The notes under the pieces are model-generated. The model was not told the origin of the DNA. It was given only the letters and a program-made list of their open reading frames with translations, and did not search any database. Shown piece after piece: positions 1 to 64,000 of a stretch of DNA of 64,000 bases; position 1 is the first letter of the stretch, and every line of letters begins with the position of its first letter. The translations under genes and the position numbers were made by a program. The DNA comes from Gammaproteobacteria bacterium (GTDB taxonomy: Bacteria > Pseudomonadota > Gammaproteobacteria > Coxiellales > Coxiellaceae). The stretch covers positions 1 through 64,000 of the forward strand of contig JAUIAD010000021.1 in assembly GCA_030425685.1 (NCBI GenBank), in the 5' to 3' direction.

Positions 1-1
1 A

Positions 2-85
2 GATATTGCATTATTTGTTGCCAAGTTAGAGAAAGCCTGGAGAGAGCGATTTCACATGCACATCAAATCAACAGAAATTGTCTAG
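2..85 (+). CDS. 3' end of an unidentified plus-strand ORF (partial)
   Basis: An open frame enters from the left edge and stops with TAG at 83-85, giving 27 residues that end HMHIKSTEIV. The composition (AKLEKAWRERF) looks like a real protein C-terminus but I do not recognise the family. It converges on, and overlaps by 23 bp, the end of the minus-strand TraG-like gene, whose own C-terminus looks abnormal there. A simple reading is that foreign DNA, perhaps a mobile element, joined the transfer operon at this point. It could also be a chance frame. Confidence 0.25.
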   Translation, partial: DIALFVAKLEKAWRERFHMHIKSTEIV

Positions 86-1175
86 ATTTCACTCTACAAA
101 ATTGGGGGTTCTTCCACAGCGGGCGTATATGCGTTAATATCCCTCCTCCTGTATTAATATGTGCATCCTGCATGCTATTTGAATCATACAAGGCACCTCT
201 TGCCACAATATCATCCGCTGTATCGCTTGTTGTAAAAGGCGCATGTATTTCATGAAGCCACGAAACGATACGATCAGTTAATGGCAACTCAGATAAATGT
301 GAATTTTTAGGCACGGTATTATTCACTTCTTTAACAATCGCTTGCTCTAATCCGTACTGTGGATCGCTCCACCATTGTTTGCAGGTGGGGTAACCATAAG
401 TGGGCTGCTCTTGAAGTCCTGCTTTAACATTATGATCAACAAGCGGTGATGGATACATCGCGTAAGGAAATGGTGCAACCGGCTGACTAGCACGCATGTT
501 TTGATAATACAGCAGGGATAGCACATGCGATCCCATCCACGCTAAATCAGCGTTACCACCGTATTGTTTCATCACATCTTGATAAGTCGATGGATCGGGA
601 TTTCGCGTATTAAACATAGCTTTTGCTGGCAAATAGCACTGGTTATTGAATTCTTGAATTTGATTTTGTAGCGGCTGTGAAAAGCGTGTCATCACCACCG
701 AATGCATCAGTTGATTAATATTCTGCGTGCAAGGCATGCTTTTAGTGACGGCGTAGGTGATCCCAGATGAGACGTCTAGCGCCAACCCTAATAAAACCGG
801 TAATTTGACGGAATCTACCACCATCCCTTGAAACATGTCATCATAGGTGGTGCCGCTGTTGCCTGGCGTTGACACCTCTGATCCCGCTTCACAAATAGGT
901 TGATATTGAATTTCTTTGACGTCTAAATGAAACGCAGGGGCAACCGCCAGATAACATACGAGCGCCATCAAAATAAATTCAATGAACGTTCGACGAAACG
1001 AAATATCAGCACCATTACCAATGGCGGTCTCAAATGGCTTGGTCAGGCTATTAATCATCAACATCAAAAAAGGCAGATAGACAATCCCGAAGCGGGAACA
1101 CACCTCCCAAATCAGATCGTAATATTTAAACCCCAAAAAGGTGGTGTAAAGTTCTAATGGGCTTTGTACCATCAT
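63..1175 (-). CDS. TraG N-terminal-domain conjugation protein, probably C-terminally truncated
   Basis: 370-residue membrane protein, last gene of the conjugation operon. It has hydrophobic segments near residues 25-45 and 60-80, followed by a long cysteine-containing periplasmic-type region with little hydrophobicity. It matches the TraG-N-like protein that closes GI/ICE-type type IV secretion operons, where it follows TIGR03755; in F-like systems TraG helps pilus assembly and mating-pair stabilisation. ATG at 1175 is preceded by an AGGGGAG ribosome site, 6 bp after the upstream gene. Relatives are usually longer (about 500 residues from memory), and the last ~12 residues read into sequence shared with an opposing ORF, so truncation by rearrangement is likely. 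Function is by family and position. Confidence 0.7.
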   Translation of the reverse strand: MMVQSPLELYTTFLGFKYYDLIWEVCSRFGIVYLPFLMLMINSLTKPFETAIGNGADISFRRTFIEFILMALVCYLAVAPAFHLDVKEIQYQPICEAGSEVSTPGNSGTTYDDMFQGMVVDSVKLPVLLGLALDVSSGITYAVTKSMPCTQNINQLMHSVVMTRFSQPLQNQIQEFNNQCYLPAKAMFNTRNPDPSTYQDVMKQYGGNADLAWMGSHVLSLLYYQNMRASQPVAPFPYAMYPSPLVDHNVKAGLQEQPTYGYPTCKQWWSDPQYGLEQAIVKEVNNTVPKNSHLSELPLTDRIVSWLHEIHAPFTTSDTADDIVARGALYDSNSMQDAHINTGGGILTHIRPLWKNPQFCRVKSRQFLLI

Positions 1176-1181
1176 CGCTTG

Positions 1182-2594
1182 TTACTCCCCTTGCCCCTGC
1201 TTATAAACCGCACCATTATTAGTAACGGGACCGCTGCTTTGTTGATTCGTTTGATTTGCTGCATTTTCTTCGTTGTTATTCATTTGTTGTAAAAGTGTTT
1301 GCATCGTATTGGATGTCATTTGTTTTCTAACTTGATGCTCAAACAAAAGATTCTCGATATCCTTATTAAGACGATTAATGCTTTCATTCACAGCATTTAA
1401 CGCGGGCTGTAAATTTTGAACGACCTGTGCTTGAGAACCTGCAATCAACACTCGTCGTAACATGAGGGATTCATCAATTAAATTCTGTATCGCCACATCT
1501 TGCGCAATACGATTGATATAAAGGGCTTGGCCTGATTTATCTAAATTACGCAATCCATCAATCACACGTGGTGTGATGGCGAGACCATTAGCACTGATCT
1601 GCTCTAAATCCGTGGGGCTTGGTGTATCATTGCTCGCAACAATTTGTGCGAGCTTATCACGAATGGTTTTGACACACGTTTTATCGGTATTAGCGATATC
1701 AGGGCATGACGTTAAGATTGGAACGAGTCCAACACCTGCTGTTGTGCCCTGCGCTGAATTACTCTTTTGAGTTGTGATCGTGATATTACCCAGCACTAAC
1801 GCTGAAAACTTACCCGCATCATCAGGTGTTGGCCAAAACGTAGTAAGATCGGGATGATCCGCTTTTGATGTCGCAGAATCATCGTCCAATGGACGATTGG
1901 GATCGACCATAATGTTATAACCTGCCACAGCCACATCTGAAATCACTTTAATCGGCACTTGATCGCCAATAGAGCCACCCGATGGGCCTTTATGCACCCA
2001 CTGAACACCATATTCAGGACCTTTTTTCGTGGTATCCGTTCTAGCCGTATTAATATCCACATCTTGACCTTGCGCGGCTGCTTTGGCGTGATTCATCCAA
2101 CCATTGGAATCAGAAATGCTGAACCAATCTTGATACGGTGACTTGCCATTTTTAATTTGGTTCAGTGATTCTTGGCAAGATTTCATCGAAACGTTAAACC
2201 GATCCTGTGCGCCAGTCATCGCATTTTGAATGAGGTTATAAAGCTTAGGGTCCATCTTTTCGAGTTCATACATGGGCAGGGAACCCACTGCGGAAGTTGC
2301 CGAGCCAATGACACTTTTACTCAAGCCCTCGATAGAGCCACCAATATTATTGATCGTATTAGAAATCGAAATAGCTGGATTAAAACCATTGCAGGTATAA
2401 CCCAAATTTGAATTTACATTACCACCCACATCAATACTGGTAGTAGGCGACACAGGCGGCATCGAAATATCGGACCCCCCGTTTAATTGATAGTAGTCGT
2501 AAGATTTGGTTGGCAACAAACTGTCAGCAAATACTGCGCTACCGCTGATCATTAATGTTGTGCCTAATAATATTGTGATGCTTCGCATACTCAC
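1182..2594 (-). CDS. Conjugative element periplasmic protein, TIGR03755 (PFL_4711) family
   Basis: 470 residues with a clear Sec signal peptide (hydrophobic stretch at residues 5-22 ending SAVFA). The mature part has few hydrophobic segments, a TCNGFNPAISI element near residue 68 and a helical, Asn/Gln-rich C-terminal third (about residues 370-460) with coiled-coil character. This family sits between the TraU-like and TraG-like genes in GI/ICE-type transfer operons and is thought to work in mating-pair assembly; the molecular role is unknown. Length fits the family. Spacing to both neighbours is 6 bp, so it is surely cotranscribed. The C-terminal tail (NNNEENAANQTNQQ) is low-complexity. Confidence 0.85.
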   Translation of the reverse strand: MSMRSITILLGTTLMISGSAVFADSLLPTKSYDYYQLNGGSDISMPPVSPTTSIDVGGNVNSNLGYTCNGFNPAISISNTINNIGGSIEGLSKSVIGSATSAVGSLPMYELEKMDPKLYNLIQNAMTGAQDRFNVSMKSCQESLNQIKNGKSPYQDWFSISDSNGWMNHAKAAAQGQDVDINTARTDTTKKGPEYGVQWVHKGPSGGSIGDQVPIKVISDVAVAGYNIMVDPNRPLDDDSATSKADHPDLTTFWPTPDDAGKFSALVLGNITITTQKSNSAQGTTAGVGLVPILTSCPDIANTDKTCVKTIRDKLAQIVASNDTPSPTDLEQISANGLAITPRVIDGLRNLDKSGQALYINRIAQDVAIQNLIDESLMLRRVLIAGSQAQVVQNLQPALNAVNESINRLNKDIENLLFEHQVRKQMTSNTMQTLLQQMNNNEENAANQTNQQSSGPVTNNGAVYKQGQGE

Positions 2595-2600
2595 CTTCTC

Positions 2601-3635
2601 CTATCGTTTAACCGTTGGCGGCACGTTCACCATGGCCCATAAAAATTTACCGGAATGTTGTATACAACCACGGTAGTGACGCCACACTAAAAAAACGTAA
2701 TTGCCATTTCCGGATTTTTCATCCGCTTCACCCAAATAGTGCCCAGGGGGAATGCTGCTTGCATCCTGTCCGAGTTGGATATGTCGATCGTTGGGATAGA
2801 CTTCCTCCCAAATTTCATTCTTGTCATTGGGTTCTTCAATAACGTTAGCGACGGCGCAATTTGTGCCACAAGAATCTTGTGTGGACTTAACAATATGTAA
2901 GGTGTTTTTATTGGTGACAATATCGGCTGCGCGAAGTGCCGCCATGACAGAAGCTTCATAATCATTGGTGGTATTGCTTGTCATGCTGCGCGGGAATTCA
3001 TAACCCCATTTGTTTGTGAATCCTTGGCCTATGATGTAACCAAATAAATTCATGTTTTCTGGTAATCGCAGTGCTTCAGCAAGTCCTAAACGCCCTGGCG
3101 TATCGGTTGCTGAGCTGTAATAAGGAAAAAATCCCGTAGTGTCTAAGCGCAAGCTTAAAAAGGGGAAATATTTCAGCGGATCAGGATTACCCACCACATC
3201 AACGTACTTAGTAATGAGGCTATTGGCTTGCTCATGACTGTCGTTATCCTCACTGGTTTGACCATTACCCAATGAATAGCCTGTAACCGATTTAGACGCG
3301 ATATTACCGGCTGTGTAACTGGCTTTATCCAACGTGATCCTAGCGGCATCCCAAGGATCATCGCCCTCTTCATTAAAACTGGTTACTACCATGTCGGGTA
3401 AGTACTCATCCAGCTCTAAGGTAAACGCAGGATAAGGGATACCAAAAGCACCGTGGTCCAGCCAAACGCAAGTCCCAATCACACCAAAATGCGAATAATC
3501 GAAGACATGACGCGATGAAGCCCAAGCAATACCCAGCGTACTAATCGTTCCTGGTGGTTTCGTTGAGGCATTTACGCCTGTTGCTGTTAACACCAACAAC
3601 ACACTAAACCCAATTATTTTAATCTTATCCCACAT
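2601..3635 (-). CDS. TraU-like conjugation protein, TIGR03756 family
   Basis: 344 residues from the chosen start. The frame is open further upstream, but ATG at 3635 gives a normal signal peptide (IIGFSVLLVLTATGVNA) and overlaps the preceding gene by 11 bp, typical of this operon. The TraU-like core is visible in ASSRHVFDYSHFGVIGTCVWLDHGAFG and in several Cys residues (SCGTNCAV, RGCIQHSG) likely forming disulfides in the periplasm. TraU proteins are needed for DNA transfer and pair stabilisation in F-type systems; the ICE homologue is the partner of TIGR03757 just upstream, which may act as a thiol-redox helper. Length fits the family. Confidence 0.85.
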   Translation of the reverse strand: MWDKIKIIGFSVLLVLTATGVNASTKPPGTISTLGIAWASSRHVFDYSHFGVIGTCVWLDHGAFGIPYPAFTLELDEYLPDMVVTSFNEEGDDPWDAARITLDKASYTAGNIASKSVTGYSLGNGQTSEDNDSHEQANSLITKYVDVVGNPDPLKYFPFLSLRLDTTGFFPYYSSATDTPGRLGLAEALRLPENMNLFGYIIGQGFTNKWGYEFPRSMTSNTTNDYEASVMAALRAADIVTNKNTLHIVKSTQDSCGTNCAVANVIEEPNDKNEIWEEVYPNDRHIQLGQDASSIPPGHYLGEADEKSGNGNYVFLVWRHYRGCIQHSGKFLWAMVNVPPTVKR

Positions 3636-4050
3636 GATCACGCTCCAAAAAGGCTTGGTATTCCTGAACAGCCGAATCAATATTTTGCTGGCCATAAATA
3701 ACGTACTGCTGATTAATGACGATCGCAGGTAGACTTTCCACTCCAAGTTTCGCTGCCTCAAATTGGCAAATCATATTTTTTGATATAGCTTTAAACTGTG
3801 TTTCATAACGTGCCGTGATCTCCGATCCACTCATATTTTTTACCGCCATCTGTGCTTTTAAATCTTGATTAATCGCAGCTTTCATTTTTCCAGCCGTATC
3901 CAACAAACAAACTGAAGCGTTGTTTGTATTATCAATCGGTGGCTTACCGCTCAGCCCAAAGTACTGGACGCTCATTGCGAAAGACAACGCCGGTAAACAC
4001 AGGGCGAAAATACAAGCCGCTTTAATCATCAAATGTTTCATCATCAACAA
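3625..4050 (-). CDS. TrbC/thioredoxin-like periplasmic protein, TIGR03757 family
   Basis: 141 residues with a signal peptide (AACIFALCLPALSFA). The C-terminal half carries the family hallmark LPAIVINQQYVIYG followed by a helix ending QEYQAFLER, a thioredoxin-fold-like ending as in TrbC/TraW-type conjugation proteins. Cysteines at about residues 48 (SVCLLD) and 95 (MICQFE) are not in a CxxC pair, so an oxidoreductase role is not obvious. It overlaps the end of the VirB4 gene by 29 bp; in-frame ATGs at 4044 and 4041 are equally possible starts. In related operons it always precedes the TraU-like gene. Confidence 0.8.
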   Translation of the reverse strand: MLMMKHLMIKAACIFALCLPALSFAMSVQYFGLSGKPPIDNTNNASVCLLDTAGKMKAAINQDLKAQMAVKNMSGSEITARYETQFKAISKNMICQFEAAKLGVESLPAIVINQQYVIYGQQNIDSAVQEYQAFLERDHVG

Positions 4051-6928
4051 TTTCTCTTCGATAGGATTTTAGTTTTTCAGCAATTTGCTCTACTGCTTCT
4101 AAATCGGTATAGCCAAACTGATCGCAAAGCGCTTGGCGTTCAGCTTTTTCATTTTGCTCCGTCATCGCCAGCGCTAGTGCAATGCGCGGTGGGATATTAC
4201 GAAATAGTCCTTGATAGTTCTCACCCAATAAAACACCTTCGGCATACACTTTGGGATACTTTTTCACACTGCTTAATAAATCACGCTGTTCTTTTGTGAG
4301 TGTTCTAAATTTTGGGATCAGATCAATTTCTTTTTCGGAGAGCGCTAAACACAACCAGTTTTCCATCATGGATAGTAATTTGCTGGTCTCAAGCCCCTCT
4401 AAGTCTGCAATATTTTGGGTGGCTGGCATTAGCCACAAACCAATTTTTCGAGATACTTTCGCCATTAAGGTTGCAAAAGCCGCAATCATTTGGTTTTTAA
4501 AGAGCAAGTGAGCCTCATCCATAATAAAAATAGTGGGTCTGCCGCCAAATTGATTGGCTTCAGCGATACCCAACACACGAGAAAGCACAGAAATAGCAAC
4601 GACATTCAGTCCTGACTCCTGACCTTTATCTTTTAAAAACCCAAGGTCTATATGCATGTAGTCAAAATCAATGGATGGTTTTGCAGGCGAATTAAAAAAG
4701 TTGGCTAAATCGCCCGTAATAAATTGCGTCATGCTCGCGGCGAAATCTTTAAATCGAGCGGCATTATCCTCATCAGCTTTTGCCGCCAACAAAAACCCTT
4801 CAATAAAGTCTTCTGTTAGGACTTGTTCTTTACCTTGGGATTGACAGCGCTTAACAGTTTCAATGATCGTTTGTGTGATCCGCCCCATGTCAGCGCGCGT
4901 CATATTGGCTTCTTCTTTTTCATCGCCACCTGTGATCATGCAACGAATTACAAGTGCCATTTCATTTAAGACGTCGCGATCTTCATCGGCTTTCTTTTCC
5001 TGCTCTGTGGCACTCGTATGAATGGCTTCAATTTCATCGGTTTGCCGATTGGCATGATCAGATACAATCGTTTTATCAACACCTGACTCATCAATCTCAA
5101 ATTCTAATCCTGCCGATTTTTTATCCTTGAGATCCGTTTTAATTTGCTCTTTTTCAGTTTCAACAGCGTCGAGTATTTGATACGCATCCATGAAGGGATT
5201 AACTGGGATCGCCATGTTGCGATCAAACTTCAAGTATTCCACTTTTTTTCCATGATGCTTTAAATAACGGGTTAATACATCAAATGAGCCACCCGCCTCT
5301 AAAATCACGACCCGCGCATCAATGATCGCTAACAAACACATGACGATATAACTAATCGACACAGACTTACCTGCACCACTGGTACCAAACAACACCACGT
5401 GACTGTTATTCGATTTGAATTCATCATGGTAGGGATCAAAAATTACCCCTTCCCCACCTCGGTTATAAAACAAAAATAAAGGATGCAGTTGATCACCACG
5501 GAAGCGACCATAGAAAGGCAGAAGTGCTGCCAAATCGGTTGCAAACAGATATTGCGAAACAAACATTTTATGCTTTTCAAAGGTATGGTCGTAATTTCCA
5601 GGTAAGAAGCGAATATAAGTGTCGATGGGATAGAGGTTATATTTTGTATCGATGACCCTAAGGCCAGCATTACGCAATAATGTGCGCAGCTTCCGCTCTT
5701 TCTTAGCCAAGTCATCGGCATCCTCTCCCCTAAAAAATACCGCCTGAGAAGTGCGTATCAATAAATTACCATTGGGAATTTCATCACGCGCCTGAGCTAC
5801 ATCACGTTTCACGCGACCTGGCTCACCGCCTTTACCAATGGCACTTTTTTCAATGCTATCTAAATGCTTTTCCAAAGTTTGTTTTGATTCAAACACCATT
5901 TGAATGGTATACACACTGCCCGGTGGAAAATGATCAATCAGTGCTGCGCGTTTGCCATTAATACTACGCTCTCTTGAGATCACACCAATCTTGGGTGCGT
6001 TTTCAAGCTCAGCAAACACCAATACACGATGCTCAAGACCATCAAACAACCAACCTTTTTCGTCATCTGTTGCTACAGGCTGTGATTTAAAGGCATTTTG
6101 CAATATTGACCAGCCAAAGGGCTTTTTTTCTGGGTAAGGAAACAGCTCTAATAATTTATCCACATCACCATCAGTAATTTCAGGTCGTGGATTAAACCAA
6201 CGCACATGCCAATCATAAACGTGTTTTCCTGTTAAGGTGCGAACCTTCATCCCCTTGTCTTTTAGGGTGTCGATCATGTTCTCGGTGACTTCATCTAATT
6301 CGTTAAATGTCTCACGTCTGTAGTCAAAACCTTTTATAGGGCGTTTATGCCTGCGATAAATCGCCATCCTGAGCCGTCTACTTCGGCCTCGAAACGGTAG
6401 CCCTGACATGGGATCAACAAAAATACCATCTTCTTTGCACATTAAACCAAAGTGATCGTTCATTACATTATTTAAAAAATGCTGGCTGAATCCATCATCG
6501 CCGAGTTCTGGCTTAACATAATTTTTCAATCGTTTCTTTAAGCCTTTTAATGTCATGTCATCTTGGCAATAAATAGAGACGGTCCAAGGATTTACATCTT
6601 CAAGCGGTACGATGTTTGAGAGTAACGCTACGAGCTTTTGATAAAGTTCAATAATGGCATCACTTGATAAGGTTTCACACGAAATATCTTGGATCTCTAA
6701 AAATCGGATTAAGGACACACCATCCTCTAAAAGCCCAGCATTTTTTTCATCATCCCAATCAACAATCGACATTTCATCTGACAATGATCGGTGTGCACGA
6801 TACCCCTTCGCTTTATCTGAATTTTTAATCACATGGCCGCTCTTATTCTTGGATAGGTCAGCGCTCTCAACTGAATGATCATCATGGCGTGTGTGACCTT
6901 TTAATTTATTTTCGATCCATTGCAACAT
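4022..6928 (-). CDS. Conjugative transfer ATPase, VirB4/TraC type (TIGR03744)
   Basis: 968-residue cytoplasmic ATPase that powers assembly of the type IV secretion channel and pilus at the inner membrane. The N-terminal ~450 residues are the TraC/VirB4 oligomerisation domain. The Walker A loop is GTSGAGKS at about residue 511 and Walker B is FIMDEAH at about residue 805, followed by the conserved MPATQN motor segment. Between them lies a charged insert (about 580-650: DLKDKKSAG, ATEQEKKADEDRD). Length matches the family (900-1000). It follows the lipoprotein gene after 44 bp and is translationally coupled to TIGR03757. This is the best phylogenetic marker of the transfer system in the window. 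Confidence 0.95.
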   Translation of the reverse strand: MLQWIENKLKGHTRHDDHSVESADLSKNKSGHVIKNSDKAKGYRAHRSLSDEMSIVDWDDEKNAGLLEDGVSLIRFLEIQDISCETLSSDAIIELYQKLVALLSNIVPLEDVNPWTVSIYCQDDMTLKGLKKRLKNYVKPELGDDGFSQHFLNNVMNDHFGLMCKEDGIFVDPMSGLPFRGRSRRLRMAIYRRHKRPIKGFDYRRETFNELDEVTENMIDTLKDKGMKVRTLTGKHVYDWHVRWFNPRPEITDGDVDKLLELFPYPEKKPFGWSILQNAFKSQPVATDDEKGWLFDGLEHRVLVFAELENAPKIGVISRERSINGKRAALIDHFPPGSVYTIQMVFESKQTLEKHLDSIEKSAIGKGGEPGRVKRDVAQARDEIPNGNLLIRTSQAVFFRGEDADDLAKKERKLRTLLRNAGLRVIDTKYNLYPIDTYIRFLPGNYDHTFEKHKMFVSQYLFATDLAALLPFYGRFRGDQLHPLFLFYNRGGEGVIFDPYHDEFKSNNSHVVLFGTSGAGKSVSISYIVMCLLAIIDARVVILEAGGSFDVLTRYLKHHGKKVEYLKFDRNMAIPVNPFMDAYQILDAVETEKEQIKTDLKDKKSAGLEFEIDESGVDKTIVSDHANRQTDEIEAIHTSATEQEKKADEDRDVLNEMALVIRCMITGGDEKEEANMTRADMGRITQTIIETVKRCQSQGKEQVLTEDFIEGFLLAAKADEDNAARFKDFAASMTQFITGDLANFFNSPAKPSIDFDYMHIDLGFLKDKGQESGLNVVAISVLSRVLGIAEANQFGGRPTIFIMDEAHLLFKNQMIAAFATLMAKVSRKIGLWLMPATQNIADLEGLETSKLLSMMENWLCLALSEKEIDLIPKFRTLTKEQRDLLSSVKKYPKVYAEGVLLGENYQGLFRNIPPRIALALAMTEQNEKAERQALCDQFGYTDLEAVEQIAEKLKSYRREIVDDETFDD

Positions 6929-6972
6929 AACTTTGCCACTCTCTATTTAAATAAGGGTTAAACTTCATCGCA

Positions 6973-7413
6973 CTAATATTCCTCACCTGGCATGGCATAA
7001 TGATTTTTTTCATATAAGAAAAATGTCGTGGTATAACCTGGCACTGGAACATTCGTCCCACTGTAGTGGGACATGTGCGGGAAGATATACGCTGCAACAT
7101 TTGGGTTGGGTAATACTTTAAATTCGCTATTAATTTGATTTTGTGCATCATCCATATACTGATCATTAACTGGGATCACATGAGTTGTTTTTCCCTGATA
7201 ACGGCTAACATCAAATTGGTTGTTAGAGCTTGTATTATCCCCATTGCCTTGTGTATCACTTGGTCCCGCTAGTCCTGTTTGCACACGATAAATCTGCGCC
7301 ATAGTCATATCTCCATGTGGCAACATATTTTTGCCTGGTGTTGTGCAACCATTCAGCAAAACAATGCTAGTCAAGCTGATGAGAAGCGAACTGATTTTGA
7401 TTGCTTTGTTCAT
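6973..7413 (-). CDS. Conjugative transfer lipoprotein, TIGR03751 family
   Basis: 146 residues with a type II signal peptide and lipobox LLNGC (Cys23), so it is probably outer-membrane anchored. After the lipobox comes the family signature LPHGDMTMAQIYRVQTG. It overlaps the end of the TraB-like gene by 47 bp, as is common for this pair. Related systems use such small lipoproteins (VirB7/TraV-like role) to stabilise the outer-membrane core complex; that role is inferred from position and family. Confidence 0.85.
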   Translation of the reverse strand: MNKAIKISSLLISLTSIVLLNGCTTPGKNMLPHGDMTMAQIYRVQTGLAGPSDTQGNGDNTSSNNQFDVSRYQGKTTHVIPVNDQYMDDAQNQINSEFKVLPNPNVAAYIFPHMSHYSGTNVPVPGYTTTFFLYEKNHYAMPGEEY

Positions 7414-8716
7414 AATCTATTTTTCTCCCATGACGGTTTTTATCAATTGGAATGGTTTTTGTGATGTTGACGACAACATGTGTCATCTGCTGTTTAAAAG
7501 ACGACGGGATATACACCACATCAAAAACCCCATTAATTCGGCTGGTATACCAATCAAGCGCCTTATCGGCACCAGTTCCCACCATTTTCCCGCCCATGTA
7601 TTTGAAGGCATTGCCGGTGACCTGACTGATGGATTGATAAGGACTGACTGAGTTCGTGGTTTGGGTCTGAGCAAAGGCGTTCGCCCCGCCAGCAAGACCG
7701 CCCATGGCTGCGATACTGGCCAAGACTCTAGGGGCATCGGTAATGTATTTTCCAGGCAGGCAAGGGTTCCCATAAGGCGTTGAGATGTAGCCTAGCGCAT
7801 CTTGTGGGTTCAGGCTGGTGCCCTTCTGATTGCTACCTACCACCGTAAAACTGCCATCACGCCAGGTAAATAACATTTTGGTGATGTAGCCTCGCGCACA
7901 GCTCATGGCCATATTTCCGACTGAATAGCCTTCAAATACAATGCCACTTAAATCAGGTGGTAAGGTGATTCCATTAGAGGCGAGCAAGGCTTTGCGCCCT
8001 ACGATGGCTTTAAATTTAAACGCCGGTTGTAATAAGGTGTTATTCACCGGCACCTCGCCCAAAATATCACTTTGAAGGACCACATCGGCTAAGGTTGAAT
8101 TCGCAGGGATTGTAAAATACGGAATATCATTCTTATGTCCACGAACCGTTGTCATGCTATCACTTGCATTGGCCTGTTGTGCTTGTGCTGTTTTTAAAAT
8201 AGGACGATAGCCAACGGATGATTTACCCTCTTTATCTTCGATAGGTAACGACATATCGTTAACCACTGTGATCATGTGACTTTTTGATGAATGATTGCCA
8301 GGCTGTCCATTTAATGGATAATCCCCTTTTGCAGTGTTTGATTGACTTTTGTTTTTCAGAATACCAATGCGATTACTTAAATCGTGTAACTCAGACTGTT
8401 GAGACGATATTAAGGCTTGCATTTTTTGCTGGGCCGCATAGAGCTTACTGTTTCCCGTTTGTTGCATGCGATCCTTTAAATACGAATTTTCTTGGATCAC
8501 TTTTTTATTTTGTTCTGTTAACTGATTCATTTTTGCAGTGAGGTAACGCAATTCTTCATTGTTTGTTGCGTGCACGACAGCCGATGTGCCTTTATCATTA
8601 TTTGCTGTTTGTTTTTCTTGGGATGAGTCGCCAGAATGGCCAGCAAACCAGACCAAGACGAAAAAACCAACGGCACCCAATCCCACCCATTTTGCTAATG
8701 TCATTTTTTTACGCAT
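7367..8716 (-). CDS. TraB/VirB10-like core-complex protein, TIGR03752 family
   Basis: 449 residues starting at ATG 8716, with GAGGGG nine bases upstream; an in-frame codon 21 bp earlier is less likely. A short cytoplasmic head (MRKKMTLAK) precedes one membrane helix (WVGLGAVGFFVLVWFAG), then a coiled coil (about residues 45-110: MNQLTEQNKKVIQENSYL) and a C-terminal TraB-type beta domain (FTIPANSTLADVVLQSDIL, KAIVGRKALLASNG, FEGYSVGNMAMSCARGYI). TraB/VirB10 spans the periplasm and links the inner-membrane ATPases to the outer-membrane pore. It starts 1 bp after the TIGR03749 stop and overlaps the lipoprotein gene downstream. Confidence 0.88.
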   Translation of the reverse strand: MRKKMTLAKWVGLGAVGFFVLVWFAGHSGDSSQEKQTANNDKGTSAVVHATNNEELRYLTAKMNQLTEQNKKVIQENSYLKDRMQQTGNSKLYAAQQKMQALISSQQSELHDLSNRIGILKNKSQSNTAKGDYPLNGQPGNHSSKSHMITVVNDMSLPIEDKEGKSSVGYRPILKTAQAQQANASDSMTTVRGHKNDIPYFTIPANSTLADVVLQSDILGEVPVNNTLLQPAFKFKAIVGRKALLASNGITLPPDLSGIVFEGYSVGNMAMSCARGYITKMLFTWRDGSFTVVGSNQKGTSLNPQDALGYISTPYGNPCLPGKYITDAPRVLASIAAMGGLAGGANAFAQTQTTNSVSPYQSISQVTGNAFKYMGGKMVGTGADKALDWYTSRINGVFDVVYIPSSFKQQMTHVVVNITKTIPIDKNRHGRKIDYEQSNQNQFASHQLD

Positions 8717-8717
8717 G

Positions 8718-9620
8718 TTATGCTGCCCCTCTTGCAAATGGGTTTAAGTCATTCAAGCTCTCGCCAAATGGCCTGTCGGACACAACAAAAAGCAAGGTGA
8801 AATCACGCTTTGTGCCGCGTGGCGTTAAGGTATTAAAAGGAATCACGGGTGTGGTAAGCGTTTTCATCGCATCAAATCGATAAAATCCTGCTGCCTGCCA
8901 ATGTCCTACCAATTTCCTAGGATCTAATTGAATGGTCTGATTGGTTGTATTTTTTAATTGGACTGCTGTCACATAAAGATCACCACCACGCCATAAAATC
9001 AACGGAAACCCTTCAACCGCATCTCCGTAATAAATATTGACAGCTTTATGAGTGTACATAGGTGTTCGAGAAATGTTATTAGGTTGGCTTGCAAGGCGCT
9101 TCACCCCAAATTGCTGTGCGGCGAATCGTAGTAGACTGACATCATTAATCGTCACAGTGGGTTTTTCTTGTGTTTCCCCTGCGTTATAGGCCGATGGACT
9201 GACCGAGGGGATCACGACATCGAGCGGATGATTATCTTGTGCCTTATCGGTCGATGACAGATAAACCAGAACGACCTCACCTGAAGCCATTAACTTTACT
9301 TGTAGTAATATGGGTTTAAATGCTTTGTGTGCTGTCACATATAAAGTGCCTGCATTATTATAAATTGTGACTTTATCGGTAGTGAGATCAGGATTGTTAT
9401 TATCAACCTGCACGCGATCGGGAAACGACAACATGCGCTGATGATTCAAAGGCACAACAAAATTAATTGGTGTTTTTACCCAAACGATATGTTCATCGTT
9501 TGCTTGTGCATTAGCGACAATGCTATTTTCAGCGCTATTATCTGCAAGCCCGACGATGGGAAACAAAGCAAACAGTACAAACCATAGTGTTAATATTTTT
9601 TTAGTGAGCATGTCTTTCAT
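8718..9620 (-). CDS. TraK/VirB9-like secretin-related protein, TIGR03749 family
   Basis: 300 residues. Start taken as ATG 9620 with AGGGG six bases upstream; a TTG two codons earlier is in frame. It has a signal peptide (ILTLWFVLFALFPIVGLA), then the family features IVWVKTPINFVVPLNHQRMLSFPD and a beta-rich domain. TraK-type proteins form part of the outer-membrane ring together with the TraB-like protein and the lipoprotein encoded next. It lies 9 bp after TIGR03746 and 1 bp before TIGR03752, in the conserved family order. Confidence 0.88.
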   Translation of the reverse strand: MKDMLTKKILTLWFVLFALFPIVGLADNSAENSIVANAQANDEHIVWVKTPINFVVPLNHQRMLSFPDRVQVDNNNPDLTTDKVTIYNNAGTLYVTAHKAFKPILLQVKLMASGEVVLVYLSSTDKAQDNHPLDVVIPSVSPSAYNAGETQEKPTVTINDVSLLRFAAQQFGVKRLASQPNNISRTPMYTHKAVNIYYGDAVEGFPLILWRGGDLYVTAVQLKNTTNQTIQLDPRKLVGHWQAAGFYRFDAMKTLTTPVIPFNTLTPRGTKRDFTLLFVVSDRPFGESLNDLNPFARGAA

Positions 9621-9629
9621 GATCAACCC

Positions 9630-10274
9630 CTACACAAATGTCTTTAATCGTTTTTTAGAAACCAAGCCATCCAATGCTAAACCCCAGGGGTTGTACTGAA
9701 TGCTTTCTGCGGTTCTGACCACACGCACCTTGTATTCGTACAAGGCATCCATGAGGACGGCATTATCCTTATAGCGTGTGACGCGAAGTCGCAAATCAAC
9801 GACCCAACTATTGTCACCCGTGCGTTTGACTTGAGTGCCATTGGCATATCCCATGCCGTTATAAGGCGCGATGGTTTGGACTGAATCCAATAAGTTGCCT
9901 GTTTCAAAGCTGTTCTCGTAATCATTATTTAAATAGCCGCGATAGCTGGGTGTGATGTAATAGCGATAATCAATGATATTCTTCTTATAGTCTTTTTGAG
10001 CGTTGTCAGACCAGGTATTGATGGCGACAAACATTTGATAAGCAAAACCATAAACAAACGCATTTGAAACGCTGTTGGTTTTATAGTATCCGCCTTGTAA
10101 AACCTGAGATGGTGTTAAATAAATACGCTGGTTTTTTAATTGGCTTTTAATGCCATTAATACTGCTCCAAAGCAGTAAGATAATGACACACAAAACACCG
10201 ATAAAGCCCCAGAGCATTTTTACTTTTTGCTTTTGAAAATCCATGATTTTCCACGTATCAAATTGCTTTTTCAT
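9630..10274 (-). CDS. TraE/VirB5-8-like inner-membrane protein, TIGR03746 family
   Basis: 214 residues, with one N-terminal membrane helix (LWGFIGVLCVIILLLWSSI) and a periplasmic domain. Family signs include the FVYGFAYQMFVAINTWS and DYKKNIIDYRYYITPSYRGYL segments and the ending NPWGLALDGLVSKKRLKTF. TraE/VirB8-like proteins are scaffold components of the inner-membrane complex. Its ATG follows the stop of TIGR03750 directly, without a gap. Length fits the family. Confidence 0.87.
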   Translation of the reverse strand: MKKQFDTWKIMDFQKQKVKMLWGFIGVLCVIILLLWSSINGIKSQLKNQRIYLTPSQVLQGGYYKTNSVSNAFVYGFAYQMFVAINTWSDNAQKDYKKNIIDYRYYITPSYRGYLNNDYENSFETGNLLDSVQTIAPYNGMGYANGTQVKRTGDNSWVVDLRLRVTRYKDNAVLMDALYEYKVRVVRTAESIQYNPWGLALDGLVSKKRLKTFV

Positions 10275-10628
10275 CTACCTGTCCTCACCAGCACGAAAGG
10301 TACGCCGTGTTTCCCACACTCCTGTTTGACAAATACGAGCGTGCTTTCCGAACCCCATGCGCTTAGAAATATCAAGCAATATAAAATTGTAAGGTTTACC
10401 TTTTTTATATTTTGCAAAGCGCTTAGCGCTCAATAACACCGTGTGGTAGACAAAGCAGCCCATCACCAACAACACCAGTGGGAAATGACCAACAAAGACC
10501 GACAGAACCAATGCAAATAAAAACAAGCTCGCTACAACCAAGATAGTTAATAAAATAAGCTCCATAAACGTGCATTCCTGCCACATAGGGTAAGGGTGTG
10601 TTAGAAATCGACTGCGTGGTCTTCTCAT
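10275..10628 (-). CDS. TraL-like small membrane protein, TIGR03750 family
   Basis: 117 residues with two adjacent membrane helices (LTILVVASLFLFALVLSVFVG and FPLVLLVMGCFVYHTVL), then a conserved basic cytoplasmic tail (KRFAKYKKGKPYNFILLDISKRMGFG) ending in GVWETRRTF. TraL-type proteins (VirB3-like) help couple pilus assembly to the VirB4 ATPase. Gene order is TIGR03745-TIGR03750-TIGR03746 as in other ICE transfer regions. Confidence 0.83.
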   Translation of the reverse strand: MRRPRSRFLTHPYPMWQECTFMELILLTILVVASLFLFALVLSVFVGHFPLVLLVMGCFVYHTVLLSAKRFAKYKKGKPYNFILLDISKRMGFGKHARICQTGVWETRRTFRAGEDR

Positions 10629-10641
10629 GATGGCTTCCTCT

Positions 10642-11073
10642 CTACTGATTTGTTGCCCATTGTTTTAAGATGTATTGACCTAAGAAGAACAACACCAAAC
10701 CAATCACAACCAAGATTGCGCCGGTCACTAAGGCCATTTTAAATTTCCCAAAATCATCGGTTTCTTGGTATTTTTTGTAACCGCGATAGATATCAAAAAC
10801 GGCCAGAACAATAAAAAACAGCGCGCCGCCATAGACCAAGATGGGTCCCGCTTGTTTTTGAATAATGTTTTTAAGGATATCTAAAAAATCCTTTCCACCT
10901 GTGGTTGGATCATCGCCTGAATCTGGCGTTGGAATAGCCCCGTCTGCCATCGCTTGATCGCTGATAAATATTAGCGTAAACACCATCAGTGCCCTGACAA
11001 TCGCAGGGTGGCAATACACCCATGTTTTAGCTTTAGCCGATACATTTTTTGCTTTGATAAGAAAAGTCTTCAT
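10642..11073 (-). CDS. Conjugative region membrane protein, TIGR03745 family (pilin-like)
   Basis: 143 residues: a long basic leader with a hydrophobic segment (IVRALMVFTLIFISDQAMA, a likely cleaved signal), then two membrane helices (ILVYGGALFFIVLAVFDIY and MALVTGAILVVIGLVLFFLGQYIL) separated by a charged loop. That layout is like VirB2/TraA pilins, and the family has been suggested to be the pilin-like subunit, though this is not certain. It lies 12 bp downstream of TIGR03758. Confidence 0.8.
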   Translation of the reverse strand: MKTFLIKAKNVSAKAKTWVYCHPAIVRALMVFTLIFISDQAMADGAIPTPDSGDDPTTGGKDFLDILKNIIQKQAGPILVYGGALFFIVLAVFDIYRGYKKYQETDDFGKFKMALVTGAILVVIGLVLFFLGQYILKQWATNQ

Positions 11074-11085
11074 TTCAATCTCCCG

Positions 11086-11310
11086 TTAATAAACAATCAC
11101 CCAAATGGCCACCAATAAAATCAGCACCAATACCAGCTTGACCAGCCAACTATTGGGTTCTTCTGACTCATTCATTTGCGTCAACATTCCTTTGATAATG
11201 AATGCGCCCCAAACCACTGACAGTAGAAAAATCAGGGTTCGAATAAATATCGACAAACTCTCTCCTGAAAATCCGGCCGCTATTTGGAACCACTGGCTTA
11301 ATTGATCCAC
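11086..11310 (-). CDS. Small conjugative membrane protein, TIGR03758 family
   Basis: 74 residues with two membrane helices (IFIRTLIFLLSVVWGAFIIKG and WLVKLVLVLILLVAIWVIVY) and a short acidic loop between them. The position between RAQPRD and TIGR03745, the length and the FSGESLSIFIRTL start segment all fit TIGR03758. Role unknown; perhaps pilin-like or a pilin partner. Confidence 0.8.
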   Translation of the reverse strand: MDQLSQWFQIAAGFSGESLSIFIRTLIFLLSVVWGAFIIKGMLTQMNESEEPNSWLVKLVLVLILLVAIWVIVY

Positions 11311-11321
11311 ACCACTCTCCC

Positions 11322-11744
11322 CTACCGTCCAACATAGTCACCGTTCATAGGTGCAATTCTCTTGGGTGTTAAATTGGATTGATTAATTTGATTCACCAAA
11401 GCGGCTCTAATCTCAAGCAAGTTATCTTTGAGGCCATCGTGCTTCACCCCATTGGCATCAACCCAGCTATTAAAGTGGAACTGTACGCGAGCGGTTTTGT
11501 CTTGCTCTTTGGATGCTTGTTCTATCAGAGGGAATAAAGCATCGATCTGGTTAATCATACGCACCATCGTTTGATTCATCTGATCTGTGCTTGCTTGTGC
11601 CTGTACTGCTGGCAGAAGAGTGAATGAGATTAAAAACCCTAACAGCAGCACTTTCAGTTTTTTTGTTTTAAATTTTCCAACAACCCTCACAAAGACTTGT
11701 CTTATAGATTTAGTGGTTTTGTCATTAATCATTATTTCACTCAC
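11322..11744 (-). CDS. RAQPRD-family conjugative element protein
   Basis: 140 residues. It has an N-terminal hydrophobic export signal (VLLLGFLISFTLLPAVQAQA), then a helical domain with the family pattern INQIDALFPLIEQAS...ARVQFHFNSW...LTPKRIAPMNGDY. The name-giving RAQPRD motif at the mature N-terminus is not preserved here (QASTDQMNQ). The chosen GTG start at 11744 overlaps the TIGR03747 stop by 4 bp (GTGA); ATG at 11732 is the alternative. Exported, function unknown; conserved in GI/ICE-type transfer operons. Confidence 0.8.
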   Translation of the reverse strand: MSEIMINDKTTKSIRQVFVRVVGKFKTKKLKVLLLGFLISFTLLPAVQAQASTDQMNQTMVRMINQIDALFPLIEQASKEQDKTARVQFHFNSWVDANGVKHDGLKDNLLEIRAALVNQINQSNLTPKRIAPMNGDYVGR

Positions 11745-12472
11745 ACATATTTTTTAAATTTAGATACTGTTCTGGAAGCTAATAACAACGTCATTAAGCT
11801 CACGCCCATAAAAAACACGACTGGATTAATCCAAAGTGGCACAACCAAATAAATAGCAATCAAAAGCCACAAGACGCCTGGCACAAATCCTAAAAACCGA
11901 TGAAAAATAAAGCTCGACTCCCGCCCAAGCTCTGCTGTTCTCACTTCCCGCAGTGCGAAGCCATCAACCACCCCAAACAACCAGCTCAACCCTAAAAGAG
12001 GCAATGCCAATACAAATAATAAAAGCTTGCCTAACACCATGAGTGAGTTGTTTTTTGCAAGCGCTAACATTTCTACCACTCCTTGCTTAATGGAACGCCA
12101 AAGCTGACCTGCCTTGTGCTCAGCGGGTGCTAAATAGCTATTCCCTTTGCCGCCCATAGCACCTTGCAATTGACGGCCTGCCGTATTCATTGCGCTTGAA
12201 TGCGTAATGTTTTTAGCAGCACTGGCTATCAATGCACTGGTAGATGCCACAAAAGCAAAAACCTTTGTGTCTGAGTAGGTTCCCTCAATGTGTTGCTCTG
12301 CCCGCATCATGTTAATCAACCTGTTATTTGCCATTTCAAATCCACTTAAATGCCAATAAAAAACACTCAAACAAAAACTCAAAACCCATCCCCAAAAAAT
12401 ACCTTTTACGAGCGCTCCTATAATTCGATGACGACTAAACTTTTTTTTATTAATCGTCGATCCCTCTTTCAT
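11741..12472 (-). CDS. Conjugative element membrane protein, TIGR03747 family
   Basis: 243 residues with a short basic N-terminus, one membrane helix at about 18-38 (WGWVLSFCLSVFYWHLSGFEM), a soluble stretch and three closely spaced helices (LLLFVLALPLLGLSWLFGVVDG, FLGFVPGVLWLLIAIYLVVPLW, PVVFFMGVSLMTLLLASRTV). The RHRIIGALVKGIFWGWVLS start and REVRTAELGRESSFIFHR segment fit TIGR03747. In most ICEs the coupling protein gene traD sits just upstream; here the upstream neighbour is TIGR03765 with a 4-bp overlap, so traD is missing from its usual place. Confidence 0.85.
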   Translation of the reverse strand: MKEGSTINKKKFSRHRIIGALVKGIFWGWVLSFCLSVFYWHLSGFEMANNRLINMMRAEQHIEGTYSDTKVFAFVASTSALIASAAKNITHSSAMNTAGRQLQGAMGGKGNSYLAPAEHKAGQLWRSIKQGVVEMLALAKNNSLMVLGKLLLFVLALPLLGLSWLFGVVDGFALREVRTAELGRESSFIFHRFLGFVPGVLWLLIAIYLVVPLWINPVVFFMGVSLMTLLLASRTVSKFKKYV

Positions 12473-12990
12473 TGTTCTACATCACTTTTTGTCCACAAAA
12501 ATGGGTAATGTGAAACGTGTAGATACTGACTTATCCCAGACAGATCGACTGGCAATAGGGTTAAACCCGTTTCCTGTTCAATTTGTTGTGTGCGCGCTTG
12601 ATCGTTGACATTCGTAATAATGCCAATAGCCCCTATACGTTTAAGCTCACTGGCATTCGTTGTTGCCCAGCGTATTGATGTGGGGTCATCGCCAATCACA
12701 AATAGCGGCCTGGTTAAATCTTTCGTTTTGATTGGATGTGACTTTATCTTTCCTGGAGTTAATCTGCTGGTTGCGGGATACATAATCTTTTGTAGATGAA
12801 TTTCCTTTTCTTGGAAGAATGACCGATTCATTTGCAATAAAGTCGATGAATCTCCTTTTTTTGGGTAATGAATATCGGTTAAATAAGGGGCAGCAGAGAC
12901 AGTTGGGCCGTCCTTATTTACCACAACCAACTGGGCATAACTCGTAGCACTGATTAATAAACCTATTGTGATGAGTATCCACTGCTTCAT
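12469..12990 (-). CDS. Conjugative element periplasmic protein, TIGR03765 family
   Basis: 173 residues with a signal peptide (ILITIGLLISATSYA). The conserved block RPLFVIGDDPTSIRWATTNASELKRIGAIGIITNV and the ending LHVSHYPFLW identify TIGR03765. Function is unknown; the compact alpha/beta pattern looks like a small ligand- or protein-binding domain. It is 2 bp after the TIGR03759 gene and overlaps TIGR03747 by 4 bp. Confidence 0.85.
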   Translation of the reverse strand: MKQWILITIGLLISATSYAQLVVVNKDGPTVSAAPYLTDIHYPKKGDSSTLLQMNRSFFQEKEIHLQKIMYPATSRLTPGKIKSHPIKTKDLTRPLFVIGDDPTSIRWATTNASELKRIGAIGIITNVNDQARTQQIEQETGLTLLPVDLSGISQYLHVSHYPFLWTKSDVEQ

Positions 12991-12992
12991 GA

Positions 12993-13901
12993 TTAAAACC
13001 TCGATACATCAATAACGGTTGCTTTGCCATTTCTAACCAACACTAATACGGGTAAGCTTTTTTCATCTTTGAAGCGACTAAATGGCCCCTTATTCGTATT
13101 AATGGTGATTTCCCCTTTCTTTACGAGACTTACCGGTATGCTCTGATTATTTGCCCAATCTTGTATGCCATGACTTGATGGCGTTCCCGCAAAGTAAATA
13201 TTAAGTGTGATGTTATTATTTGATTGAATATCCGCGAGCAGTGTACTCACCACACGACGAACATCTAAATTAAGCTTTGTCATCAAGAATAATTTATCAC
13301 CGGCTTTTAAGCTCACCGCATGGTAGTTGTAAGGGCTAAACGGAGTCACATCAAAAGGTCTAATCAGTGGCAGACCTTTGTTGACTTCAGCTTTCGCCTG
13401 ACTTGCTGCAAACTGCCAAGCCAATTCTTTTGTCATTTTTTCTTGTAGCTGATGTGCATAAAGCAACGCAAATCGTTTTCGTTCACTGGGATTTTTTGCA
13501 TTAATACCTAATATTTCAACAGGCGATATTTTAGAGCCTTGCCAATACAAACCGCTGCGATTTTGCATGAGCAATACGTAACGTTTTTCATCATTTTGCG
13601 TCAAATCCCACACTTCTGCTTGGTGCTTTTGTTCGGGCGTTAATTTAACATTCTTGATATTTTGGCCGCCCACTATGTCATCATGGAATTCCTTTAGGCC
13701 ACGAACATAAGTTCCTGGATCTTGTGTATCATTCAACGCACCATTCGGATAACCGATGTCTTTAACATTCAGTGATTGAAGCTCGCCAAAGCTTTTGCTT
13801 TTGAATGGGCTGTAATAAAATGGATTAGCTTGACTCAGCATTGGGGCAAGCCCAATGAGGATCAGCACGATCGATTTTTTATATTGATAAAAACACTTCA
13901 T
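12993..13901 (-). CDS. Conjugative element protein, TIGR03759 family
   Basis: 302 residues. ATG 13901 is preceded by GGGAA; the frame also allows GTG at 13904. It has a signal peptide (IVLILIGLAPMLSQANP). The family core is VWDLTQNDEKRYVLLMQNRSGLYWQ followed by ISPVEILGINAKNPSERKRFALLYAHQ. A basic, beta-rich C-terminal part follows. Periplasmic and of unknown function, it is conserved near the pilL end of GI/ICE transfer operons. Confidence 0.83.
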   Translation of the reverse strand: MKCFYQYKKSIVLILIGLAPMLSQANPFYYSPFKSKSFGELQSLNVKDIGYPNGALNDTQDPGTYVRGLKEFHDDIVGGQNIKNVKLTPEQKHQAEVWDLTQNDEKRYVLLMQNRSGLYWQGSKISPVEILGINAKNPSERKRFALLYAHQLQEKMTKELAWQFAASQAKAEVNKGLPLIRPFDVTPFSPYNYHAVSLKAGDKLFLMTKLNLDVRRVVSTLLADIQSNNNITLNIYFAGTPSSHGIQDWANNQSIPVSLVKKGEITINTNKGPFSRFKDEKSLPVLVLVRNGKATVIDVSRF

Positions 13902-13904
13902 CAC

Positions 13905-14723
13905 TTAAAAGTTCCCATTTAAATTAACGCTGGCACACACCCCTTTTCGATTCACAAATCGTGCAGTTTGATGCTCATAATCACTGGAGCTGAGTTTCCA
14001 GCCTGCTAGCGTAAAATCGTTTTCTAAGGGCGAGACCATGTTGGCATAAAGGACTGAAACCACATTGCGACCATTCACCATATCGATGGACTGAACCGTG
14101 AATGGCAGGTGCGAACTACTGAGGCATTTCACTTTGTTTTTTACGGCTTCAATTTCGTCTAATTTACTGGTTGTGGTTTTTTGATAAGAACCTAACTGTG
14201 ATGAAAGACTGGTGATTTGAGAGCGCAAGGCGCTGTATTGTGCTTTATTATCTTGCTCAATTTGTGTGATTTCTTGATTAAGGCTATGTATATCCGCACG
14301 AACCTTATCAATATTGACGACTGAGCGATGGCTTGAAAGCATTTTTTCAATGTTGGCAAGCTTAGCTTGCAAATCAGTTAAATCATCGTTAATGCCATGC
14401 GCTCCGGATGATGGTGCAGATGTTGTTGTTGATGATGATTGATTAGCTAAATTAGCTTCAACCATAGGTGTGTTTTTGGTAACAGAATATGAAGTAGCTT
14501 TGTGATGATGGCCTGAAAATATTGCCACGACAACAATCAGAAAAATGATACCCACACCCGACGCAATCGCGACTTTCAAATGCATCGCAAGTGATTGATA
14601 GCGTTTTAATAAAGTTACGCTGCCTCCTTTTATAAAAAAAAAGCTATTAATCACTTTGTTTTTAGTGGTATCTAATATCGCACTGATGCGAATTTTTAAG
14701 CTGGTATCTAAGTTATCACTCAT
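13905..14723 (-). CDS. Membrane-anchored coiled-coil protein of the conjugation operon
   Basis: 272 residues. ATG 14723 has AAGG eight bases upstream and overlaps the preceding small gene by 8 bp. There is a cytoplasmic head of about 50 residues, one membrane helix (VAIASGVGIIFLIVVVAIFSG), a Ser/Thr-rich linker, a coiled coil (about residues 115-200: LTDLQAKLANIEKML, EITQIEQDNKAQYSALRSQI) and a C-terminal globular domain with two Cys (KCLSS, GVCASV) that may pair. I do not recognise a named family; the layout resembles DotG/IcmE- or TraB-like stalk proteins, but that is only an analogy. It lies between conserved transfer genes, so a structural role is likely. Confidence 0.6.
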   Translation of the reverse strand: MSDNLDTSLKIRISAILDTTKNKVINSFFFIKGGSVTLLKRYQSLAMHLKVAIASGVGIIFLIVVVAIFSGHHHKATSYSVTKNTPMVEANLANQSSSTTTSAPSSGAHGINDDLTDLQAKLANIEKMLSSHRSVVNIDKVRADIHSLNQEITQIEQDNKAQYSALRSQITSLSSQLGSYQKTTTSKLDEIEAVKNKVKCLSSSHLPFTVQSIDMVNGRNVVSVLYANMVSPLENDFTLAGWKLSSSDYEHQTARFVNRKGVCASVNLNGNF

Positions 14724-14910
14724 TATGATCACCTTTTTCTAAATCACTAATTTCAATTCCATCTAACGTTTTAGGCTGTGGTTTTTTATGCGCTTTCAAA
14801 TAACGCAGTTCCTGCTTCAAATGTGCTGTTTCTTTTTCCTGGTTGTTATGTGCGTTAATAGCAGCCCCACCAGCAAATAATGCCGCAAACAAAATAATCG
14901 CAACCCACAT
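14716..14910 (-). CDS. Small membrane protein in conjugation operon
   Basis: 64 residues: an N-terminal membrane helix (WVAIILFAALFAGGAAI) followed by a charged, helical tail (NNQEKETAHLKQELRYLKAHKK) with heptad-like spacing. It lies 1 bp after the pilL-like gene and overlaps the next gene by 8 bp, so it is a real operon member despite its size. No family recognised; it may partner the coiled-coil protein encoded next. Confidence 0.55.
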   Translation of the reverse strand: MWVAIILFAALFAGGAAINAHNNQEKETAHLKQELRYLKAHKKPQPKTLDGIEISDLEKGDHNE

Positions 14911-14911
14911 A

Positions 14912-15574
14912 TCAGCTCGCTCCTTTCAAATGTGAAAATTTAGACTTCAGCTTAAACGTTACTAAGCGATGGACAGGATCTACCACTAGGGTGAACACTT
15001 GATCGCCCATCAAAGTTCGTAGTGCATTACCCACTGAAATAGGGCCCAGTTCCCGTTGCGTTATAGGTAGAGATTTAGACTGTATTGCTCTGACCGAATA
15101 TGGTAACTGACTGCTCGGAACAAGTGCGTAGCCGGTGTCACGTAATACTTGTTCAATGGCTTGTCCGACTGTTTTAACACGGGAATTAAACTTGAATTGC
15201 GATATAGCCAACAGTGGATCTTGTTGTGGTGCGGTAGCTCTATTTTTGATGGTTGAATAGCGCCCTACTTGAGTAACATCATGCGTCAAATGCTGTGTTA
15301 CGGGTGGCTTGAAATTAACTGGGCTAATAGAAAGACCTTGCTTTTGCATCGCCATATTGGTGCAACCAGTCATTCCAACAAAAGCGGCTATTATTGGCAT
15401 TAGTACAATTTTTCTGATCTGACTGGTTAAAAAGCATAGGGTACGCAAAATAAGGCGACTCATTTTATTAAAAAGAGTTTGTTGATTTAAGAGCCGCGAT
15501 GCGTCGGCGTACCCCAGTTGACGCATAAACTTGGTAAAAAGATTTCGAGATACTGAAAGCTTGGGAAAGCGCAT
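14912..15574 (-). CDS. PilL N-terminal-type lipoprotein of conjugative elements (TIGR03748-like)
   Basis: 220 residues from ATG 15574, which has GGAGG eight bases upstream. The PilL-N signature is clear: GRYSTIKN, then QDPLLAISQFKFNSRVKTVGQAIEQVL, GYALVPSS, LPITQRELGPISVGNALRTLMGD and FTLVVDPVHRLVTFKL, a STN/secretin-like domain. A lipobox-like GMTGC lies near residue 71 after a hydrophobic stretch, so the true start may be an internal ATG such as the one beginning MSRLILRT. PilL proteins are first in ICE transfer operons and are linked to type IV pilus-like functions in mating. Confidence 0.8.
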   Translation of the reverse strand: MRFPKLSVSRNLFTKFMRQLGYADASRLLNQQTLFNKMSRLILRTLCFLTSQIRKIVLMPIIAAFVGMTGCTNMAMQKQGLSISPVNFKPPVTQHLTHDVTQVGRYSTIKNRATAPQQDPLLAISQFKFNSRVKTVGQAIEQVLRDTGYALVPSSQLPYSVRAIQSKSLPITQRELGPISVGNALRTLMGDQVFTLVVDPVHRLVTFKLKSKFSHLKGAS

Positions 15575-15578
15575 ATCA

Positions 15579-15788
15579 CTAACCTCCATGCCTAATATCA
15601 GAAAGGTTAGAAATAAACTCATAATCCTCTAAGCTTCGCATCAAGCGCAATGTCACTTCCGCAGCAAGACTCCTTGCCGATCTTTCAGCGCTTTTGCTAA
15701 TTAGAGACTTAAGATCAATTGGGCAGCGTACAAATAATTGCCCATCTCTTTTGCATAAATCAATTGTCTGAAACTTTTGATTTGACAT
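15579..15788 (-). CDS. Arc-like ribbon-helix-helix DNA-binding protein
   Basis: 69 residues with a ribbon-helix-helix fold pattern: beta strand GQLFVRCPIDLKSLI, then helices SAERSARSLAAEVTLRLMRSLE. This is the Arc/MetJ layout (RSxxAEVxLRL). It is the first gene of the transfer operon, 4 bp before pilL, and faces the divergent regulator gene across a control region with inverted repeats. It is a good candidate for the repressor of the transfer operon or a TraY-like relaxosome accessory protein. Confidence 0.75.
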   Translation of the reverse strand: MSNQKFQTIDLCKRDGQLFVRCPIDLKSLISKSAERSARSLAAEVTLRLMRSLEDYEFISNLSDIRHGG

Positions 15789-15975
15789 ACAGACTCCTCA
15801 TCGTAATCAATTTGCTGTTAGTCGATATCATCTAATGCCAAAATTTTTCAGGTATTCACCTAAATTCCCAGCATCAATTCTTACGAGAGGATAGATTTGC
15901 TTCTCAATCAGAGAGTCATTTGGTAGGATTCTCTATTGAGAAATGGCCGTCTAGAAAACTCCATCTTCTCGTCTG

Positions 15976-16003
15976 GATTGGGTAAGCGCCAACTTACCCA
16001 ATC
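15976..16003. promoter_or_regulatory. Perfect 11-bp inverted repeat in the control region
   Basis: GATTGGGTAAG at 15976-15986 and its exact complement CTTACCCAATC at 15993-16003 are separated by CGCCAA. It lies in the 453-bp space between the transfer operon and the divergent regulator gene. There is no U-run, so it is more like an operator, for the Arc-like or the XRE/S24 protein, than a terminator. The rest of 15789-16180 shows no convincing gene. Confidence 0.5.
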
Positions 16004-16180
16004 ATCATTCGTAAAAATATTACATCCCAAAACTCTAAATGTCAACATAACTTGTAATTTATTTACTAGTTTTCCACCACCCCTGGTTAACCTGTTGTTT
16101 TTCAGCATACTTTTAAGATCCTAGCGGCGGAGATTTCCTAGAAATACTCTGAATTACTACTTTACAATAGATTAAAGAGG

Positions 16181-16226
16181 TTAGTTGTAATATAATTGCA
16201 TGCAACATTAATGTTTTTACAACTAA
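16181..16226. promoter_or_regulatory. Operator-like inverted repeat upstream of the XRE/S24 regulator
   Basis: TTAGTTGTAA (16181-16190) and TTACAACTAA (16217-16226) form a perfect 10-bp inverted repeat with a 26-bp spacer, ending 15 bp before the regulator start. The spacer is AT-rich and could hold the -10 region. A likely autoregulatory operator. Confidence 0.5.
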
Positions 16227-16241
16227 GGCCTTAACACACTA

Positions 16242-16937
16242 ATGGCAAAGAAATATCCAAAACTATCTTCGATTTTGAAGAGGCTACTATACGAGCGAGA
16301 CATTAAGCCTGTTGATCTTGCTAGGGCAGTCGATTTACCGCCGCCAACAATACACAGGCTGATTACCGGAAAATCTACACGCCCCTACGAAAGCTCACTC
16401 AAGCCCATTGCAGATTACTTTGACATAGAAGTCGACCAGCTACTGGGAGAAGCGCCTTTGCCTGGAGATCAAGCTCAGAGCCTCTCAGATGAAGGTTCAC
16501 ATAACCTGGCAAGCTCTGGCGTTTCAAGCATACCCCTACTACCTTGGCAATTTTTAGACAATTATGAAAATGGGGATGAATTTGAAGCTGTGCCTTTCGT
16601 TGGCACTATTAGCAAGGAAGGGTTCGCAACCATTATGCCTGACACCTCCATGGAGCCCTTCATCCAACGGAATGCCATTGTGATCTTCGACCCTTATGTT
16701 AAACCCACAGACCGGAATTGCATCCTAGTTAAATTGCGTGAAACAAAAGCATTTGTTGTTAGACAGTTACTCATCGATGCAGATCACCAATACCTTAAAC
16801 CACTCAACCCAGATTTAAGTGCATTTAAGATGCGCCTTCTGGACAAGAAAGATAGCGTAATAGCTACTTTGATTGAAATTAGATTTAACATCCAGAGCAA
16901 AGATAATCAGGGCATCCTAGGGGGGCTACAAAAATGA
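16242..16937 (+). CDS. XRE-family regulator with S24/LexA-like C-terminal domain
   Basis: 231 residues. The N-terminal helix-turn-helix (about 5-65) reads ILKRLLYERDIKPVDLARAVDLPPPTIHRLITGKSTRP. The C-terminal half (about 105-220) is LexA/CI-like: MPDTSMEP carries the Ser nucleophile and YLKPLNPD the CI-like strand. At the position of the catalytic Lys (VKRL in LexA) the protein has VVRQL, so Arg replaces Lys and self-cleavage is doubtful. It begins the operon that leads into the natural-product genes: the next start overlaps its stop (ATGA). It likely represses this operon and perhaps the divergent transfer operon. Confidence 0.85.
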   Translation: MAKKYPKLSSILKRLLYERDIKPVDLARAVDLPPPTIHRLITGKSTRPYESSLKPIADYFDIEVDQLLGEAPLPGDQAQSLSDEGSHNLASSGVSSIPLLPWQFLDNYENGDEFEAVPFVGTISKEGFATIMPDTSMEPFIQRNAIVIFDPYVKPTDRNCILVKLRETKAFVVRQLLIDADHQYLKPLNPDLSAFKMRLLDKKDSVIATLIEIRFNIQSKDNQGILGGLQK

Positions 16938-17458
16938 TAAAACGCATCATTAATAAGATTAAAGGTATTGCAAGCTATATTAACGCTGAAAGAGAAAAAG
17001 ATATTTATAAACCGCTGTATAAAGTGGTTGATATTTTAGAAACAGACGGCCAACACCTTGCTGTTATAAAACTTCTAAACAAGAACGTAACATTTAATGC
17101 AACACCAGAAGAAATACTGGCTAATGATAATTTAGTCGACCAGTTTTCACCAAGAGACATTAGAGCCTTAACATACCTTGGTTATCTTGGCATAAATAGT
17201 CCAAAATACAAAATTCTCGCCAGAAAGCTTTCTCAAAATGAAAAAATCAATTTTATTCTGCAAAAGAAAGGTGAGAAAAAAGTTATAGTCAAAACTGCCT
17301 CAGAGATAGTTTCTGAATCCAACCTCATTGACAGCATGAATCCAGAAGATGCCAAAACCGTTGGGTACACCATCGCTACTGAGACTATATCAGAGGAAAA
17401 AAGGCAAAAAGAAGCATTGCTAAAAGAGGCTCATCAAAATAGTTTAAATGAGAAATAA
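16934..17458 (+). CDS. Unknown protein with an internal repeat, coupled to the regulator
   Basis: 174 residues, soluble, rich in Lys, Ile and Asn. It contains two similar segments, about residues 47-85 (KNVTFNATPEEILANDNLVDQFSPRDI) and 113-148 (KKVIVKTASEIVSESNLIDSMNPEDA), each followed by a GY motif, suggesting a tandem small domain. The C-terminus is a charged helix. No family recognised. Its start overlaps the regulator stop and its stop lies 6 bp before the synthetase, so all three are cotranscribed; it could modulate the regulator. Confidence 0.6.
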   Translation: MIKRIINKIKGIASYINAEREKDIYKPLYKVVDILETDGQHLAVIKLLNKNVTFNATPEEILANDNLVDQFSPRDIRALTYLGYLGINSPKYKILARKLSQNEKINFILQKKGEKKVIVKTASEIVSESNLIDSMNPEDAKTVGYTIATETISEEKRQKEALLKEAHQNSLNEK

Positions 17459-17464
17459 ATTGAA

Positions 17465-20400
17465 ATGATCACCCTACATGAGAACAATTTAAAGCCTGTT
17501 GATGGTGTAGACTTAAAGCTACACCACATTGGTTACGCATGTAAGGATATCACAGAAGCATTAGATTTTTTCAAATCAGTCCATAACATCAAACATATCA
17601 GCAAAATCATTTATGACCCGATACAAAAAGCTAACCTCTGCATGCTGACAATGGAGAATTCAACTGACATCGAGCTTGTTTCAGGAGAATCTGTCAAACA
17701 CCTTATCGGTAATGGAACATGCGTTTATCATCTTTGTTACGAAACAAATAATATTTATAGGGCAATAAATTTCTTTAAACAACAAGGCGGCGTACAGTTA
17801 AATCAGCTCACCCCAGCAAAGCTATTCAACGAAAGAAATATTGTATTCATACAAACCAAAATTGGCTTAATTGAGTTACTTGAAAAAGAACCATGCTCTT
17901 TACCAACTAAATTGAGACATAAAATTATGGTCACTGGTACTTTTTCTATTGATAGCATCAGATCACGCCTGTCATCGTTATGTGAAAGATATCAGTTTCC
18001 GTACGAAGTCGAAACGCTTAATCACGACTCAATGAATATATTTCTCGCTGATCAAAACAGCGCTCTAAACAATAACAAAATAAATATAATCATGCTTAGA
18101 GAGCAAGATCTTATCGATAAATCGCCAGTGAAACCCAACAAGCTAAATGATTTTATCAACGCACTTTTATATTCATTTTCTCTAAAGCAATCACATTTCT
18201 TTTTATGCCTATGCCCTTCTTACTCCAACCATCACGACTCCAAAGATTGTCGCGACAGCATTAAAGAATTAGATCAGCATGAAAACATCACCTTAATCAA
18301 TTTAGATTTTCTAACCTCTGGCTTAAAAGACTCAGAGATATATGACCCAATAGCTGACAGAGAGGCTCAAGTACCTTACAAAACACATTTTGACAATCTG
18401 GTGTCCACACATGTTCTGAAAAAAATATACGCCTACTATCATAATTCATTTAAAGTCATCATTGTTGATTGTGACGACACGCTCTGGACCGGAATCTGTG
18501 GTGAGGATCCAATTGATAACATTGTAATATCTGACGCAAATATTTTATTGCAGAAAAAACTTAGAGCCCTGCGGGAAAGTGGATTTCTAATCTGTATTTG
18601 TAGTAGAAATCACGAAGAAGACGTCAGAACGATGTTCAGCAATCATCCCGATATGATATTGTCTGAATCAGACATAACTGCATGGCAGGTTAATTGGGAT
18701 GAAAAATCATCTAATCTTAGGGCTCTGTCAAATACATTAAATCTTCCAGTGTCCAGCTTTATTTTTATCGACGATAATCCTATAGAAATTTCCAACGTAG
18801 AGAACACGTTGAGTGACATATTATCTATACAATTTACAAATGACGCCAAGGAATTAAAACGAGTTCTTGACAATATATGGGCATTCGATAAAAAAAGAAC
18901 TGCGACTCAGGCTGCCGAAAGAAACGAGTGGTATTCTACACATATCAAACGTGAAAACGATAAAGCAAACTTTAACAATATTGATGATTTTATAAAAAAC
19001 CTAAACATCGAAATTAATATAAGCAAAGCTACTGAGGCAGATATATCAAGATTAGTAGAACTCTCACACCGAGTAACGCAATTTAACTTTACCAATAGAA
19101 AGTTTGATGTACATGAATTACGAACATTAATAAATGATGGTAAAAAAACTCACATTTTTAAAGTTAATTTGACAGATAAATATGGCGACTATGGCCTAGT
19201 TGGGTTCATGGTGATCAAAATTTCAGAGCACACAACTATCGAATCATTTTTACTAAGCTGTCGCGCTTTAAATAGGCATGTTGAAGAAAAAATGCTATGC
19301 CACCTAGTCGACTTCGCTAAAAATCTAAATATCAGTAGCATTATACTCAGGTTCAAACAGACTTCACGGAATTCACCAGCCAAATTGTTTATAGAAACAT
19401 TAAATGGCGATCTAAGATATATTAATGAAACAGAAATAGCCCTCACCATTGACACAAAAACAAAGCTTATTTTTAGTCGAAACTTAAGAACAAGCACATC
19501 GAGCAAAAAACCTATTAAACACATTCAAAATGGTCCTGGAAATTTGCTTATTGACAAAAAATCCATGTTTGAGCTATTGGATCTTACTGCAGACACATAT
19601 TCATTTAACAAAGATTCAATAAATCAAAACAATTCAGGAACAATAAACACAAATGACGATTTGCATAACATCTGGGAAGAAGTGCTCGACTTAAACAGCA
19701 TAGATGATTCAGATAATTTCTTTCACCTCGGCGGTAATTCACTATCTGCATTAAGGCTATTATCCCATATATGCGACTATTTTAAAGTTGATATAAAGTT
19801 ATATGAAATATTTGAACACCCTACCTTTTTTGATTTATTAAATCTCATACACGGCAGGTTAACATCAGACTCACAATATAATGCTAGACATTTGCCTTCA
19901 CTATATGAACAGTCAAGCAATGGTACACGCGACCTATCCTATAATGAGAAAAGCCTATGGTTGCTTGACAAGCTCTATGGTTCTACCTGGTTTTATAATA
20001 TTTCATCTGTTCGCTCTATCAAGGGCAAGTTAAATATATCTGCTTTCAAGTCAGCTATTCATTCTGTTATTACTAATAACAAGATTTTAGGATCTAGTCT
20101 CTCTATAGAAAATCACAAGCCTATAGTACTTGATGGTTTTGATGGCCCAATAAATTTTGAAGTTATAAATTCTGAAGAGATGAAAGAAAGCGATCTCAAT
20201 CTGCTTATTTCCAATATACAACTAAAAGCATTTAACCTGCATGAAGCTCCACTCTATAGAATCAAGCTATTAAAACGCTCCGATCAGGATCATGTCTTGG
20301 TTTTAGTTTTTCATCATATTATATTTGATGGGTGGTCAGAAGGACTTTTTAATAAACAACTTCAAATATGTTATCGAAATCACTTGTCTGGAAACCCGGA

Positions 20401-23400
20401 AAATCCATTAAATACAAACTACCACTATGGTGATTTTGTTGCTTGGCAAAAATCACTGTATGAATCTGAAAACTGTAGAAATAGCTTAAACTACTGGTCA
20501 AATGAATTAAAAGACTTTGCGCCTTTTCAACTACCAGGTAAAGCAACAATCAAACCAAATCAAAAGCATCAAGGACGTTATCACAATTTTAGAATTCCAG
20601 ATCAATTATACATCTCATTAAATAAATTAAAACATGAGCATAATACAACTTTATTCGTTCTCTTATATTCGTCTTTCCTGATTCTTTTACACAAGTATTC
20701 TAGAAGCAATGATATCACAATTGGCTTTCCGGTATCTGGGCGCCTCTTAAAAGAACTAGAAAACATCATGGGAAATTTTGTTTCAACCTTACCTATTAGA
20801 GGCAAACTCGATGAAAATATGGGAATAGATACCGTTATTAAAAATTCGCACAAAAAAGTAGCTGAAGCATATGAGAACCAGTTTGTGCCTTTCCAGAGTA
20901 TTGTTAATAGCCTAAAAAATCCAAGAAGCAAAGCTGATAACCCAATTTACCAAGTTATGATAGTGCTCCAAGATGCGCCAAACCAAACGCTTGATCTGGA
21001 TGACCTTAATGTTGATTTCTTTAAGCGTGGATATGATGCAGCCCGAATGGATCTCATCTTAGAATTCAATCTTATTAATGAGGTACTAGATGGCGGCATC
21101 TATTATGATATTTCATTATTTGATGATGTGTTTATTGATAAATTTACATGTGATTACATTAAAACCCTAGAATGTATTTGCTCATCCGAGGTTTACAATG
21201 TTAGTGACATAGCCTACGAACCTGTCGCATCACAACCAACTTGCACTTTCGAACCAATACATAACTTATTTCAATCGTCTGTGAATAAGTTCCCACATGG
21301 TCTAGCAGTTAAAGACAATAACAACACCCTCACCTATTCTGAACTAAATAATCATGCAAATTATTTAGCATCTTACTTGCGTGAGAAAGAAGGGATTCGA
21401 GAAAACGATATTGTTGTTTTGCACTTAAATCAAAACATTGATGTCATCGTTTGTATTTTAGCATGCTTCAAACTCGGCGCCACCTATGTTCCACTTGACC
21501 CAGACTATCCGAAAGAATTTAAACAACAAATACTAAACGATTGTGAGGCAAAACTACTTATCACCAATAATGATATCAGCCTTCCTATTTTTAATCGCAC
21601 CGTTTCACTGCGTGAAATAAATTTAGAATACAACGAGAGTACTCAATATAAATTGGAAAATGAATGCGTAAGTAATGACACCCCTGCTTACATCATTTAT
21701 ACCTCAGGCACAACTGGAAAACCAAAAGGCGTTATTATCACTCATGGAGCAATCGCAAATTTGATTTCTGCTCTACAACCCGTTTACAGATTATCTGAAA
21801 ATGATAATGGACTACTTTTTCATTCATTTTGCTTTGATTTTTCTGTGTGGGAAATTTGGTCCGTTTTGGCTTATGGCGGTAGGCTGGTGATCTCAGAAAA
21901 TGCAAGACAATATTCTTCCAATGATTTTTGGAAGCTAATCATTAGTGAAAAAATTACTATTCTCAACCAAACTCCCAGTGTATTTGAGAATTTCATGCTG
22001 AATAGCAATATTAGCTCTATCAAGGATGATATATCCTTGCGACTTATAATATTTGGTGGAGAACCCCTTTATCCAAAACGACTCCAACCTTGGGTTCAGG
22101 TATATGGTGATGACAAACCACGTTTATATAATATGTACGGTATCACCGAAGTAACGGTTCATGCATCCTATCAAAGGATCACAAGTGATATCATTGAGCC
22201 TAATAAAAGCTTGATTGGTAAAGCTATACCAGGCCTTGAGATTGAGTTATTTGATAAGGCAGAAAAACCTGCTCGCTCAAATGAGGAAGCAGAAATTTAT
22301 GTATCTGGTGCTGGGCTATCTTCCGGTTACCTTAATCAAGCTGATCTTACATCCAGATACTTTGTAAATATTAATAATAAAATCTGGTATAAAACTGGTG
22401 ATTTGGCTAAAAAGATTAATGGCAACATTGAATACCTTAGACGCTCTAGCAGTTATGTAAAGGTCAGGGGATTTCGAGTTACTCCGAACTATGTTTCGTC
22501 AGAAGTTGAAAAACACGCTGGAGTTTATAAAGCTGCGGTATTCGCGGATAACAACAGCTTACTATGCCTAGTTGTTCCTGACAAAACCACTGCGGCGCCA
22601 ATTATAAATGCCATTAGAAGCAATCATGCACAGACATACAGCAACCTTACCACGCTTCCTAATGGCATGGATATTTTTCAGCACAACAAATCAGAGGCCT
22701 TATTACAATACCAAGAAATATTTCAAAATCACGAATACAACAAGCATGGTATCTCTATTAATAATGGTGATACGGTGATTGATGTTGGTGCCAATATTGG
22801 CATGTTTTCATTATTTTTCGGCACTCAAATTGAAAATCTAAATATTTATGCATTTGAGCCTATTCCTGAGCTATATCGCACTTTAAAAAACAACATGGCT
22901 ATGTATGAAATTAATGCTATTTGCATTAATGCCGGCTTGTCAGATGAGCAAAAGAATTGTGCTTTCACCTACTTTCCTAACGTGTCTGTTTTATCTGGGA
23001 TAAATCCGAATCAAAGCGAAGTAGAATCCTTATTAAAAAATACACTTGCGAATAAAGATGATAGCAGCACCAATCACGCTGAAATAATAAAGGCTAGCTT
23101 AAATAAAAAACAGATAGATGCTGAATTAAACACATTATCAGACACTATCAATTTACATCATATTAAACATATCAATCTGCTGAAAATTGACGTGGAACGG
23201 CATGAATTAGAAGTGCTGAAAGGAATTAACAATGAGCACTGGGACTTAATCGATCAAGTGATCATTGAAGTTCATGACTTCGACAATCGACTGGAAATTA
23301 TTTCATCTTTATTAGAAAGCAATGGTTTTATAGTCAATATTGAGCGCCCATCTCTAATTGATAATAGTTGTATTGTTATTTTATACGCCAGAAAATCACA

Positions 23401-23890
23401 TTTAGTGACACAACCAAGAAAAATAGATTTAAGGTATCGCTATAAATGGCAATCTAAACAGAGTTTAATAAATGATGTGAAATCTTACATAAAATCAAAA
23501 CTTCCTGGCTATATGATCCCAACAGCATTCTTAGTTTTAGATCACATGCCAACTACCAATAATGGGAAAATAGACTTCGCAACTGCGCGCAAACTCTTTA
23601 ATCAAAATTTGCAGCCTTCCTCAAAGGATAAGGTACACATTGAAGAACACAATAGCATAACAAATCGACTTGCTGCGTGTTGGGCACAGGTTTTAGATGC
23701 TCATGAATATGATCATAACACTAATTTCTTTGATTTAGGTGGGGATTCGTTTTCATTGGTTACGCTACATCATCTAATATCTGAAAAAATTACCGAGTCC
23801 ATAGAGCTTATGGATTTATTCACCCATACAACTATTAGGCAACAGGCGAAATATATTAAATCAAAGATTTCAGGAGAAGTTCATGGCTGA
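17465..23890 (+). CDS. Hybrid NRPS: VOC-FkbH-ACP-C-A(FkbM MT)-PCP
   Basis: 2141 residues. Domains in order: VOC/glyoxalase-like (18-142, LHHIGYACKD); FkbH (about 150-700) with the HAD motif DCDDTLWTG at 335, FIDDNP near 435 and acyltransferase-like QFNFTNR near 540; carrier LGGNS (Ser759); condensation domain with HHIIFDG (His950/His951); adenylation domain with YTSGTTGKPKG near 1412, NMYGITE at 1556 and YKTGD; FkbM-type methyltransferase inserted before motif A10 (DVGANIGMFSLF at 1773, AFEPIPE); A10 NGKID (Lys2035); carrier LGGDS (Ser2095). Specificity residues D1458 F1459 W1462 N1501 I1529 G1531 M1557 V1565 H1566 K2035 equal the classical threonine code. FkbH enzymes load glyceryl from 1,3-bisphosphoglycerate, so a glyceryl- or O-methylglyceryl-threonine intermediate is inferred. 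No Sfp-type PPTase is nearby. Confidence 0.92.
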   Translation: MITLHENNLKPVDGVDLKLHHIGYACKDITEALDFFKSVHNIKHISKIIYDPIQKANLCMLTMENSTDIELVSGESVKHLIGNGTCVYHLCYETNNIYRAINFFKQQGGVQLNQLTPAKLFNERNIVFIQTKIGLIELLEKEPCSLPTKLRHKIMVTGTFSIDSIRSRLSSLCERYQFPYEVETLNHDSMNIFLADQNSALNNNKINIIMLREQDLIDKSPVKPNKLNDFINALLYSFSLKQSHFFLCLCPSYSNHHDSKDCRDSIKELDQHENITLINLDFLTSGLKDSEIYDPIADREAQVPYKTHFDNLVSTHVLKKIYAYYHNSFKVIIVDCDDTLWTGICGEDPIDNIVISDANILLQKKLRALRESGFLICICSRNHEEDVRTMFSNHPDMILSESDITAWQVNWDEKSSNLRALSNTLNLPVSSFIFIDDNPIEISNVENTLSDILSIQFTNDAKELKRVLDNIWAFDKKRTATQAAERNEWYSTHIKRENDKANFNNIDDFIKNLNIEINISKATEADISRLVELSHRVTQFNFTNRKFDVHELRTLINDGKKTHIFKVNLTDKYGDYGLVGFMVIKISEHTTIESFLLSCRALNRHVEEKMLCHLVDFAKNLNISSIILRFKQTSRNSPAKLFIETLNGDLRYINETEIALTIDTKTKLIFSRNLRTSTSSKKPIKHIQNGPGNLLIDKKSMFELLDLTADTYSFNKDSINQNNSGTINTNDDLHNIWEEVLDLNSIDDSDNFFHLGGNSLSALRLLSHICDYFKVDIKLYEIFEHPTFFDLLNLIHGRLTSDSQYNARHLPSLYEQSSNGTRDLSYNEKSLWLLDKLYGSTWFYNISSVRSIKGKLNISAFKSAIHSVITNNKILGSSLSIENHKPIVLDGFDGPINFEVINSEEMKESDLNLLISNIQLKAFNLHEAPLYRIKLLKRSDQDHVLVLVFHHIIFDGWSEGLFNKQLQICYRNHLSGNPENPLNTNYHYGDFVAWQKSLYESENCRNSLNYWSNELKDFAPFQLPGKATIKPNQKHQGRYHNFRIPDQLYISLNKLKHEHNTTLFVLLYSSFLILLHKYSRSNDITIGFPVSGRLLKELENIMGNFVSTLPIRGKLDENMGIDTVIKNSHKKVAEAYENQFVPFQSIVNSLKNPRSKADNPIYQVMIVLQDAPNQTLDLDDLNVDFFKRGYDAARMDLILEFNLINEVLDGGIYYDISLFDDVFIDKFTCDYIKTLECICSSEVYNVSDIAYEPVASQPTCTFEPIHNLFQSSVNKFPHGLAVKDNNNTLTYSELNNHANYLASYLREKEGIRENDIVVLHLNQNIDVIVCILACFKLGATYVPLDPDYPKEFKQQILNDCEAKLLITNNDISLPIFNRTVSLREINLEYNESTQYKLENECVSNDTPAYIIYTSGTTGKPKGVIITHGAIANLISALQPVYRLSENDNGLLFHSFCFDFSVWEIWSVLAYGGRLVISENARQYSSNDFWKLIISEKITILNQTPSVFENFMLNSNISSIKDDISLRLIIFGGEPLYPKRLQPWVQVYGDDKPRLYNMYGITEVTVHASYQRITSDIIEPNKSLIGKAIPGLEIELFDKAEKPARSNEEAEIYVSGAGLSSGYLNQADLTSRYFVNINNKIWYKTGDLAKKINGNIEYLRRSSSYVKVRGFRVTPNYVSSEVEKHAGVYKAAVFADNNSLLCLVVPDKTTAAPIINAIRSNHAQTYSNLTTLPNGMDIFQHNKSEALLQYQEIFQNHEYNKHGISINNGDTVIDVGANIGMFSLFFGTQIENLNIYAFEPIPELYRTLKNNMAMYEINAICINAGLSDEQKNCAFTYFPNVSVLSGINPNQSEVESLLKNTLANKDDSSTNHAEIIKASLNKKQIDAELNTLSDTINLHHIKHINLLKIDVERHELEVLKGINNEHWDLIDQVIIEVHDFDNRLEIISSLLESNGFIVNIERPSLIDNSCIVILYARKSHLVTQPRKIDLRYRYKWQSKQSLINDVKSYIKSKLPGYMIPTAFLVLDHMPTTNNGKIDFATARKLFNQNLQPSSKDKVHIEEHNSITNRLAACWAQVLDAHEYDHNTNFFDLGGDSFSLVTLHHLISEKITESIELMDLFTHTTIRQQAKYIKSKISGEVHG

Positions 23891-26603
23891 CATAGCAATC
23901 ATCGGGTTATCCTGCCGATTCCCAGGCGCAAATAATGCAGATGAGTTCTGGAGCAATATTCTTCATGGCACTGAATCAATACAAACAGTAAATCCTGATC
24001 GCCTTCAAGCATACGGTGTTAATAAACTACTTTCATCACACCCGAATTATATTAATGCCTGTGCATTTTTAAACGACATCGATAAGTTTGATAATGATCT
24101 TTTCAAAATTAGTGACCTTGAGGCAGCTGCGATGGATCCGCAACATAGGTTATTTCTCCAAGAAGCATACCATGCATTAGAAGATTCTGGATATTCACCT
24201 GAAAAATATGATGGCAGAATTGGTATTTATGCAGGCTCTGGGCCTACGCAGTATTATCATGAACTAATAAAAAATAACTTTTTTGAGAGACATCCACAAA
24301 GCAGACAACTTCTTTATTATCTTGGCAACGAGAAAGATTTTCTTGCATTACGTGTTGCATATGCACTAAACCTTACAGGGCCTGCTATTAATATTAACCT
24401 AGCAAGCGCAACTGGCCTTGCCGTTGTTGTTAAAGCCTGCCAATCCCTCATCAATGGTGAGGCAGATATCATGTTAGCAGGAGCAAGTTCCGTAATATTA
24501 CCAACCCAATTTGGCTATATTCACGAACCAGGCAACATCTTCTCTGCTGATGGGCACTGTAGGCCATTCGATAAGAATAGTTCCGGCACTGTTCTTGGAT
24601 CTGGTGTTGGTATACTCGTTCTTAAACGCCTAGATCAGGCCATCAAAGATAAGGATTCAATATACGCAGTTTTAAAGGGCTACGCTATAAATAACGATGG
24701 CAATCAAAAGATAGGGTTTACTGCGCCCAGTATTCAAGGGCAAGCTGATTGTGTTAAAGAAGCACTACGAATCGCAAATGTTAACCCTAAACAAATTCAT
24801 TTTATAGAAGCACATGGAACAGGTACGCATCTTGGCGATCCAATCGAAATTACTGCGTTAACTAAAGGGTTAAATGTCACAGACCCCAACACTTGTGCCA
24901 TAGGATCTGTAAAAGCCAATATAGGTCATGCTCAATCTGCAGCTGGCATGGCAGGTCTAATAAAAATGATTCTATCCATTAAAAATAAAACGGTTCCTCC
25001 TGCTATTAATTTCAGTGAACCCAACCCACGAATTAATTTTAATAACTCTCCATTCTATGTAAACACAACCCCTATCAATTGGGTAGATGACACCAGAATT
25101 GGAGGGGTTAATGCGCTTGCTATGGGAGGTGTCAATGCACATGTTATCGTGGCTAACTTTGACAGCGAGAAAAATAGCAAGGCCAAATTTAAATATGATT
25201 ACAATATTATTCCGCTGTCAGCAAACTGCGAAAAATCACTAGAAATAATGCAAAAAAACTTAATATCCTACTTAAGCAACCTTTCAGAAAATATGCTTCA
25301 TGACAGTGGCACGTTAAACTCAATTGCTTACACATTACAAGTGGGTAGAAATGATTTTCCAATTAAAAGAGCCTATATTTGTAACAACCCTTACAGTTTA
25401 TTAGAGTCACTTAGAAATGAATTGCCAAATAAATCCACACCTCTCGACCATATACTAAATGATTGGCTATCTGACGAGCCTATAAAATGGAAATATTTAT
25501 ACAGTGATATCCCTCAAATAAGCCACCTGCCTAAGTATCCATTTTTAGAAAATTCTCACTGGTTGTTGGAATCAGATAAAGACCTTCTCTCTGGCAAAGC
25601 AGTTAAACAAGAGAAGCAGACCACACCAAAAAACTACAGCTTTGAAGAAATCATAGAAAAATTATCTGGTATTTGGGTGAAATCACTTAATCTCAAAACT
25701 TTTGATCCACATGATGACTTCTCCTCACTTGGTGGCGATTCATTACTATCATTGGAAATTATTACAGAAATCGAAAAAGAATTAGGTTTCACATTAAGCA
25801 TCGACCAATTCATGAAGGAAAGTAGCGTAGTCAACCTATCAAAACTTATCAGCAATCATAGCGAGTCGTCTCAGACAAAGGCCGCTCTGCATATATTAAA
25901 TGATTACTCACCACACAACATAAACTTATTTATTGTGCATCCAGGCAATGGAGAAATTTATTTTTACAAAGAATTAGCAAAAAAACTAAATACAAAAATT
26001 AATTTAGTCGGGATCAATAATAATGTTTTCAATGACATTGTGCAGGATGAGGCCATTTCTATCAAAGAACTAGCTGCGATTTACGTAAGCTTAATAAAAG
26101 AGTTGCAACCAACTGGCCGTTATAGTTTAGCTGGTTGGTCATTCGGTGGAGTGGTTGCATTTGAGATGGCTCAGCAGCTTGAGAATAATAAAGATGGCGT
26201 TGAAAGGTTATTTCTAATAGACAGCTGGGCAAAATATTCCAAAAAATTGAATGACGAAAATTATTTTTTCAATACTTACTTAAGTTCTAATGATGACGCT
26301 CTACCATTGAGTAAAACAGGGCTGTGGGGAGAATTATTGTGGAAAAGAATGCAAGCATTATTTGAATATCAACCAGTTCAACTTAATACACTGGTTACTC
26401 TATTGAAAGCATCATCAATTAATACGGAATACCAAGAAATCAATGCTTGTGACAACCACTGGCAACAGTATTGTAAACAACCTATTGCGACTGTTCTCAT
26501 TGAAGGAAATCACGAAACAATGTTAGAGAGTTCTGGATTAGAACGCATCGCTAATAGCATTAGCTCTACCGTTTTTTCGTCACACGACTTATTGGAGAAA
26601 TAA
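23883..26603 (+). CDS. PKS module KS-ACP-TE with a Ser-for-Cys ketosynthase, no AT
   Basis: 906 residues; its start overlaps the NRPS stop by 8 bp. KS spans about 1-425: the nucleophile motif reads NLASATG, with Ser175 where DTACSS has Cys, while the two His (EAHGTGT His311; ANIGH His349) and Lys344 are kept. A post-KS flanking segment (IAYTLQVGR, LPKYPFLENSHW) resembles trans-AT modules; no AT, KR or DH is present. ACP LGGDS (Ser620) follows, then an alpha/beta thioesterase (GWSFGG Ser753; GNHE His877). It would take the threonyl chain from the NRPS and release it by hydrolysis or cyclisation. With Cys lost the KS may not elongate; it may only pass the chain on, or act by another chemistry. 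An AT acting in trans is not in the window. Confidence 0.9.
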   Translation: MADIAIIGLSCRFPGANNADEFWSNILHGTESIQTVNPDRLQAYGVNKLLSSHPNYINACAFLNDIDKFDNDLFKISDLEAAAMDPQHRLFLQEAYHALEDSGYSPEKYDGRIGIYAGSGPTQYYHELIKNNFFERHPQSRQLLYYLGNEKDFLALRVAYALNLTGPAININLASATGLAVVVKACQSLINGEADIMLAGASSVILPTQFGYIHEPGNIFSADGHCRPFDKNSSGTVLGSGVGILVLKRLDQAIKDKDSIYAVLKGYAINNDGNQKIGFTAPSIQGQADCVKEALRIANVNPKQIHFIEAHGTGTHLGDPIEITALTKGLNVTDPNTCAIGSVKANIGHAQSAAGMAGLIKMILSIKNKTVPPAINFSEPNPRINFNNSPFYVNTTPINWVDDTRIGGVNALAMGGVNAHVIVANFDSEKNSKAKFKYDYNIIPLSANCEKSLEIMQKNLISYLSNLSENMLHDSGTLNSIAYTLQVGRNDFPIKRAYICNNPYSLLESLRNELPNKSTPLDHILNDWLSDEPIKWKYLYSDIPQISHLPKYPFLENSHWLLESDKDLLSGKAVKQEKQTTPKNYSFEEIIEKLSGIWVKSLNLKTFDPHDDFSSLGGDSLLSLEIITEIEKELGFTLSIDQFMKESSVVNLSKLISNHSESSQTKAALHILNDYSPHNINLFIVHPGNGEIYFYKELAKKLNTKINLVGINNNVFNDIVQDEAISIKELAAIYVSLIKELQPTGRYSLAGWSFGGVVAFEMAQQLENNKDGVERLFLIDSWAKYSKKLNDENYFFNTYLSSNDDALPLSKTGLWGELLWKRMQALFEYQPVQLNTLVTLLKASSINTEYQEINACDNHWQQYCKQPIATVLIEGNHETMLESSGLERIANSISSTVFSSHDLLEK

Positions 26604-26606
26604 CTC

Positions 26607-27326
26607 ATGATATCAACATCACTTAAAACCAAACAATTTTCATGGGACCTTTGCGGCTCTCCATATCTATTATTCTTAATTGTTTTATATGTGACATTTA
26701 GCCTGCTGGGGACAGTATTGCTTTACAAACTGGTCGTTGTTGGGCCGGGAATGGCTCCAGGTGGTTTGTTTGTTCTTCCTTTTGTTTTATTAATAGAAGA
26801 TATTGTTGCTGAGGTTTATGGCTACAAGATTTCACGACTACTGCTGTGGTTCGTATTTTTAAGTATGATTATCTTCACGATTGGTGCCTTAATAATTATT
26901 CATTTACCATCACCACCCTACTGGCATCTACAATCAAGTTTTGATGCTGTTTTCGATCCGATATTGCGAGGCGCACCATCTTTAATATTAGCGTTGATGG
27001 TTTCTAGATTTATTAATATTTTTCTTATCACTAAACTTAAAATCCTGGTAAAAGGTAAATATTTTTGGCCTCGCAGCATTTTCTCAACACTACTCGGTGG
27101 CGCAATCGGGTTGATCATTGCATTTGGGCTTGCATATGGAACAAGCGTACCTTTAGCAGGCTTTGAAAAACTCATTCTAACAGACTACGTTGTACGATTT
27201 TTATATGCAATGTTGGGTGGTGGTCCTGCCTGGCTATTTGTCATTTTCTTAAAGAAAAGAGAAAACATCGATGTTTATGATGTCGGAACAAACTTCAATC
27301 CATTCAAACTCACACTAAAAGATTAA
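26607..27326 (+). CDS. VUT/YhhQ-type membrane protein in the biosynthetic operon
   Basis: 239 residues with about six membrane helices. The signature PGGLFVLPFVLLIEDIVAEVYGY matches the VUT family, whose best known member YhhQ imports queuosine precursors. It starts 3 bp after the KS-ACP-TE gene and 14 bp before the first hydrolase, so it belongs to the pathway operon. It is unlikely to be just a queuosine transporter here; it may move the product or a precursor. The KEKREN-like cytoplasmic tail is short. Substrate unknown. Confidence 0.75.
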   Translation: MISTSLKTKQFSWDLCGSPYLLFLIVLYVTFSLLGTVLLYKLVVVGPGMAPGGLFVLPFVLLIEDIVAEVYGYKISRLLLWFVFLSMIIFTIGALIIIHLPSPPYWHLQSSFDAVFDPILRGAPSLILALMVSRFINIFLITKLKILVKGKYFWPRSIFSTLLGGAIGLIIAFGLAYGTSVPLAGFEKLILTDYVVRFLYAMLGGGPAWLFVIFLKKRENIDVYDVGTNFNPFKLTLKD

Positions 27327-27340
27327 AGCGGGAGAATACT

Positions 27341-28207
27341 ATGCCTTTTGTTACTATTGATGATATAAAGCTCTACTACCTCACTGTTGATGATATCGAT
27401 AATGATAAGCCTACACTGGTTTTTCTACATGGTGGAGCGGGCATGGCAGATCATAGCATTTATGTATCTTTTTGGTCTCAGTTATCCTCGCAAGTCAACG
27501 TTGTTTTGATAGACCAACGTGGATGTGGAAAAAGCGAAAAAGGAGATCCCTACAAGTGGAATCTTACACAACACGGGAAAGATGTTTTTTCCTTCTGTGA
27601 AGCACTAGATATCCAACACCCTATTGTCGCGGGCGTTTCATGGGGTGGGTACGTCGCTATTTCCTATGCAATACAATACCCAGATCATCCCCAAGCACTC
27701 ATTCTTTGTAATACAGAAGCAAAAGTCTCACCAGAAGAACGATACAAAGCCTTTTTACGCATAGCTAATATTGATGCTGCTAATGCCGTCAGAGCATTTG
27801 ATGCCGATTGGAATTCAACTACGAACGCAGAATATTTTCGATTATGCTTACCCTTCTACGCAAAAAAAGCCTACACCTCTGATGAACTAGCTGGATGTAT
27901 TCGCAACCCTGACCTATGGTCAAGATACATGTTGACCGAGCATGGTAGATTTGACTTTACCGCTAACCTACACAAAATTCATTGCCCTGTGCTTCACTTG
28001 GCTGGTGAGAATGATCCTGTTCATCCTGTATCCTGCGCGATTGATACAGCAAAACATATTGGTAAGAACTGTGAATTATCTATCATTAAAGATACTGGCG
28101 ATCCTGTTTACAGGGACAGACCTAAAGAAACAGTTAAGGTTATCTCAGATTTTTTTTTAAGATCACTGACTAGCCAGCCAACCCCACGGTTACGCGCAAG
28201 ATTATAA
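27341..28207 (+). CDS. Alpha/beta hydrolase, proline-iminopeptidase-like, lacking the usual His
   Basis: 288 residues. The oxyanion motif is FLHGGAGMADHS, the nucleophile elbow GVSWGG and the acid END, as in the prolyl aminopeptidase group. The place where the catalytic His should be (GH before YRDRPKE) reads TGDPVYRDRP, so Asp-Pro replaces it. The neighbouring DPVHP segment has a His, but in the acid loop. The protein may be inactive, a binding protein, or use a shifted His. ATG at 27341 has GGGAGAA upstream. Encoded in the pathway operon. Confidence 0.8.
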   Translation: MPFVTIDDIKLYYLTVDDIDNDKPTLVFLHGGAGMADHSIYVSFWSQLSSQVNVVLIDQRGCGKSEKGDPYKWNLTQHGKDVFSFCEALDIQHPIVAGVSWGGYVAISYAIQYPDHPQALILCNTEAKVSPEERYKAFLRIANIDAANAVRAFDADWNSTTNAEYFRLCLPFYAKKAYTSDELAGCIRNPDLWSRYMLTEHGRFDFTANLHKIHCPVLHLAGENDPVHPVSCAIDTAKHIGKNCELSIIKDTGDPVYRDRPKETVKVISDFFLRSLTSQPTPRLRARL

Positions 28208-28231
28208 TCCACCACCAGGAGAAATTATTTT

Positions 28232-29032
28232 ATGAGTTATTTTAGCAACAGCGGCACACAACTTTATTATGAAACACATGGCGAAGGCGATCCCTTATTA
28301 ATCATTCCGGGTGGCGGCGCAGATGGCAGATACTATCTACCAATCGTTGATATTTTAAAAAACAACTATCAGGTCATATTACCTGATCCTAGAGGCTCTG
28401 GAAGAAGCGAAAAAGGGTCTCAAGACTATTCATTTGATCTCCTTGCTGAAGATATGAAAGCGCTGCTAGATCATCTAAATATCAATCAAACGTTTATTCT
28501 GGGACATTCGATGGGCGGCATGGTTGCCCAACACTTCGCATGCCACTATCCCTTATATGCACGTAAACTTATTTTATTCGCCACAAGCAACAAGCTAACC
28601 GCTTTTGGAAAACACTGCTGTAAAACAGCCATGATCACCAAAACCGAAGCATCACTGAAAGCATTGATGCATGTTATGGCTATTTGGAATTTTAGCGAAT
28701 CATTTTTTAGTGATGAAAACAACATGAACAACTTGATTTCTGGAGCAGAAGACGATCCCTACCCTATTCAAAATCAATCTCTAATAGAGCAGATGGAAGT
28801 TATAAAGGACTTTGACAGCTCATCATATTTAAGTAATATCAAAGTTCCATCACTTATTGTCGGCTGTGAGAATGATATTATTTTTCCAGTTGCTAGCGTA
28901 AAGAATTTAAAAACTCTTATTGCTAACGCGGCCTATCAGGAAATTGAAGGTACAGCCCATTCTGCGCATATTGAACAGCCTAAAGTGGTTGCTGATGTAA
29001 TCAATAATTTTTTACTGTCTACTAGTAATTAA
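28232..29032 (+). CDS. Alpha/beta hydrolase with intact catalytic triad
   Basis: 266 residues. Motifs are PGGGADGRYY, DPRGSGRSEKG, the nucleophile GHSMGG, the acid END and His in TAHSAHIEQP. It starts 25 bp after the previous hydrolase, with AGGAGAA upstream, and ends the biosynthetic operon. Related enzymes act as esterases, lactonases or proofreading thioesterases; in this context it may edit stalled chains, process the product or detoxify it. It and the preceding hydrolase share the sequence pattern RGxGxSEKG, so they may be old duplicates. Confidence 0.82.
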   Translation: MSYFSNSGTQLYYETHGEGDPLLIIPGGGADGRYYLPIVDILKNNYQVILPDPRGSGRSEKGSQDYSFDLLAEDMKALLDHLNINQTFILGHSMGGMVAQHFACHYPLYARKLILFATSNKLTAFGKHCCKTAMITKTEASLKALMHVMAIWNFSESFFSDENNMNNLISGAEDDPYPIQNQSLIEQMEVIKDFDSSSYLSNIKVPSLIVGCENDIIFPVASVKNLKTLIANAAYQEIEGTAHSAHIEQPKVVADVINNFLLSTSN

Positions 29033-29036
29033 CATC

Positions 29037-29054
29037 AGCCCCATTAAATGGGTG
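29037..29054 (+). terminator. Weak hairpin after the biosynthetic operon
   Basis: CCCAT-TAA-ATGGG follows the last hydrolase stop within 10 bp and is followed by TGTTTC rather than a strong U-run. It also lies next to the 3' end of the convergent methyltransferase relic. A possible bidirectional terminator; weak. Confidence 0.3.
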
Positions 29055-29064
29055 TTTCTAAAGA

Positions 29065-29987
29065 TTATTCCTTCATTGCAGCTGTCAAAATGCTGTAGCC
29101 TTTATCATCCTCACAAAATGTATAAGCGTCTACTTTAAATTGTTCTACAATTTTAAAGCCATTTTGGGATAAAATATCGCCTAATTCATCCATAGTATAT
29201 ATTTGTAAACTGCATGCATTGTTCACTTGCTTTTGGGTATTGTTTTTTTGAATACTAATAGTTTCATTAGCTGTGAGAATACCGTTAACTCTGTCGATTG
29301 TTGAGTGTCAGACATTATTAATTCTAGTGCCATCCTCCGTTATAATGACATTAGTCATTTTTTCACTATTGGCATGTATCACTTCGTCAGTCACAGCATC
29401 TAGATCAAGTATATCAAACACGTAAATCCCGCCCTGATTTAAACTCTGATGTATATTGCTTATTGCAATATTGAAATCGCTCTTTACGAGATGACCGATT
29501 GCATTATCTATTGTAATTACTGAATCAAAAGATTCGACTCGCAGTCTGCGCACGTCACCATCTATAAAATCAATAGAAAGTTTTTCTGTAATTGCTCGGG
29601 CCCCTAACTAAAAAAACACTGCTATTTTATCTCTTATTAGAAATCAGAGTTCCAAAAACTGATTCTTAAGTGTTAAAGCCCCTATAATTCAAATTAAAGC
29701 ATCAAAATAGGGAGGAGTAGTTACGTTTTTCTTTTAGTGCTTTTTTCTCGCTATTTCCAGAAGAACAGGGCTAAAATCAGAGCCAACTACTTCATATTCC
29801 AAACATGTCAAATAAAATACTTGCGCTCCTGTTCCACAAGCTATATCCAACACACTTTTGGCATTGTGTTTTTTTAAAATTTTTTCGATTGCTTTTTTTT
29901 CTTCTGTATGGTGCGCATCAGCTAGAATATCAAAATATTAGGGTATTGTTGATATTCTATTGGAAGTCACAAAGCTGTACTCTTCAC
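29065..29987 (-). pseudogene. Decayed class I SAM-dependent methyltransferase
   Basis: Minus-strand fragments together rebuild a methyltransferase. The head near 29987-29750 gives KSVLDIACGTGAQVFYLTCLE and GSDFSPVLLEIAR (motif I) but has an in-frame stop six codons after GTG 29987 and another soon after. The middle, 29570-29310, gives FDSVITIDNAIGHL and GGIYVFDILDLDAV. The tail, 29290-29065, gives YTMDELGDILSQNGFKIVEQF and ends LTAAMKE. Frameshifts and about 130 bp of unrelated sequence near 29605-29735 separate them. The head is a close copy of the truncated methyltransferase at 44820-45107. Non-functional. Confidence 0.8.
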
Positions 29988-30105
29988 AATTTTCTCCTCT
30001 CATATTGAGGCATCATCGCCACAACATCGACACATAGAGTAATGGATAATCTAACCTGGGTACCTTGAACGTTCGTTTTTTATGTGTTGCTGTCCTGGCT
30101 TCAAA
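29750..30105. repeat. Direct repeat, left copy (methyltransferase head and its upstream flank)
   Basis: This block aligns with 44860-45222 in the same orientation at a constant offset of 15,120 bp over its right half. Shared stretches include AATTTTCTCCTCTCAT and CATCGCCACAACAT followed by GGATAATCTAACC. Similarity covers the methyltransferase head, its ribosome site and upstream DNA, and probably fades out in what corresponds to the last codons of the AlbA-type gene of the right copy. It stops near the IS66 insertion. Confidence 0.7.
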
Positions 30106-30214
30106 AAAAATTTCAATGCAAATAATGTAAGCGTCCGGCCAAACCCATCTTTTCCTCGTACTTTTTAGCATGTAATCTGATGTGGATTCACTAAAAGTGC
30201 TGAGGATAAAACCC

Positions 30215-30529
30215 ATGAAAAAAAATCTAATGAGCCCACCTTATCTCGGTGACTCGACGCAGCAAGAGCGTCACCAATTTTGGCAACAGGTTATTGATCA
30301 GTATAACTCATCTGGCTTAACGCTTCGAGAGTTTTGCACTCGTCATGGAGTGCAATACGATGCACTCACACGATGGCGTCATCGATTGAAGAAAAAAGAC
30401 GAGCACAATAAATTTACCCATTCTGTCTCTTCTGGTTTAGCAGAAGTCGTATTAATTGACGGTCAGGATAAGAATAAACAACCTGGAGCAGAACAACGAG
30501 CCAGTATCTCACTGGAAAAAATGGGGTGA
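30215..30529 (+). CDS. tnpA: IS66 accessory protein TnpA, frameshifted
   Basis: 104 residues from ATG 30215 (GAGGA eight bases upstream). The helix-turn-helix region HQFWQQVIDQYNSSGLTLREFCTRHGVQYDALTRWRHRL is typical of IS66 TnpA. The frame stops early at 30527-30529, right after an A6 run (30516-30521). Reading -1 from that run continues as NGVIIHISSHFDTTLL and ends LEELPC at 30606, overlapping the tnpB start as in normal IS66 elements. So either a one-base change broke the gene or the A6 run is a slippage site. Confidence 0.85.
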   Translation: MKKNLMSPPYLGDSTQQERHQFWQQVIDQYNSSGLTLREFCTRHGVQYDALTRWRHRLKKKDEHNKFTHSVSSGLAEVVLIDGQDKNKQPGAEQRASISLEKMG

Positions 30530-30599
30530 TTATTCATATCAGCTCACATTTTGATACGACACTGTTGCATCGTGTGCTTGCCTCACTGGAGGAGCTACC

Positions 30600-30953
30600 A
30601 TGTTGAATTTACCGGGTGGATTAAAAGTATTCGTCGCGACTGAGCCAACGGATATGCGTCGTTCACACGATGGATTATCGATGATGGTGAATGCCTTACA
30701 TCATAACCCCACGTCGGGTGACTTGTTTGTATTTTTTAATAAGCACTGCAACCGGGTAAAAATCCTGTACTGGGAGCGTACAGGTTTCTCATTGTGGTAT
30801 GAACGCTTAGAGGATGGTGTATTTAGGCCGCCGTGCATCCATGGAAAAATTTATCCACTGAGCATTCAAGAGCTGACGTTGTTGCTGGAAGGCATTGACT
30901 TGACAACAAAGCGCACCTTGTCTACGGTATCGTCTGCATTGACTGTGGATTAA
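30600..30953 (+). CDS. tnpB: IS66 family Orf2 protein TnpB
   Basis: 117 residues. The family signature is LPGGLKVFVATEPTDMRRSHDGLSMMV, followed by DLFVFFNKHCNRVKILYWERTGFSLWYERLEDG and the basic LEGIDLTTKR region. TnpB is needed with TnpA for efficient IS66 transposition; its biochemical role is unclear. The end of the full-length tnpA frame overlaps its ATG. Length is normal (115-120). Confidence 0.93.
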   Translation: MLNLPGGLKVFVATEPTDMRRSHDGLSMMVNALHHNPTSGDLFVFFNKHCNRVKILYWERTGFSLWYERLEDGVFRPPCIHGKIYPLSIQELTLLLEGIDLTTKRTLSTVSSALTVD

Positions 30954-30974
30954 TCAAAAAGGAGGCTCACAGGG

Positions 30975-32735
30975 ATGCGTGACCAACTATTAATTCTTCA
31001 ATTACTCTCGGTGGTTGTCTGTCAAGAAAAAATAATCGCGAGTATGCGTCAACAAGTGAGGCAAGTGACAGTACTGCATGCGCAAGTTGAAGAACAGGCT
31101 AAAAAAATAAAGGCACTCGAAATAGCACTTTCAGAATTTGAATCTATTGAGCAAGAGTTGAAGACACTCAAAGACTACGTCTTTGGTCAGCGCTCTGAAA
31201 AGTCACCGCCAGAGGAAGATCCTGAGGAGACAGGAGAACAAGAAGACGCTGATTCTAAGGAAATCTCCTTTGAAACCGTAGGCAGTTATCAGCGCAAAAA
31301 AAGGAAAAAGCGTTCCGATCGCTTACCGCCAGATATTCCGCGCATTCAAATCATCTACGATATTCCTGAAACGCAGAAGACCTGTGCTTGTGGGTGTGGG
31401 CAGCTACTTAAAAAAATCGGTGAAGAGGTGACCGAACAGTTATGCGTCATACCCGAGAAAATGTACGTTAAACAGCACATACAATACAAATACGCGGGAT
31501 GTCCCCATGAAAGCGGTGTAATAACAGCCCCTAAAATAAAATCACCGATACCAAAAAGTATTGCCAGCCCAGAAATTATTGCGCACACAGCGATCAATAA
31601 GTTTGAAGATCATCTGCCGTTGTATCGACAAGAGAAAAGATACGGTCGTTACGATATTGATATTGCGCGTCAAGTACAATGTGACTGGCTAATAAAAGCC
31701 GCTGAGGTTCTTGAGCCAATGTATCAGTTAATAAAGCAGCGGGTGTTCTTAGCACCTATTATCAATACTGACGATACACCTATCCCCGTTCAAAATAAAG
31801 GTTCTGGAAAGACAAAAACAGGTCGGCTATGGGTGTATGCTAGCCATGGTGATGATATACAACCGTATGTGATCTACGACTATACTGAAGATCGAACCCA
31901 AGCCCATCCACAAGCGATGTTTGCTGGGTATGGCGGTTATATTCAAGCGGATGCCTATCCTGGTTATGATGCATTATTCTTAAAAGAGCAAAAAAACAGC
32001 CGAAAAAAAGGCGACATCATTCAGCCCAGTCCAATAGAAAATATCGATGGTGATAACCCCATCAAATTAACACCCACTGAAGTGGGCTGTATGATGCATT
32101 GTCGACGTAAATTCTTCACCATTGCCAAACAAAGCAAGAAAAAAGGGATTGCTTATGAAGCTGTGCAGCGTATCAAGGCATTATACGCGATTGAGAAGCG
32201 AGCCAAAGAAGAAGGCTTGGATAGTCAAGCCCGCTATACTTTACGCCAACAAGAAGCAAAATCACTCGTTGACGCTTTCTTTGCTTGGCTGGAAGAGCAA
32301 AAGGATAAGGTATTACCACAATCACCTACGGCAAAGGCGATACAGTACGCGCTCAATAATAAAAAAGCCTTAATGCTATACTTAGATAATGGTATGTTGG
32401 AAATTGATAATGGATGGGCTGAGCGATTAATTAAACCCACCACGATAGGTCGTAAAAATTATATGTTCTTTGGCAGTGATCGTGGTGGCGTAGCTGGCTC
32501 TCGATACTATAGTTTGATTGAGTCCGCTAAACTACAGGGGCTAAAAACCCATGAATATATCAGTGATTTATTATTCAGGCTTCCTATGAAGCTGTATAAT
32601 AAACTGGAAGACTTGCTGCCACACCAATGGAAGCCACTGGAGCTAGACCTTACAAAACCGATTATTGTGGAAGAGCTGCTGCAAAGCTTCGAAAGAAATA
32701 TTGGAGAGGCTGTTGAGCATGAGGATACTTCCTGA
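30975..32735 (+). CDS. tnpC: IS66 family DDE transposase TnpC
   Basis: 586 residues. Order: N-terminal leucine-zipper coiled coil (about 20-65), acidic linker, zinc-binding segment CACGCGQLLKKIGEE near residue 137, DNA-binding region, and the DDE catalytic domain with NTDDTPIPV (first Asp), QADAYPGYDALF (second Asp) and NGWAERLIKPTTIGRKNYMFFGS (Glu). The long insert between the second and third acids holds MMHCRRKFF. Length is somewhat above the family average (500-530). No disruption is visible, so the element may still be active. Confidence 0.95.
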   Translation: MRDQLLILQLLSVVVCQEKIIASMRQQVRQVTVLHAQVEEQAKKIKALEIALSEFESIEQELKTLKDYVFGQRSEKSPPEEDPEETGEQEDADSKEISFETVGSYQRKKRKKRSDRLPPDIPRIQIIYDIPETQKTCACGCGQLLKKIGEEVTEQLCVIPEKMYVKQHIQYKYAGCPHESGVITAPKIKSPIPKSIASPEIIAHTAINKFEDHLPLYRQEKRYGRYDIDIARQVQCDWLIKAAEVLEPMYQLIKQRVFLAPIINTDDTPIPVQNKGSGKTKTGRLWVYASHGDDIQPYVIYDYTEDRTQAHPQAMFAGYGGYIQADAYPGYDALFLKEQKNSRKKGDIIQPSPIENIDGDNPIKLTPTEVGCMMHCRRKFFTIAKQSKKKGIAYEAVQRIKALYAIEKRAKEEGLDSQARYTLRQQEAKSLVDAFFAWLEEQKDKVLPQSPTAKAIQYALNNKKALMLYLDNGMLEIDNGWAERLIKPTTIGRKNYMFFGSDRGGVAGSRYYSLIESAKLQGLKTHEYISDLLFRLPMKLYNKLEDLLPHQWKPLELDLTKPIIVEELLQSFERNIGEAVEHEDTS

Positions 32736-32767
32736 AGTAATTTCCGCGGGTTTGGCCGGACGCTTAC

Positions 32768-32925
32768 CAAATAATTAAAAAGCTATCTTTTTTTATAATT
32801 TTTCATATAGCTGGACTCTTCAAATCCCTCACATAGCATTATGACATCATTTTTTTATCAGGACTGGCTAAGCTAGACAAATGAAGATCGAGTTGGTCAT
32901 CTAAAATAAGCTGGAGTGTCTTCAT
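32768..32925 (-). pseudogene. Relic of an FeS-type photolyase head, cut by IS66
   Basis: From ATG 32925 (AAGGAAG upstream) the minus strand reads MKTLQLILDDQLDLHLSSLA, then, after a frameshift, DVIMLCEGFEESSYMKNYKK. This matches the intact photolyase at 40593-42116 (SIRLILGDQLSESISSLKG, DVVLMCEVFNEATYVKHHKKKIAF). The frame runs into the right end of the IS66 target site; beyond the element, at 30126 to about 30095, it may go on as LFALKFF. The gene was already broken or short when the IS66 inserted. It follows the DCC gene by 32 bp. Confidence 0.7.
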
Positions 32926-32957
32926 TGCATTCTTCCTTGTTAGTTATGTAATGACTA

Positions 32958-33329
32958 TTACTCTAAATTGCAATAGCCATTTTTTTTAAAGCGTGATTTT
33001 GCCAGAATATGATAACCCCAACATGCAATATCATGAAGGATAGGTAACGAAAATAATCGCGCCATAAATTTAAGCCGCCAACTTGGCAATTTTCGCCAAA
33101 TGACAATAAACGCGTCCGTGCCTTTATGCCACATTCCTCGCTTATCTTTAACGTGCAATGCCATTAATGCTGCCTCAAGTGATATCCCGATCTTCTCCAA
33201 CGCATCTTTATGGTCCATAATATCGTGCCATATAAATGTATCCTTGGGAGCGATTGAACGATAGTAGTCAATCTCTCGACGACAAATCCCACAGTGACCA
33301 TCATAGTAAACATCAATTAATTCTGGCAT
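32958..33329 (-). CDS. DCC-family (DUF393) thiol-disulfide oxidoreductase-like protein
   Basis: 123 residues. The family motif YDGHCGICRREIDYYR (DxxCxxC) is at residues 9-24, followed by LHVKDKRGMWHKGTDAFIVIWRKLP and the C-terminal W-rich helices. DCC proteins have a thioredoxin-like CxxC and are thought to handle thiol redox, though substrates are not known. It lies 126 bp downstream of cydB on the same strand. A broken relative lies at 40190-40455. Confidence 0.85.
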   Translation of the reverse strand: MPELIDVYYDGHCGICRREIDYYRSIAPKDTFIWHDIMDHKDALEKIGISLEAALMALHVKDKRGMWHKGTDAFIVIWRKLPSWRLKFMARLFSLPILHDIACWGYHILAKSRFKKNGYCNLE

Positions 33330-33455
33330 ATATTATCTCGCTATTGTTGAAAGAATGATACACTCAAGTGTAGTATCAATTCTATGAGGCCATAGGCTGT
33401 TAATGATAATACATATATGACTATAAACCAAAAAATTCGTGACTTTTTAAATCGC

Positions 33456-34451
33456 TTAATAATGCAAAACATCGTCTACTTTACCTCTGAAGACATGATA
33501 GCTGTAATAGGTATACGCGGTTAAAACTGGTAACATAACGCATGCACCAAAGAACATAAATTTTAAAGATTTCTCACCAGATGCTGCCTGCCAAAAAAAC
33601 AAGTGGTAAGGTACAACATATGGATACACACTCACACAAAACCCTGCATAAGGACAAAGAAACATCACGACAGCTGCCCAATAAGATATTTGATCTACTT
33701 TTTTGACCAATGAAATGAGTAATATGAATAAGGCTAGTGACATAATCGTTGGCATCATGACAAGATATGGCCACAGATATAGGTTAAACCACCGATTGGC
33801 AATGAATGGATTAATAAATGGCGTCCACACACTCACAGTAAAAAGGCAAATAGATAACAAGACTGTTAAAATGGGAGCAATACGATACATCAGAGCCCTT
33901 AAATGCCCTTCCGTTTTTAAGATTAACCGTGTTGAGCCTAACAGTAGGTAACCTATCACCAAGCTAACGGCTGTAAAAACACTAAAACTAGTGAGGTAAT
34001 GAACACATATGATATGGTCGCCTGATGCATTCAATGTAAATCCATGTATAAAGATTCCAAGAATAACACCCTGAATAAAAGTACATACAAGTGCTGCTAA
34101 ACCAAACAGGACACTCCATCGATACTTGGCGCTGGATGATTTCAAACGAAACTCAAACGCAACGCCGCGAAATAGCAGAGCAACCCCCATCTTTACTAAC
34201 AGCAAGTAGAGCGCAGGCATCAGTAAAGAGAATGCTAGCGGAAAAGCGCCATAAAGACTTGCCAAACTAAGAACTAACCAAGTCTGATTACCGTCCCATG
34301 TCGGCAAGATGGTGCTCATAGCAATATCACCATCAGCTTCCTTAAGAAAAGGTAGCAACATCCCTGTTCCTAATGTAAAACCATCAAGGACAACATACAT
34401 GATCATGGAATAGACGATGATACCCGCCCAGCTCAATTGATAGATATTCAT
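33456..34451 (-). CDS. cydB: Cytochrome bd/cyanide-insensitive-type quinol oxidase subunit II
   Basis: 331-residue membrane protein with eight or nine helices. Subunit II signs are MYVVLDGFTLGTGMLLPF, PTWDGNQTWLVLSLASLYGAFPLAFS, a central GYLLLGSTRLILKTEGHLR and SVYPYVVP. Together with subunit I it forms the quinol oxidase that reduces oxygen to water without pumping protons. The length and sequence resemble the CioB/short-bd branch more than the 379-residue E. coli CydB. ATGA overlap with cydA. No cydX-like peptide was seen downstream. Confidence 0.92.
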   Translation of the reverse strand: MNIYQLSWAGIIVYSMIMYVVLDGFTLGTGMLLPFLKEADGDIAMSTILPTWDGNQTWLVLSLASLYGAFPLAFSLLMPALYLLLVKMGVALLFRGVAFEFRLKSSSAKYRWSVLFGLAALVCTFIQGVILGIFIHGFTLNASGDHIICVHYLTSFSVFTAVSLVIGYLLLGSTRLILKTEGHLRALMYRIAPILTVLLSICLFTVSVWTPFINPFIANRWFNLYLWPYLVMMPTIMSLALFILLISLVKKVDQISYWAAVVMFLCPYAGFCVSVYPYVVPYHLFFWQAASGEKSLKFMFFGACVMLPVLTAYTYYSYHVFRGKVDDVLHY

Positions 34452-35818
34452 GGCATATCCCTCTTGAGTCCATGGTTCATGTAAGCAAAGGGATGCTGCA
34501 CTACATCTTCACTCATGGGCCCATTTTTTATTATTTTAACCAAGTAGTGGACATAAAAATAACCGAAGATAATAAAGTAGACGATAACGATAAGCACCAT
34601 TGTCGCAATAACATGAGTAACTGATACTATCGATGCTGCATTTTCAGTACGTAACAAACCATAAACAACCCAAGGTTGGCGCCCACATTCTGCCGTTATC
34701 CATCCTGTAATGATTCCTAAAAATCCAGCCGGAGAAAAGTAAAGACAAAATTGCTGAAACCAACGTGCTTGATAGAGACGACCTCGGTATCTCAATACCA
34801 AACCTATTCCCGCCAATAGAAACATTATCAACCCAACGGCAACCATCACCCTAAAGCTGTAAAAAACTACTGCCACTATTGGTTGATCCTTAATGGGGAC
34901 ATCACTCAACCCTTCAAGACGCCCGTTTAACTTATGCGTATTAATTAAACTGGCTATCTTAGGAATGGTAATCGCATACTGATTTTTTTGTAATGACTGA
35001 TTGGGATAAGCAAACACCACCAATGGGGCCCCATTCTGAGTATGCCAATTTGCTTCGATGGCAGCGGTTTTCATAGGTTGATACTCATGAATAACCAAAC
35101 CGACTTCATCACCAACCAAGATTTGCACCGGTATCATGATAAGCGCTGCCCATAAAGCAAATGACAAACATTTTTTGGCAAATAAAAAGTGCTGATTTTT
35201 TAACAAAAAATAACAACTTACTCCAATAATGATAAAAGCTGTTGTAAGGTAGGTCGCTAGCAGCATATGAATGAAACGCACAATGGTGGAATGATTTAAG
35301 ATAACTTGATGCCAGCTTGACACCGAAAATAATTTTCCGTGCATAACGGCACCAGCTGGTGTTTGCATCCATGAATTAGCAGCCAGTATCCAAAAGGCAG
35401 ATACAGTAACACCAATCCACACCAACACAGTGGCAGCAAAATGCAACTTAGGCCCTACTTTTTCCCAGCCGAAGAACATAATACCAAGAAAACCCGCTTC
35501 GATAAAAAAGGCAGTCATCACCTCATAGGTAAACAAGGCACCTAATACAGGGCCAACATCACGTGAGAATATTGACCAGTTCGTGCCGAGTTGCACTTCC
35601 ATAACCAAACCAGAAACCACACCCATGCCAAAGGTCAAGGCAAATATTTTTATCCAAAATTTACAAATACGGAAGTACAAAAGCTTTTTTGTTTTTAGGT
35701 AGCAAGCTTCCATAATCATCAAAAAAGTTGCTAGCCCAATGCTAAATGCTGGGAAGATTATATGAAATGCTATAGTGAAAGCAAATTGTGCTCGCGAAAT
35801 ATCAACTGTATTCATCAT
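34448..35818 (-). CDS. cydA: Cytochrome bd/cyanide-insensitive-type quinol oxidase subunit I
   Basis: 456 residues with about nine helices. The N-terminal heme-ligand helix is FAFTIAFHIIFPAFSIGLATFL (His18); the second heme-b helix contains IVRFIHMLLATYLTTAF; the conserved GRQPWVVYGLLRT lies near residue 380. At 456 residues it has the short Q-loop, like CioA and many low-GC bd oxidases, rather than the long loop of E. coli CydA (522). It oxidises ubiquinol and reduces oxygen with high affinity, giving respiration that bypasses cytochrome bc1. It starts 26 bp after sdhB and is therefore probably in one operon with succinate dehydrogenase. Confidence 0.93.
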   Translation of the reverse strand: MMNTVDISRAQFAFTIAFHIIFPAFSIGLATFLMIMEACYLKTKKLLYFRICKFWIKIFALTFGMGVVSGLVMEVQLGTNWSIFSRDVGPVLGALFTYEVMTAFFIEAGFLGIMFFGWEKVGPKLHFAATVLVWIGVTVSAFWILAANSWMQTPAGAVMHGKLFSVSSWHQVILNHSTIVRFIHMLLATYLTTAFIIIGVSCYFLLKNQHFLFAKKCLSFALWAALIMIPVQILVGDEVGLVIHEYQPMKTAAIEANWHTQNGAPLVVFAYPNQSLQKNQYAITIPKIASLINTHKLNGRLEGLSDVPIKDQPIVAVVFYSFRVMVAVGLIMFLLAGIGLVLRYRGRLYQARWFQQFCLYFSPAGFLGIITGWITAECGRQPWVVYGLLRTENAASIVSVTHVIATMVLIVIVYFIIFGYFYVHYLVKIIKNGPMSEDVVQHPFAYMNHGLKRDMP

Positions 35819-35843
35819 ACTCCTAATCCTCTAAAATTATCAT

Positions 35844-36554
35844 CTACTCCTTACTGCTTAAAATTTGTTTTTTTATGCCTGTGATCGCTTTCGTTGGGTT
35901 CAATCCTTTAGGGCAAACTGAAGCACAATTCATGATGCCACGACAACGATAGACGCTATATGCATCTGTCATTTTTTGAAGTCGTCCTGATTTATTTACA
36001 TCGCGACTATCAGCGAGAAAGCGTTGCGTATTTAAGAGTGCTGCTGGACCCATAAACTTATCAGGATTCCACCAATATGACGGGCATGCTCCCGAGCAAC
36101 AGCCACATAAGATACACTCATAAAGTCCATCCAACTGTGCGCGCTCCTCGGGCGACTGAATCTGCTCTTTCTCTGGGAGCTCTAAAGCTGGTTGTAAATA
36201 TGGCTCTCCACGCTTGTATTGCTCATAGAAATTCTCCATATCTACAATGAGGTCTCTAATGACGGGAAAACCAGGCAAAGGCCTCAACGAAATCTTGTTT
36301 GGCAAACTACTTAAAGGCGTGATACAAGATAGTCCATTCTTACCATTAATATTCATACCATCAGAGCCACAAACACCTTCCCCGCAAGAGCGACGAAAAC
36401 CAAGTGTGTCATCCACTTGCTTGATGTACTCAAGCGCATCTAATAGCATCTGACCTTGAAAGGCCTCTCGATTAATATGGTATGTACGCATATAAGGCTT
36501 TTTATCTTTGTTAGGATCATAGCGGTAAATATCGATGATGTGTTCACGATTCAT
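35844..36554 (-). CDS. sdhB: Succinate dehydrogenase iron-sulfur subunit
   Basis: 236 residues from ATG 36554, chosen because AGGAGAGGG precedes it and it lies one base after the sdhA stop; the open frame extends farther upstream inside sdhA. Cluster ligands are visible: [2Fe-2S] CGEGVCGSDGMNINGKNGLSC starting near residue 55, then CILCGCCSGACP and CRGIMNCASVCPKGLNP for the [4Fe-4S] and [3Fe-4S] clusters. It carries electrons from SdhA flavin to quinone at the membrane. Length is normal for SdhB. Confidence 0.96.
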   Translation of the reverse strand: MNREHIIDIYRYDPNKDKKPYMRTYHINREAFQGQMLLDALEYIKQVDDTLGFRRSCGEGVCGSDGMNINGKNGLSCITPLSSLPNKISLRPLPGFPVIRDLIVDMENFYEQYKRGEPYLQPALELPEKEQIQSPEERAQLDGLYECILCGCCSGACPSYWWNPDKFMGPAALLNTQRFLADSRDVNKSGRLQKMTDAYSVYRCRGIMNCASVCPKGLNPTKAITGIKKQILSSKE

Positions 36555-36555
36555 A

Positions 36556-38316
36556 TTATTCCCTCTCCTGTAGCTCGATCGGATCAACTTTATGAGGCAG
36601 TTGATTGACCTCACGATAAGCCATATGTCCATCTGCAAAATAAAGGCTGTGTTTCTGCCAGTGAACATCATCACGCTCTGGCATGTCATAACGTGAATGC
36701 GCCCCACGACTTTCTTTACGATTGTTAGCAAGATGCGCTGTTGCTTTGGCAACAGCCATTAGATTATCTAGCTCGAGCGCTTCTATTCTAGCATAGTTAA
36801 ATGTGCTTGAACGGTCATTCAAAAGCCCAAACTGAATGCGTTTTTCAATCTGTTCTAAAATATGCAGGCCTTTCTCCATGGCCTTACCCTCACGAAACAC
36901 CCCAAAATTATCTTGCATCGCTTGTCTCAGTTCACCCCTCAAACCTGAAGGTGACTCGTGATTTGATTTATTATGCCAACGATCATAACGTGACAATGCA
37001 TCATCAATGTATTCATCGTCTACTTCAAAATGATCAAGGTGATCAATCTCTTGCTCAAGCTCAATGCCAACTGCACGACCAAAGACGACAATATCAAGTA
37101 ATGAATTTGCACCCAATCTATTAGCACCATGCACGGAAACACAAGCGCACTCACCAGCTGCATATAGTCCATTAACCAATGAGTCACACCCATTCTTAAC
37201 GGTAATCACTTGACCACTCAAGGTGGTGGGTATCCCCCCCATCATGTAATGACAGGTTGGAACAACAGGGATTGGTTCAGAAACGGGATCCACACCAGCA
37301 AACGTTTTAGCCAAATCACAAATTCCTGGTAATCGGCTATCTAAAATATCTTTTCCGAGGTGATCCAGTTTAAGCAAAACATGATCTTTATACTTGCCTG
37401 CACCTCGGCCTTCTAAAATTTCAATGGTAGATGAGCGTGATACGATATCACGACAGTCCAAATCTTTTAGGTGCGGTGAATACCGCTCCATATAACGCTC
37501 ACCCGATCCATTGATTAAGTAACCACCCTCTCCACGGCACCCTTCAGTCACCAGGCAACCCGACCCTGCAATACCTGTTGGGTGAAATTGCCAAAACTCC
37601 ATATCTTGCAAGGGCAGCTCAGCCCTCAATACCATACCAAGACCATCGCCTGTGTTGATGTAGGCATTCGTCGTAGACGCATAAATTCTCCCTGCACCAC
37701 CAGTTGCCAGAACAACGGCTTTAGATTTAAATAACGCCAACTCACCACTCTTAATACATAAGGCAATCACACCGACAATATTACCGTGCTTATCTTTTAC
37801 CAATTCAATGCTATACCATTCATTAAAAAATTGTGTATCTGCTTTTATATTATTCTGATACAGCGTATGTAGTAGAGCATGTCCAGTGCGGTCAGCAGCA
37901 GCACAAGTGCGCTTGACAGGTCGCTTGCCAAACTCTTGCGTATGACCACCGAAACTTCTCTGATAAATCGTACCATTGTCTAGACGTGAAAATGGCAAAC
38001 CCATATGCTCTAACTCATAAACGGTCTTTGGTGCCTGTTCACACATATACTCAATCGCATCTTGATCGCCTAAAAAATCAGAACCTTTAACCGTGTCAAA
38101 CATATGCCACTGCCAACTATCATCTTCAACATTACCAAGAGATGCAGCAATACCGCCTTGTGCTGACACAGTATGCGATCTTGTTGGAAATACTTTACTA
38201 ATAACGGCGATTTTATTGCCTGATTTCGCTAGCTGATACGCGGCACGCAGTCCAGCGCCTCCAGCTCCGACAATAATGACATCGAATATAAACGTTGATT
38301 TAATTAATTTGTTCAT
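36556..38316 (-). CDS. sdhA: Succinate dehydrogenase flavoprotein subunit
   Basis: 586 residues. It has FAD-binding [18 protein letters not shown] at residue 14, the His flavinylation site in [11 protein letters not shown], substrate-binding [13 protein letters not shown] and [11 protein letters not shown], and the C-terminal [18 protein letters not shown]. It oxidises succinate to fumarate on the cytoplasmic side of the inner membrane. Length and all key residues are intact. It starts 1 bp after sdhD ends. Since most such bacteria carry a chromosomal sdh, this is probably an extra copy; whether it is the only one cannot be told here. Confidence 0.97.
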
Positions 38317-38317
38317 A

Positions 38318-38665
38318 CTAACTCCATCTCATCCATAACATAACCAAAATTGGGGGTAGGCTAATAGCGATAACGTACACCTTGAGACATTGAATCATTA
38401 TGTGCTGCAAACAAAGATTAGGAATATAATCTGTAATGACAGTCCATATACCCACCCAACTATGAAGCGCTATGGAAATAAAGGATAACCCAGTTAAAAT
38501 GGTTATTGGCCATGACAAAATAAATCGATGCCATCTAGAAAATTCTAGTGTGTTTGTGCTTAATAAGAAAATGAAGTAAACCAGCAGCGTGATTAGCAAT
38601 ACCACTGCTGAAATACGTTGAATTAGCCAATCATATTTACCTCGCTGACTCACATAGCTAAACAT
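38318..38665 (-). CDS. sdhD: Succinate dehydrogenase membrane anchor subunit
   Basis: 115 residues with three membrane helices. The SdhD start signature [21 protein letters not shown] is present, and [16 protein letters not shown] holds the heme-ligand His and the Asp-Tyr near the quinone site. It overlaps sdhC by 8 bp. Length and helix number are typical. Confidence 0.93.
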
Positions 38666-39029
38666 AAATGCCTCCTATGACAGCTGTCACGATAGTAAGG
38701 CCAATCACGATCCAGGCAGACATCATGCCTGTTTGGTAACTTTCACCGACACCTGCATCCATCAATAAATGCCTTACACCGGCATAGGTATGATAACTGA
38801 TGTCAGCGATAATACTGGAAAGGAAGAACTTGCTCAAAGGGCGTGACAAGCAGTTAACAACAGCCTCATAAGCACTCTGGCTGTGAATGGATACAAGAAA
38901 TAGCAAGATTAACCAAGGAATGGCAACAAACAAAATGACGCCACTAATACGGTGAAAAATAGAAATCACTGCCGTAACAGGGAAAGTCATTTTACTGAGA
39001 TTTAGAAAACGTACTGTATTGTCCTTCAT
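38658..39029 (-). CDS. sdhC: Succinate dehydrogenase cytochrome b556 subunit
   Basis: 123 residues with three membrane helices. VISIFHRISGVILF is the quinone-site Ser/Arg helix and SYHTYAGVRHLLMDAG carries the heme b His. The N-terminus is slightly different from the common RPLSPHLTIY form (VRFLNLSKMTFPVTA). First gene of the sdhCDAB-cydAB operon, read divergently from the LysR-type regulator. Confidence 0.93.
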   Translation of the reverse strand: MKDNTVRFLNLSKMTFPVTAVISIFHRISGVILFVAIPWLILLFLVSIHSQSAYEAVVNCLSRPLSKFFLSSIIADISYHTYAGVRHLLMDAGVGESYQTGMMSAWIVIGLTIVTAVIGGIYV

Positions 39030-39154
39030 TTGCCCAACCCTTAACCAATTTGCTAATTGATAGGTGCTATTGTAGCAACCAGATATTCATATTGATAATT
39101 AATAATTATTGTGATATACATAACCTGTGTTTATGTATTTTCAACTTATTGATT
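39030..39154. promoter_or_regulatory. Divergent sdhC-lysR control region
   Basis: 125 bp between the starts of sdhC and the LysR gene. It is very AT-rich with the near-symmetric ATAATTAATAATTAT at 39095-39109, a plausible LysR-type box. Both promoters must be here because the genes are back to back. Site assignment is a guess from symmetry. Confidence 0.4.
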
Positions 39155-40051
39155 ATGGATAATGTTTTGAAACACCCGCTACCGCTAGCCAAGCTACGAA
39201 TGTTTGCTGAAACCGTTTGTCAGAATTCTATCACCAAGGCAGCCGAACAACTGAATGTGACCCAGCCAGCCGTGTCCACGGCCATCAAGAATCTCGAATC
39301 ATTTTTCGACGTTAAGCTTATCGAGGTAATTAGCAAGAAGATTCACCTAACGGCAGCAGGACATGTGCTCTACAAAAGTTGGCTTGACGTATCAGTATCG
39401 ATGGAAAACCTACAGTTTGAGATGGAGTCTTTTCATTCAGGAGTGGCTGGCAAGCTGCGCATTGTCATGGTCTCTAGCGGCAAGTATTTTGTACCAGAGG
39501 TCATCCATCGCTTTTTACAAACCTATCCTAACGTGAAGTTTAGTTGCGATATCAAACGACGCGACTTCATCACTAAGGCGATGGATAACAATACGTATGA
39601 TTTAGCTATATTAACTGACCCCCCGCACAGCCCACACCTTTCTCAATACACATTGCGCGACAACACGCTCGTTTTTATTATTCACCCAGCACATCCGCTT
39701 GCTCAAAAAAAGTCAGTAACACTGAGCGAGTTGGAAGCAGTGCCTTTTATCATGCGTGAAAGCACGGCACTCATATCGCAAATGCTGCTAGAGTTATTTG
39801 TTCATAACCATCTAACACTAAAGACGCTGTTTGAAATGGATAGTACTGAAGCGGTTAAGCAAGCTGTTATTTCTGGCCTTGGCACGGCACTCGTCCCTCG
39901 CTTGTGCATTGAAAGAGAGCTAAAGTATGGCATTCTCAAGTTACTGAACATAGACGGCATTCAATTATGTAACAAATGGGTGCTCACCTGCGCCAAATAC
40001 ACAGAGCATCTAAAGATATTTCAAAATTTTTTATCGTTTTCAAAAAAATGA
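39155..40051 (+). CDS. LysR-family transcriptional regulator
   Basis: 298 residues from ATG 39155; the frame runs farther upstream but that part is not LysR-like. The winged helix-turn-helix is at residues 8-66 (LAKLRMFAETVCQNSITKAAEQLNVTQPAVSTAIKNLESFF). The periplasmic-binding-like effector domain (about 95-295) includes GKLRIVMVSSGKYFVPEVIHRF. It is divergent from sdhCDAB-cydAB, so it most likely controls that operon in response to a small metabolite; the effector is unknown. Confidence 0.88.
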   Translation: MDNVLKHPLPLAKLRMFAETVCQNSITKAAEQLNVTQPAVSTAIKNLESFFDVKLIEVISKKIHLTAAGHVLYKSWLDVSVSMENLQFEMESFHSGVAGKLRIVMVSSGKYFVPEVIHRFLQTYPNVKFSCDIKRRDFITKAMDNNTYDLAILTDPPHSPHLSQYTLRDNTLVFIIHPAHPLAQKKSVTLSELEAVPFIMRESTALISQMLLELFVHNHLTLKTLFEMDSTEAVKQAVISGLGTALVPRLCIERELKYGILKLLNIDGIQLCNKWVLTCAKYTEHLKIFQNFLSFSKK

Positions 40052-40189
40052 AGCAATAAAAGTACTGTTTTACTAACAACTTATATGAATATCAATTATA
40101 TTCTCATGAAAAAAAGAGTGGGCTTTCAGCAAGCATGCTTGACGTACCAAATTCCTCTATTTGAACCTATCCATCAGCGCCACAGATGA

Positions 40190-40455
40190 CGACTAGCAAA
40201 ACCAATATCTCCTGATAACACTGGTGGCATAAATTAGCATTTCTTGTCCTGGGATCCTTAATCTACGAGAAGTGATTCTTGATGTTATTAACAAGTTGAG
40301 TTTGATCCATGCTTTCGTATCCACTCATTTTTAATTTCATCAGCAGATTCTGCAATATCCTTCTAATCGAAAATACCATCAGGTGCAATCTTGCGATAAT
40401 AGTCAATCTATTATGAACATAAGCCACATTTGCTATTATAAAATACTGTGATCAT
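40190..40455 (-). pseudogene. Decayed DCC-family (DUF393) gene
   Basis: Minus strand from ATG 40455 reads MITVFYNSKCGLCS, then two stop codons and IDYYRKIAPDGIFD, a stop, KDIAESADEIKNEWIRKHGSN, then more stops. This parallels the intact DCC protein at 32958-33329 (YDGHCGICRREIDYYRSIAPKDTF). It lies 138 bp downstream of the FeS photolyase gene. The flanking 40052-40189 and 40456-40592 hold no gene I can support. Confidence 0.75.
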
Positions 40456-40592
40456 GTTATTTCTCATTTCTGTTACTACTCCATCGCTTGGAAAAGTATT
40501 TTACCTCATCCCAATTTTTTGACCATTTTTTCACCATGAAAAAGGCTTTTCACAAACAAGGTATATTTTAGTCGGTAAACCAGACTTCTTTT

Positions 40593-42116
40593 TCATTCAA
40601 TATTGCTCAAAAATCTTCTACTATCATCACGAATAGCTTTTTGTTTCTTTTCGTCCATTCGATCAAATGTCTTGTACATCATGCCAATGCGATGATTGCC
40701 TCTCAGTTTTTTACGATTGCGGTCTAAAAAGTCCCAATAAAGATAATTAAAAGGGCATGCGTTAGCGCCATTCTTTTTTGTTACTTTGTAGCTGCAGTTT
40801 TTGCAATAATTAGACATTTTATTGATGTAGTTGCCACCAGCAGCATAAGGTTTGCTGGCCAGATATCCGCCATCAGAAAATAAAATCATACCAGATACAT
40901 TTGGAAGCTCAACCCACTCATAAGCATCAGCATAAACAATCAAGAACCACTCATTCACAGCTTTGGGATCAATGCCAGCCAACAAGGCAAAATTGCCAAG
41001 CACCATAAGACGCTGAATATGATGGGCATAAGCATTTTGTTTTGTCTCCAGTACGCATTGCCGTAGGCAGTTCATTTTTGTGTTTGAGGTCCAGTAAAAA
41101 TCCGGCAGTTCCCGCTTGGCCTCGAAGAAATTCTGATCTGCATAGGTCGGCATTTTAAGCCAATAAATGCCACGTACATACTCACGCCAACCGATGATTT
41201 GACGAATAAATCCTTCTGCGGCATTGAGCGGCACGTCTCCTTGATAGTAGGCTATTTCTGCTGCCTGCACACATTCAAGAGGGAGAAGCAAGCCGCAATT
41301 CAGATAACAGCTGATATGTGAATGATACATCCAAGGCTCACCTTCAAGCATTGCATCCTGATAATCTCCAAATTTTTTTAACCTTTTTTTAATAAATTGA
41401 TCGAGAACTTGCAGCGCATCGGCGCGTGTGACGGCAAAATAAAATGGCTCCAAATCACCAAAATGATCTGAAAAGCTATCATAAACAAGAGATATTACTT
41501 CTTGCGTTATATCATCGACCTTGCTGATATAAGGTGGTGGTATAGTGAGACCCTCTTTGGGCGGTTTCCTGTTTTTGGTATCATAGTTCCATTGCCCCCC
41601 AATGGGAGCATCATCCTGCATCAAGATACCGTATTTCTTTCGCATTTCACGGTAGAAGTATTCCATGCGAAGCTGCTTACGACCTTTTTCCCAAGAGGAA
41701 AATTCATCGGGAGTGCATAAAAAGCGATCATCCTCTTTGAGTTCAACGGGGATACTCAATTCATCTCCTAGACTTCTTATAGCTTTAAGAACACGATACT
41801 CACCTGGATGCGTAATAATGATGCTATCGAAAGTATGTTTTTGCAGAATGCGTCGAACTTCACCTGTTAAGGATCCTGCATTATCTGGATCACTCAATTT
41901 TGTATATTTAACTTTGTAACCTTTAATTTTTAGCGCTTCGGCAAAATGCCTCATTGCTGAAAATAGAAATGCAATTTTCTTTTTATGGTGTTTGACATAG
42001 GTTGCCTCGTTGAAAACCTCGCACATCAGAACGACATCCACGCTGGGATCATAACCTTTCAGGCTTGAGATAGACTCTGAGAGTTGGTCACCTAAAATAA
42101 GTCGTATACTACTCAT
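40593..42116 (-). CDS. FeS-cluster cryptochrome/photolyase (prokaryotic (6-4)-type, FeS-BCP)
   Basis: 507 residues. N-terminal Rossmann-like domain (IRLILGDQLSESISSLKGYD; DVVLMCEVFNEATYV) and a C-terminal helical FAD domain with AEGFIRQIIGWREYVRGIYW, AYAHHIQRLMVLGNFALLAGIDP and YADAYEWVELPNVSGM. The last part has the Cys pattern YCKNCSYKV...CPFNYLYWDFL, which with an upstream Cys (CLRQC) gives the four [4Fe-4S] ligands of the PhrB/CryB class. Such enzymes use light to repair (6-4) photoproducts. It follows two decayed photolyase genes and lies in a flavoprotein cluster on the minus strand. Confidence 0.93.
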   Translation of the reverse strand: MSSIRLILGDQLSESISSLKGYDPSVDVVLMCEVFNEATYVKHHKKKIAFLFSAMRHFAEALKIKGYKVKYTKLSDPDNAGSLTGEVRRILQKHTFDSIIITHPGEYRVLKAIRSLGDELSIPVELKEDDRFLCTPDEFSSWEKGRKQLRMEYFYREMRKKYGILMQDDAPIGGQWNYDTKNRKPPKEGLTIPPPYISKVDDITQEVISLVYDSFSDHFGDLEPFYFAVTRADALQVLDQFIKKRLKKFGDYQDAMLEGEPWMYHSHISCYLNCGLLLPLECVQAAEIAYYQGDVPLNAAEGFIRQIIGWREYVRGIYWLKMPTYADQNFFEAKRELPDFYWTSNTKMNCLRQCVLETKQNAYAHHIQRLMVLGNFALLAGIDPKAVNEWFLIVYADAYEWVELPNVSGMILFSDGGYLASKPYAAGGNYINKMSNYCKNCSYKVTKKNGANACPFNYLYWDFLDRNRKKLRGNHRIGMMYKTFDRMDEKKQKAIRDDSRRFLSNIE

Positions 42117-42135
42117 GATTTCCCTTTTTTAATGA

Positions 42136-42342
42136 TTAAAAAGCTATTAATGATGACTCAATTGACTGCTTTATATCAACAATATCTTTTGGGTAGGTTA
42201 ATTCCAGCTTGATACCAGCTTTTTTTAGAATATGTCCTAGGCTTCCCATGGCATATTCTCCGTTTGCAGCTTTCGTTAATGCCAGATTATCCGATAGTCT
42301 TAGGTCTTGGCGAAACCGATGGATGGCAATTTTATCGGTCAT
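42136..42342 (-). pseudogene. Class I photolyase remnant with large internal deletion
   Basis: A 68-codon open frame. Its head is a photolyase start (MTDKIAIHRFRQDLRLSDNLALTKAAN) and its tail looks like the end of one (YPKDIVDIKQSIESSLIAF, compare the usual YPxPIVDHKxxRxxAL). The roughly 400 residues between are missing, joined around GEYAMGSLGHILKKAG. It cannot make a functional photolyase. It begins inside the end of the previous photolyase relic. Confidence 0.7.
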
Positions 42343-42710
42343 AGCGGCAATCCCTCTTTAGTATTGTTTTTTTTCTTTTACCCAATATTCTTGGCAACCC
42401 TGAATTCCACGCCTCAAAATAATCGTTGTTACAATTTTGTTCTCTCAAACAATCGTAGGCTGTATCAATTTTTTTAAACTCAACGCATGGTTCATCTTTC
42501 AGCTTTTGTCTAATATTACTCATCGATTGATCAAGCTCACGCGGGAATTCTTGCAAAAAAAATAATCCCGCTGACTCATATCGGAATGATGCCAAAGTTC
42601 TGACTCAAGAATATAGAATAGAGAGGTAAAACAGAGCCACTTTTAGCAACCTGTGTTAAAGATTCATGATCCTTTATTCGTAAATCTCTTTTGAACCAAA
42701 CAATATGCAT
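42332..42710 (-). pseudogene. Second photolyase/cryptochrome relic
   Basis: From ATG 42710, directly after the SDR stop, the minus strand reads MHIVWFKRDLRIKDHESLTQVAKSG, VLPLYILESELWHHSDMSQRDY, a photolyase N-terminus. Then a T-rich run (near 42560) shifts the frame, and the continuation FFLQEFPRELDQSMSNIRQKL, YDCLREQN is read in the next frame and ends in DYFEAWNSG, like the start of a FAD-domain motif. A frameshift and large deletion have inactivated it. An 87-codon frame at 42332-42595 is the second part of it, not an independent gene. Confidence 0.7.
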
Positions 42711-43412
42711 TTAAGCTAAGATCTCCTTACCGTCCCAAGCAAAACATTTACCTGTTTGCCCTGGCGTCAGATTTTCTAAAACATCCAATAGCTTCACAGC
42801 AGAGTATTCAGGCGTAAACAACTTACCCTTTGCTACATTAGCTTGAAATGGTTTTGATAAATTACTGTCAACCGTACCAGGATGGAGACCGATGATAATC
42901 GCCCGTTTGTTCCTTCGGCCAATCTCAATTGAGGCATTCTTGATGATCATATTAAGCGCTGCTTTTGAGGCACGGTAAGCATACCAACCACCAAATTGAT
43001 TATCAGATATACTGCCTACACGCGCATATAGCACTGCAAATATTGATGACTGATCTGTATTCAGCTTCGGCAGGAAATATTTGGATATAAGAGAAGGAAC
43101 GATAGTATTGACCTCAAAAATGCGATGAAACTTTTCTGCTGATAAGTCTCTCAAAGATTTTTCTGGCATAATTTCGAGATCGTGTAATATGCCATTAGCC
43201 ACAATGACCAAATCTAGGGGTTTTTCTTTTGTAGCGAGTTCAGCAGCTTCAGCAATAGAGTCCTCGCTGCTATAATCAATTTTATGCTCGCCATTTCTAG
43301 AAAAAGCAAACAAGCTTGCACTCGGATATTCTTTAGATAGGAGCGTAGTAAAAGCACTTCCTATCGCACCAGAAGCGCCAAGAATGGCGATATTTTTTCT
43401 GTCAAAGCTCAT
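42711..43412 (-). CDS. Short-chain dehydrogenase/reductase
   Basis: 233 residues. NAD(P)-binding IAILGASGAIGSAFTTLL at residue 8, VIVANGILH in place of the usual NNAG, and the YAYRASKAALNMIIKNAS active-site helix with Tyr and Lys. It resembles the CsgA-like SDRs often seen beside photolyase genes. The stop is followed at once by the photolyase relic start, and its own start overlaps the FAD oxidoreductase by 4 bp, so it belongs to the same operon. Substrate unknown. Confidence 0.87.
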   Translation of the reverse strand: MSFDRKNIAILGASGAIGSAFTTLLSKEYPSASLFAFSRNGEHKIDYSSEDSIAEAAELATKEKPLDLVIVANGILHDLEIMPEKSLRDLSAEKFHRIFEVNTIVPSLISKYFLPKLNTDQSSIFAVLYARVGSISDNQFGGWYAYRASKAALNMIIKNASIEIGRRNKRAIIIGLHPGTVDSNLSKPFQANVAKGKLFTPEYSAVKLLDVLENLTPGQTGKCFAWDGKEILA

Positions 43413-44395
43413 AAAGTGCTCTCTTTCATTTTAAAGATCAGGTTGTAGGCAGAGGTAAAAGCTCCCTCAACGCGACCACCAAGACACCAATCACCACAAA
43501 CAGCCAGTTTATGTTCATAATCTAAAAATATAGGACTGTTATCGTCTTTTTTAGCATTGTTGGCGTAGCGCCATCCGTGAGCAGTTTTGTGATCCGCTGA
43601 ACTAAGATCATATTGGATAATGCGGCTAGCTTCTGAAATTAAATGCTGCATTACTTTTTCACGATCATCGTCAATATGAGCTTCTGCGTATTGTTCAGAT
43701 GAATGTACCATAAGAGTATAGCGATCTGCTCGTTGTGGTTTATGGCTATTAACTGCAATCCAACTCACGTCTGCATTTTTAACATAAGCAGCGTCGAATT
43801 GGAGAGGCAAATTTTGTTCAAATCCAAGCATGAGCGAAAAACATGCACGCATATCAATGTCTTTAATATTCCGATGATATTTGAAGAATTCAGGTAGCAG
43901 TTCTCCAGCCTGTGGGGAAGGCGATGTACATATAACCCAATCAAATCCATAGTAGTTCTCACCTTTATCGTCGCTTAATTGCCATTTTCCATCATGCTCA
44001 ATAGATACTATCCTTGTGTTGATGTAAACATTAAGACCCTCAGCTAAATATTTGGCAACCTTGTTCATACCCGGAACACCTACATAACGTGGCTCCTCGT
44101 CACTCCAGTTTCTTCTTTCTAGAATGTGACTGCCATCAAACTTAAAATAACGCGCATTCCATCGCTCAATGATAGATTGATCTATCAGTGGCTGAATAAA
44201 ATCTTGAAATGGCTTCGTTCTTGCTGTGAAATATTGTGCCCCATGATCAAAAAAGTAAGGTCCTGCCCTCCTTGTTGACATACGCCCACTCACTCCACGC
44301 GCCTTCTCAAAAAGAATAATCTCAGCATAATCTTTTAATAAATGAGCTGCTGACAGGCCTGAGAAACCCGCACCAATGACAGCAATTTTTGTCAT
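43409..44395 (-). CDS. Renalase-like NAD(P)/FAD-dependent oxidoreductase
   Basis: 328 residues. FAD-binding IAVIGAGFSGLSAAHLLKDYAEIILFEKARGVSGRM with STRRAGPYFFDHGAQYFTA, and the C-terminal FAD motif LAVCGDWCLGGRVEGAFTSAYNL. This is the amine-oxidase/renalase fold family found in phr gene clusters. Its function in them is unknown; a role in light stress or flavin/NADH repair has been suggested. Overlaps DUF3429 and SDR genes by 4 bp each. Confidence 0.87.
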   Translation of the reverse strand: MTKIAVIGAGFSGLSAAHLLKDYAEIILFEKARGVSGRMSTRRAGPYFFDHGAQYFTARTKPFQDFIQPLIDQSIIERWNARYFKFDGSHILERRNWSDEEPRYVGVPGMNKVAKYLAEGLNVYINTRIVSIEHDGKWQLSDDKGENYYGFDWVICTSPSPQAGELLPEFFKYHRNIKDIDMRACFSLMLGFEQNLPLQFDAAYVKNADVSWIAVNSHKPQRADRYTLMVHSSEQYAEAHIDDDREKVMQHLISEASRIIQYDLSSADHKTAHGWRYANNAKKDDNSPIFLDYEHKLAVCGDWCLGGRVEGAFTSAYNLIFKMKESTL

Positions 44396-44823
44396 GATAC
44401 AACCCCTGAAATAATGAGTGAAACAATCACGATTACTGAAACGAGCAGACGTGTCTGAAAGTATTTACGAGTGATTAAAGCAGTCTGAAAAAGACGATGA
44501 TCAATCATAAGTAAAATAACAAATGCAGCAACAAACATTATCATTAGAATTTTGAAACTAAACATCAAAAAGCCAAAACATAGTAAAATCGCTGCAATAT
44601 TGCTTAAAATTGGCAACACACGATGCCAGAAACCCTGAATATATAGGTGCTGTCCCCAATGTGCTCCTGATAAAAATGATGAAATCACAAGTCCATATAT
44701 ACTCAATACTTTTTCAATTGAACCAAGCAATGGCATCTGTTGAATACCAAAAATCAAACAAACAGCGCAGAAAATAAAAGGGATGGAACCAGCATAAGTT
44801 AGATAAGGGAGAATCTTGCTCAT
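44392..44823 (-). CDS. DUF3429 membrane protein
   Basis: 143 residues with four or five membrane helices. The DUF3429 pattern is seen in LTYAGSIPFIFCAV and SFLSGAHWGQHLY. Function unknown; genes of this family often accompany photolyase and FAD-oxidoreductase genes, as here. Its ATG overlaps the TGA of the truncated methyltransferase. Confidence 0.82.
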   Translation of the reverse strand: MSKILPYLTYAGSIPFIFCAVCLIFGIQQMPLLGSIEKVLSIYGLVISSFLSGAHWGQHLYIQGFWHRVLPILSNIAAILLCFGFLMFSFKILMIMFVAAFVILLMIDHRLFQTALITRKYFQTRLLVSVIVIVSLIISGVVS

Positions 44824-45107
44824 GACTTTACCTTATTTGAACTAGTTTGCTTCGGATTTTTTCTCGCTATCTCCAGAAAAGCAGGACCAAAATCAGATCC
44901 GATCAGTTCGCACCCTAGACGTGTTAAATAAAATAGCTGGGTTCCTGTACCATAAGCCATATCTACCATACTTTTTGAGTTGTGGTTTTTTAAATTTTTT
45001 CCGGTTACTTTATTTTTTCGTTCTGTATGATGTTTATTATCTGGAATATGAAAATATTCATGATATTGCTTATATTCTATTGGCAGCGCCAAATCTATAC
45101 TTTTCAA
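44820..45107 (-). pseudogene. Truncated class I methyltransferase (right copy)
   Basis: 95 codons starting at TTG 45107 with AGAGGAG upstream. It has the SAM-binding motif MVDMAYGTGTQLFYLTRLG and GSDFGPAFLEIARKN, then ends abruptly (PKQTSSNKVKS). Full enzymes have about 240 residues, so only the N-terminal third is left. Note AYGTG in place of ACGTG. The sequence and its upstream flank are a diverged copy of 29750-30105. It may still be translated because DUF3429 starts inside its end. Confidence 0.75.
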
Positions 45108-45222
45108 AATTTTCTCCTCTCATGCTAAATCAGCATCGCCACAACATGCATACATATAGTAAGGGATAATCTAACCCGGACACATCGAATGTCCGGGTTG
45201 TCCGGGTTAATGTCCTGGTTCC
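44860..45222. repeat. Direct repeat, right copy
   Basis: Partner of 29750-30105 in the same orientation, offset 15,120 bp. It covers the methyltransferase head, the TTCTCCTCTCAT region and, towards the right, the last codons of the AlbA-type gene. Sequence identity is partial (I see many matching blocks of 8-16 bases with substitutions between), so the duplication is old. Confidence 0.7.
45173..45199 (-). terminator. Hairpin after the AlbA-type gene
   Basis: AACCCGGACA (45173-45182) pairs perfectly with TGTCCGGGTT (45190-45199), loop CATCGAA; a third half-copy TGTCCGGGTT overlaps at 45200. It lies just past the AlbA-type stop. There is no U-run, so it may be a processing or regulatory hairpin rather than a strong terminator. 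Confidence 0.4.
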
Positions 45223-46577
45223 AACAAAAACCATTTGGTTTTTGGCCCAAGTTGTCCCTCGTTATCTACATATCCCTTCTCCTTCAGGGCTTGCAGATCT
45301 CGACGCAACGTCCTATCCGTAATATCTTCCCCTAACCTATCATGGATTTCTTTTGGTGATAATCTATTTTTTTTCAACAGGTTAACGATTCTCGCTTGCC
45401 TTGGGCTCAACTCGCCCTCGGCACTTTTACCTTCTTCGGTAACAATGCCTCCTACCTTAAACCTTGGATCTCGTTCAAATGTAATACTGAAAAAAGCATT
45501 ACTCTCTATAGCGGGTTGCGCAAGCTCAGCATCAGTCATGAGCTCCATAATACGTCGAATACCACTACCGATTCTTTCAGCTTTGTCAATTCTTGAAAAC
45601 ATATCCGCTATTGTTTCGTTCCGTCGTATCGATATTTGCGTGAGCGCGTTAACACTAACACCTGGTGGTAAACCGCCTGGATTTTTAATCACAACACGAT
45701 CTTCATGCACTTCAACCATGAGGCTGGTTCCTTGCATGGAATAATCGCGGTGAATGACCGCGTTAACAATAGCCTCTCTTAATGCTTCTAATGGGATTTC
45801 ACAAATATCATATCGGTTAACACCTCTTATCTCACTGCGAACATTTAGATGCTTTCTAAGAAAAGTCATTGCTTCATGAAATTGTGTAATCAAATCATCT
45901 TGAATATCAACACGATCATAAATATGAACCCCTTTTGTGCCTTTAAAGGCAACCAAGATCATTTCACATTGCAGAATAAAATGCCTTGGATTCTCAGCGA
46001 AAAATAATACCCCTGCATTATTTATTTTATTGTCATTGGCTAGGCGTAGGCTACTAAGTAATTTCTGTGGTTCAACTCCATCTAGTGTGATCTTGGTTTC
46101 AGTTAAAAATCTTTTGATCTTCGATGATGAAATATCTTCCCAAGAAGCGTCCTTATTTACCTGCTCTTCAAATCTTGGTTTCTTGCTTGATGATTCAAAC
46201 AACAATTTAAGCTCTTTTTGATTCATCTTTTGTGTGGCAGCATCCAAACGACGAAAATATCCAGCAGAACAGCTATGAGGTTTATCATCACTTTCATCGA
46301 TCGTAATAATCACTACTTGGTCAATCTGCTCAATGCCTTTTAAAGGAACAGCTGGTTCACAATTCCTTGCTAAACTATTTATTTTAGCCTTAAGATCATT
46401 GGTTAACTTTTCACCAACAATTTGACCAGAATCATCAACACCAAGAAAGATACGGCCACCGTGGGTATTGGCTAGAGCCACCATATCCTTATCAAGCTTA
46501 CTCGAAAAGCTTTCTTTGAACTCAATGGTCAAGCCCTCACCTTCTTTCAACAGTAGTTGTAATTCATCTATATTCAC
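45207..46577 (-). CDS. AlbA_2/Schlafen-type ATP-binding transcriptional regulator
   Basis: 456 residues. N-terminal AlbA_2 domain (about 5-120: LTIEFKESFSSKLDKDMVALANTHGGRIFLGVDDSGQIVG), a middle domain, a GHKL-like ATPase (about 240-350: LEALREAIVNAVIHRDYSMQG, VVIKNPGGLPPGV, GSGIRRIMELM) and a C-terminal winged helix (RQARIVNLLKKNRLSPKEIHDRLG, ITDRTLRRDLQALKEKGYV). Proteins with this layout are annotated as RecG-like or DNA-binding regulators and are common on mobile elements; their target is rarely known. A GTAGCA repeat array lies just upstream. Confidence 0.85.
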   Translation of the reverse strand: MNIDELQLLLKEGEGLTIEFKESFSSKLDKDMVALANTHGGRIFLGVDDSGQIVGEKLTNDLKAKINSLARNCEPAVPLKGIEQIDQVVIITIDESDDKPHSCSAGYFRRLDAATQKMNQKELKLLFESSSKKPRFEEQVNKDASWEDISSSKIKRFLTETKITLDGVEPQKLLSSLRLANDNKINNAGVLFFAENPRHFILQCEMILVAFKGTKGVHIYDRVDIQDDLITQFHEAMTFLRKHLNVRSEIRGVNRYDICEIPLEALREAIVNAVIHRDYSMQGTSLMVEVHEDRVVIKNPGGLPPGVSVNALTQISIRRNETIADMFSRIDKAERIGSGIRRIMELMTDAELAQPAIESNAFFSITFERDPRFKVGGIVTEEGKSAEGELSPRQARIVNLLKKNRLSPKEIHDRLGEDITDRTLRRDLQALKEKGYVDNEGQLGPKTKWFLLEPGH

Positions 46578-46620
46578 AATTAATTAACCTAGCTCTTATA
46601 AGTTGCAGCAGTATCTCGCC

Positions 46621-46645
46621 TGCTACGTGCTACATTTGCTACATC
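46621..46645. repeat. GTAGCA repeat array upstream of the AlbA-type gene
   Basis: TGCTACGTGCTACATTTGCTAC contains three near-tandem copies of TGCTAC(A/G)T. The same word occurs in arrays at 54676-54702 and 56274-56293. It lies between the second ParB gene, overlapping its end, and the AlbA-type start, where an operator would be expected. Confidence 0.45.
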
Positions 46646-47472
46646 TCTACCTCGTCGGTAAAATGTTCAACAATCCAATCAACCTCATCTGGAGATGTAA
46701 AATGTATAACCACTTTACCCTCCCCTTTTTCGTTGATGTTAACCGCCACCTTTGATGACAGGGTCCTGGATAGCTTGTTAACCCATCCTTGGACTTTACC
46801 ATCGTATGGTGATGATTTGGTTTCTTTGGGCTTCTTAGTGAGCTGCACCAATCGTTCTGCCTCGCGGACCGTCAGGTTTTTCTCAACGATTTTATACGCA
46901 TATTCAATTTGTTGATCGCTTGGTAATGACAATAAGGCCCTTGCATGCCCCATCTCTAGCTTACCAGCAATTAATAACCTTCGAACTTCATCAGCTAAGT
47001 TAAGTAGCCTCAATAGATTAGTAATCGTTGCCCTGCTCTTGCCAACCATTTTAGCAATCGCTTCATGTGACAGTCTGTGTTCTTCATTTAGCTGAAGAAA
47101 GGTTTGCGCAAGCTCAATTGGATTTAGTTCTTCCCTTTGTATGTTCTCAATCAAAGAAATAGCAATATTTCTTTCAGAATCGTTTTGTTGGACGATCGCT
47201 GGGATTACGGTAAGTCCGGCTAATTTGGATGCTCTCCAGCGCCTCTCACCAGCAATAATTTCAAATCGATCTTCTTCGGCCTTTTGTACAATAATGGGCT
47301 GGACAACGCCATGCTGTTTTATAGATGACGCAAGCTCTTCAAGTGCCGTTGTTTCAAAATTTTTTCGAGGTTGATTCGGGTTAGGATGAATTTGTGATAA
47401 ATAGATTTCTTCAACCGACACTGCATCAACATTGTTTTTTAGGTCAATTGGCTCAAAGGCTGGGAATTTCAT
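46639..47472 (-). CDS. ParB/Spo0J-type protein (second ParB)
   Basis: 277 residues from ATG 47472 (GAGG upstream), 1 bp after the initiator stop; a GTG five codons earlier is possible. ParB-N domain: IYLSQIHPNPNQPRKNF, EELASSIKQHGVVQPIIV and the CTPase-type box IIAGERRWRASKLAGL. Helix-turn-helix: LSHEAIAKMVGKSRATITNLLRLLNL. It ends with a dimerisation-like domain. It is closer to chromosomal Spo0J/ParB than the 342-residue ParB encoded upstream. Two different ParB proteins in one operon is unusual; this one may be a regulator or handle a separate centromere. Confidence 0.9.
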   Translation of the reverse strand: MKFPAFEPIDLKNNVDAVSVEEIYLSQIHPNPNQPRKNFETTALEELASSIKQHGVVQPIIVQKAEEDRFEIIAGERRWRASKLAGLTVIPAIVQQNDSERNIAISLIENIQREELNPIELAQTFLQLNEEHRLSHEAIAKMVGKSRATITNLLRLLNLADEVRRLLIAGKLEMGHARALLSLPSDQQIEYAYKIVEKNLTVREAERLVQLTKKPKETKSSPYDGKVQGWVNKLSRTLSSKVAVNINEKGEGKVVIHFTSPDEVDWIVEHFTDEVEM

Positions 47473-47473
47473 A

Positions 47474-48664
47474 TTAATCAGCCTCACTTGCTTTTAGTAC
47501 TGCGGGCCTTTGAAGCAGATGCTTTTTTAATTTATTTTCACTACTTCTGATAAGGTTTTCATAATTTTCTTTCATATTTGTATTTTTAGAATTAGAAACA
47601 ACATCTAAAAGGCGCTTCCAATGCTCTACTTCACAGCTTAATTCACGCAGCTTATGTTGCCATTGCTGGTCCTCTTCGTTTATTTTACGTTGTACTTTAT
47701 TATCATCCGATAATTGTTCACTACTCTTGTAATCATTTTTTATTGCGCTCATAAAATACGCAACTGGATAAAACCCTGTTTTATCTTTCTTGACATGTTG
47801 CTTTGTGTAAGCAATTTTCTGATAAAGGTACTCATGCGAATAATTTCTTAATACGTTATTAAGAACAGAATCACTTATTTTTCCAAAGTGTTTGGCAATT
47901 TCATCTAAAATTTCCTGAGTATCGTCATCTGCATTGGCATCTTTTTTGCTCACGCATTTTTGTTTAGGATTTACTTTTAACTCAAATCCCGTTACTTTTC
48001 GACCCATTCTTAGCGGTTGAAGATCAACAACAAACCCTGCCCTATCATTAACTTCCTCAATAGCAGGTTTAATGACATTGCGAGTTAGCTCTCGCATTGT
48101 TGAATACTTTTCATCACTCACACCCAGCAACTTCCGAAACGTCTCCAGTTGAATAATTTTGCCCTTTTGCATATTGACAAACCGGGTGCTGTTTTCATAA
48201 AGTGAATGACCGTATTTAGACTCAAACTCTGCTTGTAGATCAACATCAATCGTGCCATAAATATCGGGACTACCTACAAATTCCAGCATAAACTTGTGGA
48301 AGGAGAAATTAAATGTCCCATTTTGATAGAAGGTTGGTGACCCATGCAGAACTCTTAGATTCAAAAATGATACACTGGATGGGACTCGATCTTTTAGTAA
48401 GTTCCACTCAATTTTTAATGAAGCAAGCGTATCAACAGATTCTTTTAAATACTGAGTATTGTTGCTATTAAAGTTTACTGCACTGATGAGTGTTGAAATA
48501 GGCATAACGCACTCAACTGCTATAGATTCATTTTGGCTGTTATTATTTTGTTGATTGATTGCTTGATGCAAAAGGACGTTAAAGATTTTCCGTTGCAAAG
48601 AACTCATCATGGAGTATGCATGGATGATTGCAACATGTTTTCTTAAAACGTTCTCTGCTAGCAT
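47474..48664 (-). CDS. Rep_3 (RepB)-family plasmid replication initiator
   Basis: 396 residues. The Rep_3 winged-helix pair is visible: the N-terminal NVLRKHVAIIHAYSMMSSLQRKIFNVLLHQAI, MPISTLISAVNFNSNNTQYLKESVDTL, and the second domain HSLYENSTRFVNMQKGKIIQLETFRKLLGV with ITRN-like NVIKPAIEEVN. Such proteins bind iterons and open the origin. The long C-terminal part (about 235-396), containing LDEIAKHFGKISDSVLNNVL and YPVAYFMSAIKNDY, is seen in longer initiators of this type. It lies within a par operon and 2.5 kb from an iteron array. Confidence 0.9.
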   Translation of the reverse strand: MLAENVLRKHVAIIHAYSMMSSLQRKIFNVLLHQAINQQNNNSQNESIAVECVMPISTLISAVNFNSNNTQYLKESVDTLASLKIEWNLLKDRVPSSVSFLNLRVLHGSPTFYQNGTFNFSFHKFMLEFVGSPDIYGTIDVDLQAEFESKYGHSLYENSTRFVNMQKGKIIQLETFRKLLGVSDEKYSTMRELTRNVIKPAIEEVNDRAGFVVDLQPLRMGRKVTGFELKVNPKQKCVSKKDANADDDTQEILDEIAKHFGKISDSVLNNVLRNYSHEYLYQKIAYTKQHVKKDKTGFYPVAYFMSAIKNDYKSSEQLSDDNKVQRKINEEDQQWQHKLRELSCEVEHWKRLLDVVSNSKNTNMKENYENLIRSSENKLKKHLLQRPAVLKASEAD

Positions 48665-48690
48665 AACCTATTCCATCTGGTCTCTAATAC

Positions 48691-49062
48691 TCACGTCTTT
48701 CTCGTGAGCCGACTTAAAATAGCTGCCCTGATCACAGCCGCTTGTGGCCCTCTTATATCAGGAAAAGCTTTGACAACTTCGTTGCGGACTTCCGCGAAAA
48801 TACAACGCTGCTCAAAGGTCATATAAATTTTATCAAAGACAAAATCTTCATTGTTTCCTTCAGCATTACGCACTATTTCTTTATAATCTGGGTTCTCCTT
48901 TAACATGAGAATCGCTTCATTAACCCAATCACTTTTCTTTTTCAGGTTATAGTTTTCAGAGTTGATTAGTGTCTCTCGCAGTCGCTGCTTGATTACTTTA
49001 TTCACCGTAAAAGTGATTATTTTTTTATCCTCATTATTGTCACTAAGCTTCAGCTTATTCAT
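48691..49062 (-). CDS. Small ribbon-helix-helix-like plasmid protein
   Basis: 123 residues. KKIITFTVNKVIKQRLRETLI and the following helices look like a ribbon-helix-helix DNA-binding domain; a second helical part (DKIYMTFEQRCIFAEVRNEVV, QAAVIRAAIL) ends the protein. It overlaps parB by 4 bp and lies 26 bp before the initiator. Probably an accessory regulator of the par/rep operon. Not matched to a named family. Confidence 0.6.
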   Translation of the reverse strand: MNKLKLSDNNEDKKIITFTVNKVIKQRLRETLINSENYNLKKKSDWVNEAILMLKENPDYKEIVRNAEGNNEDFVFDKIYMTFEQRCIFAEVRNEVVKAFPDIRGPQAAVIRAAILSRLTRKT

Positions 49063-50087
49063 TCTTGTGAAGCTCCTTGTTCAATTAAGGCCATTATTTT
49101 TTTGAAGCCTTTTTCAGTCGCCTCTACGTTGTCCCACTGGAATTTATCAAAAACTTCCTGCATGTTTTTTATTATATTTTCTTCTAACGCATTACTGGTT
49201 AACAATGAATTTACAAGCAACTTGACCACATTTGGTTTTACTGTGCCTAACCGCACACTTGTTTTTTTTCTGCCTCGGGTTTCCTTCTTTTTCTTGACAG
49301 AATTCTCTAGATCTTTTTTAAGGCTTGCTACCTCTTCGAAAGATGCTCCAGCAATAGCTGCTTGTAGTAATGTTGTTTGATGTTCAGTGGTTTTTGCCGA
49401 ACAAATTAGCTCAATTAGTTTGATATTTTCGATTTTTCCAGATTCAATCGCTTTTTTAATTTCTGGTTTGCTTTGTAATATTAGAATATATCGTCTTGTC
49501 TGCGTAATCGACATACCAGTCAGATCACCGAGTAATTTAGCCGTTATTTTTTCTTGTGATTGTTGATTTTCTTTTTTATATTCTTGGATAATCGCCTCAA
49601 TGCTTGCTACCCTTTCTGCAAGGCTCAAATCAGATCGTTCATTATTCTCAATCCATTGCAACACCTTTAATTTCGTACCAACCGGTCTTTGCCCTGCAAT
49701 TCTTGCAATAATTTCTTTTTTTCCTGCAATAGCTGATGCTAATGTACGTCTCTCCCCTGCTATGAGTCTGCATTTATTTCCAAATCTATAAACATAAATT
49801 GGGTTAATCAGTTGATCGTCTTTTATGGTTTTAGCAAGTGACTCTAGCGATTTCCAATCCTGTTTTTTTCTTTCATATTCTGGGTCACTTTTGTCAATGC
49901 CATTGATTGCATCTTCAAGTGTTAAAATCAATTCACGATTGTTTTCAGGATCAAGTTCTACCTTGCTTAAAGGTAAAACTTCAATTGAAAGTTCTCCGGC
50001 ATAATTATTTGCGATTTCTAATGTTCGTGTAATCGCTTCTTTTGTTGCGGCACTTTTAGTGTTATCTAACTTGAATTTACTAACCAT
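49059..50087 (-). CDS. parB: ParB-family plasmid partition protein
   Basis: 342 residues. ParB-N part with VLPLSKVELDPENNRE, LAKTIKDDQLINPIYVY and the box LIAGERRTLASAIAG; helix-turn-helix SQEKITAKLLGDLTGMSITQTRRYILIL; a Lys-rich linker (KKKKETRGRKK) and a C-terminal helical dimerisation part. It overlaps parA by 8 bp, the standard arrangement. It binds the plasmid centromere and stimulates ParA. Confidence 0.92.
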   Translation of the reverse strand: MVSKFKLDNTKSAATKEAITRTLEIANNYAGELSIEVLPLSKVELDPENNRELILTLEDAINGIDKSDPEYERKKQDWKSLESLAKTIKDDQLINPIYVYRFGNKCRLIAGERRTLASAIAGKKEIIARIAGQRPVGTKLKVLQWIENNERSDLSLAERVASIEAIIQEYKKENQQSQEKITAKLLGDLTGMSITQTRRYILILQSKPEIKKAIESGKIENIKLIELICSAKTTEHQTTLLQAAIAGASFEEVASLKKDLENSVKKKKETRGRKKTSVRLGTVKPNVVKLLVNSLLTSNALEENIIKNMQEVFDKFQWDNVEATEKGFKKIMALIEQGASQE

Positions 50088-50997
50088 GTGCTACTTCCTC
50101 TGTTTCAAAAGCTGTTTTATAGGTATTTTCAAAGACTCGCTCATAAACATGTTGGCACCATTTTTCACTTTCAACTCTTGCTGGGTTGGATGGTGGTAAA
50201 TTGAAAACGCAATTTGGTTTTGCATCATCAACAACAAGCTCAGCATAAATCGTTCTTAATGCAATTGGTGGTAATAACCAGTTTTCTGAACCTTCAATTT
50301 CATGGAGATCATTTAAAAATTTACTGTGTACTGCTGTTCGTCTAACTTGATTTGGTAATATTCCCGCAATTTGTATTGAATCATCTTTTGGTCGTCTTAA
50401 TTGTTCTTGTGAAATAGCCTCTATCATGCCAATAGTTCCATTGATACCGTATTGTTCCAACTCCGTAGGTAGCAACCCATGGGTTGCGGCTCTTAAACCA
50501 GCCATTGTAAGAGGACCAAACTGCGGGTTTGTGTCAATAATAATAAACTCGTAATCACTGTGCGTTGATAAAAGTGTTGTAAATTCTTTTAAGCGATTGA
50601 TTACTTTTTCTTTAACATCAACTTTTAAAACACGCTGTGCATCTTCAAGCAAAGACGCAAACGAAGGAAAGCACTGTAGATTATCAAGCCATGTCGGATA
50701 AGGGTAAATTGGACGGCCAAGAAAAATATCTGCGATACTGCTAATGCCATCCCAATGAGGATCATCTTCTGGTAAGTTTTCTGGGTCCCATTCAGGATGT
50801 GGTTTTGGCATATATCCTGTTGGGTGAGCAGGGTCTCTTGTCATTGGAATTAAACTTGATGACGAATTACCTTGAGGATCGAGATCAATGAAAGCCCCTT
50901 TCATGTTTTTACATTCAGCAAAATACTGTGCAAGGGTAAGTGCTATAGTCGACTTCCCTATTCCACCTTTGTTTCCAGCCGTTGTGATGACTTTCAT
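50080..50997 (-). CDS. parA: ParA-type partition ATPase
   Basis: 305 residues from ATG 50997, which has GGAGG upstream; the longer frame starting at 51063 lacks support. Deviant Walker A GNKGGIGKST at residue 8, FIDLDPQGNSSS, and Walker B-like FIIIDTNPQFG. It moves plasmid copies apart by ATP-driven patterning on the nucleoid. First gene of parA-parB-RHH-rep-parB2. The 51178-51318 iterons lie just upstream. Confidence 0.94.
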   Translation of the reverse strand: MKVITTAGNKGGIGKSTIALTLAQYFAECKNMKGAFIDLDPQGNSSSSLIPMTRDPAHPTGYMPKPHPEWDPENLPEDDPHWDGISSIADIFLGRPIYPYPTWLDNLQCFPSFASLLEDAQRVLKVDVKEKVINRLKEFTTLLSTHSDYEFIIIDTNPQFGPLTMAGLRAATHGLLPTELEQYGINGTIGMIEAISQEQLRRPKDDSIQIAGILPNQVRRTAVHSKFLNDLHEIEGSENWLLPPIALRTIYAELVVDDAKPNCVFNLPPSNPARVESEKWCQHVYERVFENTYKTAFETEEVAHG

Positions 50998-51177
50998 TTC
51001 TTCCTCCAAAAGGATATTTTGTACTATAAGCTCTAGAATAGCCAGAATAAAGTTTTTTTGCAAGCGGTGTTTTGTACTTTTAAAAGAAAATATATATTTC
51101 TTTTCTTATTTCTAATATTTTCCTGTGGATGAATGTTTGTAACCTATTGAAATATAGGTATAATCTCTGAAATTAAC

Positions 51178-51318
51178 GTGTAGGTTTATGGGGTCTTTGG
51201 TGTAGGTTTTTAGGATGTTGCGTGTAGGTTTGTGGGAATATTGGTGTAGATTTATGAGAAAGTGTAGTTTTATGGGATTGTTAGGTGTAGCTTTATGGGA
51301 ATGGTGTAGGTTTATGGG
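51178..51318. repeat. Seven iterons, candidate replication origin
   Basis: Seven direct copies of a 15-bp word close to GTGTAGGTTTATGGG start at 51178, 51200, 51222, 51244, 51262, 51285 and 51304. Spacing is 22 bp for the first four, then 18-23 bp, so they sit about two helical turns apart. The neighbouring AT-rich DNA (51040-51130, with TGTGGAT) could be the melting region. Iterons plus a Rep_3 initiator in the same locus make this the likely oriV. Confidence 0.85.
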
Positions 51319-51521
51319 CCGCTTTTGCTTCTCCCCTGCCCTAAATAAAAATGCTTTACTTACAATTTTCTAAAAATATGGCGTTAATTGGTTTTATAAA
51401 ACAAAAATCTCTTTTATTATTTTTCTCATGAATTATATTTTTTGTCTGATATTTTTTAAATATACACTTCTCCAAAGCGATTCCTATATAACTCTATTCA
51501 TTATGTAATCAAGGTGGTAAC
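51319..51521. other. AT-rich stretch beside the iterons
   Basis: About 200 bp of very AT-rich DNA (for example TTTTATAAAACAAAAATCTC and TTTTTTAAATATACAC) with no gene. It could be the strand-opening part of the origin on the other side of the iterons. No other structure seen. Confidence 0.4.
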
Positions 51522-51632
51522 ATGAACCTAGATTTAGTATTTCAATATCAATGCTATTCCAGGAAGCCAATCCAAGTTAACCCAGCTGAGCTCAACCTCT
51601 TTCGACCAACACCTTTGTTTTTATTTCAATAA
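51522..51632 (+). CDS. Possible 36-residue peptide with a terminator-like hairpin
   Basis: ATG 51522 has AAGGTGG six to eight bases upstream. The peptide (NLDLVFQYQCYSRK...NLFRPTPLFLFQ) ends TAA at 51632, inside a hairpin. It could be a leader peptide or a small plasmid gene; no family recognised. Short frames like this also arise by chance. Confidence 0.3.
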   Translation: MNLDLVFQYQCYSRKPIQVNPAELNLFRPTPLFLFQ

Positions 51633-51650
51633 AAACACCCATTGTTTTTT
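51616..51650 (+). terminator. Hairpin with T-run
   Basis: TGTTTTTAT (51616-51624) pairs with ATAAAAACA (51629-51637), loop TTCA, followed by ACCCATTG and six T at 51645-51650. A reasonable intrinsic terminator for the small frame before it or for transcription out of the origin. Confidence 0.45.
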
Positions 51651-52058
51651 ATATGTACTTGAGCCGATTGTAATTAGGGCTTTCGGCTGTTATTCATGCA
51701 TCTAAAATCACTGTAGCTTATGGTCACTTGAAATCCAAAACAATAATTCACTCAGTGCAATTTGAGCCTTGCTTTGTTAAAGCAATCTAAACTTAAAATA
51801 CAGATTTGCTTCCCATAATTTGCCTCATGCTCACAAAATGAAATATTCTATGAACACGGCATTAGGATGGTGCCTGATAAATTTTGAAAGACTCTCATTA
51901 GGGTTCTAAATCCCAATCGCTTTTTTTGCTAGCGCTACATTTTTCTTTGTTAATTTTTTATTTTTCCGTTTCAGCTAATTTCATTAGAGCAGGGCGGTTT
52001 AATTGGGCTTTTTTGATAGTGCTTATTACTGCTTAAGGCTTTTTGATCTTGTTCTTGT
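51651..52058. other. Non-coding gap
   Basis: About 400 bp between the hairpin and the split ORF. No frame with a good ribosome site, no further iteron and no strong repeat was seen. Confidence 0.4.
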
Positions 52059-52287
52059 TTATGGACAAGCTATAAATAACCATTGCTTAGATTGAAATGC
52101 TTCGGTGTTTTCCCGCCACATTCCTCCACATCCGATCGCATTTATAGCTACGACTTCATTAATCATAGACCCAAAATATCCTCGTTCTTGGTAAATTTTT
52201 CCAAACATGCTGAGGACTTTGATGAACTCATGTCTTGTCAAAGGTAATAAATTTTCGGTTTCGTTTTTAGGGATGAGCAGCGTTTTA

Positions 52288-54109
52288 TTGGACTTTGGAT
52301 AAAAACCACATTTTCAGGCAGTTTCTTGCTTGCACTTTGCGCAAGGGCTGGGCATGGATTTTTGACAAAAAAATTGAGATTTGCGGAAAAATAGTTTGAC
52401 ATCAGCAGGTTAATCAGCGGCCGCTGACCTAATCAACTTCACGGATTAGGTCAAATGGAATCAGCTACCCCAACAGATAGACTCAAGCAATTTCGCAGGC
52501 AATTGTATGAGTGCTTTCACAAGCGAGCAGATGCCATCATGAATCTGCTTGACGCCTTAACCACCGAAGGACGACGTTGTCAGAGTGTGGTCCAACTCAG
52601 CAAGGCAGACGCCTTCAAACGTCAATACAGCAGTATTACTGATGCCATCACACAAGGCTTATCACGAGCTGATTGGCCCGCCATCGAAACGCTTTTGTAT
52701 CAACAAGGCAGGAGCTCTTCCCGTCATGCAAACCGGTTTGTCTTGGACTGCACAAGCAATCCTCGCCAATATGCTAGAAAGTTGGCAGACCGGTCCATTA
52801 CTCACGCCCCTAATCCAGCCCCGGGTAACAAGCCCATTACTGTGGGTCATCAATACTCTGTGTTAACCTTACTTCCAGACGATACACCCGCTTCACAGAA
52901 GCATTGGCTGATGCCTTTGTCTGCAAGGCGGGTAAGTAGTGACAAGAAAGGGAATGAAGTGGGCATGAACCAGTTGTCTGATTTAATCAGTTCACAAAAC
53001 CTAACAGACCAACTGACCTTAAGTATTGGTGACTGCCTCTATGGCTCAGAACCTTGTCGGGTAACTGCTGCCAAGCAGGACAATCTAGTCCACATTTTTA
53101 GGCTAAATAGCAAGCGTAATGTGTTTTGCGCGCCTGAGAGCCCAACAGCAAACAAGAGTGACTGCCGCAAAGCCGGAAGGCGACAAGAATTTGGCGCCAA
53201 AATGAATTTAGGGCAAGTTGATACACATCCGCCTTATGATGAGCAGGTAACAACACAATGGACTAGCCGCCGCGGGAAAGCCTATGAGGTATCTGTTGTT
53301 GCCTGGAGGAACAAGCTACTGCGAGGATCCCGGTCTTTCCGTTCTTCGGAGCACCCATTAAATGTAATACGCATCACGGTCACTGATTCAGAAGGAAAGT
53401 CGCTGTATAAGCGCCCGCTATGGCTGGGTGTTTTTGGCAAGCGGCGCGATGAGGTTAGCCTGATTGATGCGTACGAGAGTTACCGATCCCGTTACGACAT
53501 TGAGCACTTTTATCGGTTTTCGAAACACAATCTGCTGTTGGATGGGTATCAGACTCCCGAGGTTTCTCATGAACAATCGTGGTGGTCCCTTTGTTTGTTG
53601 GCTTATGCTCAGTTGTATTTAGCGAAAGGGATAGTGCCTGCCTTACCGGAACCTTGGGAACGCTATTTACCTGTTTATAAGCAGAGTGGTTCTGAAGGTT
53701 TTATTGGGACTCCATCGCAAACCCAGCGTGGTTTTTCAAAAGTACTCGAGCGCATTGGAACGCCTGCTAGGGATTGCGTTGCGCGCGGCAAGCCTCGAGG
53801 TAGGTTGCCAGGAGAGAGTCCTGGAAAGCGAGTTGAGCAGTCTGTTATTTTTAAGTCGAAGAAGCCAGGAATCAGTACGGAAGCAGGCATTGTTTTTGCT
53901 TCTGACCAAGAGGCGAATTTTCCAAACCCGAAAAAAATAGAGCAACTCATCCTTCAGGTTCAGGAGTCCTTGGGCAAGCTCGATATGGGTGTATCTGAAT
54001 TCTCCAAATTATTGGTTAATTCCACTTGAAAGCTCTAAACCTGTCCTAAATGCTACCACCCACCCAAACTCGATGCCTGATCGAGGGGCGGCGTTTGTCC
54101 AAAGTCCAA
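52288..54109 (+). mobile_element. IS4-family insertion sequence, complete
   Basis: 1822-bp element with a 16-bp terminal inverted repeat having one mismatch: TTGGACTTTGGATAAA at 52288-52303 and TTTGTCCAAAGTCCAA at 54094-54109. The 6-bp target duplication GTTTTA flanks it (52282-52287 and 54110-54115). It lies in the origin region, between the seven iterons and the isolated eighth, and cuts a small ORF. Confidence 0.9.
52455..54029 (+). CDS. IS4-family DDE transposase
   Basis: 524 residues. DDE residues: FVLDCTSNPRQYARK (first Asp), LSIGDCLYGSE (second Asp) and the Y-(2)-R-(3)-E-(6)-K signature in YRSRYDIEHFYRFSK (Glu). The N-terminal ~90 residues are helical and DNA-binding-like. No internal stop; probably functional. 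Base composition is more GC-rich than the flanking DNA, in keeping with transfer. Confidence 0.9.
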   Translation: MESATPTDRLKQFRRQLYECFHKRADAIMNLLDALTTEGRRCQSVVQLSKADAFKRQYSSITDAITQGLSRADWPAIETLLYQQGRSSSRHANRFVLDCTSNPRQYARKLADRSITHAPNPAPGNKPITVGHQYSVLTLLPDDTPASQKHWLMPLSARRVSSDKKGNEVGMNQLSDLISSQNLTDQLTLSIGDCLYGSEPCRVTAAKQDNLVHIFRLNSKRNVFCAPESPTANKSDCRKAGRRQEFGAKMNLGQVDTHPPYDEQVTTQWTSRRGKAYEVSVVAWRNKLLRGSRSFRSSEHPLNVIRITVTDSEGKSLYKRPLWLGVFGKRRDEVSLIDAYESYRSRYDIEHFYRFSKHNLLLDGYQTPEVSHEQSWWSLCLLAYAQLYLAKGIVPALPEPWERYLPVYKQSGSEGFIGTPSQTQRGFSKVLERIGTPARDCVARGKPRGRLPGESPGKRVEQSVIFKSKKPGISTEAGIVFASDQEANFPNPKKIEQLILQVQESLGKLDMGVSEFSKLLVNST

Positions 54110-54129
54110 GTTTTAGGTAATATTTCCAT

Positions 54130-54675
54130 AATGGAATGGCTGTTTCTTGAACAGGTGTCTAGGCATCTATCAATGGGCTTAATGTATTGAATGCGTTGAA
54201 TAATGCAAGTTATAGCTCTAATCAACTAGTGATATCACTCGATATCTCATGTATCAAGTTCTCTGGATTTTCAGAAGAGTCTTGTGCCCAAAATGTGGGT
54301 TCAGCAAGTCCTGGTAAAGTGGATAAATTGTCAAATGAAGCAATTTATCCCCGGGGGATAATTATTTTAACTTTTTGAAAAATAACGATAAATATTGATT
54401 TATTTAATTTCATGCTATTTATGATGCGCTTATGGTGTAGTTCTATGGGATAGGCTTCAATAGGCCTTGTGAAGGAAAAGTGATTGAGCTTACAGCTCTA
54501 ATTATCATTATTTGGGCTGATTGTTATGGGAGCTGATCAGTGATTTAAACATCCTTTTTTTTCATTGAATGTTCTACGTGGATCAGAATAAGACCATTGA
54601 GCTTTTTCCAATGAGGCATTTTGGGTTCACAATAGTACAATATCTTGGTAGTGCGCGCCTGTCTTCATTATGACC
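54130..54675. other. Non-coding stretch with the isolated iteron
   Basis: About 550 bp between the split ORF and the GTAGCA array. The only recognisable structure is one iteron at 54435-54449. A 63-codon plus-strand frame in 54187-54378 lacks a good ribosome site and any family likeness, so I do not call it. Confidence 0.4.
54435..54449. repeat. Isolated eighth iteron
   Basis: GTGTAGTTCTATGGG differs from the consensus iteron at two or three positions. It is about 1.3 kb from the array when the insertion sequence is removed. An initiator-bound site at a distance could serve in handcuffing or regulation. Confidence 0.55.
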
Positions 54676-54702
54676 ATGTAGCTAAAGTAGCAATGTAGCA
54701 GG
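54676..54702. repeat. GTAGCA repeat array downstream of the DUF3987 gene
   Basis: ATGTAGCTAAAGTAGCAATG continued by TAGCAGG contains three GTAGC(A/T) units at 8-9 bp spacing. Same word as at 46621-46645 and 56274-56293. Confidence 0.4.
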
Positions 54703-54726
54703 CGGGCAATAAAAAAATAGGCGATG

Positions 54727-56226
54727 CTAAATTTTTGGGTTTACTTCTAATACAGTTTTCCCTCTTTCCTTAGTTAGCTTTAGGTAGTGGTGGGCTTCTA
54801 AGATATCAATTGCTCTATCTCGACGAGCTTTGTCACGGATAGGGCCAAATTGCTGTAGGTATCTTGGCGTTGTTTTCGGCAAAGCTTTTTCTGTGAGCCA
54901 TTGTAAGAGCTTTAGACTATCCTCCTGTTCGGGTGTTTGAGCCTGTGCTCCTAGGATAGTTTTAGTTTCAAACATGTGCCAATTGATGATGGAGGTGGCC
55001 TGTTCAATTTGTTCTAGCATAATAGGGCCTTCCTTGCCTTCAAAGAGGTGTAGCAGGGCGGAGAGGCGGGCAACGTTTTCAGCTGCTTTGCTCGCGAAAT
55101 CTTTTATGGATTTCCATTGGGCCGAGTTTTGAAGGCCGGATTCTATTTGGTTGAAAAAAGAAATCCAAGCAGCTTTTGCTTTGTGGGATAATGACAGTGT
55201 TGGTAGAGAATGACAGCCTGCTTTATCAAGAGACAAAGAAGTGTTTAAGCAGTCAATAAGTCGCCCATGAAATTCTGGGAGGCCAGCTAAAGACTCTGGA
55301 GGCTCTTGATAGTAGCGATTGCCCATAGCGCTCTGTGGGTAAGCGATTAGGCTGCGAGCCAAGAATCCACTTTGGCGGCTAATGCCGCCATTTTTAGCCA
55401 GCATCTGTTCAAGTATCAAGGGCTGCATCATCAAGCTGACAGTCAAACGGCGATTGGATACCGTGAAGCTTTGGCTGGTTTTTCGGTGCGCAATAAACGC
55501 TTTGCCATCCCATAGGCGGTTGAGGAGGGCAACAAATTTTGTAGAATTGGTTTGCATGCCGTGACCGCCCATTACAATGCCTCCTTCATCACTCCACAGC
55601 GACGAACTGGGCCAACCATGAGCAATGTGTGAAGCGAGCGCTTCTTGAGTAGCATCCTCAAAGAAAAGAACGGGTAATAAAGGGATTTTTGGCTCATCAT
55701 CGATGACTTCCATAAGACGCTGCTTCAAAAATTCTGTGTTATCGGTTAGATGTGAGCTGCGCTTTATTTGATTTAGAATACCTTCTTTTTCACCCTTCCA
55801 AGCTTGATATAGTGCTTGAGCCACTTTAATTTCTGGCTCCAACTGTTTTCTGATCTCTAGCTGCCATTGGCGAGTAGCTTTACTAAATGCGTAGTCTGCA
55901 GCGCTTTTTCTTTCGCCAGAGCCAGCGATCACTAAGAAGAACAGGGAAACTGGGCTGACCAGCATTCGATCACGAGCAACATTTGCTAATGTCTGACAAG
56001 CCAGAGAAACATTAGCAAGTGCGCTACATGCTACCAATGGTAACGGTTGCTGGCCATATTGATGGTAAGCGGTGATGGCGTTTCGAATAATGTTAGGTAG
56101 GGCGTCGATGGGGTATGGAAGTGTATGCTCTGTTTGGGTAATGAGAGGAATGGGGGTTGGCCAGATATCCTGGTGGGTGTCTATCAGCTTGACTGGTGCT
56201 GTTTCTACAACTTCCGCTATGGTCAT
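54727..56226 (-). CDS. DUF3987 (YfjI-type) P-loop protein
   Basis: 499 residues. YfjI/DUF3987 signs: LPNIIRNAITAYHQYGQQPLPLVACSALANVSLACQ, the P-loop-like VIAGSGERKSAAD near residue 110 (GSGERKS, an altered Walker A), SLWSDEGGIVMGGHGM and LNRLWDGKAFIAHRKT. The family is related to primase-helicase-like ATPases of plasmids and prophages; it may act in plasmid replication. A GTAGCA array sits upstream and another downstream. The C-terminal part (about 430-499) is winged-helix-like. Confidence 0.85.
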   Translation of the reverse strand: MTIAEVVETAPVKLIDTHQDIWPTPIPLITQTEHTLPYPIDALPNIIRNAITAYHQYGQQPLPLVACSALANVSLACQTLANVARDRMLVSPVSLFFLVIAGSGERKSAADYAFSKATRQWQLEIRKQLEPEIKVAQALYQAWKGEKEGILNQIKRSSHLTDNTEFLKQRLMEVIDDEPKIPLLPVLFFEDATQEALASHIAHGWPSSSLWSDEGGIVMGGHGMQTNSTKFVALLNRLWDGKAFIAHRKTSQSFTVSNRRLTVSLMMQPLILEQMLAKNGGISRQSGFLARSLIAYPQSAMGNRYYQEPPESLAGLPEFHGRLIDCLNTSLSLDKAGCHSLPTLSLSHKAKAAWISFFNQIESGLQNSAQWKSIKDFASKAAENVARLSALLHLFEGKEGPIMLEQIEQATSIINWHMFETKTILGAQAQTPEQEDSLKLLQWLTEKALPKTTPRYLQQFGPIRDKARRDRAIDILEAHHYLKLTKERGKTVLEVNPKI

Positions 56227-56273
56227 TTTGTGCCCTTGATATTCGATTGATTAAACAAAGCTAACTTTACAGA

Positions 56274-56293
56274 ATGTAGCAGGATGTAGCAAA
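56274..56293. repeat. GTAGCA repeat array upstream of the DUF3987 gene
   Basis: ATGTAGCAGGATGTAGCAAA holds two copies at 10-bp spacing. It is 47 bp ahead of the DUF3987 start, an operator-like position. Confidence 0.45.
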
Positions 56294-56317
56294 CGGTATC
56301 GATATTTTTGTATTCTT

Positions 56318-57193
56318 TCAGCCGAGATAATTTTTGGCAATTGCAACACGAGAATGCCCAAGCTCAAGTGCAATGGTTTTGCGTGCCTGCTGATCGAGCT
56401 GACGTTCAACCTTGGAGAGCTTATGTCTAGATTTGCCGCCATTAATGGGTGCGCGCCAACCGGTCATTTCAAAATAACGTGCCTGCGCATAGGCATGACG
56501 TAGTCCATGACAATTTTTCAAGCCAGCTTCCTGGGTGAGAGAGTCATAATGGCGACGTTGCTGAATATAGCTTTTCCCGTTGGGAATGAGCGATCCGTTC
56601 TCACCAGCGAGATTTCTTGCTTGTTCAAGCCAATAGCGCTGTTCATCCGTACGAATTGGGATAGCGCGCGCGATGCCACCCTTAGTCCAGCTGGCCTTTA
56701 GGCGGAGTAGCGTCCCATTATCAGCTTGTGATGGAATTATTTTCAAACATTCTTCTCTGCGTAATCCAAAGGCACGTTGCAGCCCAAGTGAGCAACGAAT
56801 GTATTGATCGGTTACTTTGTCCAGGCTGGGGTTGTGGAGGGCTTTATTTTTACTTGGGATATAGCAGCGGTTGCCAATGTTATATTCGCCGTTACTTTTG
56901 ACTACGTTGTTACGGTTCAACGCCCGGCAAACAAATCGTAAATCTGACATGCGATTTTTGATGGCGCCAACTGAGACGCCTGATTCCTGCCATTTTTTTA
57001 CTAGGATTTCTACATGCTTTTGTTTAAGGCGAGCAATATGTGTGGGTTCAAAACCAAGGCTGTGTAATTCTTTTGCCATCGCTTCAAGTCGTTTTGTCCG
57101 ATCGTACAGAGTGGCGTGGGATAGCTTACCTTTTTGTTGTTTCATGAATTCATAAATTGAATAATTGATCGATTTTAATTTTGATTTGCTCAT
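56318..57193 (-). CDS. Tyrosine recombinase/integrase
   Basis: 291 residues from ATG 57193, which overlaps the stop of the upstream gene (TAATG). N-terminal SAM-like core-binding domain (about 10-110: HATLYDRTKRLEAMAKELHSLG). Catalytic residues: Arg in FGLRREECLKI, Lys in WTKGGIARAIP, HxxR in CHGLRHAYAQ and His-Tyr in LGHSRVAIAKNYLG. It resembles the integrase group of PFAM Integrase_1 found on conjugative elements. It probably resolves or integrates the element. Confidence 0.9.
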   Translation of the reverse strand: MSKSKLKSINYSIYEFMKQQKGKLSHATLYDRTKRLEAMAKELHSLGFEPTHIARLKQKHVEILVKKWQESGVSVGAIKNRMSDLRFVCRALNRNNVVKSNGEYNIGNRCYIPSKNKALHNPSLDKVTDQYIRCSLGLQRAFGLRREECLKIIPSQADNGTLLRLKASWTKGGIARAIPIRTDEQRYWLEQARNLAGENGSLIPNGKSYIQQRRHYDSLTQEAGLKNCHGLRHAYAQARYFEMTGWRAPINGGKSRHKLSKVERQLDQQARKTIALELGHSRVAIAKNYLG

Positions 57194-58017
57194 TAAAGTA
57201 ATCCTAGCATTTTGCGTGGAGCGCAAAACCCCATTTCTAAGCATAGCGTGAGAAGGGCGCTTTGTTTATCCTGTGTTTCTTCAAGTAGTTTGAGTCTAGT
57301 TTGCGCATAGTGCTTCCTGAAAGGTGTTTTTGGGCTGATGTCTGCATGGCAGCATTCCGCCATGTAGAGTCGGTTGATTTGTGTTACTGAGTCTGAGGTT
57401 TGCAGTTTTAGTAACGGGCTTGTTTGAATGAGTCTATTTCGCTCATTGATCGTCTCGATCTGTATTTTTGTTGTAATTGGGATCGTGCGGTCTTTTTTAT
57501 TGTGTGCAATGGTGCGCTCAATCAGTAAGATATTATTCACACAGGCGCATGTTGAATTTAAACGTATCGCTTCCAATTTAGTTAATCCAAAATGAAGCTG
57601 AAGCGCTATAACTGATTTGGTAAGTGGGTGAAAAATATTTTTCTCATAATCTTTAGGAATGGCCATGTTTAACGGGGTGGTGCTGGTTTTAATGCTATTG
57701 AGCTCTTTATTACTGGGAATGTTGAGGTTAAGATCGGCTAGTTGATTGAGTCTGCGTAATACCCCTAACTTGTTTGTTATTGTGGCAGTTGAGAGGCTTC
57801 TCTTTTTCCAACAATTCACGAGGTGTTCGATATCATTAGGTGTTATTAGCCTAAAATCGCGAGGAAGTCGCCTTAATCGATCGAGATCTTCAATAATCGT
57901 ATTCATAACGCGTTGCTGCTCTAGCTTCGTTGCCGGACTACCGTTTTTTTGCCTTTGAAATATATTTTGGCTTTTTTGTTGTAGATTAAATTTTTTACCC
58001 AATGTGTTAATCCCCAA
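57193..58017 (-). CDS. Tyrosine-recombinase paralogue without catalytic residues
   Basis: 274 residues; the track start is TTG, and ATG 57906 would give a shorter protein. It parallels the next gene over its whole length: core-binding domain (VMNTIIEDLDRLRRLPRDF, KKRSLSTATITNKLGVLRRL), FGLTKLEAIRL where FGLRREECLKI has the catalytic Arg, TPFRKHYAQTRLKLLEE in place of HGLRHAYAQARYFEM, and LEMGFCAPRKMLGLL in place of LELGHSRVAIAKNYLG. So Arg, His and Tyr are all changed. It is coupled to the active integrase by a 1-bp overlap, as a partner or regulatory subunit would be. Confidence 0.75.
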   Translation of the reverse strand: MGINTLGKKFNLQQKSQNIFQRQKNGSPATKLEQQRVMNTIIEDLDRLRRLPRDFRLITPNDIEHLVNCWKKRSLSTATITNKLGVLRRLNQLADLNLNIPSNKELNSIKTSTTPLNMAIPKDYEKNIFHPLTKSVIALQLHFGLTKLEAIRLNSTCACVNNILLIERTIAHNKKDRTIPITTKIQIETINERNRLIQTSPLLKLQTSDSVTQINRLYMAECCHADISPKTPFRKHYAQTRLKLLEETQDKQSALLTLCLEMGFCAPRKMLGLL

Positions 58018-58321
58018 TCAGTTTTGGATAGCCGCTTGTGTGTCTTGGCAGCCTTGGCTATGTTAGACCTACACCTTAATGGTTTAGTGTTATTACGACT
58101 GCATGTGTTTTAAGGTAAAAACACGATACCGCAACTGATGTTGCCAAGGTCGTTTGTGCTTGGGATCTACTCCACAAGGCACTGCCGATACACTAGTCGG
58201 TTATTTATCATTTACTATTTTTCATCTTGTCTTTTCTGGTTTTCATCATTTCTCCTATGGTTGGTTTAGTTAAATAATCAATCATGTCATTATGACTGAA
58301 GTCGGGTAGGGCGGTTGCCCC
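58018..58321. other. Non-coding gap
   Basis: About 300 bp upstream of the recombinase pair. No gene or striking repeat seen; the promoter of the recombinases should be here. Confidence 0.4.
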
Positions 58322-58546
58322 TTAGTTTTGTAGTGATGCCAATTTTTGTTGGAATCGTTCAATCGTTTTATTCACTGATTCATCATTGACGGTGTCGTTA
58401 ATGAGGACTTTGAGTGTTGGCGAAAAGCCGGTTTCTTCTTGAAGTCGTTTTTGCGCGCTTTTGAGTAATTCAAAGGTTTCATCAGTCAAAAAAGTCGATT
58501 TTTTAGTTTCAGTGGTGTCACTGGTTGGGTTTGTTACAGTTGTCAT
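58322..58546 (-). CDS. Small protein, ribbon-helix-helix-like
   Basis: 74 residues from ATG 58546 (GGAGAA upstream); the frame is open farther but without a good start. STFLTDETFELLKSAQKRLQEETGFSPTLKVLINDTVNDE reads like a strand followed by two helices, as in small plasmid DNA-binding proteins. The Thr-rich N-terminus is probably disordered. Function unknown. Confidence 0.55.
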   Translation of the reverse strand: MTTVTNPTSDTTETKKSTFLTDETFELLKSAQKRLQEETGFSPTLKVLINDTVNDESVNKTIERFQQKLASLQN

Positions 58547-58675
58547 CAGTTTTCTCCGTTTGTTCATCTGTCGTTTGTTAATGAATGGATCTGAATAGTG
58601 CGCCAGGCTATTCAGATAAAGAAAACCACCGTTTAATTCTTGATCTAACACGATGCGTTAGATCGCGGTTGGTTT

Positions 58676-58879
58676 TCATAAGCTTTCAACACCCGAGGTT
58701 AACTCCGCGTCAAGCAACACTGTCTGCTGATCGTAAAGATTGACAGTCTGTTCGGAGTGGCACCTTTGGCACAGATGTTTGAAAGTAGAGCAGGTATCTA
58801 TTGAATACTTGCGGTTGGCGGGCATCCAATCGAGATGGGTGCGGTGAACATTAAGGGCTGCCTGCGACTCAAAGGTCAT
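58676..58879 (-). CDS. Small Cys-containing protein of unknown function
   Basis: 67 residues from ATG 58879; a TTG five codons upstream is possible. It has three Cys and two His in CSTFKHLCQRCHSEQ, spaced in a way that could bind a metal. No family recognised. It lies 129 bp upstream of the RHH-like gene on the same strand. Confidence 0.35.
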   Translation of the reverse strand: MTFESQAALNVHRTHLDWMPANRKYSIDTCSTFKHLCQRCHSEQTVNLYDQQTVLLDAELTSGVESL

Positions 58880-58894
58880 GGCGACAGGATTCAA

Positions 58895-59191
58895 TCGTGT
58901 TTAGCAACAAAAGGGCTAATAGGATTGCGCTTAATGGATAGGACGTTATTCATCGCTCGATGACGTTTTCACGTGGTTGCATGGCAAACCGGAACTTTTA
59001 GGACAATATTGATTGCCGCTTGAATAAGGTCTTTGGTGGGTCCTGCTAATCTAGGATTAGGCTCACGACACGTAGGACGGCATGTGACAGTTTGTAGTAG
59101 ACGCTAACGAGATTCGCGTTTCATGGTATCTCAACCACTCATCAGTACCACTTGAGGCTCAAAATTCGCTTTCGCTTTGTTAAGCCATTTT
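58895..59191. other. Non-coding stretch
   Basis: About 300 bp with no supported gene. It leads into the hairpin cluster at 59192-59525. Confidence 0.4.
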
Positions 59192-59525
59192 TCGTGAGCG
59201 CAGCTCACGATCGCAATTATTGTAGCGCGCGAAGCGCGCTTGTGTCTAATATTTTTTATTTTGCAATGGGGCAAAATCAGCAATGATTCGCCTGAAAAAG
59301 GCTGCTGCATTTTATTTCAGGCGAAAAGAGGGCGCGTTTTAATGATTTTTTGGCCGTGGATTTTATTGCCCACAATCGCGCAGCAATTATGTAAAATACG
59401 TTGTATTTCAGATAATTGCTACTACTCATGTGGGCAAAAACTCCACCGCCTCAAGCTATATGATGCGCGCCGGAACGCGGGGCGCTGCCCCTGCGTCACT
59501 GCCTTTAGCGGCAGTGACGCAGGGG
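59192..59525. other. Hairpin cluster, candidate oriT or other origin
   Basis: Five dyads lie in 334 bp. TCGTGAGC/GCTCACGA at 59192-59210; AGCGCGC/GCGCGCT at 59224-59240; TTCGCCTGAAA/TTTCAGGCGAA at 59287-59325; TTGCCCACA/TGTGGGCAA at 59366-59437; and a perfect 16-bp stem CCCCTGCGTCACTGCC (59488-59503) with loop TTTAGC and its complement at 59510-59525. GC content rises sharply here. No coding frame is convincing. Such clusters are typical of oriT, single-strand origins or recombination sites. Confidence 0.5.
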
Positions 59526-59986
59526 AGGGCGGCACAGTCTTGTGCCTTTGATGTCAACTAGTGTAAGGCTGACAAAAGAGCTGCTCGTGGATAACGTCAC
59601 CCACAATCGCTTGGCCTTTTGAGTGGCCTGCTCATGTGGATGAGTTAACCACAAGAAACAGATTATGCGGCCATAATCGACAGCGCATTGATGTTAAGAC
59701 CACACTGTAGCCCGCGCGAAATATTGAGCTAGACTTCATCAATGTAATGAACATGTATACAGTTAGCGGCGATGAGATTAATGCTCTTAAATGTGGCATA
59801 CGTTGTAAGTGTAGAAATTAATGTGATTGCGTTTCTAGTATAATTGCTAGCAAAAGAGAGTGTGTATTCATAACTTTACGCTTATGTAAGCACTTTGATA
59901 CCATGTCTCGCGTGGGTTGCCGTTGCTTTGAAGTGCAAATATTACCCTGTCAGTGTTCGGTGTCACTAAACATGGGGTGTTATATT
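59526..59986. other. Non-coding stretch
   Basis: About 460 bp without a supported gene. CCCACAATCGC recurs at 59602-59612 after its first occurrence at 59369-59379, so part of the hairpin cluster's sequence is repeated here. Confidence 0.35.
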
Positions 59987-60469
59987 ATGAACATATTTTA
60001 CCTTGATGAAGACATAACCCTTTGTGCACGATACCACTGTGATTCTCATGTGGTAAAGATGATTTTAGAATCAGTGCAAATTCTCTGTACGGTTTTGAGT
60101 AAAAATAAGGTTTCTGCACCCTACAGATCAACTCATAATAATCACCCCTGTGTTATTTGGGCAGGCGAGTCGTTAGAAAATTGGATTTGGCTTCGTAACT
60201 TGGTTTTTGAGTTAAATAAAGAGTTTCAATATCGATTTGATCATAACTCCCCACACAAATCAGTTTTAGTCAGTAACAGCCTTGCCTTACCGCCCATTCC
60301 CGCGATTGGAATTACAGAGCGCCCGCAGGCCATGCCCGAAATATATAAAATACTAGGTGACCCTATTACTGCATACAGGCAATATTACGTAGCCGAAAAA
60401 GGGTCTTTATTGAAGTATACGAAGCGGCCAGTTCCAGAGTGGGCTTTAAATATGTTAACGAAAAAATAG
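59987..60469 (+). CDS. Conserved protein of unknown function, also seen in phages
   Basis: 160 residues from ATG 59987; the longer frame adds an unlikely Cys-rich lead. It follows a pattern I know from uncharacterised bacterial and phage proteins: MNIFYLDEDITLCARYHCDSHVVKMILESVQILCT, then THNNHPCVIWAGESLENWIWLRNL, and YRQYYVAEKGSLLKYTKRPVPEW near the end. The conserved Asp, His and Lys suggest an enzyme or nucleic-acid binder, but no function is known to me. Confidence 0.75.
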   Translation: MNIFYLDEDITLCARYHCDSHVVKMILESVQILCTVLSKNKVSAPYRSTHNNHPCVIWAGESLENWIWLRNLVFELNKEFQYRFDHNSPHKSVLVSNSLALPPIPAIGITERPQAMPEIYKILGDPITAYRQYYVAEKGSLLKYTKRPVPEWALNMLTKK

Positions 60470-60644
60470 CACGTTCATGATAAGCTTGGTTTTGGATTTA
60501 AGCAAGTTGAACCTCGGTTCATTTTTGTTCGTAGTTTTTAAGCGCTTTAGTCAGACAGTGTTCCCTGCCTGAGATTAACGCTTTTACATTAAGCAGTTTG
60601 CATGGCACGCGCCCATCTGCGAATATTTTGATCGGAAAAAGGTA

Positions 60645-61145
60645 ATGGATAAAGAAAAATTTGATTTAGAAAATGAGCACCGGTCTGACAAAAGTAGCTC
60701 TAACGATAGTATTGAGCGGCGTGTTAATGAGCTTCTCTTGTCGCAAGACTTTGCCGTTTTATGCACTAGAAATGACACTGTACCTTACGGCTCGTTAGTT
60801 GCTTTTGTAGTGAATAATGATATGCGTAATATTATTTTTGCGACATTGAGCTATACCAGGAAGTACCAATTACTCAAGCAGTGTGATCAGGTGGCTATGT
60901 TAATAGATGATCGTGACAAGCACAATGATAGAATATCACAAATATCGGCACTGACAGTCAATGGGGTGGCAAAAAAAATACAAGATAGTAACAAGATTGC
61001 GGATGCCAAAAGTAAGCTGTTAGCAAAGCATAATTACCTCGATGAGTTAGTTTCCTCGGATAGCTGTGTTTTTTTTCTTGTTGATATTACGCGGTGTTTA
61101 TATGTGACTCACTTACAGGAAGTTTATGAGTGGACTCCAGATTGA
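60645..61145 (+). CDS. Pyridoxamine 5'-phosphate oxidase-like FMN-binding protein
   Basis: 166 residues. The split-barrel fold is seen in LLLSQDFAVLCTRNDTVPYGSLVAFVVNNDMRNIIFATLSYTRKYQLLKQCDQVAMLIDD, with VNGVAKKI later. Members bind flavin or F420/heme and reduce or oxidise small molecules; the substrate cannot be told. A charged N-terminal tail precedes the fold. It overlaps the next gene by 16 bp, so both products likely act together. Confidence 0.82.
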   Translation: MDKEKFDLENEHRSDKSSSNDSIERRVNELLLSQDFAVLCTRNDTVPYGSLVAFVVNNDMRNIIFATLSYTRKYQLLKQCDQVAMLIDDRDKHNDRISQISALTVNGVAKKIQDSNKIADAKSKLLAKHNYLDELVSSDSCVFFLVDITRCLYVTHLQEVYEWTPD

Positions 61146-63337
61146 AATATATCAACCCATTAGATAAATCTTACTCTACTGATATTATCGGTCGTAAGTC
61201 ATATTCCCTAGCACGTGTAAAAGAAGCTGGTTTTTTTGTTCCGGATTCCCTTTGTTTGAACAGCTCAGCATACCATGATTTTTTAAATAAAAATAATTTA
61301 ATCGGTATTATTGAGGTTGAGTTAGGCAGAAAATCAATGGACGATATGCGTTGGGAGGAATTATGGGATTGTGGTTTAAGAATTCGAAATCAAATTATTC
61401 ATTCTACACTCTCTACTGATTTAATTGAGGAGTTAAGAAGTTCGATTCCACTTGATTGGCTTGAAAGTGGAGTAGCTATAAGGTCCTCATCACCTCAAGA
61501 AGATATGAAAAACGCATCTTTTGCCGGCTTGTATGATTCTTATATTGGTTGCAAGAATTTTACGGCTATTACAGACTCTATTTTGAAGGTATGGTCATCG
61601 TTATGGTCTGACCGATCGCTCCTTTATCGCAAAGAAATTTCCCTTGATGTACAGAAAAGCAGTATGGCGATCCTGATGCAAAAAATGATTCTAGGTGAAT
61701 ACTCAGGGGTTGCGTTTAGTCGCGATCCAAATGAGGCTTCATCAGAGTATTTAATGATTGAGGTTGTGCCAGGACTGTGTTCTGGATTAGTTGATGGGTC
61801 AGTTGAGCCAGATCATTATAAAGTTAGTCGAGAAGATTTAAAATTGCACCCTAAAAAACAAAATAAGATGTCAACCGTGCCCAAATCTGGTGTATTAGAA
61901 AATTTGCTTCACGATGTGGCAAAGCAGCTGCTGAAGATAGAGACGATTTTAAAATCTCCTGTTGATGTGGAGTGGACTTTTAGTGATGCAAGGATTACTA
62001 TTTTACAGGTTCGCCCTATTAGCTACGTGTTAGATTCGAATGAAAAACGAGTGTGGTATCTTAGTTTAACGCGTAACTATATTAAGCTAAAAAACCTTGC
62101 TTCCGAGGTCAAAAATAAATTAATACCAGAATTGATAGCTGAGGGTGATGATATGGAAGCGGAAGAGGTTTCGGCCCAAAATAATTTTCAGTTGGCGGAA
62201 ACAATAAATAGCAGAATTGATAGCTTGCATAAATGGAGACATATTTACAAAGAAAAGTTTATTCCTTTTGCACACGGTGTGCGTGAATTTGGTCAGTACT
62301 ATAATGACACTGTAAAACCAGAAGACCCTTATGAATTTACTCATCTTTTAAAGACTAAAGATAGGATTGCTCGTCGTCGTTTGCGAGCACTGCACAAGTG
62401 TCATCAGGTTCTTTTTTCTAGTGCCGAGGCCGTGCAATTTTTACGTTCATGGGTTGAGCAGGGCAAGCATGAATTAGATAGGCAAGATATAGAAAACATA
62501 AGATCTATGCTCAATGGTGGTTTAATTGTTCGGTCATATTGTGCTCTAAAAAACAAATACTTTGACATGACTCTTAAGGCTGGGAGTTGGATTAATCGTG
62601 ACGATTTAATTATTAATCTATTGCTAAATTTCGCGCAAGCAAAAAATCTTCCCAAAAAAAATGATGATAATCCTATTTTTTTCGATAAATATATTGCCGC
62701 TGCACATGATAATCAATATGCAAAATCGTTGCTTAAAATTGCACGCTTGAGTTGGGCTCTGAGAGATGACGATAATTTATTGGTTTCGAGGCTGGAAAGC
62801 CAATTTTTAAAAGCGATGAATGAAGCAAAAAAGCGCCTAGTTGATGCAGGTAGATTAGATGGGTCGAGAGAGGTAGGTGAGCCGGATGTAATACCTATTA
62901 TTTCAGCGCTAAAGGGAGGAAAGCACGACGATATAAAGCTTGTTAATCGTGAGAAAAAGAGCGTCGCCAAGGTTCAATCGAAACTTCGTCCCCGACAACT
63001 TAAAGGACAGCCTGCAGTGCCCGGAATAGCAAGTGGTTATGCTTGTCGAATTTCGACCCTTGAAGATATAAAGTCATTTAATCCCGGTGATATAATTATT
63101 TGTGACGCGGTTGATCCAAATATGACGCATTTGGTTCCTCTTGCTAGAGGTATTGTTGAGCGTCGTGGAGGCATGTTAATACATGGTGTGATCATTGCTA
63201 GAGAGTTGGGAATACCTTGCGTGAATGGTGTTGGGAGTTTGCTTGAAAAGGTTATTAGCGGTGATCATATAACGATTGATGGTACTTTGGGTTTGGTTAT
63301 TGTGGGCGAGCCCGATTTTGCTTTTGGCAAGGCGTAA
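61130..63337 (+). CDS. PEP-synthase/rifampin-phosphotransferase-like protein
   Basis: 735 residues from GTG 61130 (AGGA upstream); TTG 61142 is possible. Order: ATP-grasp PPDK_N domain (about 10-305: GVAIRSSSPQEDMKNASFAG, LQVRPI), a helical middle part (about 310-610, with KFIPFAHGVREFGQYYND) and the swivelling PEP-utiliser domain (about 620-735) with the phospho-His in ERRGGMLIHGVIIARELGIPCVNG. There is no PEP-binding barrel. That is the layout of rifampin phosphotransferases, which phosphorylate a small molecule using ATP. The substrate is unknown. Confidence 0.85.
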   Translation: MDSRLKYINPLDKSYSTDIIGRKSYSLARVKEAGFFVPDSLCLNSSAYHDFLNKNNLIGIIEVELGRKSMDDMRWEELWDCGLRIRNQIIHSTLSTDLIEELRSSIPLDWLESGVAIRSSSPQEDMKNASFAGLYDSYIGCKNFTAITDSILKVWSSLWSDRSLLYRKEISLDVQKSSMAILMQKMILGEYSGVAFSRDPNEASSEYLMIEVVPGLCSGLVDGSVEPDHYKVSREDLKLHPKKQNKMSTVPKSGVLENLLHDVAKQLLKIETILKSPVDVEWTFSDARITILQVRPISYVLDSNEKRVWYLSLTRNYIKLKNLASEVKNKLIPELIAEGDDMEAEEVSAQNNFQLAETINSRIDSLHKWRHIYKEKFIPFAHGVREFGQYYNDTVKPEDPYEFTHLLKTKDRIARRRLRALHKCHQVLFSSAEAVQFLRSWVEQGKHELDRQDIENIRSMLNGGLIVRSYCALKNKYFDMTLKAGSWINRDDLIINLLLNFAQAKNLPKKNDDNPIFFDKYIAAAHDNQYAKSLLKIARLSWALRDDDNLLVSRLESQFLKAMNEAKKRLVDAGRLDGSREVGEPDVIPIISALKGGKHDDIKLVNREKKSVAKVQSKLRPRQLKGQPAVPGIASGYACRISTLEDIKSFNPGDIIICDAVDPNMTHLVPLARGIVERRGGMLIHGVIIARELGIPCVNGVGSLLEKVISGDHITIDGTLGLVIVGEPDFAFGKA

Positions 63338-63352
63338 GTTTTTTTGATGTAC

Positions 63353-64000
63353 TTATTTTTGCGCAATATCACTTATTGCATGCTTGATCTCTTTATAATT
63401 AAATTTAAAATCCGCATCCTCAAGGTTTTTTGGAAATATTTTTTGATCTGCTAATAGCAGTTCTTTGCCCATTTGGCCAAAAATAATTTCTATGAAAAAC
63501 TTCGATAGATGTAGGAAGCATGGTTTATTGAAGGCTTTAGCAACTGTTTTAGCAAAGGTAAGTTGTGTGCAGGATGAGGGGGAAGTGACGTTATAGATTG
63601 ACTCAGGTTCTTTTAACTGAATAATAAATTGTATAGCGCGACAAAGATCATCAATATGTATCCAGCTTAAATGAGCACTTTTATTTCCCATTACAGTTCC
63701 TAGACCCCATTTAAAAGCAGGGAGTATTTTTTCAAGCATTCCTCCACCTCTACCTAATACAACGCCAAAGCGTAAGCAGGATACTTCCGAGCCATATTGA
63801 GTTGCTTTTTGAGCGCAGTTTTCCCATTCACTGACAAGATCTCTTGAGAAAGATCTTTCTTTTGAATTTTCGGGATTTTCTTCTGTTTGTATTTGATCAC
63901 TGCTAGTGTAGTAACCAATGGCGCTTGCATTGAGAAGCCTTGGTTTAACGCTTGATGGTGCACTTTCAATGTATGAAACAATCGCTTTAGTCGAATCAAT
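63353..64000 (-). CDS. TIGR01777-family NAD-dependent epimerase, C-terminal part
   Basis: The frame is open from the right edge to the stop at 63353, about 215 residues; the N-terminus is outside the window. Family signs: LLNASAIGYYTSSDQ, EWENCAQKATQYGSEVSCLRFGVVLGRGGGMLEKIL, SWIHIDDLCRAIQFII and IYNVTSP. These SulA/YfcH-type extended SDR proteins are of uncertain function, often called sugar nucleotide epimerases. It converges with the preceding gene. Confidence 0.85.
   Translation of the reverse strand: MDSTKAIVSYIESAPSSVKPRLLNASAIGYYTSSDQIQTEENPENSKERSFSRDLVSEWENCAQKATQYGSEVSCLRFGVVLGRGGGMLEKILPAFKWGLGTVMGNKSAHLSWIHIDDLCRAIQFIIQLKEPESIYNVTSPSSCTQLTFAKTVAKAFNKPCFLHLSKFFIEIIFGQMGKELLLADQKIFPKNLEDADFKFNYKEIKHAISDIAQK

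What the first reader, a model, noticed from the sequence alone, without database searches (positions are those of the whole stretch)
16242..29032. A glycerate-threonine NRPS/PKS pathway carried beside a conjugation operon
The plus-strand operon has a regulator, an unknown protein, VOC-FkbH-ACP-C-A(MT)-PCP, KS-ACP-TE, a membrane protein and two hydrolases. Seen directly: domain order and motifs. Known: FkbH domains activate glycerate from 1,3-bisphosphoglycerate; FkbM domains O-methylate. Inferred: a small (O-methyl)glyceryl-threonine product, perhaps with one polyketide step. I do not recall a described cluster with this exact order. Being next to transfer genes implies it can move between hosts.
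Basis: partly seen in the sequence, partly recalled or inferred. Interest (0 to 1): 0.88.

Follow-up and report, generated by a model that had tools for sequence, protein, structure and literature searches.

The report
Plasmid NRPS-PKS with serine ketosynthase
A seven-gene operon on a plasmid-like stretch of a gammaproteobacterial genome encodes a small, uncharacterised assembly line predicted to join glycerate to threonine; its ketosynthase has a serine where the catalytic cysteine should be, the same swap is kept in a second bacterium with the same operon, and its regulator-transporter genes recur beside other small-molecule and butyrolactone-type genes.

Summary
The operon is real and intact: seven plus-strand genes, 16242-29032. 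The domain order is confirmed as VOC-FkbH-ACP-C-A(FkbM)-PCP, then KS-ACP-TE without AT, then a Vut_1-type transporter and two hydrolases. The A-domain code DFWNIGMVH supports threonine. (1) The two synthetases have the layout of MucD/MucE (mutanocyclin/reutericyclin), and the KS falls in a tree with muc-like KS-ACP-TE proteins. (2) The KS nucleophile is Ser175, not Cys. All 43 compared KSs have Cys; of 43 near-invariant columns only Cys175-Ser176 is changed in both copies. So the inferred 'one polyketide step' is open. (3) One other genome found in the collections (MAG SKS3.bin72) has all seven genes in the same order (45-70% identity), the same Ser, and a ParA/ParB pair upstream. Regulator, 174-aa protein and usually transporter recur elsewhere, often beside AfsA, AvrD/KASIII or NRPS genes. 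Best reading: a muc-like glyceryl-(O-methyl)threonine pathway with a functional serine KS, under a recurring regulator module. Mobility is plausible but not shown: Rep3 and ParAB are present, but the transfer operon is cut by the contig end and contains no relaxase or coupling protein. The product is unknown.

The parts
16181..16226 (.). 10-bp perfect inverted repeat TTAGTTGTAA-N26-TTACAACTAA just upstream of the regulator; candidate operator
   Evidence: 0 of 60 shuffles reach arm 10; L112 has TTAGTGGT-N11-ACCACTAA at a similar place, which 18 of 60 shuffles match
16242..16937 (+). XRE-type HTH + S24-fold regulator (REG); S24 Ser136 kept, residue at the catalytic Lys position is Arg174
   Evidence: 57% identical ortholog in L112
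16934..17458 (+). 174-aa orphan protein (UNK), partner of REG
   Evidence: no Pfam/NCBIfam match; homologs next to REG in many loci; fold unmatched
17465..23890 (+). NRPS, 2141 aa: VOC-FkbH-ACP-C-A(FkbM)-PCP
   Evidence: ortholog L112:7378-13833, 45% identity
17510..17890 (+). VOC (glyoxalase/epimerase-like) domain with the HHIGYA, YHxCYE and GLIELLE motifs
   Evidence: PDB 2qh0, 2.6e-16
17915..19408 (+). FkbH region: N-terminal part plus HAD glyceryl transferase/phosphatase domain
   Evidence: TIGR01686 1.1e-78 at aa 329-648; PDB 3slr
19658..19846 (+). ACP for the FkbH-loaded unit
19949..21187 (+). Condensation domain, HHIIFDG
21269..22564 (+). Adenylation core, code DFWNIGMVH (threonine)
22781..23332 (+). 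FkbM methyltransferase inserted between A core and A C-terminal subdomain
   Evidence: PF05050 4.8e-15; SAM motif DVGANIGMFS shared with L112
23666..23863 (+). PCP
23883..26603 (+). AT-less PKS, 906 aa: KS-ACP-TE
   Evidence: ortholog L112:13808-16192, 57% identity
24405..24407 (+). Codon AGC for Ser175, at the position of the KS catalytic Cys
26607..27326 (+). Vut_1/TIGR00697-type membrane transporter (VUT)
   Evidence: 70% identical in L112
27341..28207 (+). alpha/beta hydrolase 1
   Evidence: 68% identical over the compared part in L112
28232..29032 (+). alpha/beta hydrolase 2
   Evidence: 55% identical at G401:C41:17794-18588

Best explanation
A muc-like two-protein assembly line. Steps: (i) FkbH loads a glyceryl unit from 1,3-bisphosphoglycerate on the first ACP, and the fused VOC domain, a metal-dependent epimerase/lyase fold, probably adjusts that unit (inferred). 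(ii) C joins glycerate to threonine activated by A. (iii) The embedded FkbM O-methylates the threonine side chain (inferred). (iv) The AT-less KS-ACP-TE takes the dipeptidyl unit. Its KS uses Ser175 in place of Cys, is functional rather than decayed, and most likely acts as an acyl transferase from PCP to ACP; decarboxylative extension with malonyl from a trans AT is the alternative. (v) TE releases or cyclises the product. Predicted products: C8H15NO6, 221.09 Da without extension, or the pyrrolidine-2,4-dione C10H15NO6, 245.09 Da with it. REG and UNK control the operon and VUT moves the product or its precursor (inferred). Shown: gene order, domains, conserved motifs, conservation of the Ser swap in a second genome, purifying selection. 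Not shown: any activity, product, expression or transfer.
For: Domains. Thr code identical to a Nostoc A-FkbM module, DFWNIGMVH. C-A-PCP / KS-ACP-TE is the MucD/MucE layout, with MucE activity shown in vitro (PMC10161427). KS tree groups window and L112 (support 1.0) in a clade (0.945) with the L. plantarum and Priestia muc-like KS-ACP-TE proteins (clusters). Only Cys175-Ser176 deviates in both copies among 43 near-invariant KS columns; HGTGT and NIGH are kept. Ser shared by L112. Third codon positions differ at about 0.55-0.61 against 0.11-0.30 at second positions. FkbH in NRPS lines loads glycerate (PMC8949500). A KS-fold enzyme with Ser, DpsC, transfers acyl groups to its ACP (PMC12664062).
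Against: DpsC is KASIII-like with a Ser-His-Asp triad, so the analogy is loose. No natural type I KS with Ser was found in the papers searched. The A8 motif of the window A domain is degenerate (RSSSY against RKDND in L112), which could weaken adenylation. L112 has a different code (DVWSIAMVY), so the amino acid may differ. The site methylated by FkbM is not established. No phosphopantetheinyl transferase or trans AT was traced.
Confidence: 0.55

Rival explanations
1. The KS is catalytically dead and serves only as a docking or scaffold part; TE on the PKS releases a dipeptide delivered directly from PCP to the second ACP or TE.
For: The Cys nucleophile is absent in both known copies.
Against: The His and Lys/His motifs are kept, and only two of 43 near-invariant columns are changed in both copies; a dead domain should drift over the 38% KS divergence between the copies.
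Confidence: 0.2
2. The Ser KS still performs decarboxylative elongation, so the product is an N-glyceryl tetramate (pyrrolidine-2,4-dione) as in mutanocyclin.
For: Same architecture and clade as muc-like KS-ACP-TE proteins, whose characterised member MucE extends and closes the ring.
Against: Ser is a poor substitute for Cys in a KS (general knowledge); the PhlACB-type acetylation genes that accompany the L. plantarum and Priestia clusters are absent here.
Confidence: 0.25
3. The Ser KS is a malonyl-ACP decarboxylase, like KSQ, giving acetyl-ACP.
For: The nucleophile-lacking KSQ type is established (general knowledge); His residues are kept.
Against: KSQ domains sit at the start of PKS lines; here the KS follows a dipeptide module.
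Confidence: 0.05
4. The operon is silent or decaying.
For: A8 motif degenerate; no expression data.
Against: All seven ORFs are intact and syntenic with L112, and the genes tested show purifying selection.
Confidence: 0.08

Closest known systems
MucD/MucE of mutanocyclin and the matching reutericyclin synthetases (tetramate NRPS-PKS; PMC10161427)
   Same: One C-A-PCP module followed by a separate AT-less KS-ACP-TE protein; KS related by tree to muc-like proteins
   Different: Here the starter is VOC-FkbH-ACP, FkbM is embedded in A, the KS has Ser for Cys, and there are no acetylation genes
FkbH-containing NRPS lines (vioprolide, cystomanamide; PMC8949500)
   Same: FkbH plus carrier protein supplies a glyceryl unit inside an NRPS
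   Different: No VOC fusion reported in the passages read; products are larger lipopeptides
Nostoc sp. UHCC 0926 plasmid pn1 C-A(FkbM)-PCP module (L029)
   Same: FkbM inserted in an A domain with identical Thr code; 34% identity
   Different: Part of a long multimodular cluster with Cys KS; no FkbH seen in the stretch examined
Syntenic operon of MAG SKS3.bin72 (L112, JAJZTL010000016.1)
   Same: All seven genes in the same order; Ser KS
   Different: 45-70% identity; A code DVWSIAMVY; PKS lacks most of the region between KS and ACP
AfsA/ArpA butyrolactone signalling
   Same: Only by analogy: several REG cassettes lie beside AfsA-type genes
   Different: The regulator here is XRE-S24, not the TetR-type ArpA, and this operon has no AfsA

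Membership tests
MucD/MucE-type tetramate synthases | C-A-PCP followed by a separate AT-less KS-ACP-TE protein | tested here: met
MucD/MucE-type tetramate synthases | KS groups with muc-like KSs | tested here: met
   support 0.945; S. mutans MucE itself not in the tree, L. plantarum and Priestia proteins used
MucD/MucE-type tetramate synthases | KS catalytic Cys for malonyl extension | tested here: not met
MucD/MucE-type tetramate synthases | PhlACB-type C-3 acetylation genes in the cluster (muc and rtc core genes) | tested here: not met
   not among the operon's genes; such genes present in L051 and L052
MucD/MucE-type tetramate synthases | Pyrrolidine-2,4-dione product | not testable with these tools
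   needs chemistry
FkbH glyceryl-loading starter | HAD motif, conserved Cys motif and adjacent ACP | tested here: met
   DCDDT, SCRALNR, ACP at aa 732-794
FkbH glyceryl-loading starter | Transfers glyceryl from 1,3-bisphosphoglycerate | not testable with these tools
   biochemical
Thr-activating A domain with embedded O-methyltransferase | Thr specificity code and MT inserted in A | tested here: met
   methylation of Thr itself not tested
DpsC-like Ser ketosynthase | Ser-His-Asp triad in a KASIII-type enzyme | tested here: not met
   type I KS with Ser and KS-type HGTGT/NIGH motifs; works-like analogy only
Self-cleaving LexA/CI S24 repressor | Ser/Lys catalytic dyad | tested here: not met
   Ser136 kept, Arg174 at the Lys position, by alignment
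Self-transmissible ICE or plasmid | Complete transfer apparatus with relaxase and coupling protein | tested here: inconclusive
   TIGR037xx genes and PilL2 present, operon cut at contig end; TraD on contig C12; only a weak TraI_2 hit on C60

The most novel reading that the evidence does not exclude
REG-UNK-VUT is a portable sensing and transport module that pairs with different signal synthases (AfsA, AvrD/KASIII, NRPS, Ser-KS NRPS-PKS) in gammaproteobacteria, so the glyceryl-threonine product would be a plasmid-borne cell-to-cell signal sensed by a non-cleaving S24 regulator, made by a new class of serine ketosynthase.
Probability: 0.25. Interest if true: 0.85.

Novelty: new variant of a known kind. 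Interest (0 to 1): 0.68.

Why it matters
A conserved Cys-to-Ser swap in an otherwise intact type I ketosynthase gives a clean natural test of whether serine can serve as the KS nucleophile and what reaction results. The recurring regulator-orphan-transporter module, seen beside rare AfsA genes, points to possible small-molecule signalling in poorly studied gammaproteobacteria and makes that question testable.

Tried and rejected
A scan of genome contigs with the NRPS alone found no close relative; the orphan protein UNK was the key that found L112. Relatives, class and order searches with VOC-FkbH found FkbH proteins with other architectures but none with this one. Considered and rejected: random loss of the KS active site (two copies share it, other invariant columns are kept); SOS-cleavable repressor (Lys to Arg); a known plasmid cluster (no record covers 80% of the NRPS). 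The Ser seen in PDB 8xju/8xjy may be an engineered mutant and was not used as a precedent. The UNK fold search gave nothing significant. Puwainaphycin was checked as an O-methylthreonine precedent; the paper reports the residue but not an FkbM domain. The inverted repeat upstream of L112 is not beyond chance. MIBiG and antiSMASH were not available.

Full report
Observation. The seven genes at 16242-29032 are open, closely packed and on one strand. G+C is 0.34-0.39 in the operon against 0.40-0.44 in the 16 kb upstream.

Specificity and accessory domains. The A-domain code read by alignment is DFWNIGMVH, the Thr code, and is identical in a Nostoc A-FkbM module. FkbM lies between the A core and its C-terminal part. 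The VOC domain keeps the HHIGYA, YHxCYE and GLIELLE motifs, largely shared with L112, so a metal-dependent role on the loaded unit is plausible but inferred. FkbH in NRPS lines supplies glycerate (PMC8949500).

The ketosynthase. Alignment puts Ser175 (AGC, 24405-24407) at the catalytic Cys. In a second alignment of 43 KSs, all with Cys, 43 columns are near-invariant; the window and L112 together deviate only at Cys175 and Ser176, and the window alone at two more. HGTGT and NIGH remain. The second-genome KS also has Ser (NINLGSATG). Codon positions show purifying selection on the five genes compared. The swap is therefore old and kept, and the domain is probably functional. What reaction it performs is not known; DpsC, a KS-fold enzyme with Ser, transfers acyl groups to ACP (PMC12664062) but has a different triad.

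Closest architecture. Mutanocyclin is built by MucD (C-A-PCP) and MucE (KS-ACP-TE, loaded with malonyl by a separate transferase in vitro), which extends and closes a pyrrolidine-2,4-dione ring (PMC10161427). Similar proteins with acetylation-type genes sit on L. plantarum pLQ801 and a Priestia plasmid, and their KSs fall in the same clade as ours (0.945). The window operon differs in starter, embedded FkbM, Ser KS and lack of acetylation genes, so it works like a muc-type line but fails defining features.

A second copy. A genome-contig scan with a UNK alignment found L112 (JAJZTL010000016.1, MAG SKS3.bin72) with REG, UNK, NRPS, PKS, VUT, HYD1 and HYD2 in the same order, identity 0.57, 0.53, 0.45, 0.57, 0.70, 0.68 and 0.55. 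Upstream lie ParA, ParB and a Toprim/helicase-like ORF; downstream a further NRPS. This supports the operon boundaries and links both copies to plasmid-type genes.

The regulator module. REG with UNK, and usually VUT, recurs in other gammaproteobacterial genomes; UNK matches 14 of 369 sampled genomes of the class, though the weaker matches include short single-domain proteins. Neighbours include NRPS (L113), an NRPS-PKS (L085), AfsA (L116, L117), AvrD with two KASIII and an AMP ligase (L114), KASIII (L117, L119) and ATP-grasp (L115). L124 has AfsA near a REG homolog and VUT, with no UNK detected in that stretch. AfsA passes its cut-off in only 3 of 369 genomes, and in two of them (G324, G328) it lies within about 5 kb of a REG homolog. 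More divergent copies, including one on contig C43 of the window's own genome, are not beside such genes. No formal control against random loci was run. The REG S24 domain keeps Ser136 but has Arg at the Lys position in all but one of eleven sequences. UNK has no significant fold match.

Mobility. The contig is 67,306 bases with no terminal overlap and carries Rep3, ParA and two ParB genes, and IS66 genes just downstream of the operon. The transfer operon is PFGI-1/ICE-type and ends at the contig edge; no coupling protein lies between the TIGR03765 and TIGR03747 genes; a TraD is on contig C12, and the only relaxase-type hit is weak. Carriage on a plasmid is likely, self-transfer unproven.

Verdict. 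A real, conserved operon with no described match found: a new variant of the muc-type NRPS-PKS with a serine KS, tied to a recurring regulator module whose function is a hypothesis.

Noticed in passing
window 30182-32735: IS66-type transposase genes (tnpA/B/C-like) directly downstream of the operon.
   Followed up: partly
window 46639-51063: ParB, Rep3 initiator, second ParB-like and ParA genes, arguing for a plasmid.
   Followed up: partly
window 33456-38316: Cytochrome bd oxidase I/II genes beside an iron-sulfur protein and a succinate dehydrogenase/fumarate reductase-like flavoprotein, on the same plasmid-like contig.
   Followed up: no
window 56318-58017: Two overlapping integrase-like ORFs, perhaps a broken integrase gene.
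   Followed up: no
window 40593-46577: Photolyase-related protein, amine oxidase-like FAD protein, SDR and an AlbA-2/HATPase protein; a further photolyase-like ORF (by eye) lies at contig 65407-66912.
   Followed up: no
L157 (G000:C43) 10157-12149: Second REG-VUT-UNK set in the window's own genome, next to a nucleosidase-like ORF (by eye).
   Followed up: partly
L116 9293-14549; L117 6451-9733; L124 7570-12826: AfsA-type genes beside REG, mostly with UNK and VUT, in gammaproteobacterial genomes.
   Followed up: partly
L114 2883-19100: AvrD (syringolide-type) gene with two KASIII, an AMP ligase and a VUT near a REG-UNK pair in MAG GWF2_41_13.
   Followed up: partly
L086 5044-14062: A-PCP-KS-ACP-TE in one protein with a VUT gene nearby (genome G061, which also has REG-UNK-VUT on another contig).
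   Followed up: partly
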